Source of the DNA: Chloroflexota bacterium
GTDB lineage: Bacteria > Chloroflexota > Anaerolineae > B4-G1 > DUEL01
Assembly (NCBI GenBank): GCA_011388675.1
Contig: DROW01000025.1
Coordinates: 1-38,098, forward strand
Direction: 5' to 3'
DNA length: 38,098 nt
Below, piece by piece: positions 1 to 38,098 of the stretch. Within the stretch, counting starts at the first letter, position 1. Each line of letters starts with the position of its first letter. A program made the position numbers and the translations under genes. The notes below the pieces were generated by a model. The model had not been told where the DNA came from and ran no database searches. It worked only from the letters and a program-made list of their open reading frames with translations.

Positions 1-1058
1 ATGGCGGCGTGGTCGGCCAGGCGACCGACGAACTGGACCTGGTCCTCGGAGAAGCCCCGCTCCCCCTCCCGCCACAGTTCCATCAAGCCGATGGCCTCCC
101 CCTTGTAGCGGATGGGGACCGCGATGTGGCTTCCGTTGAAGACGGTTGGCTCTTCCTGGCCCATCACCTCCTGCGTACCGTTGGAAGGCGAGAGGGGCGG
201 GTTCCCCTCTTCGACGACGACGGCCGTCCCCTCGCCGTCTCCCAACACGCGCAGCGTCCCGGCGTCGGCACCGGTCGCGCGCATCGCCCAGGAGAGGGTT
301 ACCTCCAACACCCGCCGGACGTCGAGGGTGGCGTTCAACTCCCGGTCGATCTGCTGCATCGTCGTCAGTTCCCGCACGCGAACGGCCAGCGTCCGGTCGG
401 TGGCGGTGTACAACCGCGCGTTCTCAATAGCGATCGCGGCGTGGTTGGCGAAGGCGGTCAGCAACGCCACATCGTCCTGCGAGAAAGCCCCGGCCTTGAT
501 GCGGTTGTCCAGGTAGAGGGCCCCGATGACCCGCTCCCGGATCTGAAGCGGGACGCAGATGATGGAACGCAGACCGTAGCCGATGACGCTCTCCTGGGTG
601 GAGAACCGAGGGTCCAACTGCGCGTTGGTCGTCAGCACCGGCCGCCTTTGCTCGATGGCCATTCGTAGGACGGTGCGGCTGAGGTCCAGTTCCTCCCCCT
701 CGCCGAAGTTATGGGCCACTTCGATGTTCAGTTCCCCGTCGTCACCCACCAGCATCAGGCATCCCCGCTCGGCCCCGGTCAACTGAATGAGCGAATCCAT
801 CACCCGGTTGAGCGTCTCGTCGATGTCCAGCGAGGCGTTGAGCGAGGTACTGACCTCGAAGAGGGTCGCCAGCTGCTCCGTGCTCGCCCCGCCCCTGGCG
901 ATGAGATGCTGGTTCAGTTCCTCCAGCATCCGCTGCCATTCCTCAAGCCGGGCGAGGAACTGGGCGGGAGGGAAGTCGGGCGATGCGGCGACGGCCTGAT
1001 ACACCGCCCGCATACTCTCCCGCAGGGCAGACAACACCGGGATTTGCTCCTCCGTCAT
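1..1058 (-). CDS. GAF-domain protein with at least two GAF domains, 3' end truncated by the window edge
   Basis: Not in the ORF track because no stop lies inside the window. Reverse-strand translation from ATG at 1058 reads MTEEQIPVLSALRESMRAVYQAVAASPDFPPAQF...ATLFEVSTSLNASLDIDETLNRVMDSLIQLTGAERGCLMLVGDDGELNIEVAHNFGEGEEL...IICVPLQIRERVIGALYLDNRI...FANHAAIAIENARLYTATDRTL, typical of GAF. RBS AAGGAG lies just upstream. Confidence 0.85.
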   Translation of the reverse strand, partial: MTEEQIPVLSALRESMRAVYQAVAASPDFPPAQFLARLEEWQRMLEELNQHLIARGGASTEQLATLFEVSTSLNASLDIDETLNRVMDSLIQLTGAERGCLMLVGDDGELNIEVAHNFGEGEELDLSRTVLRMAIEQRRPVLTTNAQLDPRFSTQESVIGYGLRSIICVPLQIRERVIGALYLDNRIKAGAFSQDDVALLTAFANHAAIAIENARLYTATDRTLAVRVRELTTMQQIDRELNATLDVRRVLEVTLSWAMRATGADAGTLRVLGDGEGTAVVVEEGNPPLSPSNGTQEVMGQEEPTVFNGSHIAVPIRYKGEAIGLMELWREGERGFSEDQVQFVGRLADHAA

Positions 1059-2104
1059 AGGTTGCTCCTTGGTTCTCCTATCGTCTCCTGTTCCTCGCTC
1101 CCCTCGTCCCGTGGCCACGGCCACCACCAATAGACCAGCCCTTTCCACCTTCCCCATCGTTCGAAGGCACGCTCGACCTCCTCGCGGCCCACGGGTTGCC
1201 CTCCGTACCATTCCTCGGCGACCCGCCTCCGGGCCACCGCGTCCACCGGGATGGCCTCGTATCGGCCCAGCAGCACCATCAGGAGCGCGGTGGCGTACTC
1301 CCCTACCCCCGGGAGATCCCGAAGGAGCCGACGGGCGCGAGGGGCGGGCACGTTGCCGTCCTTCAGTTGCTCCAGGTCCAGTTCGCCGCCTGCCACCCGT
1401 CGGGCCAGGTCGAGGAGGTGAGGGGCCCGGTAACCGATCCCAATGGCTCGCAGATCCTCCTCACGGGCAGCCGCCAATTGGGCCGGGGTGGGAAAGGCGT
1501 GGCGGGAGGGATCGGAGGGGAGCGGGTCACCATACCGGGCGACCAGGGCCTCCACCATCCGCACCGTTCGATCCCAGGTGGTGTTGGTCGTCAGCAGCAC
1601 CTTCACTACGTCCTCGAAGAGCGTGGGGGAGCGAAGGATTCGCCCCAGCCCCTCGCGCTCCAGATGGGCGAGGCGCGGTTCGTCTCGGATCGCTTCATAG
1701 AAGGGAGTCAGGTCCTCCCCCAGCCTCAGCATCCACCACACCTTACGGGCCACCTCCTCCCGCTCGAACCCATCCAGGCGGTCCGGCGTCTCCACCGTTA
1801 CCCCATCCCTGGCCTCGCGGACGAGGAGTTCCACCACCCGGCCCGTACCCAGCCGTTCGATCCGGCCCAGGGCGGCGGTCTGCGGCTCGAGGAAGAAAGG
1901 AGACAGTCGAGCCCACCCGTGGGACGCGACGATGGCCCGCAACGAAAACGGAGCGCAGGCAGAAAGTGCCAGCCGCACGTATACCCCCTGAGACAGGCCC
2001 TCGGCCCGTGTTCTGGTCTTCTGGTCTAAAGATACCACGGTCTGTGTGAAAGGGGATTGCAGGGGGGTTACGATTTCGTTACGCGCTCCGGGCCGGTTCC
2101 ACAT
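1055..2104 (-). CDS. HhH-GPD superfamily DNA glycosylase (AlkA/OGG-like); true start may be internal, e.g. GTG at about 1978
   Basis: ORF contains SPTLFEDVVKVLLTTNTTWDRT and LRDLPGVGEYATALLMVLLGRYEAIPVDAVARR, i.e. helix-hairpin-helix plus catalytic Asp. The longest ORF overlaps thiI by 26 bp, so a shorter start (VRLALSACAPF...) is plausible. Confidence 0.8.
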   Translation of the reverse strand: MWNRPGARNEIVTPLQSPFTQTVVSLDQKTRTRAEGLSQGVYVRLALSACAPFSLRAIVASHGWARLSPFFLEPQTAALGRIERLGTGRVVELLVREARDGVTVETPDRLDGFEREEVARKVWWMLRLGEDLTPFYEAIRDEPRLAHLEREGLGRILRSPTLFEDVVKVLLTTNTTWDRTVRMVEALVARYGDPLPSDPSRHAFPTPAQLAAAREEDLRAIGIGYRAPHLLDLARRVAGGELDLEQLKDGNVPAPRARRLLRDLPGVGEYATALLMVLLGRYEAIPVDAVARRRVAEEWYGGQPVGREEVERAFERWGRWKGLVYWWWPWPRDEGSEEQETIGEPRSNL

Positions 2105-3257
2105 CCACCCGCGTCGCCTGCGCCAGCGCTTCCTCGACCAGCCGGTCCATCTCCGTCTCCGCCTCCGCCTCCAGCACCCTCTCCAGGCGGGGGTGAGTGA
2201 CCACGCGGCTGGGCATCAGGAACTGACAGCAGTCGTCTCCCTCCATCAGGGAGAGAGGGAACGTGCCGATCTGCTCCGCGATCGCCACGATTTCCTTTTT
2301 GTCCAGCCCGATCAGCGGGCGCAGGACCGGCATCTCGACTGCTTGCTCGATCACCGCCAGGCTGTCCAGCGTCTGAGAGGCCACCTGTCCCAGCGACTCG
2401 CCGGTGAAGAGGGCCTTGCCCTTCTCGCGGCGGGTGAGCCGCTCTGCCACTCGCACCATCAGCCGCCGGTAGAGGATCACCCGGTAGGCGACGGGGGTGC
2501 GCACGGTGATCTCCCGCTGCTGGCGGCCGATGGGCACCACGTAGAGGTAAGGCTCCATCCCGTAGGCCCCCATCGCCCGCACGATCTCCCGCGCCCGCGC
2601 CTCCGACCCCATCCAGTTGCCGAAGGGGCGGCTGTGGAAGTGGATGGGGATGACCCGGCAGCCCCGCTTTAGGGCCAGGTAACCCGCCACGGGGGAGTCG
2701 ATCCCACCGGAGAGGAGCAGCCCCACCCGACCGCTCACCCCCACCGGCAGCCCTCCCGGGCCGGGGTGCCGCCCGATCGAGACGACGATCCGATCCCGCA
2801 GCACCTCGACCCCGATGGTCAGTTCGGCCCCCTTCAGGCGGACCGGCCAGCCCGTCCGCTTCTGGACCGCCGCCCCCAACTCCCGCTCGATCTGCGGCGA
2901 GGTCAGGGGGAAGGTCTTGTCGTCGCGGGATGCCCGGATGCGGAAGGAGGCCACCGGGCCCGAGGGCAGATGGGCCAGCACAGTCTCCCGCACCGCCTCC
3001 ATATCCCGCTCCACCAGGAAGGCGGGGGCGAAATGGGCGATGCCGAAGATGGTGCCCAACGCCTCGCGCCAGGTCGCCAGGCCCAGGGGCTGGGCCGCGT
3101 AGACGATCATCCGCCCCGACAGCCGCTCGACCCGTTCAACTCCCCACCCTTCCATACGGCGGAGGATGTTGCGGGCCAGCGTGCGCTCGAAGAAGGGGCG
3201 GTTGCGCCCCTTCAGCCCGATCTCGGCGTAGTGGACGACAGCCCAACGGCTTTCCAT
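2079..3257 (-). CDS. thiI: tRNA 4-thiouridine synthase / sulfurtransferase ThiI (no C-terminal rhodanese domain)
   Basis: AEIGLKGRNRPFFERTLARNI, RVGLLLSGGIDSPVAGYLALKRGCRVIPIHFHS (PP-loop SGGIDSPV), GDDCCQFLMPSRVVTHP; RBS TGGAGGC before ATG. Confidence 0.93.
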   Translation of the reverse strand: MESRWAVVHYAEIGLKGRNRPFFERTLARNILRRMEGWGVERVERLSGRMIVYAAQPLGLATWREALGTIFGIAHFAPAFLVERDMEAVRETVLAHLPSGPVASFRIRASRDDKTFPLTSPQIERELGAAVQKRTGWPVRLKGAELTIGVEVLRDRIVVSIGRHPGPGGLPVGVSGRVGLLLSGGIDSPVAGYLALKRGCRVIPIHFHSRPFGNWMGSEARAREIVRAMGAYGMEPYLYVVPIGRQQREITVRTPVAYRVILYRRLMVRVAERLTRREKGKALFTGESLGQVASQTLDSLAVIEQAVEMPVLRPLIGLDKKEIVAIAEQIGTFPLSLMEGDDCCQFLMPSRVVTHPRLERVLEAEAETEMDRLVEEALAQATRVDVEPARSA

Positions 3258-3425
3258 ATCTTGCCTCCAGACGGAAGTCTACCACACATTGGCGCAAATC
3301 ACCAGGGTATTCGAGGCAAATCACGCCGCCCGGAAGGCGACCGGCACGTTCAGTCCCCTTAGGGACAATTGCTGACCTGGTTGAGCCCCCCCTTCCCCGC
3401 CCCCAGAGGAGGGCGCTCACACACC

Positions 3426-3453
3426 TTGACACCGCGATTGCCGATGCTATAAT
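3426..3453 (+). promoter_or_regulatory. Sigma70-type promoter for the PBP gene: TTGACA-N16-TGCTATAAT
   Basis: Consensus -35 TTGACA (3426-3431) and -10 TATAAT (3448-3453) with extended -10 TGC, 46 bp upstream of the ATG at 3500. Confidence 0.8.
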
Positions 3454-3499
3454 CGCCTCCACCGGCCCGAACGATCAGGGCCATCCGTGGATGTGAGAA

Positions 3500-6481
3500 A
3501 TGGATTCTAACCGACCCGACTTTGGCCTGGAGGACACCCAGCCGACCCAGCCGGTCCATCCGGACGAGGTGGAGACGGGGCCGCTTCCCTGGGAGGATGG
3601 AGAGCCGACCAACCCCTCCCCACGAGAGGCCACGGGGATGACCCCCACCGCCGGGCTTCCCCGCCCCGTCCCCCCTCCTCAGCGGGCCGTCTACACCCCA
3701 CCCCCATCACCGCGCCCGTCTGCCAAACGCCGGTCCCGGCGAGGCAACCGGTTGATCCGCGCTTTTTTCTTCCTCTCCCTAGCCGTGGTGCTCGTCTTCT
3801 TCCTCGGCTTCGCCGTCATCGTCACCGGCTACGCCGCCATCGCCGCCCAACTCCCCCCCGCTGAGGAACTGATCAGCCGCCAGCCCGCCTTCGTCAGTTC
3901 GAAGATCTACGACCGGAACGGCCGGCTGTTGTACGAGGCAGTGGACCCCCAGGGGGGCCGTCGGACCTACGTCCCGTTGGAGCGGATCTCGCCGTACCTG
4001 ATCCAGGCCACCATCGCCACCGAAGACGCCAACTTCTACCGTCACCCTGGGTTCGACCCTATCGCCATCCTGAAAGCGATCTACCGCAACCTCCGTGCCG
4101 GAGAGACGGTCTCCGGTGCATCCACCATCACCCAGCAGCTGGCCCGCAACCTCCTGCTCTCCCCCGAGGAGCGGGTCCAGCGGACCGTTTGGCGCAAGAT
4201 CAAGGAGGTGATCCTGGCCTTCGAGATCCGCCGTCGGTACACGCCGGACACCATCCTGGAGATCTACCTCAACGAGATCTACTACGGCAACCTGGCCTAC
4301 GGGGCGGAGGCGGCGGCGGAGACTTACTTTGGCGTCAGCGCGGCCGAACTGACCCTGGGCCAGGCCGCCTTCCTGGCCGGCCTCCCTCAATCCCCCGCCA
4401 CCTACGACGTCTTCAGCGGCGGGCGGGACCGGGCGCTGGCCCGGATGCAGGACGTCCTCCGGCTGATGGTGGAGCAAGGGTACATCAGCCAGGCGGAGGC
4501 GGCTGCGGCCGCAGCGGAGATGGCCAACTACGAGTTCAAACCTCCCGTCGCCACCGACCGCATCCCCGCCCCCCACTTCGTCGCCTACGTCCTACAGGTC
4601 GTAGAGCAGACCTACGGGCCGGAGGCCCTCTACCGCGGACAGGGGCTCCGGATCTACACCACGCTAGATCTGGACCTGCAGGAGAAGGCGGAGCAGATCG
4701 TCGCCGAACACGTGGCCGCGCTGGCCGATCGGCACGTGACGGACGGTGCGCTGGTCGCCATCGAGCCCTCCACCGGCTACATCCTGGCGATGGTCGGCAG
4801 CGCCGACTACTACAACGAAGAGATCGACGGGCAGGTCAACGTGGCCCTGGCCCCCCGCCAGCCGGGGTCGGCCATCAAGCCGTTGACCTACGTGGCCGCC
4901 TTCGAGAAGGGCTGGACCCCGGCCACGCTGATCTGGGACCTACCCACTGAGTTCCCCAACGGGGCCAACCCACCCTACGTCCCCCGCAACTACGACGGGA
5001 AGTTCCACGGCCCGGTCCTGGTGCGGGACGCCCTGGCCAACTCCTACAACATTCCTGCCGTCAAGGCGCTCCAGTTCATCGGCGTCCCCGCCCTCAAGGA
5101 GATGGCCGCCCGGTTGGGGATCACCACCCTCACCCGGGACGATTACGGCCTGAGCCTCACCCTGGGCGGCGGGGAGGTCAAACTGCTGGAACTGACGGGG
5201 GCCTACGCCGTCTTTGCCAACAACGGCGTCCGCGTCCCGCCGACCCCCATCCTGCGCATCGAGGACAGCCAGGGCAACGTCCTGGTGGACAACACGGACC
5301 GCTCCGGCGTGCAGGTGATCCGGCCGGAGCACGCCTACCTGATCACGTCGATCCTCTCCGACCGCCAGGCCCGCTGTCCGGCCTTCGGCTGCCCCAACGC
5401 GCTGGAACTCTCCCGTCCGGCGGCGGCCAAGACCGGCACCACCAACGACTACCGGGATGCCTTGACGGTCGGTTACACACCGGACCTGGTGGTGGGCGTG
5501 TGGGTGGGCAACGCGGACAACAGCGAGATGGACCGGGTGCCGGGGTCGTTGGGGGCGGCTCCCATCTGGCACGACTTTATGGAGGCCGCCCTGGCCGACA
5601 GGCCGGTCCGTAACTTCGTCCGGCCGCCGGGGATCGTCGAGATGGAGATCTGCGCCGACTCCGGTACCCAACCCAGCGAGTACTGCCCCCGGCGCAAGAT
5701 GGAGGTCTTCGCCAAGGACCAGCCCCCCCTGGGACCAGAGCACGACTGGTACCAACTGGTCCGCATCGACGCGACCACCGGCCTGCTGGCCAACGAGTTC
5801 TGTCCGGACAACGTGATCGAGGAGGTCCGGCTGGTCATCGACGACCCGCAGGGACGGGAGTGGGCCCTTCAGCAAGGGCTCCCGGTGGCTCCTACGGAGT
5901 ACTGCACTGAGGGGACCGCCCAGCCCATCGTTCAGATCACCTCGCCCGCGGCAGGGTCGACCGTTCACGGCGTCGTTCCCGTCGTCGGCACCGTGTTGGT
6001 GCCGAACTTCGACCATTACGTGGTCCAGTACGGCGCGGGGGACAACCCGCAGGGGTGGGAGTGGATCAGCGGGCCGCACCTGGCCCCAGTGCGGAACGGG
6101 CAGTTGACGACGTGGGACACGAGCGGGCTGGAGCCGGGGTTGTACACCCTGCTGGTGACGGCGTGGGACGCCGAAGGCCATCAGTACCAGGGGAAGGTTC
6201 GGTGCTACGTCGCCGGGCCGACGGAGACGCCGTCCCCCACTTCTTCCCCCACGCCCACGACCACGGGCACGCCCGTTCCCACCACAACGCCGACGCCCAC
6301 CGAGACGCCCTCCCCGACGGGGACGCCCGTCCCGACGGACACCCCCGCCCCCGCGCCTACGGCGACACCGACCCCCGCCCCTTCCCCTTCTCCGTCCCCC
6401 ACCTCTACCCCCACCCCGACGGGCACGCCGACTCCCACGCCAACCAGAACCCTCACCCCGACGGCGACCCCGACGGAGTGA
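3500..6481 (+). CDS. Class A penicillin-binding protein (GT51 transglycosylase plus transpeptidase) with C-terminal Ig-like segment and Pro/Thr-rich tail
   Basis: TM near N-terminus; GT51 motif [18 protein letters not shown]...[31 protein letters not shown]; transpeptidase motifs [10 protein letters not shown] (SxxK), NSYN (SxN), [13 protein letters not shown] (KTG). Confidence 0.95.
6216..6480 (+). repeat. Low-complexity Thr/Pro-rich C-terminal tail of the PBP
   Basis: [52 protein letters not shown]...[18 protein letters not shown] encoded by degenerate C-rich repeats. Confidence 0.9.
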
Positions 6482-6485
6482 TCGA

Positions 6486-6517
6486 GGTGCGACGCACCGC
6501 GGGGGTGCGTCCGCACC
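6486..6517. terminator. Strong stem-loop between the PBP and DMT genes (terminator-like but without a U tract)
   Basis: ggtgcgacgcacc (6486-6498) / gcggg / ggtgcgtccgcacc (6504-6517), a near-perfect inverted repeat immediately after the PBP stop. Confidence 0.45.
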
Positions 6518-6545
6518 CGGTTGAACAGCAGGAGGGCAACAGAGC

Positions 6546-7484
6546 GTGAGGTCGATGGCGGCCCCAGAGGACGAGGGGCGGTCGGAGTGGGTGCGGGGGA
6601 TGGTCAGCGCTGCGCTGGCCAGTTTCTTCCTCGGCTGGGCACCGATCCTGGGGAAGATGGCCTACAGAGGGGGCGGTCGACCCTTCACCGTGGTCGCCAT
6701 CCGCACCCTGATCGCGGTGCTGCTCCTCTGGCTGTTCTACCTCCTCTTCTGGCGGGCCTCCATCCGCATCGGCTGGCGGGAACTGATCGGCTGTCTGGCG
6801 GTGGGAGCCGTCAACGGCGTCGGTTCCCTCCTGTACTACTCCGGGCTTCACCGGCTGGACGCCTCCCTCGCTTCCTTCCTCAACACCCTCTACCCGCTGT
6901 GGGTGGTGGTCTTCCTCACCGCCTCCGGCGAGCCGATCCGGCCAGCAACCCTGCTCCGGCTGGCGATGGCGATGGTGGGGGTATACCTGCTCACCGGCGC
7001 AGGCGGCGGGAGGCCGGACTGGCTGGGGGTGATGCTGATGGTCGCCTCGGCCGCTGCCTACGGATGGCATATGGTGATGGGCCAGTGGGTGTTGGCCGAT
7101 GTGCCTTCTCAGACGGCGACCCTCTACATCCTCACGGCGATGGGCGGTGTCTCCAGCCTGGCCCGGCTCTTCCAGGGGAAACCCCTTGAGCCGATCTCCT
7201 CACCGGGATGGGCCTCCATCCTCGCCCTGGGATGCACCACCGGCCTTTCCCGCCTGTTGATGTTCGCCGGCCTGAAGCGGCTGGGCGGCACCGAGACGGC
7301 CCTGATAACCCTCCTGGAGTTAGTGGTTTCCCTGGGATTGGCTTTCCTGCTCCTGGGGGAGCACTTGACCTGGCTCCAGTGGATCGGCGGCGTGGTCCTC
7401 ATCGCCAGCGTCCTCTCGGGCCGGTCGCGCCGGGCCCCCCGACCGGCCGAGCCGTGGTGGGAAGGGGAGGACGAGTACCAGTAG
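6546..7484 (+). CDS. DMT-superfamily transporter with EamA repeats (ATG at 6555 is an alternative start)
   Basis: About 10 hydrophobic helices; FFLGWAPILGKMAYRGGGRPFTVVAIRTLIAVLLLWLFYLLF...GGTETALITLLELVVSLGLAFLLLGEHLTWLQWIGGVVLIASVLS. Confidence 0.88.
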   Translation: MRSMAAPEDEGRSEWVRGMVSAALASFFLGWAPILGKMAYRGGGRPFTVVAIRTLIAVLLLWLFYLLFWRASIRIGWRELIGCLAVGAVNGVGSLLYYSGLHRLDASLASFLNTLYPLWVVVFLTASGEPIRPATLLRLAMAMVGVYLLTGAGGGRPDWLGVMLMVASAAAYGWHMVMGQWVLADVPSQTATLYILTAMGGVSSLARLFQGKPLEPISSPGWASILALGCTTGLSRLLMFAGLKRLGGTETALITLLELVVSLGLAFLLLGEHLTWLQWIGGVVLIASVLSGRSRRAPRPAEPWWEGEDEYQ

Positions 7485-7584
7485 GGCCGCGCGGTTGAGG
7501 CGGACGGCTTCCGCCGAGGGCACAACCGACGGAAGACCGTGAATCCACCCCACGGGACACGGACGACACCAGGGGGCCGACCGC

Positions 7585-8841
7585 TCAACCCTCGTCGGGG
7601 GGGGCAGGGAGGGGGAGCAGGATGTGGAAGGTGGTCCCCGGCAACCGCTCCTCGTCCCGCCCGGGGCTCTCGGCCCAGATCTTTCCCCCGTGGGCCTCGA
7701 TGATCCCACGGGCGACGGTCAACCCCAACCCCAACCCGCCGCCCTTGAAGGCGGTCTTGCTGGAGCGGTGGAGCAGCGTGTTTTCCAGGACGTAGAATCG
7801 CTCGAAGATCCGCTCCCGTTCCTCCGGATCGATGCCGATCCCGGTGTCCTGGATCATCAGGTGGATGGCCTGCTCCACCTTCTGCCCGGTGATGGTGATC
7901 CGCCCGCCGTCGGGGGTGTACTTCATCGCGTTGCTGAGCACGTTCCACAGGGCCTGATGGAGCCGTCGCCCGTCTCCCATCACCGGCGGCAGATCCTCCA
8001 GCCCCTTCACCTTAAACGTGAGGTCCCGGTCGGGGGCGAGGCTGGTGATGTCGGCGATCACGCTCCGCACCAGGTGATCGAGGAAGACGGGCCCCATCGC
8101 CAGTTCCAACCGGTTGGCGTCGATCATCGAGACGTTGAGGATGTCCTCCACGACCTGGCTCAGCCGCTGGGTGGCCTTGGCCACCTGGGCGATCAGGTAA
8201 CGGGGGCTGCCCTCCTCGTCCTCCGAGCCGGGGATCCGGGGGTCGGAGAGCAGGAGCTGGGCGTAGCCGTAGATGACCGTGAGGGGGGTCCGCAGTTCGT
8301 GGCCCGCCAAGACCACGAAGTCGGTCTTCATCTTATCGATCCGCTGGAGTTCCTCGTTCGCCTTCTGCAACTCGCGGATCTTGTCCTCCAGCCGCTCCAC
8401 CAGACGACGGCTGTACTCGACCAGGTACTCGCTCTTCTCCTCCAGCGACTCGATCTGCTCGCGGAAGCCTCCGAGGTAGGAGCGGACCTGTTCCGGAAGG
8501 CGGTCGACGTCGACCGGCTTGGGGATGTAGCCATTGCATCCCGCGATCAACGCGCGCTCCCGATCCCCCTTCAGCGTGGCCGCGGTCAGAGCGACGATCG
8601 GCACGTCCTGCAACGTCTCGATGGAACGGAGGCGGGTGGTTACCTCGTACCCGTCCAGGCCGCTGATGTTGATGTCCATCAGCACCAGGTCGGGGCGGAC
8701 CTGCTGGGCGATCTCCAGGGCGGAGATCCCGTCCTCGGCGATCACCACATCGAACCCCTCCGCCTCCAGAACCCGCTTGACCAGCCTCGCACTGGAAGGA
8801 TCGTCCTCGACGTACAGGATACGAGAGCGTCGTTCCGTCAT
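7585..8841 (-). CDS. Hybrid response regulator-histidine kinase (REC, coiled coil, HisKA, HATPase)
   Basis: REC: RILYVEDDPSSARLVKRVLEAEGF...LVLMDINISGLDGYEV...GYIPKPVDVD; HisKA LAGHELRTPLTVIYGYAQLL; HATPase ALWNVLSNAMKYTPDGG, DTGIGIDPEERERIFERF, GLGLGLTVARGIIEAHGGKIW. Confidence 0.93.
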   Translation of the reverse strand: MTERRSRILYVEDDPSSARLVKRVLEAEGFDVVIAEDGISALEIAQQVRPDLVLMDINISGLDGYEVTTRLRSIETLQDVPIVALTAATLKGDRERALIAGCNGYIPKPVDVDRLPEQVRSYLGGFREQIESLEEKSEYLVEYSRRLVERLEDKIRELQKANEELQRIDKMKTDFVVLAGHELRTPLTVIYGYAQLLLSDPRIPGSEDEEGSPRYLIAQVAKATQRLSQVVEDILNVSMIDANRLELAMGPVFLDHLVRSVIADITSLAPDRDLTFKVKGLEDLPPVMGDGRRLHQALWNVLSNAMKYTPDGGRITITGQKVEQAIHLMIQDTGIGIDPEERERIFERFYVLENTLLHRSSKTAFKGGGLGLGLTVARGIIEAHGGKIWAESPGRDEERLPGTTFHILLPLPAPPDEG

Positions 8842-8862
8842 AGGCCCTCCATCTGCGTTGTC

Positions 8863-10527
8863 CTACTTCGTCTTGCCCTCCAGCACGTCCAGGATCTCGT
8901 GAAGGAGGTCCTCGTCGGAAAAGTCCCCTTTCTGGAGAAGGCGCTGGATCTGGCTGTTCAGCCGTGCCCGCTCGCCCGGCGTCAGTTCCTTGGCGGTGAT
9001 GACGATGACCGGGATCTGAGCCAGTTCCTCATCCTCTTTAAGGACCTCCAGCACCTGGAACCCGTCCACCTCCGGCATCATCAGGTCGAGGAGGATGACA
9101 TCGGGACGTTCCCGGCGGATCAATTCGAGGCCGCTGCGCCCATCGTGGGCCTCGAAAATCTGATAGTCCCCCCGCGCCTGGAGGATACGGCGGAGCAGGC
9201 GGGACGCGCCGGGGTCGTCCTCAAGGATGGCAATGCGACGGACGCTGCGATCGAGTTGCTCCAGCGAACTGAGGAGGCCATCCTCCACGGCGGGGGCCTC
9301 GGTGGGGACCTCCACCGTCCGCGCCCAGGTCTCGCCCAGGAGGTGCTTCTCCACGGGGAAGGTGTGGCCGGAGCAGTTGACCACCACCACCTCGTCCCTG
9401 CGGATGACCCCCTCGCTGAGCAGTTTGAAGAGGCCAGCGAAGGCCATCGCCGCGGCCGGCTCCATCGAGATGCCGTCCAGTTTCGCCATCACGTGCATCG
9501 CCCGGAAGGCCTCCTCGTCGCTGACGGCGGTGAACACCCCTCCATACTCACGGATCACCCGGGCGAGGAAGGTGTAGGCCGGGCCGGGACTGCCGGTGGC
9601 GACGGTGATGATGCGGGTACGCGGATGGAGGACCGGCTCCGCCTCTTCCAATCCCTTCTGGAAAGAGTGGACCATAGGAGCACATCCCTCGGCCTGGATG
9701 CAGGCCAGCCGGGGCATCCGGTCCACCAGTCCCATCTTCACCAGTTCTTCGTACCCTTTCCAAACGCCGACCGGCCCCAGTCCGCCACTGACCGCCTGGA
9801 TGTACCAGTCGGGCGCGCGCCAGGGGGTCGGGCCGGGGCCCAGGAAGACCGGCAACTGCTCCGCAATCTCGAAGGCCACCGTCTTCATACTCTCCCGTGC
9901 GGCGATGGAGCGGATGCCTCTGTCGAGGTGGATCCCCTGGCGGCGGGCGAACTCGGCAGCGACCTGCTTGGTCTGATCGTAGGTGGCGGTCACCTTGACC
10001 ACCTCGCTCCCGTAGAGCGCCACTTCCCGCATCTTTTCCGGGGGGACCAGGCTGGTGAGGAAGGCCCAGAGTTTGATGCCCGCTCGGGCGGAGTAGGCGG
10101 AGTAGGAGATGGCGACGTTGCCGGTGGAGGCGACGACCGCCTCGGTGACGCCCATCTCCTTCATCACCGAGAGGGCGAGAGAGGCCTGGCGGTCCTTAAA
10201 GGAGCCGGTCGGCCCCTGGCGCTCGTCTTTGACGAAGATGTGGGCACAGCCCAGCATCATCTCCAGGTTGACGGCCCGGAGGAGTGGCGTGCCCCCTTCC
10301 CCCATCGTGATCCGATGGGCGTCGTCGCGCAAGGGGAGCAGTTCGCGGTATCGCCACATATCGAAGGGCCGTTCGCGCAGGGCCTCCGGCCACTGGCGAC
10401 CGACCGTCTCGTAATCGTACACCACATCCAGCCAATCCCCACCGCAGCGGGGACACTGGAGAAGAGGCCGCTGAAACGGCTCTGTGTAGCCACAGGCCGG
10501 GCAACGGAGTTTCGGGAACTCGCTCAT
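8863..10527 (-). CDS. Threonine-synthase-like PLP-dependent enzyme fused to a C-terminal CheY-like receiver (REC) domain
   Basis: N-terminal zinc-ribbon-like CPACGY...CPRCGGDW; PLP lysine motif GPTGSFKDRQAS; phosphate loop STGNVAISYSAYSARAG; C-terminal REC RRIAILEDDPGASRLLRRIL...DVILLDLMMPEVDGFQVLEVL...VIVITAKEL. Single continuous frame. The track ORF starts at a TTG (10560); ATG at 10527 with upstream AAAGGGGTG is preferred. Confidence 0.9.
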   Translation of the reverse strand: MSEFPKLRCPACGYTEPFQRPLLQCPRCGGDWLDVVYDYETVGRQWPEALRERPFDMWRYRELLPLRDDAHRITMGEGGTPLLRAVNLEMMLGCAHIFVKDERQGPTGSFKDRQASLALSVMKEMGVTEAVVASTGNVAISYSAYSARAGIKLWAFLTSLVPPEKMREVALYGSEVVKVTATYDQTKQVAAEFARRQGIHLDRGIRSIAARESMKTVAFEIAEQLPVFLGPGPTPWRAPDWYIQAVSGGLGPVGVWKGYEELVKMGLVDRMPRLACIQAEGCAPMVHSFQKGLEEAEPVLHPRTRIITVATGSPGPAYTFLARVIREYGGVFTAVSDEEAFRAMHVMAKLDGISMEPAAAMAFAGLFKLLSEGVIRRDEVVVVNCSGHTFPVEKHLLGETWARTVEVPTEAPAVEDGLLSSLEQLDRSVRRIAILEDDPGASRLLRRILQARGDYQIFEAHDGRSGLELIRRERPDVILLDLMMPEVDGFQVLEVLKEDEELAQIPVIVITAKELTPGERARLNSQIQRLLQKGDFSDEDLLHEILDVLEGKTK

Positions 10528-10556
10528 CGACACCCCTTTGTCCTCAAAGTCTACAC

Positions 10557-13500
10557 TCAAACACCATCCTCACCGCGCCCGATCTTCTTGAGGGCAGCGA
10601 GCACGTCTTGCAGCAACTCCTCCTGATCCAGGAGGCCCTTCTGGACCAGCGCCTCGATGCGGTGGTTCAGCAGCGCGCGGTCCTTCTCGGTCAGTTCCTT
10701 AGCCGTGACGACGATGATGGGGATGTTCCGGGTGCTTTTATCCGCCTTCAGCGCCTCCAGAACCGCGAACCCGTCCACCTCCGGCATCAGGAGGTCGAGG
10801 ATGACGATGTGGGGCCGGACCCGTTTGACGAGCGCGATGGCCTCCTGTCCGCTACTGGCTTCGACCACCTCGAACCCGTCCTGCCCCTCGATGATCCGGC
10901 GCAGCAGTTCCCGATCCTCCGCCTGGTCGTCCACCACCAGCACCCGGTGCCGTCCCTCCTCCCGGTCCAGCCGGTCCAGCGCGCTCAGCAGGTCCTGCTC
11001 CAGGATGGGTTTGACCAGATAGTCGGCGGCGCCGAGGCTCAGGCCCTTACCCTTGTCGCCGACGATCGTACACATCACCACCGGGATGTCTTTCGTCTCC
11101 GGATCGCCCTTCAGTTCCTGGATGACCTGCCACCCGTCCTTCTCCGGCATCATCACGTCCAGCGTGATGGCATATGGCTTCAGCCGCTTCGCCTCCTCGA
11201 CCACCCTGCTGGGGTCGGTGAGGCCGACGACCTGGTACCCCTGCTTGTGGAGGTAACGGCGGAAGAGGGTGATCACGCCCTCGTCGTCGTCCACGCACAG
11301 GACGACCTTGCCCGAGGGCGCGGCTGCCTCCTCGGCCCCGCTGGGCTGCGGTGCCTCTTCGGCCGCCGGCTCTTCCTCTTCCTCCTCCTCAAGGGTGGGC
11401 GGGCCCTGGATGGGGAGCCGGAAGGTGAAGGTGGATCCCTTACCGACCTCGCTTTCCACCCAGATCTCCCCGCCGTGCAGTTCGATGAAGGACTTGGTGA
11501 TGGTCAGCCCCAGGCCGGTGCCGCCGTACTTGCGGGAGGGCGAGGCGTCCACCTGGGTGAAGGCCTCGAAGATCTTGGGCAGTTTGTCCTCGGGGATGCC
11601 GATGCCCGTGTCGGAGACGGAGATGGTCACGTATTCGTCGTCGTAGGTAACCTCCACGCGGATGAAGCCCTCGTCGGTGAACTTGGCTGCGTTGGAGACC
11701 AGGTTGAGGAGGATCTGGCGGACGCGCCGCTCGTCGGCGATGATCGTCGGCAGGTCGGCGGGCACCGACTGCTGGAGTTCGATGGGCTTGTCCTTGACCA
11801 GCGCGATGGCGGTGGACATCACCCCGTGGATGACTTCCTTCAGGTCCACCGGCTTGAAGTCCAGTTCCATCTTGCCGGCCTCGATCTTGGAGATGTCCAA
11901 GATGTCGTTGATCAACCCCAGCAGGTGCTGGCCGCTGTTGTAGATCGCCTCCAGGTCCTGCCGCTGCATCTCAGTGATCGGGCCGTCGATTCCCTTGAGG
12001 ATGACGCGGGAGAAGCCGATGATGGAGTTGAGGGGGGTGCGCAACTCGTGGGACATATTGGCCAGGAACTGGCTCTTGAGCCGGTCGATCTCCTTGAGCC
12101 GCTCGGCCGTCTCCACCGCCTCCTGGTACAGCCGGGCGTTCTCCCAGGCAACGCTGAGGTTGGCCCCCACGATCTGGAGGAACTCCAGCTCATCCTCGTC
12201 CAGCGGTGGGTGCCCGGGCTGTCGCCCCAGCGAGAGGAGACCCAGGACCCGTTCACGGGCGATCAGGGGGACGTAGGCGGCGTCCTGCACCCCGAACGCC
12301 CGGATGAACTCGAGCACCGGCCCCCTGACGTGGGAGGGCACGTCCAGGACGACCCGGAGTTGCCGGGTGCGGATCGCCTCGAACATCGCCGGGATCGCCT
12401 CGGCGGTGATGAGAGAGATCTTCTCAGGGAGCGGCACCTGGACGCCCTCAGGGTCGTAGACGACGACGGGACGCAATCCCTCCGCCTCGGAATCCCACTC
12501 GAAGATCCCACACGGCATCTCCAATCGGAGCGAGATGGCCTCGCCGACCCGATGGAGCAGGTCGTCTGGGTCGAGCGAGGTGGCGCCGGCCTGAAGCACC
12601 TCGTTGATGAGAGCGCGCCGTCGGGCCGTAGCCTCCACCTCGGCGAACAGCCGGGCGTTCTCAATGGCGACGCCCGCCTGGGCGGCCAGAGACTGGAGAA
12701 GAAGGATGTCGGTCCGGCTGTAAGCGTAGGGCCGGTCGCTCTGCACGTCCAGCACGCCGATGACCTGCCCCTTGACTTCGATGGGCACCGCCAGTTCCGA
12801 GCGCGCGTCGGAGAGTTCCGGCACGGTGACGTAGCGGGGGTCGAGGAGGACGTCGTTGACCAGCACGGGCTGCCGGGTCCGGACGGCGTCGGTGGTAATG
12901 CTCGGCCGCTGGAGGTCGAGGGCGATCTTCCCCCGTTCCACGCGGCGGTCGGTGTCGCCGATGGTGCTGCCATCCTCGAAGATCAGCCGGTCCTCCTCGA
13001 CCAACAGCAGGCTGACGAAGTAGTGGCCGAACCGCTCCTTGGTGGTATCGACGATCTGGCGGACGACCGACTCCAGGTCGAGGACGGAGGTGATGGCACG
13101 GGAGATCTCGTTGATGGCCTCCAACTCCTGGGCCCGGCGGCGGGTCTCCTCCAGCAGCCGGAGGTTCTCCACAGCGATGGCCGCCTGACCGCAGAGGGTC
13201 CACAGGTTGTTGAGCAGCCGCTCCGAGAAAGTAGAGGGAACATCCCGCCCGACCAGCAGCCCGCCGACCAGGCGGGAACCGATGTTCAGCGGCACGATGG
13301 CGAAGGAGCGGATCTGGGCCACCTCCGCCAACAACCGCGAGGGCTCGTCCAGCCGCGGGTCGGCGTGGACATCCTCGACGATGAGCGGCTCGTCGGACTG
13401 CAGCAGGCGAGCAATGGCGTATTCCTCCATCGGCAACCGTGTGCCGTAGGGATGCACCGGACGGCCGTCCACGGTCCACGACTCCGCCATCGTGAGGCCG

Positions 13501-16500
13501 ATCGGTTCGTCGTCTTCGAACTCGAAGAGGAGGAGACGCGCAACGCTCAGATCGGTGTGGGCCGCGTACTCGACCAGCGCACGCCCCACCTCGGCGGGGG
13601 TGGCAGCCGCGCCGATCGCCCGACCCGTCTCGTACAGTTCCTGCGTCTCCTTCAGCGAACGCTGGGTCTCGGCGAACAGCCGGGCGTTCTCAATGGCCGT
13701 GGCCAACTGGTCGGCCATCGTCTGCAGGGCGGTAATGTCCTCTTCGGTGAAGGCCGCGGGCTTGTCGGACTGGATGGTCATCGCGCCGATGACCCGACCG
13801 CGGCTGATGAGGGGCAAGGCCATCTCCGACCGGGTCTCCGGCAGAAGGGGGTTGTCGAAGCGGACGGCCTCCGCCCCCACATCGAGGGCGATGCGGGCCT
13901 CGCCGTGGGCGGTGCACCAGCCGATCATCGACCGGCCGCCCACCTCCAGCCGGTGGCCCTGCTCGAGCATCTTCTGGCCCGCCTCGCCCGTGCCCGCGCG
14001 GAGCACAGCCCAGCGCCCCGTCTCGTCCAGCAGGAAGATACCGACGTAGTAAAGATCGAACCGCTGACGGATCAACTCCACCGTCCGCGGGAGCAGTTCC
14101 TCCAGATCCAAGATCGAGGAGGCTGCGCCGGAGACCTCGGCGGCGGTCTCCAACTGAGCGGCGCGGCGCGTGGTCTCCTCCAGCAGCCGCCGGTTCTCCA
14201 GGGCGACGGCCACCTGATCGGCGATGGTGCGGATCCGGCGGATGTGTTTCTCCCAAAGACCGGTTATCGGCCGCTGGCTGGTGAACGTCAGGAAGCCGAG
14301 CGCCCGTCCCAGCAGGCTCAGCCCGGCGGTGATCATCCCGCGCATCCCCATCGCGCGGGTGACCTCCCGCACCGGCTCCGGGATCTCGGCCTCGGGGCCC
14401 TCCATATCGGGGTAGACCACCACGAAGTCCGGCTCGTCCAGCACCCGCCGGGCCGCATCCCGGTCCTGGATGGGGAAGGCCCTCGCCGGCGGGATGGGTG
14501 TCCACCCCTCTTCGGTCTTGATCACCGTGTAGATGTCGCCGTGGGTAGGCACTCCCTCGGGGTCTGTAAGCGTAGCGATGGTGATGGAGCAGGCCTCGAA
14601 GTCCAACTGCTCGGCGATCTCCGCCGCCCCGCGCAGGATCCCCTCAATGGAGGTGGCCTCACTGATGAGGCGGGCGGCCTTGTAGAGCGCTTCCGTCTCA
14701 GCCAGTGCCTGGCGGGTCTCCTCCAGGCGGCGGATGGACTGGACGGCGACGGCGGCCTGCCCCGCGAGGGCCCGCAGGTGGCGCAGGTCCTCTTCGGCGA
14801 ACTCCCTCGGCTCGCTGTACAGTCCGCTGGCGAACCCGATCCACTGGCCCGCGACAATGAGGGGGACGAAGATGGCACAGCGGGCCTGGAGAGCCTGAAG
14901 GTAGAGGGTGCGGGTGTTGTCGTCCAGCCGCGGATCGTTCTCCAGATCAGAGAGGACGACGATCTCGTCCGGACGGAGGAGAACCTGGGCGGCCGGGAAG
15001 TTCCGGGGGGCGTACCGAGAGGGGAGGGCATCCAGCGGGAGGGAAGAGCGACGGGCGACGCGGATAGCCCATTCCGGAACGTCGCCATCGACCCACGGAC
15101 GGTTGAAGAGGAGAATGTGGGCCGCGCGATCGGCGTCGCCCAGGACGGAATAGTCGCACAGGACCTGGAGGATGTCGTCGTAGGTCTGGGCGGCGTTGAG
15201 GGCTGCGCCAGCCTGGTAGAGTTCCTCCGTCTCCGCCAGCGCTTCCTGGGTCTCGGCGAACAGCCGGGCGTTCTCCAGGGTCACAGCCACGCGGGCAGCG
15301 ACCTCCTCGACCAGCCGCTGCTCTTCCTCGGAAAAGGCCCCGGGTTCGGGGTGGGTGTAACTCAGCGTCCCCATCACCTGGCCCCTGCGGTCGAACAGCG
15401 GCACGCAGATGACGGAACGGACGGGGTCTCCCCTCTTGTGGCCCGGCAGGATCAGCCACCGGTCATCCTGATGGGTGTCCACCACCAGCGCGGATTGGCG
15501 ATGCTCCAAGACCCAAGCCTGGAGGCCACGGGTAGTCACCTGGCGGATGTACTCCTCCGCCTGTTCGGCGGTGTACTCGACCCGCTCGGGGACGCTGGAG
15601 CGGAGGAAAGGATGGCCGCCGACATCGAGGAGGATCAAGTCGGCGTACTGGGCACCCACGTAAGGGGCGACCTCCAGGGCGGCCGCCGCGGCTTCCTCCA
15701 GGGTGGGAGCCTCGCCCAGGCGGCGGCTGACCTCGTAGAGGGTGGCGAGGCGGGACCGCTCTTCCTGCACCTCCTCGAATAGGCGAGCGTTCTGGAGGGC
15801 GATGGCCATCTGGCTGGCGATCGCCGTCAGCAGGTCCAGGTGGTGCTCGCCATACGCCCGGGGTGCGGTGTAACTCTGGACGGCGAGCACGCCCAGGACC
15901 TGGTCGCCGAGCATAATCGGCACCCCCATCCAGGAGAGGGCAACCTTTCCGAACAGTTCGATCCCCAGTTCCTGCAGCCGTTCGGTGACGTTTTCCGGGA
16001 TCAGCAGCGGTTGTTTCGTCCGGAGGATGTACTCGGTGAGCCCATTTCCCCTCTTGCGCGAACGCCAGGCGACCCGTTTCCCTTCCTCTACCGCCAGCGG
16101 GAAAGTGATCAGGTCCGTCTCGGGGTCGTAGAGGGCGATGTAGAAGTTGGTGGTGTCCAGCAGCCGGGACGCGCCCTTGTAGGTTTCCTCCATGATCCCT
16201 TCCACGCTGAGGCGAGCGGTGAGGGCCTGGGCCATCTGGTTGAGTGTGGCCAGTTCTTCGGCGTGGAGCCGGGCCTCCTCGAACAGTCGGGCGTTCTCGA
16301 CGGCCACCGCCGCCTGGTTCGCCAGCGTCATCGCCAGGTTCATCTGGGCCTGGGTGATGCGGACCTCCTTGGTCCAATCCTCCAGTTCGATGACGCCGAT
16401 GGCCCGCCCTTTGACCGCCAAGGGGAGGATGATCAGCGTCTGAACCTCGTACTCCTGCATATAGGCCAACTCGGCCGGGTCGGCGTCGGGGTCGCTGGCG

Positions 16501-19500
16501 TAGACGACGAGCGGCTGGAGGGTCTCCATCACCCGGGCCGTAGCCGGATACTCCTTCAGGGAGAACGCCTCGACCTCCTCCTCCTGTACGACTTTTCCTC
16601 GCTCCTCGAGGTAGAAATCGGCGACGACGCGCATCATGCCCGTGGTCGGGTCGAGCAGGGAGACGGAGGCCTCTGGAATTCCCAGCACCTCCACGAACTG
16701 GCGGGCGACGATCCCGGCGACCCCCTCAGGCTGGAGTGGGGCCCCTGCCAGTTGCTGGCTGGCGTCGAAGAGCATCGCCAGTTCCTGCATTCGCTGCTGG
16801 GTCTCGGCGAACAGCCGGGCGTTCTCGATCGCACTGGCTGCATAGCCGGCCACCGCCTGCAACAATCGGGCCTCGTTTTGCCCGAAACCTCCGGCCCGGT
16901 TGGCCACATACAGTTCGCCGATGGATCGATCCCGCACCCGCAGCGCAACGCCACAGAAGTTCCGCACGCCCAACTGCTCCATATAGGGCAGATAGGCCGG
17001 GATGACGTTGGGATCGTCCACCCCTCGGTTGCTGTAATACACGCCGCCCCGCGCGAAGACACTGACCTCCATACCGGGGGCATCCAGGGGGACGATCCAT
17101 TCTTCGGGCAACACGAGTTCGCCCGCGGCGGAGATGTATCGGGCGATCAGGGCGTTGGCCTCCTCGTCGACCAGCAGGAGCGCGGCCGATTCGGCATCGA
17201 CGACCTGCCGGGCCTCCTCGACCAGTTGGGTCAGCAGTTCGTGCAGGTCCAACGTGGTGCTGGCTACGCCAGCGATGCGGGCCAGGGCCTCCTGCTCGGC
17301 GGCCCGCTCCTGAGCCTCGGCGTACAGACGGGCGCTGTCCAGCGCCAGGGCGACCTGCTCGGTAACCGCCTCGACCAACTCCAGTTCCTCGCGGGTCCAG
17401 GGGCGAGCCTCGTCCGTCTCCTCCACGGCAATCGCACCGATGATTTGATCCCGCAGCCGGAGCGGCGCGACCACCGTCGAGCGCTCCTCTTCTGGATCGA
17501 CCTCGGCGACGATCTCGCCCTTCTCCAGTGCTTCCTCCACCAGCGGGTCGGGGGCGGGCTCGGCGGGGGTAACCTCGATCCGGTCGTAGACGAGGGCGGT
17601 CGGGGCCCGCAACTCCTCCCACGCCATCCGCACGTGCTCCCCATAGGCGATCTGGAGTTCCTCCAGGGTACGCTGGCTTTCCTGAAAGAGGCGGGCGTTC
17701 TCGATGCCCAGAGCGATCTGGTCGGCCATCGCCTGGAGCACCGCGATGTCCTCCTCGGTGAACGCCGCCGGCTGGTCCGATTGCACGTCCAGCACGCCGA
17801 TCACCTTGTCGCGCACCTTCAGCGGCAGCGCCATCTCCGAACGGGTCAGCGGCAGGTCGGGGTTGTCGAAGAAGACGGCGTCTTTCCCCACGTCCAGCGC
17901 GATGCGAGGCTCGCCGGTGCCGGCCACATAGCCGACGATGCCGACCTCGCCCACTTTCAATCGGTGGCCCCGCCTCAGCATCCGCTGTCCGCCCTCGGAG
18001 GAGGCGGCCCGCAGGACGGCGTATTCGCCCGCGTCGTCCAGCAGGAAGATACCGGTGTGGTAGAAGCCGAACCGGTCCGAGATCAGGCGGACCACCTCAT
18101 TCAGCAGGGTGTCTATATCGCGGATCGCCGCTGCTCCCCGGGCAACCTCTACCGCCGCCTCCAACTGGGCCGTGCGGCGGGTGAGGGCGGCCGTTCGCTC
18201 CGCCACCCGCTGCTCCAGCGTGCCGACCATCTCCTGCAATTGCTCTTTCATCCGGGCCAACGCCGTCGCCAGCACGCCGACCTCGTCATCCCCCGGCGGG
18301 GGCAACGGGACATCCCACTCGCCGGAGCCGATCCGACGGGCCGCGACGGCCATCTCCCGCAGAGGGCGGACCACTCGGTAGGTGAAGAGGGAACCAAACC
18401 CGGAGGCGACGAGCAGGAGCAGGATACCCAGCGGCACCACCCATCGCTGGAACGACGAGAGCGTGGTTTCGCGGATGCTCCCCCGCAGGGCCTCCAGTGC
18501 CTGGCGAGCCAGGTACGCCTCCGCCACGTTCGCCATACTCCACCCCTGGTTCCCCACGGGGGCGTAGGCCACGTAGATCTCCCGGCCGTTGACGAAGAGG
18601 GTGTGGACGCCCGTCTTGCCTTCCCTCATCTCCGCCAGGATGGGAGCGAACTCCGGCACGGCCTCGCCCACCAGATCCGGCGCGATCTCGCCCGCGGCGG
18701 GAGGGCGGCCGAGCACGTCCAGATACGCCTGGTTGGACATCGCGATCCCGCGGCCGCTCCCGTCGATCAGGAAGGAGTAGCCGCTTCCCATCACCTGGTA
18801 CCACTCGATACTCTCAGCAAGCCCCTCCAGGGAGAGGTCGATGCCGACCACGCCGACGAACTCCCCCCGCTCGGTGTAGATCGGCGCTGCCACGGTCACC
18901 AGCAGCCCCTTGCCGGTGGCGTCCAGGTACACCTCCGACCAGACCACCTTCCGTCCGATGTTGTTTTCCGGAGCGGCCGCCAGATACCAGGGCCGCTGGG
19001 TTACCTGAAAGTCGGGGGGCACCACGCTTGCCAGGTCGATGTTGGGGTAGTAGCGGGTGATCTCCCCCTCCAGCGCCACGTAAACGGCCACCGCGTCGGG
19101 GTTGCTCTCGTAGATCGACGCCAGCACCGGGTCCAGATGAGCGCTCAGGCGCAACTTCGTCAGGAGCGATTCGTCCATCGTTACGAAGTTCGGGACGAAG
19201 ACGCTGACGGGTTCGTCCTTCCCGTTAGCGTACTGACCGTCCGCCCGCTGGTGCATCCGCTCCTCGGGATCCCAGTATCCTTCGAGATACCGGTCGGGGT
19301 GGTTGAAGATCTCCGCCGCGTATTGGGCGATCTGCGCCGCATCCTGCTCTATGTTCCTGAAAAGCAGGGTGTGTTTCTGCGCATCGCTCACTGTGACTTG
19401 GCGCAGGAAGTCGGTCGCCTGCTTGTCCATCACCTCGGCGGTGATCTGTTCGACCTGCCCCTCCACGATCCGGAGGGCGCTGAAGGCGATGTAGCCGTTG

Positions 19501-19604
19501 AGCCCTATCGTGGCGACGATGAGGCCCAGCAGCAAGATCAGGAGCCGGGTACGGATGCTTCGCCGGATGAACGGTTGACGTTGCTGCATTTTTCCGAAAG
19601 CCAT
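10557..19604 (-). CDS. Giant (3015 aa) membrane hybrid histidine kinase: dCache-like sensor, TM, HAMP, about 12 GAF domains, HisKA, HATPase, Glu-rich linker, REC, REC
   Basis: N-terminal TM, RPWYLAAAPENNIGRKVVWSEVYLDATGKGLLVTVAAPIY...GVVGIDLSLEGL (dCache-like); HAMP; about 12 iterations ending IALGIENARLF/VAVENARLFE; MSHELRTPLNSIIGF; SNAAKFTDEGF, DTGIGIPEDKLPKIFEAF; VVLCVDDD...ITLDVMMPEKDGW; HRVLVVDDQ...VILDLLMPEVDGF. Confidence 0.95.
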   Translation of the reverse strand: MAFGKMQQRQPFIRRSIRTRLLILLLGLIVATIGLNGYIAFSALRIVEGQVEQITAEVMDKQATDFLRQVTVSDAQKHTLLFRNIEQDAAQIAQYAAEIFNHPDRYLEGYWDPEERMHQRADGQYANGKDEPVSVFVPNFVTMDESLLTKLRLSAHLDPVLASIYESNPDAVAVYVALEGEITRYYPNIDLASVVPPDFQVTQRPWYLAAAPENNIGRKVVWSEVYLDATGKGLLVTVAAPIYTERGEFVGVVGIDLSLEGLAESIEWYQVMGSGYSFLIDGSGRGIAMSNQAYLDVLGRPPAAGEIAPDLVGEAVPEFAPILAEMREGKTGVHTLFVNGREIYVAYAPVGNQGWSMANVAEAYLARQALEALRGSIRETTLSSFQRWVVPLGILLLLVASGFGSLFTYRVVRPLREMAVAARRIGSGEWDVPLPPPGDDEVGVLATALARMKEQLQEMVGTLEQRVAERTAALTRRTAQLEAAVEVARGAAAIRDIDTLLNEVVRLISDRFGFYHTGIFLLDDAGEYAVLRAASSEGGQRMLRRGHRLKVGEVGIVGYVAGTGEPRIALDVGKDAVFFDNPDLPLTRSEMALPLKVRDKVIGVLDVQSDQPAAFTEEDIAVLQAMADQIALGIENARLFQESQRTLEELQIAYGEHVRMAWEELRAPTALVYDRIEVTPAEPAPDPLVEEALEKGEIVAEVDPEEERSTVVAPLRLRDQIIGAIAVEETDEARPWTREELELVEAVTEQVALALDSARLYAEAQERAAEQEALARIAGVASTTLDLHELLTQLVEEARQVVDAESAALLLVDEEANALIARYISAAGELVLPEEWIVPLDAPGMEVSVFARGGVYYSNRGVDDPNVIPAYLPYMEQLGVRNFCGVALRVRDRSIGELYVANRAGGFGQNEARLLQAVAGYAASAIENARLFAETQQRMQELAMLFDASQQLAGAPLQPEGVAGIVARQFVEVLGIPEASVSLLDPTTGMMRVVADFYLEERGKVVQEEEVEAFSLKEYPATARVMETLQPLVVYASDPDADPAELAYMQEYEVQTLIILPLAVKGRAIGVIELEDWTKEVRITQAQMNLAMTLANQAAVAVENARLFEEARLHAEELATLNQMAQALTARLSVEGIMEETYKGASRLLDTTNFYIALYDPETDLITFPLAVEEGKRVAWRSRKRGNGLTEYILRTKQPLLIPENVTERLQELGIELFGKVALSWMGVPIMLGDQVLGVLAVQSYTAPRAYGEHHLDLLTAIASQMAIALQNARLFEEVQEERSRLATLYEVSRRLGEAPTLEEAAAAALEVAPYVGAQYADLILLDVGGHPFLRSSVPERVEYTAEQAEEYIRQVTTRGLQAWVLEHRQSALVVDTHQDDRWLILPGHKRGDPVRSVICVPLFDRRGQVMGTLSYTHPEPGAFSEEEQRLVEEVAARVAVTLENARLFAETQEALAETEELYQAGAALNAAQTYDDILQVLCDYSVLGDADRAAHILLFNRPWVDGDVPEWAIRVARRSSLPLDALPSRYAPRNFPAAQVLLRPDEIVVLSDLENDPRLDDNTRTLYLQALQARCAIFVPLIVAGQWIGFASGLYSEPREFAEEDLRHLRALAGQAAVAVQSIRRLEETRQALAETEALYKAARLISEATSIEGILRGAAEIAEQLDFEACSITIATLTDPEGVPTHGDIYTVIKTEEGWTPIPPARAFPIQDRDAARRVLDEPDFVVVYPDMEGPEAEIPEPVREVTRAMGMRGMITAGLSLLGRALGFLTFTSQRPITGLWEKHIRRIRTIADQVAVALENRRLLEETTRRAAQLETAAEVSGAASSILDLEELLPRTVELIRQRFDLYYVGIFLLDETGRWAVLRAGTGEAGQKMLEQGHRLEVGGRSMIGWCTAHGEARIALDVGAEAVRFDNPLLPETRSEMALPLISRGRVIGAMTIQSDKPAAFTEEDITALQTMADQLATAIENARLFAETQRSLKETQELYETGRAIGAAATPAEVGRALVEYAAHTDLSVARLLLFEFEDDEPIGLTMAESWTVDGRPVHPYGTRLPMEEYAIARLLQSDEPLIVEDVHADPRLDEPSRLLAEVAQIRSFAIVPLNIGSRLVGGLLVGRDVPSTFSERLLNNLWTLCGQAAIAVENLRLLEETRRRAQELEAINEISRAITSVLDLESVVRQIVDTTKERFGHYFVSLLLVEEDRLIFEDGSTIGDTDRRVERGKIALDLQRPSITTDAVRTRQPVLVNDVLLDPRYVTVPELSDARSELAVPIEVKGQVIGVLDVQSDRPYAYSRTDILLLQSLAAQAGVAIENARLFAEVEATARRRALINEVLQAGATSLDPDDLLHRVGEAISLRLEMPCGIFEWDSEAEGLRPVVVYDPEGVQVPLPEKISLITAEAIPAMFEAIRTRQLRVVLDVPSHVRGPVLEFIRAFGVQDAAYVPLIARERVLGLLSLGRQPGHPPLDEDELEFLQIVGANLSVAWENARLYQEAVETAERLKEIDRLKSQFLANMSHELRTPLNSIIGFSRVILKGIDGPITEMQRQDLEAIYNSGQHLLGLINDILDISKIEAGKMELDFKPVDLKEVIHGVMSTAIALVKDKPIELQQSVPADLPTIIADERRVRQILLNLVSNAAKFTDEGFIRVEVTYDDEYVTISVSDTGIGIPEDKLPKIFEAFTQVDASPSRKYGGTGLGLTITKSFIELHGGEIWVESEVGKGSTFTFRLPIQGPPTLEEEEEEEPAAEEAPQPSGAEEAAAPSGKVVLCVDDDEGVITLFRRYLHKQGYQVVGLTDPSRVVEEAKRLKPYAITLDVMMPEKDGWQVIQELKGDPETKDIPVVMCTIVGDKGKGLSLGAADYLVKPILEQDLLSALDRLDREEGRHRVLVVDDQAEDRELLRRIIEGQDGFEVVEASSGQEAIALVKRVRPHIVILDLLMPEVDGFAVLEALKADKSTRNIPIIVVTAKELTEKDRALLNHRIEALVQKGLLDQEELLQDVLAALKKIGRGEDGV

Positions 19605-19646
19605 ACGCTCTTCCTCCCCGCTCGCCCATTCCCCTGGGTCAGGCGG

Positions 19647-21440
19647 CTACGGCTCGGGCGAGCCGTCGTCTCCCGCGCCGGTCGTCGCGCCCGAGGCCGT
19701 ATCGCTGGCGGCCCCCACGCGCAACTGAATCCGCGTCCTATCGACCCCGAGGGCCAGCCCCAACTCCCGCACTGCCGTCCGCAGAATGGCCTCGGGGTCC
19801 ATCGAAGCACGGATGCGGGCGGTGATCTCGGCCAGCAGCCGGTCGCGCGCGGCGCGGCGCTGGGTTTCCTCCATCAGACGCGCGCTCTCCAGAGCCAGCG
19901 CCAGACGGCTGGCGATCTCTTCCATCAGCTGGACGATCTCCGGTGGCACGTTCGGCGCGGAGAAACGGACGTTCAACGCGCCGATGACCTCCCCTCGCAG
20001 CCGGACCGGCACGGCCAGCACGCTGCCGGCGACTCGACCGTCTCCTTCCTCCCGAACCGGGCGGACCACCGAGCGGCCCTCCCGCAGCACCCGGCGGGTC
20101 TCCTCCGGTACCTCCTCCATCGGCTCGAAGGCCAGGTGGCGGTAACGGAGACCCCGCCACCCCCGCCTCGTGGCCCGCCACGCCTCCCGCGCGTACTCTC
20201 CGTAGAGCCGCTCCAGCTCTCGCACCGTCTGCTGCATTCGCTCCAGCAACCGGGCGTTCTCGATGGCGACCGCCAACTGGTCGGCCAGGATCTGCAAGAC
20301 CGAGACGTCCTCCTCCGTGAAGGCAGCTGGTCGCTCTGATTGGACGTCCAGCACGCCGATGGTCCGCCGCCCCACCTTCAACGGCAGCGCCATCTCCGAC
20401 CGGGTATGGGGGAGGTCCTGATTATCAAAGAAGACGGCGTCTTTCCCCACATCCAGGGCGATGCGCGGCCTGCCTCGTGCGGCCACATAGCCGACGATCC
20501 CCGCCTCGCCTACTCTCAGCCGGTGGCCCCGCTCCAGCATCCGCCGTCCGCCTTCGGAGGAGACGGCACGGAGAACGGCGTACTCGCCCTCCCCGTCTAC
20601 CAGGAAAATGCCCACGTGATAGAAGCCAAATCGCTCAGAGATGAGGCGGACAGCCTGGTCCAAAAGCGTCTGTACGTCCCGGATAGACGCGGCATCCCGA
20701 GCGATCTGGGAAGCGGTCTCCAACTCCAGCGAGCGGCGCTCCAATTCGGCGGTTCGCTCGGCAACCCGTTCCTCCAGCGTGCGCTGGTGCTCCTCCAGTT
20801 CCTGCGTCGTCACCCGCAATCGAGCGAAGGCCGCGTGCAGGCTCCGCATATTCAAGAAAGTGAGGAGAGCAACCGTGGAGATGAGCATATTCCACATCGT
20901 GGTCATACGGATGAAGTCCAAAGCCCCGTCAAAGGTAAAGGGCGGGGTGTAGAGACCGATCATCCCAAGAAAGGAGAGGAGTAGAAAATAGAACAACGCC
21001 AAACCCGTCATCCCCAGGGCGTACCCAGGAGCCAACAGCGTCCCAGCGATGGTGATCGTCCAGATGTAGAGGAGCCAGCCCGGAGAACGAACACCGTCAA
21101 AGAGTAGGATCGCCAGGGCGATGCCGAAGAAGTTCGTCCACACATACAGCCGGATCACCTGCTGAAGGTATCCTTTCTTGACGTAAACGATGCTAAGGAG
21201 GGAAATCGGGACGAAAGCGAGGGGGAAAGTGACTGCCAAGCCGGCCACCGGGCCGGGAAGCAGGCCTCGAACCCACGCGATGAGGAAAGTCAGCGCGATC
21301 GCGAGCACGATCCCCGTGCTGATCACCATGAGTGTGTTGAAGAGCCGACCCAGTCGCGCTACCTCCTCGTCGGTCGTCTCCATACTGACCAACCACTCCC
21401 ACCACTCGGCCAATCCAGCCTGTCTCTCTCTCTCTTGCAT
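19647..21440 (-). CDS. Membrane GAF-domain sensor without kinase domain: N-terminal multi-TM region, coiled coil, GAF, divergent GAF, conserved short tail
   Basis: Hydrophobic N-terminus (VISTGIVLAIALTFLIAWVRGLL...), ASIRDVQTLLDQAVRLISERFGFYHVGIFLVDGEGEYAVLRAVSSEGGRRML; ends PEAILRTAVRELGLALGVDRTRIQLRVG...; no HisKA/HATPase. ATG at 21440 (MQERERQ) with GGGGAGG RBS preferred over the track start at 21533. Confidence 0.88.
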   Translation of the reverse strand: MQERERQAGLAEWWEWLVSMETTDEEVARLGRLFNTLMVISTGIVLAIALTFLIAWVRGLLPGPVAGLAVTFPLAFVPISLLSIVYVKKGYLQQVIRLYVWTNFFGIALAILLFDGVRSPGWLLYIWTITIAGTLLAPGYALGMTGLALFYFLLLSFLGMIGLYTPPFTFDGALDFIRMTTMWNMLISTVALLTFLNMRSLHAAFARLRVTTQELEEHQRTLEERVAERTAELERRSLELETASQIARDAASIRDVQTLLDQAVRLISERFGFYHVGIFLVDGEGEYAVLRAVSSEGGRRMLERGHRLRVGEAGIVGYVAARGRPRIALDVGKDAVFFDNQDLPHTRSEMALPLKVGRRTIGVLDVQSERPAAFTEEDVSVLQILADQLAVAIENARLLERMQQTVRELERLYGEYAREAWRATRRGWRGLRYRHLAFEPMEEVPEETRRVLREGRSVVRPVREEGDGRVAGSVLAVPVRLRGEVIGALNVRFSAPNVPPEIVQLMEEIASRLALALESARLMEETQRRAARDRLLAEITARIRASMDPEAILRTAVRELGLALGVDRTRIQLRVGAASDTASGATTGAGDDGSPEP

Positions 21441-21468
21441 TCGATCCTCCCCGACCATTTCTCGGACG

Positions 21469-22656
21469 CTACCGACCACCCAACTCCCGTTTGGCCCAAT
21501 CCACCAGCAAGGTCTGGACTGCCCACTGGACAAGGAAACTCAACCGCCTCCATATCAGCCGCTGGAGTACAGGGGACCGGAGTCGGTAAATCAGCCTCGC
21601 CAGCAGGGCACGACGGCTCAGGACCTTCCCCATCTCACTTTGCAAAACCCGTTCCCGATAGTCCGTGAAAGAGAAATCCCCGCGCTCGAAGGCGCCGGCG
21701 ATGGCCCGCGCGGCGATGCGACCATACCCTAGGGCAGGGCCGATCCCTTCGCCAAAGAGGCCATCCACCCCCGCAGCGTCCCCCACCAGCAGGATGCGGG
21801 AAGCGGAGAAGGGATTACGCACGTCAAACCGGTGGATCGCCGCCCCATCCAGGGCGTAATCCTCCAGACGGTAGCCGTGCTGGGCCAATTCCTCGGCGAG
21901 GTACTCCCGTATTTGCCGACGAGACTTGCCCGGAACGGCCGCACTGTCGTAAATGCCCCAGCAACGCATCGGTCGGCCCTGGAGATGGCTGGGGAAATCC
22001 CAAATGTAACCGGGCACCCCCTCAGAAATGCAGGAGAACTCGAAGAAGGCCTCGTCCTCTTTATGGGGCGAGGCCCCAGGACGGGGAGGGGCCATAATCA
22101 GCACGGCACGGGCGAGACCGGCTCGGTACTCCCTAGCGATGGCGTGCCGGACGACGCTGTGAGCCCCATCCGCGCCCACCACTACCCTGGCCCGGTAACT
22201 ACCACGGGAGGTGACGACCTCCACCTCGTCCGGGCGGGGGATCACCCTTCGCACCCGGGTTCCCTCCTGGATGACGATGCCGCGCTCCCGGGCCTTCCGG
22301 ACCAGCCAGGCGTCGAACTCCTCCCGGCGGACAACGTGGAAGGCGAAGGGGCTGCCAACCGGCCGTATGGGGGTTCCCTTCCCCTGGTACTCGAAGTACG
22401 ACCACCGGGCATCCTCGTGGGGAACCTCGGAGAGATCCAAGCCCAGTTCCTCAAGCACCCGATCCACATCGGGTAGGAGCCCTCCCGCGCACGGCTTCGG
22501 CCGAGGATGTTGGGCCTTTTCCAGGACCAGCGTGCGCCCGACCAGATGGGGGGCGAACCGCAGGAGGTAGAGGGCCGTGGAGATCCCTGCTGGCCCTGCC
22601 CCGACGATGATCACGTCGTACAATATGGCTCGTTCCTCTGCAGCGTTCGTTGACAT
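21469..22656 (-). CDS. Geranylgeranyl reductase family FAD-dependent oxidoreductase
   Basis: YDVIIVGAGPAGISTALYL (Rossmann GxGxxG), PKPCAGGLL, VVVGADGAHSVVRHAI, GYIWDFP (YxWxFP motif), ILLVGDAAGVDGLFGEGIGPALGYGRIAA. Confidence 0.88.
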   Translation of the reverse strand: MSTNAAEERAILYDVIIVGAGPAGISTALYLLRFAPHLVGRTLVLEKAQHPRPKPCAGGLLPDVDRVLEELGLDLSEVPHEDARWSYFEYQGKGTPIRPVGSPFAFHVVRREEFDAWLVRKARERGIVIQEGTRVRRVIPRPDEVEVVTSRGSYRARVVVGADGAHSVVRHAIAREYRAGLARAVLIMAPPRPGASPHKEDEAFFEFSCISEGVPGYIWDFPSHLQGRPMRCWGIYDSAAVPGKSRRQIREYLAEELAQHGYRLEDYALDGAAIHRFDVRNPFSASRILLVGDAAGVDGLFGEGIGPALGYGRIAARAIAGAFERGDFSFTDYRERVLQSEMGKVLSRRALLARLIYRLRSPVLQRLIWRRLSFLVQWAVQTLLVDWAKRELGGR

Positions 22657-22726
22657 CGCTCTCGTCCCTCGCTACCTGAATGACCGTGCCTCGACCAGCC
22701 CGCATAGCACTAGTCGATGGCGATCC

Positions 22727-24607
22727 TCATTCCTCGCCGCTGGAGTCCACCCCCGCCTGCTCTCTATATCCGTCGCCCTCCTCCGGACCGAGGTAAACGG
22801 CAATCTCCTCCACCTCGGGCAGCCGGGCCAGTTCGCGCAGCGCAGTTTGCAACAGGGTCTCAATGTCCAGCGACCGGGTCAACTGGGCCGTCATCTGGCT
22901 GAGCATCCGCTCCCGTGCCGCTCGCTCCTGCGTCTCCTCCAGGAGCCGTGCGTTCTCCAGGGCCAGGGCGATCTGCTCGCTGATCTCCTCGACCAGCCTC
23001 CGTTCCTCTTCCGACCACGGGGGCTGCTCCTCCGTGCGGTGGAGGAAGATAGAGCCGATCCTCTGGCCCCAAAGCCGGATCGGGATCATCAATCGACGGC
23101 CATTCCCTCTTTCGGCGGCCATCCCGGGGGGCTTCGGGAGGGGTTCCACGGTCACCCCGGTGTATCGGTAGGCGGTCGGGCGCTGGGAAACCCACCGCCG
23201 CCACGCCTCCCGAACGCGCTCCCCGTACAGTCGTTCCAACTCCTGTAGCGCGCGCTGGCTCTCTTCCAGCAGGCGGGCGTTCTCGATGGCCAACGCGATC
23301 TGGTCGGCCATCACCTGCAACACCGCCACGTCCTCCTCCGTAAACGCCGCCGGCTGCTCCGACTGCACGTCCAGCACGCCGATCACCCGTCCATACACCC
23401 GCAGCGGCAGCGCCATCTCCGAGCGGGTCAGCGGCAGGTCGGGGTTGTCGAAGAAGACGGCGTCCTCGCCCACGTCCAGCGCGATGCGCGGCTCGCCGGT
23501 CTCGGCTACATAGCCGACGATGCCGACCTTGCCCACGGCCAGTTTGTGGCCCCGCTCCAGCATCCGCCGACCGCCCTCGGAGGAAGCGGCCCGCAGGACG
23601 GCGTACTCGCCCGTTTCGTCCAGCAGGAAGATACCGGCGTGGTAGAACCCGAAACGATCGGAGATCAGCCGGACCGCCTCGGTCAACAGGGTGTCCACGT
23701 CCCGAATCGCCGCGGCCTCCCGCGCCACCCTCGCCGCGGCCTCCAGTTGCATCGTACGGCGCTGAAGGGTTTCTGTCCGCTCGGCCACCCGCTGTTCCAG
23801 GCTGGTGTAAAGTTCCTCTAACTGCTCAGCCATCAGGTTGAAGGTGCGGGCCAGTTGGCCGAACTCGTCCTCTCGGGTAATCGGCACTCGCTCGTCGAAC
23901 CGGCCTTCGGCCAGCCGTCGGGCGGATGCCCCTAGCCGGTTCAATTCCCGGACCACCCCTTCCACGTTGACAATAGTGACCAGGGCGACCCCCACCAACA
24001 AGAAGATGATCGCGAGGGTCGGGCCGGTGACCAACCGGCGGGCAGCCAGGGTGGCCCGCTCCTGCGCCTGCTGCCGACGATACCGGGCGGTGGTTACCAT
24101 CCGATACACATTCCACTCCGTCTGCCTGTGCATCTCCAGAAGCCGGGTGGCGCGAATCTGCACGGCCGTCCAGTTGTGCGCCTCAGCATACCGGATCGTC
24201 GGCACGGCGGTGTCCAGGATCTCCTGCAAACTACTGACCGTCTGCTCCATATGGCTGCGGAGGGGATCGTCCTCCGGCAGGAGGGCAGCCTGCGCGATCA
24301 GTTGATCCTTCCGCGCCTCGAGCGCGTGCGCAGCCGCCCCGACGTTGTCGGCGAACGAGGAGGCGATCTGCCGCTCCCTCTCGGCCTGGATCGTCAAGAT
24401 CAATCCGGCAACCCAGTGCTGGGCCTCCAAGGCGGTGGAGAGTTGTTGCTCCGCTATCTGCAGTTGGACGATCGCGCTGGCGAGGGTGGTGATCTGCTCG
24501 AAGAAGAGCACGCCGGTGATAAACAGGAGCACCGTGACCACCGCCAGGCCGATACCCAGCCGGGCCCGCATACTCATACGGTACATAGGACGCTTTCTTG
24601 CCTTCAT
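22727..24607 (-). CDS. Membrane GAF-domain sensor without kinase domain: TM, periplasmic helical domain, TM, HAMP, GAF, divergent GAF, conserved tail
   Basis: RARLGIGLAVVTVLLFITGVLFF ... VTGPTLAIIFLLVGVALVTIVN, HAMP-like ASARRLAEGRFDERVPITREDEFGQLARTFNLMAEQL; GAF RFGFYHAGIFLLDETGEYAVLRAASSEGG; no kinase motifs. Confidence 0.9.
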   Translation of the reverse strand: MKARKRPMYRMSMRARLGIGLAVVTVLLFITGVLFFEQITTLASAIVQLQIAEQQLSTALEAQHWVAGLILTIQAERERQIASSFADNVGAAAHALEARKDQLIAQAALLPEDDPLRSHMEQTVSSLQEILDTAVPTIRYAEAHNWTAVQIRATRLLEMHRQTEWNVYRMVTTARYRRQQAQERATLAARRLVTGPTLAIIFLLVGVALVTIVNVEGVVRELNRLGASARRLAEGRFDERVPITREDEFGQLARTFNLMAEQLEELYTSLEQRVAERTETLQRRTMQLEAAARVAREAAAIRDVDTLLTEAVRLISDRFGFYHAGIFLLDETGEYAVLRAASSEGGRRMLERGHKLAVGKVGIVGYVAETGEPRIALDVGEDAVFFDNPDLPLTRSEMALPLRVYGRVIGVLDVQSEQPAAFTEEDVAVLQVMADQIALAIENARLLEESQRALQELERLYGERVREAWRRWVSQRPTAYRYTGVTVEPLPKPPGMAAERGNGRRLMIPIRLWGQRIGSIFLHRTEEQPPWSEEERRLVEEISEQIALALENARLLEETQERAARERMLSQMTAQLTRSLDIETLLQTALRELARLPEVEEIAVYLGPEEGDGYREQAGVDSSGEE

Positions 24608-26709
24608 CGCTGCTCCTCCTCGCCGGAGATCGAGGCCCTTCCCCCGTCGCCCACCTCCAACCGGATCAGCCCCTCGGAGGCCTGGAGAGCCCGGCTCAGT
24701 TCCCGCACGGCGGTGCGGAGGATCGCGTCGATGTCAGCAGAGGCCCGGATGCGGGCGGAGACCTCCGCCCGCAACCGCTCGTGGGCGGCCCTCCGCTGCG
24801 TCTCCTCCATCAGGCGGGCGTTCTCCAGCGCCAGGGCCAGCCGGTCGGACACCGCTTCGACGAGGGAGACGACCTCCGGCGGCACGGCCTCGCCTTCGAA
24901 CCGAAGGTTCACCACGCCGATCACCCGATCCCGCAGCCGGATCGGCACGGCCAGCACACCCATCCCCTCCCGGCCGTTCCCCTCCGCGGTGATGGAGAAC
25001 GTGATCGGGCGGCCCTCTCTGCACGCCCTGACCGCCTCCGGGTAGGTCTCCCCCACCGGCTCGACGGACACACCTCGGAACCGATACCCGATGGGTCGGC
25101 TGATCTCTCTGAAAGCGCTCTCCCACAGGAGGCGCGGGGTGAGGTCGGCCGTGGCCTCCAGTCCGTATGCCGCCTGCTCCGCCTCCCGGACCCGCCGCAG
25201 GTGTTTCATCGCGGTGGCAACTTGGTCGGCGATGGCCTGTAGCGTTGCCACGTCGTTCTCGCTGAAGGCGGCAGGGGTCCGGCTCTGGACGTCGAGCACG
25301 CCGAGGACGCGCGCCCCGGCCTGCAGGGGGATCGCCACCTCTGATCGGCCTCCCTCCAGATGTGGCCCCGCCTTCGCCTCCCCCTCGACATCGGAGAGCC
25401 ACTGAAGGCGGCGGGTCCGGATCGCCCTACCCACGGCCCCCGCCTCCTCCACCCGCCACCGATGCCCGGGCGACAGTTCACCTCCTCCCTCCCCGGCCGC
25501 CACCGCCAGGATGACGTGCGCCTGCCGGTCGTCCACCACGTAGGCGGCGACGTGCTCGAACCCCAGCCGGTCGTGAAGCAGTCGCACCGACCGTTCCAGC
25601 AGTTCGCTGATCTCCTCGGTGGCGGCGCTGATCCGCGCCACCTCTGCCACCGCCCGGATGCGCCGCAATTCCTGCCGCAGCATCTCCTCCGCCCGCTTGC
25701 GCTCCGTGGTCTCCTGGAGCGTGATCAGCCGACCGACGACCTCTCCCGCCTGGTCGCGCAGGACCGTCGCCTGGGCCGCAAACGTCCGTCCCCCCAGGAT
25801 GACCTCCGTCCCCTCTTCCGTGCGGAGGAGACGAAGCAGTTCGGGGTGCCGACTCAGCACCCGCTCCGCCGACTTTCCGGCCACCTCCAGCACGGAGAGC
25901 CCCAGCAGTCGCTCGGCCTCCGGGTTCAGGTCGGTGATCCGACCACGGTCATCGAGGACCAGCGTGGCGATAGGGAGTGCTTCGACGATCGCCTCCTGGG
26001 GCACCGGCGCGACCTCCAGCAGATGGGAGCGAAACAGCCCCCAGACCAGCACCGCGCCCGCCACCACGAAGCCGAAAGGGACCAGGTCCAGCGGCGCAGG
26101 GAAGAGGTGGAAGATGGAAAGTACGCTGCCGACGAGGGGGGAGAGCAAGGCGAGCAGGAGGGAGAGGGCCTGCCTTCGATAGAAGGCCGGAGCGCGGACG
26201 AGCATCAAGGCGAGAAGGGCGCTTCCGCCGATGACCAGGAGGTAGGAATAGATCGTGTGGAACCAGAAGGCCGGGCCGTGCGCGGTGCTCAGCAACGTCA
26301 GCGAGCCGTAGGAGACCAGTTCGGTCTGCGCCCAGAACCACTGATGGACCTCGTTGGTCCACACCAGAACCAGAACGACGGCCGGTTCGATGGAGAGGAG
26401 AGCGTAAGCCCACGAGGTCAGCCACTTCTTCCCGTAGCCGGTGTACCGCACGGCAAAGATCAACCAGGTCGCCGGGACCCAGACGATGCCGAGGTAGCGG
26501 AACTTGGCCCAGAAGAGTTTGCCCGCCAGATCGGTGCTGAGCAGCCGGAAGGCGTATCCCAGCGACCAGATGGCGACGAAGGCCATCATCGCCCCCAGCG
26601 TCATCGCGCCGGGAGACGGCCGGCGACGCCAAGCGACGATCGCCACGACCGCGGCGAGGATCGCTGCTATGAGTGCCACCAGCGCGTAGCCAGAGAACTG
26701 CAACTCCAT
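24604..26709 (-). CDS. Membrane sensor: 7TM N-terminus, PAS, GAF, divergent GAF, conserved tail; no kinase domain
   Basis: MELQFSGYALVALIAAILAAVVAIVAW..., 7TM histidine-kinase-like N-terminus; PAS EALPIATLVLDDRGRITDLNPEAERLLG...LQETTERKRAEE; GAF HDRLGFEHVAAYVVDD...SEVAIPLQAGARVLGVLDVQS. Track start at 27027 reads into the overlapping upstream gene; ATG at 26709 preferred. Confidence 0.88.
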   Translation of the reverse strand: MELQFSGYALVALIAAILAAVVAIVAWRRRPSPGAMTLGAMMAFVAIWSLGYAFRLLSTDLAGKLFWAKFRYLGIVWVPATWLIFAVRYTGYGKKWLTSWAYALLSIEPAVVLVLVWTNEVHQWFWAQTELVSYGSLTLLSTAHGPAFWFHTIYSYLLVIGGSALLALMLVRAPAFYRRQALSLLLALLSPLVGSVLSIFHLFPAPLDLVPFGFVVAGAVLVWGLFRSHLLEVAPVPQEAIVEALPIATLVLDDRGRITDLNPEAERLLGLSVLEVAGKSAERVLSRHPELLRLLRTEEGTEVILGGRTFAAQATVLRDQAGEVVGRLITLQETTERKRAEEMLRQELRRIRAVAEVARISAATEEISELLERSVRLLHDRLGFEHVAAYVVDDRQAHVILAVAAGEGGGELSPGHRWRVEEAGAVGRAIRTRRLQWLSDVEGEAKAGPHLEGGRSEVAIPLQAGARVLGVLDVQSRTPAAFSENDVATLQAIADQVATAMKHLRRVREAEQAAYGLEATADLTPRLLWESAFREISRPIGYRFRGVSVEPVGETYPEAVRACREGRPITFSITAEGNGREGMGVLAVPIRLRDRVIGVVNLRFEGEAVPPEVVSLVEAVSDRLALALENARLMEETQRRAAHERLRAEVSARIRASADIDAILRTAVRELSRALQASEGLIRLEVGDGGRASISGEEEQR

Positions 26710-26728
26710 TCGCCTTGCCCCCTCTCTT

Positions 26729-28429
26729 CTACCCCGCCTCGATCTCCGTCGGCGGCACCAATTGGACGACCGCCTCCACCACGCGCGGCAACTGGCCCAA
26801 TTCACGGGCGGCGGTCTGCAACACGCCGTCCACGTTCGGGTAGCCGACCAAGCGGGCGGTGATCTCACCGACCATCCGCTCGCGGGCCGCTCGCTGCTGC
26901 GTCTCTTCCAGCAGCCGGACGTTCTCCATCGCCAGCGCCATCCGCTCCGCGACCCCCTCGGCCAGGCCGATCTCCTGCTCTCCCCATTCGCCGGCCTCGA
27001 CAGGTCGATGGAACCCGATGACGCCAACCGACACGCCGCGGAGTTTCACCGGCACAGCGAGGAGATACCGCTCCTCTCCCGCCAGGCCCACCCGCCGGCT
27101 CACCGGCTTCCCGCGCTGCCTGGCCTCGTCGAAGAGGGAACGCCACACTTCCTCCGGGACCGGGCTTTCCTCCCTCCAGTACCGCTGAATCCCTGGCCCG
27201 CCCTCCACGAACTGCTCCCAGGCCCGGATCGTCATCGCCTGATAGACCTGGCTCAACTCCTCCAGGCTCCGCTCCATCTGTTCCAGGAGGCGGACGTTGT
27301 CCAGACCCACCGCGAACTGATCGGCCAGTGTCTGGAAGGTGCGGATCTGCTCCTCGGGGATGGGCTGTTCGTCAGCGATGTGGACGTCCAACACCCCGAA
27401 GAGCTCGCCGCGGGCACGGAGGGGCAGGATCAGCCGCCATCGGGTCCAGCGCAATTCGGGGAGCGGTTCGGAGACGGAGGCGAAGAGCGACTTCCCCTCG
27501 CGGACCGCCCGTGCCGCCGGGTCCTCCGAGTCGACGGAGATGCGGTATCGACGCTCGACCAGCCGCCGCCCTCCCGCGGACGAGGCGGCCTCCAGGGTAA
27601 GCCACTCCCGTCGCGGGTCCATCCGGAACAGGCCGACGTGGTAGAGGGCGAACCGCTCCGCCATCAGGGAGAGGAACTGATCGATCAACTCCCGTTCCCC
27701 CCGCAGCGCGGCGATCTGGCGGGCGACCTCGGCGGCCGTCTCCAGCGCGCGGGTTCGCTCCTGAAGCAACTGGTTGGCCTCCTCCAGCCGCTTCGCCCGC
27801 TCCCGCAGCAGGTTCTGCGCTTCGGCCAGTTCAGCGGCGGAGCGCCGGGCAGCCTGGAGCGTGAAGATCTGGAAACGGTAGAAGCGGCCGAGCAGCAGAA
27901 GGAGCAGGATCAGGAGCATCGTGAAGACGGCCCCGCCGTAGATCCACGGCTCCAGCGTCAGCGGGTTGTCCAGATGGACCAGCCACTGGGCCATTTGGCC
28001 CTGGTAAGCCAGGACGGCGAAAGCGGCGAAAGCGAGGAGGCCCAGGACGGCCATCGCCATAGCAGAGCCCACGCCGTCGAGGATGAGGGCCAGGACGGGC
28101 AGGGCCAGCATAAACACCCGTCCGTCCCCCGCCAGTCCCCCCCGGGCGAAGGAGAGGACCCCGATGGCGTACCCCAAAAGCAGCAGGCCCCAGGCCCGCA
28201 CGCGGGGGTTCAACCGCCGAAAGATGGCCAGCACGACGAGGAAGAGGTAACTGACCACGAAGATCGCCGCCGCAACCCACTGTCGGGGGTCCCGCGTGGC
28301 CGCATACACCGTCCAGCCGACGATCGGCGCTCCGGTGACGCCAACCACGGCCAGGAGGATGTTCAGGACCCGGGTACGCCAGGTCCTCAGTTCTTCTGTG
28401 ACACCCGAACGTTCTCGTTCCGTCACCAT
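26729..28429 (-). CDS. Membrane GAF-domain sensor without kinase domain: about 6 TM, coiled coil, GAF, divergent GAF, conserved tail
   Basis: N-terminal hydrophobic helices (VLNILLAVVGVTGAPIVGW...FTMLLILLLLLLGRFYRF), GAF FALYHVGLFRMDPRREWLTLEAASSAGGRRL; AGGAGGAG RBS before ATG at 28429; no HisKA/HATPase. Confidence 0.88.
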   Translation of the reverse strand: MVTERERSGVTEELRTWRTRVLNILLAVVGVTGAPIVGWTVYAATRDPRQWVAAAIFVVSYLFLVVLAIFRRLNPRVRAWGLLLLGYAIGVLSFARGGLAGDGRVFMLALPVLALILDGVGSAMAMAVLGLLAFAAFAVLAYQGQMAQWLVHLDNPLTLEPWIYGGAVFTMLLILLLLLLGRFYRFQIFTLQAARRSAAELAEAQNLLRERAKRLEEANQLLQERTRALETAAEVARQIAALRGERELIDQFLSLMAERFALYHVGLFRMDPRREWLTLEAASSAGGRRLVERRYRISVDSEDPAARAVREGKSLFASVSEPLPELRWTRWRLILPLRARGELFGVLDVHIADEQPIPEEQIRTFQTLADQFAVGLDNVRLLEQMERSLEELSQVYQAMTIRAWEQFVEGGPGIQRYWREESPVPEEVWRSLFDEARQRGKPVSRRVGLAGEERYLLAVPVKLRGVSVGVIGFHRPVEAGEWGEQEIGLAEGVAERMALAMENVRLLEETQQRAARERMVGEITARLVGYPNVDGVLQTAARELGQLPRVVEAVVQLVPPTEIEAG

Positions 28430-28443
28430 TCCGGTTTCTCCTC

Positions 28444-30738
28444 CTACTGCTCTCCTCCTGCCGACCGATCGATCAGCATCCCCGGCCCCAGTTCGACGTA
28501 CACGCCGGTCGCGTGAAGGGCCTCGCCGAGCCCCTCCGCCACACTGCGCAGGACGGTACCCATATCGACCGCCCGGGCCAGCCGGTCACTCAGGGCGCGG
28601 AGCGTGGCCTCGATCTCAACCCGTCGGCGGGTGGCCTCCAGCAGCCGCGCCCGCTCCAGGGCCAGCGATGCTTGGTCGATAAGAGCCTCGTACAGACGAA
28701 GGGCGCTCTCGGGGAAGGCCCCCGGTCTCAGCCGGTAGGCGACCACGAAGCCGATCGGCCGCTCGCCGATGCGCAAGGGGATGTTGGCGACCGCTCCCAC
28801 CCCCGCCCGGCGGAAGAACGCGATCTCTTCCTCGGTCAGGAACGAGGGGGACTGGACGTCGGCCAGCGACCACAGCCGCTGCATCCTATCTACCCGCATA
28901 TGGCTAGCGGAGATGGGCACCCGAATCCCGGGCGGGATGGTCGTCTGCTCATCCCGCCGCCAGGAGGCGATGAAGTGGATGGTCTCCGGGCGCTCGGCTC
29001 CCGGCGGCTCGAAAAGCGCGATAATGCAACCGTCGACGCCCGTCTCGGCCACGGTGGCGATGACCACCTCGCTCACCTCCTCCAGGGTCGTCGCCGTGGT
29101 CAACCGACGACTGGCCCGGTAGATGGGGCTGGTGGCCTCCAGCAGGAGGGCCTCGTCGGAAAGCCGTCGGGCGTTCTCCAGAGCGACGGCGATCTGGTCG
29201 GCCATACTCTGGAGGGCCCGCACGTCGTCCTCGTTGAAAGCCGCCTCCTCGGTGGACTGCACGTCCAGCACGCCCAGCAGTCTGCCGCCCACCATCAGGG
29301 GGAGGGTAACCTCGGAGCGGGTGTAGGGGAGGAGCGGGTTGTCGAAGTGGACCGCGTCCTCACCCACGTCGAGGGCGATGCGAGGCTTACGGTGGAGGGC
29401 GGTCCAGCCGACCATACTGGTCCCTCCGACGCGCAGCCGGTGGCCCTGGGCCTTCATCTTCTCCCCCGCCTCGCCCGTCGCTTCCCGCAGGACCGCCCAC
29501 TCGCCGCTCTCGTCGATCAGGAAGATGCCGGCGTGGTAGAAGCCAAACCGTTCGCGGATCAGGTTCACGGTCCGCCGGAGCAACTCGTCCACGTCGAATA
29601 TGGAGGTGATGACCCGCCCGATCTCGGCGCTGGCTTCCAGGAGGACGGCCCGCCGCTGGAGGGCGGCGTTGGCCTCTTGGAGAGCACGGGTCCGCTCGGC
29701 GACCCGCTCCTCCAACTCGGTGTAGTAGGCCTGGAGTTCCTCGGCCATCTTGTTGAAGGCGGCGGCCAGCCGCCCGAACTCATCCGCCCGCTCGACGGGC
29801 ACCCGCTCCTCCAGGTGCCCCGTGGCCAGGCGGGCGGTGGCCTCGGTCAGCCGCTCGATCGGCTGGGCGATGCTGCGGATCGTCGCGACCGCCGTCCCGA
29901 TCAACGTCAGAGCGATCACCGACCCCCACACCACAGGGATCGTCCGCACCGTCTCCCGCGCCTGCTCAATGCGTGCCAGATGGGATTCCTCCCGCTCGAA
30001 GGCGGCCGCCTGCACCTCCTCCACCGCGTTGGTGATCCGACTCCGATGGAAGCCGAGGTACTCCGGCCGGGTATAATCGTACACCGCCCCCCAATTCCCC
30101 TGCCGGGCCTCTTCCAGCAGGTTCTCCGCCAGGATCCGCACGGAACCCAGATCGTCGCGGAACTGAATCAGGGCGGAGCGAAGCGTGTCGTCGGGGGGGA
30201 GCGTGAACGCCGATTCCTCCACCTGCGCCAGCGTTTGATCCAGCGCTTCCAGGGCCCCCTTGGTGCGCTCGACGAACCGGACGGGGTCCTGAGATGCCGC
30301 CTCGTCCTGCAACACGCCGATCAGCGCCACAGCCGAGTTGTGGGCCTTCAACACCCAGGCCAACCGAGCCGAATCCTCGTGGAGGGCAGCGACGGCCTTC
30401 TCCATCTCTCCGATGGAGGTGAAGATAAGGAGCGTCGCCACGACGAGGAGGGTGGAGATGACGAGCACGATGCCGATCAGCCGATCCCGCACGCTGGTAA
30501 CCCGCGCGCCGATGAGGGCGCTCGGGAGTTCCTCCTCCCCTCCCTCCCCCTCGCGGGCGGAGGGGGGCTCGATGAGGGTCGGGGGGCCGGACAGCGTCGG
30601 CGGCTGCGGCCGGGCGGAGGGAAGAGGCGATTCCGGCTCCGGAGGGGGCGGTGCCGGCTCCTCCTTCCCCTCCGGCGAGGGCGGCTTGAAGTTCGAGAAC
30701 AACTCCTCCAGGGAATGCCTCAGGTCATCCTTGCTCAT
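28444..30738 (-). CDS. Membrane GAF-domain sensor without kinase domain: Pro-rich cytosolic N-terminus, TM, sensor, TM, HAMP, GAF, GAF, conserved tail
   Basis: MSKDDLRHSLEELFSNFKPPSPEGKEEPAPPPPEPESPLPSARPQPP...; TM LIGIVLVISTLLVVATLLIF; HAMP LTEATARLATGHLEERVPVERADEFGRLAAAFNKMAEEL; GAF RFGFYHAGIFLIDESGEWAVL. Starts 14 bp inside the parA-like gene; ATG at 30738 preferred. Confidence 0.9.
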   Translation of the reverse strand: MSKDDLRHSLEELFSNFKPPSPEGKEEPAPPPPEPESPLPSARPQPPTLSGPPTLIEPPSAREGEGGEEELPSALIGARVTSVRDRLIGIVLVISTLLVVATLLIFTSIGEMEKAVAALHEDSARLAWVLKAHNSAVALIGVLQDEAASQDPVRFVERTKGALEALDQTLAQVEESAFTLPPDDTLRSALIQFRDDLGSVRILAENLLEEARQGNWGAVYDYTRPEYLGFHRSRITNAVEEVQAAAFEREESHLARIEQARETVRTIPVVWGSVIALTLIGTAVATIRSIAQPIERLTEATARLATGHLEERVPVERADEFGRLAAAFNKMAEELQAYYTELEERVAERTRALQEANAALQRRAVLLEASAEIGRVITSIFDVDELLRRTVNLIRERFGFYHAGIFLIDESGEWAVLREATGEAGEKMKAQGHRLRVGGTSMVGWTALHRKPRIALDVGEDAVHFDNPLLPYTRSEVTLPLMVGGRLLGVLDVQSTEEAAFNEDDVRALQSMADQIAVALENARRLSDEALLLEATSPIYRASRRLTTATTLEEVSEVVIATVAETGVDGCIIALFEPPGAERPETIHFIASWRRDEQTTIPPGIRVPISASHMRVDRMQRLWSLADVQSPSFLTEEEIAFFRRAGVGAVANIPLRIGERPIGFVVAYRLRPGAFPESALRLYEALIDQASLALERARLLEATRRRVEIEATLRALSDRLARAVDMGTVLRSVAEGLGEALHATGVYVELGPGMLIDRSAGGEQ

Positions 30739-31579
30739 CTTCTCTCCATCCTCCTTCCACCATCCCGGACGAAACGCCCACGGGGAGGGAGAACCCCATC
30801 CCACCCGACCTGTCCAAGGAGAGGATCCGGATCACCTCCTGGGCCACCTCGCGGTACTGGCGTGCGGCCCGCGTCCGGGGCGCGTACCGGGTAACCGGCA
30901 GCCCGAATGCAGGGCTTTCCCGCAGACGGGTGTCGATCCGGACGGTGGTAGCCAGCAACGCCCTGGGGAACCGAAGGCGCAACTGATCCAGGATCGTCCG
31001 ATGCACCTTGTTGCGGACATCGAACATCGTCACCAGCAGGCGGTAGCGGAGGTGGGGGTTGGTCTTCCGCCGCACCAGTTCCAGCAGATCCAGCATCTGG
31101 CGCAGGGAGCGGACGGCGTAGTACTCGCAGGGGACGGGGATCAGCAGCAGGTCGGCGGCGGTGAGCGCGTTGATGGTCAACGTCCCCATCGACGGCGGGC
31201 TGTCGATCAGAACCACGTCATACAGGTCGGGGTCCATCCGATCCAGGCTCTCTTTCAGCCGGTACTCATATCCCGGTCGTTTATACAGGATTTTCTCCAG
31301 AATCACCAGTTCCCGATTGGCCGGAAGCAGGTCCAGCCCGTCCACCGGCGTCTCCTGGCTGGCGGCGACGGGGGAGGTGTGGCCCAGCAACACGTCCCCC
31401 ACCGTCCGCCGCGCCGACTCGGGATTCACCCCCAGGGAGAGGGTCAGGTGGGCCTGGGGGTCCATATCGACGAGCAGGACGAGGAAGCCCATCTCAGCCA
31501 GGCTCCCTCCCAACGAGAGGGCGGTGGTCGTCTTCGCCACACCGCCCTTGTTCTGGGCCACCGCAATTACGGCCGTCAT
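30725..31579 (-). CDS. ParA/MinD-family (SIMIBI) ATPase
   Basis: MTAVIAVAQNKGGVAKTTTALSLGGSLAEMGFLVLLVDMDPQAHLTLSLG: deviant Walker A KGGVAKTT, VDMDPQ, DVVLIDSPPSMGTLTINAL. Confidence 0.95.
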   Translation of the reverse strand: MTAVIAVAQNKGGVAKTTTALSLGGSLAEMGFLVLLVDMDPQAHLTLSLGVNPESARRTVGDVLLGHTSPVAASQETPVDGLDLLPANRELVILEKILYKRPGYEYRLKESLDRMDPDLYDVVLIDSPPSMGTLTINALTAADLLLIPVPCEYYAVRSLRQMLDLLELVRRKTNPHLRYRLLVTMFDVRNKVHRTILDQLRLRFPRALLATTVRIDTRLRESPAFGLPVTRYAPRTRAARQYREVAQEVIRILSLDRSGGMGFSLPVGVSSGMVEGGWREDEQG

Positions 31580-33897
31580 GCCTCCCCTCCCTTCCCCTCC
31601 TCGGCTGCGCCGGCGGGAGGATGCAGGGGGAGGCTGAAGGTGAAGGTGGACCCCTTGCCCACCTCGCTCTCCACCCAGATCTGCCCGCCGTGCATCTCCA
31701 CGAACTCCTTGCTCAGGGAGAGCCCCAGCCCCGCCCCGTTGGTCCGGCGTCCGTCCTCCGCCCCTCCCTGTTCGAACCGCTCGAAGATCCGCTCCAGGTC
31801 CTCCGGCGGGATCCCCACCCCGGTGTCGCTCACGCTCACCATCACCTTCCCGTTGGAGGTCCAGGCACGGACCGTGATGCTGCCCTGGTCGGTGTATTTG
31901 GCCGCGTTGGCCATCAGCCGCAACAGCACCTGACGGATGCGGGCCGGGTCGGCGCGGACCGTGGGCAGGTCCGGCGCGATCTCCTCCCGCAGCGCGACCC
32001 TCTTCCCCCGGACCAGGGCGCTGGCCGTGGACATCACGCTGCGGATCAGTTCCGCCAGGTCCACCTCGCGGAACTGAAGTTCCATCAGCCCCGCCTCGAT
32101 CTGAGAGAGGTCCAGCAGGTCGTTGATCAGCCCCAGCAGGTGTTGGCTGTTGTGGTAGATGATCTCCAGGTCCTGCCGCTGCTGTTCCGTCAGCGGGCCG
32201 TCGATCCCCTTGAGCAGCAGGCGGGTGAAGCCGATGATGTTGGTCAACGGCGTCCGCAACTCGTGGGACATATTGGCCAGGAAGCGGCGCTTGGACCGGT
32301 CGAGTTCCCGCAGCCGCTCGGCCGCCTCCCGCTCCAGCGCGTAAGCGCGGGCGTTCTCCAGCGCGATGGCGATCTGGTAGGCGACATTCTGAAGGACGGA
32401 GACCTCGTCCTGGTCGATCTCCTGCGGCGAGGTCGTCTGGACGTCCAGCACGCCAACGGTCGTCTCCCCCCGACGGAGGGGGAGGACCACCTCCGAGCGG
32501 ACGTAAGAGGTCGGCGGCCCCACTGTGACCGGGACGGGGTGGCTTTCGGCGATCGCCTCCCCTTCCCGGATGACCCGAGCCAGGGGACCGGGGGCGTCCA
32601 GCGGGACCCGTTCGCCGTGGAAGGGCGTGGGCTCGCCTGCCGAGGCCCGCAGCACCAGCCCCTCCTCCTCCTCAAGGGTGTAAACGGCCACATAGGAGTA
32701 GACGAAGCGATCCCGCACCAGCCGCACCACCTGTTCCAGCAGCCGGTCGGGGTCGAGAATGGAAGTTACCGCCTGTCCCACCTCCAGGCTGGTTTGCATA
32801 TGGAGGGCCCGACGCTGGATCTGGTAGTTGGCCTGCTGGAGCAGGCGGGTCCGCTCCGCGACTTTGGCCTCCAGGTCGTTGTAGAGGGCCTCCAGTTCGG
32901 CGGCCATCCGGTTGAAGACCCGACCCAGGATGCCGATCTCGTCGCGGGAGTGGATCTCCACCCGCTGGGAGAGGTCGCCGTTGGCGATGCGCAGGGCCGA
33001 CTCGGTGAGGCGGACGATGGGGCGGGTGATCTGTCGGGTGACGATGGCGGAGACGACGGCGGCGGCCAGCGCGGCGATCAGCGCGGCCATAATCACCGCC
33101 GCAGCGACCGCATCGTTCCCGGCGAACGCCTCCTCCTGGGATTGCTCGACCAGGAGGGCGAGGGAGAGAGAGGGCAACCAGCGGTAGACACCGATGACCG
33201 GCACCCCGGCGTAGTTCTCGTACAGCCCCTCCCCGTCCATCCCGGCCAGGGCCCCCTCAACCGCCGCGCTGTCGACCGCCTCCCCCTGGGGGAAGGCCAT
33301 CCCGTCCTGATCGACCAGATAGATCTCCCCCGTCTGCCCCAGCCCGGCGGTCTCGTGCAGGATGCGGAGGAGTTCGGTCGGGTCGGGCCAGACGGAGAGG
33401 TAGCGCCACCGTCCGGTGTGGGCGAGCGGCACGATCATCAGGACGGCGGCCTCGCCGTACACGTCGCCAGCGCTAAAGGCGACGCGAAGCGACGCGGGTT
33501 CCTCGGGCACGGGGAGGATCGCCCCCTCCTGGAACGGCGAAGTGGAGACCCAAACGCGGCCGTCTCCGGATAGGAGGGCGACCCCCGCCAAGGCATACCC
33601 GGCAGCGACGTCGCCCAGAGACTGCCGGGCCGTGTCTACATCCCCGGCCTCCAGGGCCTGAAGGGCGCGGCTCACGGCCTCCTCCTCCGCCAGCACCTCC
33701 ACCACGTCCTGTGTCTCCTCAACCCAGCGTGTGATCTGGACCTCTTTGAGCGCGGCGATGGAAAGCAGCTTCTCGGTTATCTGATGCTGGATGGTCAGGC
33801 GGCTTCGGTTGGTGGCGTACCAACTGACCACGCTGAGAGGAAGGATGGTCAACACGAGGAAAGCCGTGAGCAGCGTGCGCCCCAGCCCTCCCCTCAT
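31576..33897 (-). CDS. Membrane histidine kinase: dCache-like sensor, HAMP, GAF, HisKA, HATPase
   Basis: TM LLTAFLVLTILPLSVVSWYA; HAMP LTESALRIANGDLSQRVEIHSRDEIGILGRVFNRMAAEL; MSHELRTPLTNIIGFTRLLLKGIDGPLTEQQRQDLE; MANAAKYTDQGS, DTGVGIPPEDLERIFERF. ATG at 33897 with upstream GGAGGT. Confidence 0.95.
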   Translation of the reverse strand: MRGGLGRTLLTAFLVLTILPLSVVSWYATNRSRLTIQHQITEKLLSIAALKEVQITRWVEETQDVVEVLAEEEAVSRALQALEAGDVDTARQSLGDVAAGYALAGVALLSGDGRVWVSTSPFQEGAILPVPEEPASLRVAFSAGDVYGEAAVLMIVPLAHTGRWRYLSVWPDPTELLRILHETAGLGQTGEIYLVDQDGMAFPQGEAVDSAAVEGALAGMDGEGLYENYAGVPVIGVYRWLPSLSLALLVEQSQEEAFAGNDAVAAAVIMAALIAALAAAVVSAIVTRQITRPIVRLTESALRIANGDLSQRVEIHSRDEIGILGRVFNRMAAELEALYNDLEAKVAERTRLLQQANYQIQRRALHMQTSLEVGQAVTSILDPDRLLEQVVRLVRDRFVYSYVAVYTLEEEEGLVLRASAGEPTPFHGERVPLDAPGPLARVIREGEAIAESHPVPVTVGPPTSYVRSEVVLPLRRGETTVGVLDVQTTSPQEIDQDEVSVLQNVAYQIAIALENARAYALEREAAERLRELDRSKRRFLANMSHELRTPLTNIIGFTRLLLKGIDGPLTEQQRQDLEIIYHNSQHLLGLINDLLDLSQIEAGLMELQFREVDLAELIRSVMSTASALVRGKRVALREEIAPDLPTVRADPARIRQVLLRLMANAAKYTDQGSITVRAWTSNGKVMVSVSDTGVGIPPEDLERIFERFEQGGAEDGRRTNGAGLGLSLSKEFVEMHGGQIWVESEVGKGSTFTFSLPLHPPAGAAEEGKGGEA

Positions 33898-34104
33898 ACC
33901 CGGCCCCGGGACCTCCAACGGCCTCATTCTGGACATCGATCAGATCGGCACCCCAACCATCCGGAACCCATTAAGCGCACAAACGGGTTCCCACCGCATC
34001 ATCGGCGTGCTTCCCGACGAAGCCACCGTAAGCGCAGGAACCCGCCCCTTTCCCGCAGCGCGCCCTTTTCCGGGCCGATCACCCAGAGGACGTTGTGCTA
34101 ACCC

Positions 34105-34509
34105 TTACGAAATCTCCCAGACCTGCTCCCCCTGAAGGATGCGCCGGATCTGCTCCGGGAAGCGATCTGGGTCCAACGGCTTGCCGATGAACCCGTCGAA
34201 CCCGGCCTTGCGGGCCCGTTCCATGTTCTCCTGACTCGCGTCCGCCGTCACCGCGACGATGAGGGTATCCTTGAACCGGGGGTCCGAACGCAGCAGCCTC
34301 AACGCCTCGTACCCGTCCCGCTCCGGCAGGAAGATGTCCATCAGGATCAGGTCCACCTTGGGAAGGCTCTCGGCGAACTCCAGCACCTGCCACCCGGAGG
34401 CCTTCCACTCGCACTTCTTGACGCCCAAGTAGGCCAGCAGCCGAGCGATCAGCAAGAAGTTGTTCAGATTGTCCTCGACCACCAGCACCGTCGCTTCTCG
34501 GGGGTCCAT
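34105..34509 (-). CDS. Stand-alone response regulator receiver protein
   Basis: TVLVVEDNLNNFLLIARLLAYLGV...VDLILMDIFLPERDGYEALRLLR...IVAVTADASQENMERARKAGFDGFIGKPLD. GTG at 34521 is an alternative start. Confidence 0.92.
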   Translation of the reverse strand: MDPREATVLVVEDNLNNFLLIARLLAYLGVKKCEWKASGWQVLEFAESLPKVDLILMDIFLPERDGYEALRLLRSDPRFKDTLIVAVTADASQENMERARKAGFDGFIGKPLDPDRFPEQIRRILQGEQVWEIS

Positions 34510-34537
34510 AGCCGCTTCCACCTGCTCAGCCGATCTC

Positions 34538-34915
34538 TTACCCGGACCGCTGCAGGAACCGTGCGATCTGCCGGGGCAGTTCGTCGACGTCGATCGGTTT
34601 CTGAATGTAGCCGTCGCAGCCCGCAGCGAGGGTCCGCTCCCGATCCCCTTTCATCACGTTGGCTGTAAGGGCGACGATCGGGATCTCCTTGAGGCCGGGC
34701 GTCTGCCGCAGACGGGCGGTGAACTCGTACCCGTCCATCTCCGGCAGGTTGATGTCCAGCAGGATCAGGTCGGGGGATACGTTCTGGGCCGCCTCCAGGC
34801 CGGACGGGGCGTCCTCTGCCTCGACGACGGTGTACCCCTCTGCCTCCAGGATGCGCCGGACAAGCAACCGGTTCTCAGGGTTGTCTTCGATGTACAGGAT
34901 CGTTCCTTGCCCCAT
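34538..34915 (-). CDS. Stand-alone response regulator receiver protein
   Basis: TILYIEDNPENRLLVRRILEAEGYTVVEAEDAPSGLEAAQNVSPDLILLDINLPEMDGYEF...PIVALTANVMKGDRERTLAAGCDGYIQKPIDVDELP. Confidence 0.92.
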   Translation of the reverse strand: MGQGTILYIEDNPENRLLVRRILEAEGYTVVEAEDAPSGLEAAQNVSPDLILLDINLPEMDGYEFTARLRQTPGLKEIPIVALTANVMKGDRERTLAAGCDGYIQKPIDVDELPRQIARFLQRSG

Positions 34916-34956
34916 ACTTCCTCCCCTCGATCCGATACCACGAGATCGGTTCTTCA

Positions 34957-34965
34957 ATTATATCA
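34957..34965 (-). promoter_or_regulatory. Putative extended -10 promoter (TGATATAAT) for the signalling cluster
   Basis: Reverse strand reads gaattgTGATATAATtgaag 42 bp upstream of the REC start at 34915; no good -35. Confidence 0.55.
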
Positions 34966-34994
34966 CAATTCTCCACCCGCGCATGTCCCGTCCA

Positions 34995-35032
34995 TCGTTA
35001 CGAACCCTGTTCCCACCGTTACGAATCCGTTA
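34995..35032 (-). promoter_or_regulatory. Helically phased direct repeats (TAACGG-type hexamers), candidate response-regulator binding site
   Basis: Plus-strand CCGTTA at 35027-35032 and 35016-35021 (11 bp apart), degenerate CCTGTT at 35006-35011, TCGTTA at 34995-35000; 33-75 bp upstream of the -10. Confidence 0.45.
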
Positions 35033-35043
35033 AAGGCCGCCCC

Positions 35044-35838
35044 TTATTTGTCCGGTGGGGCCAGGCGGGAAAGGACCGTTGCCTGTCCCTCCGGTTCCAG
35101 AAGCCACTGGGCAAAGGCCCGCGCCTCCCCTTCCGGCTCGGCCGGGGCGACCAGGAGGACGGGGTAGCGCAAGGGATATTCCGGACGGATGGGCGTTGTG
35201 GGGGGAACTCCATCGATGGCGATAGGACGGACCCCTCCCTCCAAGCGGCCGCAGGCGACGTAGCCAATGGCCCCCGGCGTCGCGGACACCGCTTCCAGCA
35301 TCGACCGGCTATCCACGGCGACGAGGGCGGTCAGGGTGACGTCGCTCCCTCCCATCACCCTCTCCTCAAAGAGCGCTCGCGTCCCCGATCCCTCCTCCCG
35401 GCTGACCACCTGAACGGGCGTGCCGTCGGGCCATTCACCGATGCGGCCCCGAAAGACCTCCCGCAACTCGGCCAGGGTGAGGCCCTCCACCGGCACGGCG
35501 GGATGCACGATGACCGCGAGCCCATCGGTGGCGATGGGCGCTGCCCAGAACTGCGCGGGGGGCGATCCCCCCACGATCCCGACGCCCGCCGCCCCCGCAC
35601 GCAGCCGTTCCTCCACCACCCCACGGTCGAAAGTCTCCACCTCTACGCGAACCCAGGGACGGGCCTCGTGATAGGCGAAGGCCACCTCCTCCGCCAGCGG
35701 CCCGTAGGCGTCGGCGGCCAGGACGCGAAGGGTCACCGGTCGGGGGGTGACGGTGATCGGCTGAGAGGCGCAGCCGACCACCCAGAGCACCGCCACCAGC
35801 CCCCACCGAACAATACGTGGCACCCGCGCCCATCCCAT
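35044..35838 (-). CDS. PstS-like phosphate ABC transporter substrate-binding lipoprotein (PBP-like domain)
   Basis: Lipobox LWVVGCAS; LRVLAADAYGPLAEEVAFAYHEARPWVRVEV...LAVIVHPAVPVEGLTLAELREVFRGRIGEWPDGTPVQVVSREEGSGTRALFEERV...ATPGAIGYVACGRLE. ATG at 35838 is preferred over the track start 35874, which lies inside uppP. Confidence 0.85.
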   Translation of the reverse strand: MGWARVPRIVRWGLVAVLWVVGCASQPITVTPRPVTLRVLAADAYGPLAEEVAFAYHEARPWVRVEVETFDRGVVEERLRAGAAGVGIVGGSPPAQFWAAPIATDGLAVIVHPAVPVEGLTLAELREVFRGRIGEWPDGTPVQVVSREEGSGTRALFEERVMGGSDVTLTALVAVDSRSMLEAVSATPGAIGYVACGRLEGGVRPIAIDGVPPTTPIRPEYPLRYPVLLVAPAEPEGEARAFAQWLLEPEGQATVLSRLAPPDK

Positions 35839-35848
35839 CGGTCCCCAC

Positions 35849-36655
35849 CTACAGGAGCGCAACGGCCAGCCCAAGGAGCCCCAGCGCGCCGCAGTAAAGG
35901 GCGAAAGGGTAGAGAGAGCGGCGCTGAAGGTAACGGAGCAGGTAGTGAATGCTCACGAGGCCAGCGACGAGAGCACCAAGGAACCCGACCGCCAGCGTCG
36001 GAGCCTGGGCGGCCAGTTCTCCTGCCTGGACCAGATCCCACATCTGGAGCAGCCCAGCCCCGAGGATGATCGGGGTGGAGAGGAGGAAACTGAACCGGGC
36101 CGCGGCCTCCCGTCGGAGCCCCCTCCCCATCCCCGCCGCGATGGTCATCCCGGAGCGGGAGATCCCCGGGAGGATCGCCGCCGCCTGAGCCAGCCCCACC
36201 ACCAGCGCGTCCCCCCACGAAAGGGCCTCCACCCCACGCTCGGGGGACGAGAGCCGCTCGCTGAGGGTCAGCACCGCCGCCGTGACCAGCAAAAAACCAG
36301 CCGCCGCGACCGGCCGATCGAACATCGCCTCAAAGAAGCCCTCCAGCAGCCAGCCGAGCAGGGCACCGGGCACCGTGCCCAAGACGAGCAGCGCCAGGAG
36401 GCGGGCGTGAGGGTCGGCCAAAGAGCGTTGACGCAGCGCCCGCCACGCCCCCGTGAGAAGGGCCGCCCACTCCCGCCAGAAGTACCCCACCACCGCGACG
36501 ACCGTGCCCCAGTGGACCAGCGCGTCGTAAGCCAGACCGGGGGCGGGCCACCGCAGCAGCCAGGGGACCAGCACCAGGTGGCCCGAACTGCTGACGGGGA
36601 GGAACTCGGTCGCCCCTTGCAGGAGCCCCAGCAACAGCGCCTGAATCAACGACAT
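35849..36655 (-). CDS. uppP: Undecaprenyl-diphosphatase UppP (BacA family)
   Basis: MSLIQALLLGLLQGATEFLPVSSSGHLVLVPWLL and ILPGISRSGMTIAAGMGRGLRREAAARFSFLLSTPIILGAG. Confidence 0.95.
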   Translation of the reverse strand: MSLIQALLLGLLQGATEFLPVSSSGHLVLVPWLLRWPAPGLAYDALVHWGTVVAVVGYFWREWAALLTGAWRALRQRSLADPHARLLALLVLGTVPGALLGWLLEGFFEAMFDRPVAAAGFLLVTAAVLTLSERLSSPERGVEALSWGDALVVGLAQAAAILPGISRSGMTIAAGMGRGLRREAAARFSFLLSTPIILGAGLLQMWDLVQAGELAAQAPTLAVGFLGALVAGLVSIHYLLRYLQRRSLYPFALYCGALGLLGLAVALL

Positions 36656-36690
36656 ATCGACCTCGGTGGGCAAGATGTGCGACGGGACCA

Positions 36691-36719
36691 ATGGTAACAC
36701 GGGCTGCCGAGGGGGTCAA
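36691..36719 (-). promoter_or_regulatory. Putative sigma70-like promoter for uppP-pstS-like: TTGACC-N17-TACCAT
   Basis: Reverse strand TTGACC (36719-36714), 17-bp spacer ending TGT, TACCAT (36696-36691), 36 bp upstream of the uppP ATG. Confidence 0.45.
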
Positions 36720-36759
36720 GTAAGAGGAAGCAGGAAGCGAGAGGCAGCCGCCCCCTGCA

Positions 36760-37593
36760 CTACCCCTCCGCCCCCCTGCCAGCGACGACGATGCCGGTCA
36801 GGATCAGCGCGCCGCCCACGATTGCCGCGAGGGTGGGCGGTTCCTGCAAGAAGACCCAGGCCAACAAGGTGGAGCCGATGGGCTCGCCCAGGACCGAGAG
36901 GGTAACGTAGGTGGCCGTCAGGTGGCGAAGCGCCCAGTTGAGGGAGGAATGGCCGACGATCTGCGGGATCACCGCCAACAGAAACAACCACAGCCACGAG
37001 ACGGCAGGGTAACCGGTCAGGGGGACGCGGGCCAGGGCGGCCGTGATCATCAGGAGCACCGCCGCCGTGCCGTACACCGGGAAGACGTACCCTACCAGGG
37101 AGAGCCGCTGCCGAAGGCGCCGCCCGATCAGGAAGTAGCCCGCACCGGAGAGCCCCCCGGCCAACGCCAGCAGGTCCCCGATGAACCGATGGTGGCCCTC
37201 CCCCAGGTCGCCCAACCCGATGACCGCCGACCCCACCAGGGCAAAGGCCAGCCCGACGGCGGTCGGTCGGTTGAGCCGCTCGCGGAGGAACAGGTGGGAG
37301 ATCACACCGACGAAGAGGGGGTTCATAGAGACGAGCACGACCGACGCAGCCACTGTGGTCAGCGCCAGGGAGGAGATCCAGGTGGCGAAATGGACCGCCA
37401 ACAACGCCCCCGCGCCCAGGGCCAGCCCCCACTCCCGTCGGCTCAGACCTCGCAGTTCCTCCCGGCGCGTGGCTAGAGCGACCGGAAGCAGGATGAGCGA
37501 GGCCAGCGTGAGCCGCCAGGCCGCGACGGCCAGCGGATCCATCCCGGCCTGCGCCAGCCGGATCAGCGTGGAGGCGGTGGAAACGGCCAGCAC
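36760..37593 (-). CDS. DMT-superfamily transporter with EamA repeats
   Basis: Multiple TM helices; ALAVHFATWISSLALTTVAASVVLVSMNPLFVGVISHLFLRERLNRPTAVGLAFALVGSAVI...SVLGEPIGSTLLAWVFLQEPPTLAAIVGGALILTGIVV. Starts at GTG; the true start may lie slightly upstream because the first TM seems clipped. Confidence 0.88.
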   Translation of the reverse strand: MLAVSTASTLIRLAQAGMDPLAVAAWRLTLASLILLPVALATRREELRGLSRREWGLALGAGALLAVHFATWISSLALTTVAASVVLVSMNPLFVGVISHLFLRERLNRPTAVGLAFALVGSAVIGLGDLGEGHHRFIGDLLALAGGLSGAGYFLIGRRLRQRLSLVGYVFPVYGTAAVLLMITAALARVPLTGYPAVSWLWLFLLAVIPQIVGHSSLNWALRHLTATYVTLSVLGEPIGSTLLAWVFLQEPPTLAAIVGGALILTGIVVAGRGAEG

Positions 37594-37730
37594 TCCGACC
37601 GCTAGGCCGATCGTGGGGGGAAACCGACTGCGCTGCGCTCTCGACTGGTCCAGGGGTCCCCTCCCGAGTGATGGGCGTTACACAAACGACCGATCCCACC
37701 CGCGCGGGGCGAGGGGGCATCTCCCCTGGG

Positions 37731-37758
37731 ATTATACCAGAACGGATGAAAGCAGCAA
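37731..37758 (-). promoter_or_regulatory. Putative sigma70-like promoter: TTGCTG-N16-TATAAT
   Basis: Reverse strand TTGCTG (37758-37753), 16-bp spacer, TATAAT (37736-37731), upstream of the DMT transporter. Confidence 0.6.
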
Positions 37759-37782
37759 TCCCCTGCCTGCCGTCCTTCTCCT

Positions 37783-37829
37783 CCGGCGGGGGTACGGCAC
37801 ACCGCCAAAGTGCACCGTACCCCCGCCGG
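37783..37829. terminator. Perfect 15-bp inverted repeat hairpin downstream of the right-edge gene
   Basis: ccggcgggggtacgg (37783-37797) and ccgtacccccgccgg (37815-37829), 17-nt loop, 7 bp beyond the stop codon of the right-edge ORF; no U tract follows. Confidence 0.55.
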
Positions 37830-37836
37830 GTGGAGC

Positions 37837-38098
37837 CTACGGTTCGTCGGGCCGGAGGGAGCGATGGGTGCGAACCAGGGTCACGGCGGAGACGACGAGG
37901 AGAAGAAGCCCGCCCGCGGGAAGGGTGGTCTGCCAGCGGGACGACTCCCCCCTCCCCTCCTCCAGCGCCGCCAGCCGTGCTTCTAGTTCGTCCAGGCGCG
38001 CGCGCAGTTGGGCGTTCTCGGCCCGCAGTTCCTGGTTCTGCTGGTAGAGCCCCTGGATGGCCGCCAGGGCCACCCCGCTGGCGTCCAGCGGCGCGATG
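37837..38098 (-). CDS. 3' end of a protein entering from the right edge: IAPLDASGVALAAIQGLYQQNQELRAEN..., coiled coil plus C-terminal TM; resembles the C-terminus of S74/tail-fibre-type intramolecular chaperone proteins
   Basis: Frame is open to the window end (IAPLDASG precedes the track's GTG start); coiled coil QELRAENAQLRARLDELEARLAALEEG, then hydrophobic AGGLLLLVVSAVTLV near the C-terminus. Confidence 0.6.
   Translation of the reverse strand, partial: IAPLDASGVALAAIQGLYQQNQELRAENAQLRARLDELEARLAALEEGRGESSRWQTTLPAGGLLLLVVSAVTLVRTHRSLRPDEP

Follow-up and report, generated by a model that had tools for sequence, protein, structure and literature searches.

Can a receiver (REC) domain place a metabolic enzyme under the direct control of a sensor kinase? 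The question is raised by one gene (P0001) in the 38,098-nucleotide stretch of Chloroflexota DNA analysed here (contig DROW01000025.1, hereafter the window), in which a PLP enzyme resembling threonine synthase (TS) and a REC are encoded as a single protein.

The frame is unbroken over 554 aa counted from its ATG, close 5′ of which sits an AAAGGGG stretch (Table 1). The initial annotation had placed the boundaries of the gene exactly and gave no strand, which is minus. Its description of a single-frame PLP enzyme with a C-terminal REC was borne out by one open reading frame and by Pfam matches to PALP (E 1.7e-61, far over the cut-off) and Response_reg (E 1.2e-19; 71 vs. a cut-off of 30.2 bits), and every motif that it named (SFKDR, STGNVAIS, LEDD, LLDLMMPEVDG, VITAKE, QKG and SGHTFPVEKHLLG) was found in P0001. 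The four N-terminal cysteines, putatively metal-binding, are kept in 91 of 92 aligned fusions, the remaining row being a gap there. An AlphaFold model of the protein has a mean pLDDT of 88.6, with low-confidence stretches at residues 389–397 and 407–428.

Table 1. Features of the window, with positions counted along the whole stretch.
Feature	Position	Strand	Basis and remarks
REC-HisKA-HATPase kinase, 418 aa, adjoining the fusion downstream	7585..8841	minus	Pfam; recurs in some form A loci
PLP enzyme–REC fusion gene (P0001), 554 aa	8863..10527	minus	Pfam; 92 fused homologues
REC, residues 432–544	8896..9234	minus	Pfam; D437, D481, K533 in 92/92
Predicted phosphoacceptor Asp, D481	9085..9087	minus	92/92
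Flexible linker, residues 407–428	9244..9309	minus	pLDDT <50
Fold-type II PLP enzyme domain (PALP), residues 73–386	9370..10311	minus	Pfam; best PDB matches are threonine synthases
Family-specific PLP-phosphate loop SGGxGP, residues 247–252	9772..9789	minus	S, G, G, G, P each 92/92
STGN substrate/cofactor loop, residues 134–137	10117..10128	minus	92/92
PLP Schiff-base lysine, K111 (SFKDRQ)	10195..10197	minus	92/92; role by alignment with T. thermophilus TS K61
Zinc-ribbon-like four-Cys N-terminus (C9, C12, C25, C28)	10444..10503	minus	Cys in 91/92 fusions
Giant hybrid histidine kinase, 3015 aa, directly upstream of the fusion	10557..19604	minus	Pfam
Co-directional run upstream of the giant kinase	19647..33936	minus	Pfam; small gaps or overlaps
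ParA/MinD-like ATPase (AAA_31), in the same run	30725..31579	minus	Pfam

The initial annotation would have counted absence from all relatives against the fusion. Relatives carry it, and the architecture was found in 92 distinct Chloroflexota homologues, those of the isolates Thermanaerothrix daxensis and Levilinea saccharolytica among them, whose alignment shows the same order of domains and both active sites throughout. K111, S134-T-G-N137, D437, D481 and K533 are intact in 92/92 fusions, position 436 is E or D and position 511 T or S throughout; all 92 possess the acidic pair, phosphoacceptor Asp, Thr/Ser and Lys of a REC, as well as the PLP lysine and STGN motif of threonine synthases. The REC appears competent for phosphorylation, as had been proposed. 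Further invariants of the family include R103, Q114, K187, F193, G204, M214, W241, Q244 and H388, together with the SGGxGP loop and TGxPG. Nei–Gojobori estimates from four relatives gave a dN of about 0.03–0.18 vs. a dS of about 0.4–1.7 for the enzyme and REC domains, and purifying selection acts on both.

Matches over the full or nearly full length occur in 42 of 60 related genomes (the window's own counted), and a scan of named genomes returned about 39 fused loci, all in Chloroflexota and including both isolates. In a sample of the phylum, a match at E ≤ 1e-100 was obtained in 42/400 genomes, six of the 42 belonging to one family outside the window's class and each of the matches listed spanning about residues 7–549; several of these survey counts rest on the matches listed and are to be read as at least the number given. 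Fusions are known from Anaerolineae, Thermoflexia and one out-of-class Chloroflexota family, and the PLP enzyme–REC fusion is an old, conserved protein of many Chloroflexota.

The gene stands in a 26-kb co-directional run (7585–33936, minus strand) of 11 genes with small gaps or overlaps, nearly all of them signalling genes: three histidine kinases, ParA, one FAD-dependent oxidoreductase, and five proteins that have GAF but no kinase domain, four of which also bear HAMP, MASE11 or 7TM domains. The part of the run that lies upstream of the giant kinase consists of membrane/GAF sensor genes, the FAD oxidoreductase, ParA and one more kinase. The giant kinase itself is of unusual length and carries Cache, HAMP, about 11 GAF, HisKA, HATPase and two REC domains by Pfam; it is probably the cognate kinase of P0001. 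A His-Asp phosphorelay had been envisaged in the initial annotation, and a histidine kinase was indeed found by domain scan directly upstream of the fusion in 62 of the 68 loci whose upstream flank measures 800 bases or more. In two of the other six (L130 and L134, fusions of one family), the scan found no histidine kinase nearby. In a tree built on few columns, RECs of the fusions fall together with the final REC of the kinases beside them, which is only suggestive of a local origin.

The observations are that the two domains are fused, that the fusion is conserved and keeps the active-site residues of both domains, that a kinase is adjacent and that the enzyme has diverged from TS, as described below. 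From them we propose, with about even confidence, that the protein is a kinase-phosphorylated response regulator whose REC switches a divergent PLP enzyme of the TS superfamily that acts on something other than O-phosphohomoserine. The GAF-rich histidine kinase next to it, as cognate partner, would phosphorylate Asp481, phosphorylation would alter the REC surface, and the altered REC would switch enzyme activity across the flexible linker, most simply via oligomeric state or active-site access, so controlling an enzyme whose product may be a specialised amino acid. Since a giant sensor kinase of its own usually lies beside the fusion, the enzyme is probably switched or positioned directly and not by way of gene expression. 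We count against the proposal the 6/68 loci in which the domain scan found no upstream kinase. An AlphaFold view of the PLP–REC interface, as suggested initially, did not deliver one: a fixed REC–enzyme interface is not evident in the model and the linker is disordered, so direct allostery between REC and enzyme would be hypothetical.

The loci fall into two forms. Form A fusions have one REC, and the kinase upstream of them is in most cases a hybrid, rich in GAF domains, that carries two RECs at its C-terminus. Form B fusions are a paralogue group about 50% identical to the window protein; in many relatives they have a second REC with a conserved Asp, and their loci there include CheY-like genes as well as a GNAT acetyltransferase about 300 aa long. 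The conservation of this acetyltransferase beside form B fusions extends from Anaerolineae to the out-of-class family (L118:1661-2584, L146:2523-3446 and others). One form B locus also has a REC–adenylate/guanylate cyclase fusion between the kinase and the PLP enzyme fusion (L118:5671-6768, minus strand), and in another a canonical-type threonine synthase gene (L151:9362-10549, plus strand; 577 vs. 303 bits) comes right after the fusion and a CheY-like gene.

The main rival to switching through D481, possible but in our view doubtful, is that the REC places the enzyme, docking it on a membrane sensor assembly of GAF sensors, giant kinase and ParA, where the product would be made locally or split between daughter cells. 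Three observations favour docking: many form A loci have, just upstream of the kinase, a homologue of the ParA-type ATPase, the run holds sensor genes without kinase domains, and the linker is long and disordered. The fully conserved phosphoacceptor site, however, favours a phosphorylation-dependent role, though docking could itself depend on phosphorylation, and ParA was not seen in form B loci of the window's order or in the out-of-class family. As judged from these sequence comparisons, switching appears the most likely role of the REC.

An enzyme-domain tree separates the fusions, together with four cyanobacterial homologues that lack a REC, from 19 TS-like rows (support 100/100, branch length 1.43); the domain is one clade, well supported and with a long branch, that falls outside the known threonine synthases. 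The REC-less rows nest within the fusion group, beside L071/L072 and L049, with support of 100/92 and 100/100 on the enclosing branches. They come from 4/244 genomes of a cyanobacterial sample (E 1e-72), and searches at the same threshold in three more phyla (237, 250 and 246 genomes), run without a positive control, returned no homologues. Plasmid-borne spread was rejected, since coverage of the query fell short of 80% in every plasmid record. The simplest account, not a certain one given distant outgroup rows, would be one old fusion followed by transfer to cyanobacteria and loss of the REC.

These cyanobacterial proteins (among them L172:9066-10283, L174:9313-10509 and L175:9200-10462) keep most enzyme motifs and are encoded outside signalling clusters. 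They bear on a reading that we consider unlikely, in which the PLP domain is a sensor or scaffold that binds an amino acid or PLP and gates the REC, as PAS or GAF domains may in other regulators that lack an output domain. Almost every other domain of the run is a signalling domain, and REC-PAS-GAF regulators without a clear output exist (PMC5847659); yet the complete PLP site is kept in 92/92 fusions and REC-less versions persist away from signalling genes. The latter, nested in the fused clade, argue for a real enzyme with its own chemistry, and the output domain of P0001 is probably an active, divergent PLP enzyme of the threonine-synthase superfamily. The REC-less gene of L174 lies near or next to a GH3-family gene and that of L172 is flanked by an MFS transporter gene and an ATP-grasp gene; such neighbours hint at conjugation of a specialised amino acid, although a set of four genomes is too small to be relied upon. 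We give little credence to an undescribed output class in which a phosphorelay-controlled PLP enzyme would make a specialised amino acid as an internal or released signal on a ParA-positioned Chloroflexota membrane sensor assembly.

A view of the enzyme as an ordinary threonine synthase, one that turns O-phosphohomoserine into threonine and has gained a REC, would agree with its closest solved structures, threonine synthases both by sequence and by fold, and with the REC-less cyanobacterial homologues, which barely pass TIGR00260 (170 and 175 vs. 167.1 bits). With threonine synthase (ThrC; PRK08197/NF006050, TIGR00260; PDB 2d1f, 2zsj, 1uim) the fusion has in common the fold, the SFKDR PLP lysine and the STGN loop, and many relatives also have the four-Cys N-terminus. 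It is, however, only about 30% identical to solved threonine synthases, misses every curated TS cut-off (264.6 vs. 303 bits for NF006050, 147.1 vs. 167.1 for TIGR00260, and the others too), and has an SGGxGP loop where T. thermophilus TS has GNAGNI, an SGHT tail and the C-terminal REC. In the 92-sequence alignment, the positions of T. thermophilus TS N154, S155, R160 and R242 are replaced. Within the loop NSVNPxRxEGQKT, whose residues in TS we take to contact the substrate phosphate, S155 is G and Q164 is M in 92/92 fusions and R160 has become mostly A, S, C or T. The source genome moreover has a separate, canonical TS gene that passes two TS cut-offs (610 vs. 303 bits). These points, together with the tree position, disfavour an ordinary threonine synthase, which we regard as improbable, and the substrate is probably not O-phosphohomoserine, as first suspected from the motifs. 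TIGR00260 is blunt for this clade, since the REC-less forms narrowly pass it, and automatic annotation of the fusion clade as threonine synthase is probably wrong. The only threonine-pathway context found in the source genome (81% complete) was a weak partial ThrB match.

Cysteate synthase (TIGR03844; PDB 9k3c) is likewise a TS-derived PLP enzyme with another substrate and shows that the fold can be re-purposed; that identity was rejected for P0001 at 111.8 vs. a 324.9-bit cut-off. The joining of two separate genes by assembly or annotation error has a negligible probability: the window's assembly is fragmented (268 contigs, 81% complete), but the identical fusion occurs across dozens of independent assemblies, isolates and several single-contig genomes included, and P0001 is neither chance nor assembly error because its domain order and active sites recur in 92 homologues.

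In PleD- and CheB-type response regulators, a REC governs an attached enzyme that acts in signalling or on receptors; the fusion has a REC-borne enzyme in common with both, whereas its enzyme looks metabolic. REC domains attached to metabolic enzymes, which place the enzyme under a histidine kinase, have been noted before, with archaeal examples of narrow range that include KaiC-like and BcsA-like proteins, thioredoxin reductase and PPDK (PMC5847659). The present fusion differs from these in its fold-type II PLP enzyme, its C-terminal REC and its occurrence in several Chloroflexota families. The initial view that a biosynthetic PLP output is undescribed holds in part: the principle was already known (PMC5847659), and we found no TS-like or PLP enzyme as response-regulator output in a literature search whose coverage of subscription journals was thin. 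The fold-type II PLP enzyme as REC partner and the depth of its conservation appear to be new.

The family is well defined, with clear invariant residues, natural REC-less versions and available isolates, which makes clean, separate tests of enzyme activity, phosphorylation and localisation possible. Such control would show two-component signalling acting straight on amino-acid chemistry, without transcription, in Chloroflexota, a phylum whose signalling is little studied.
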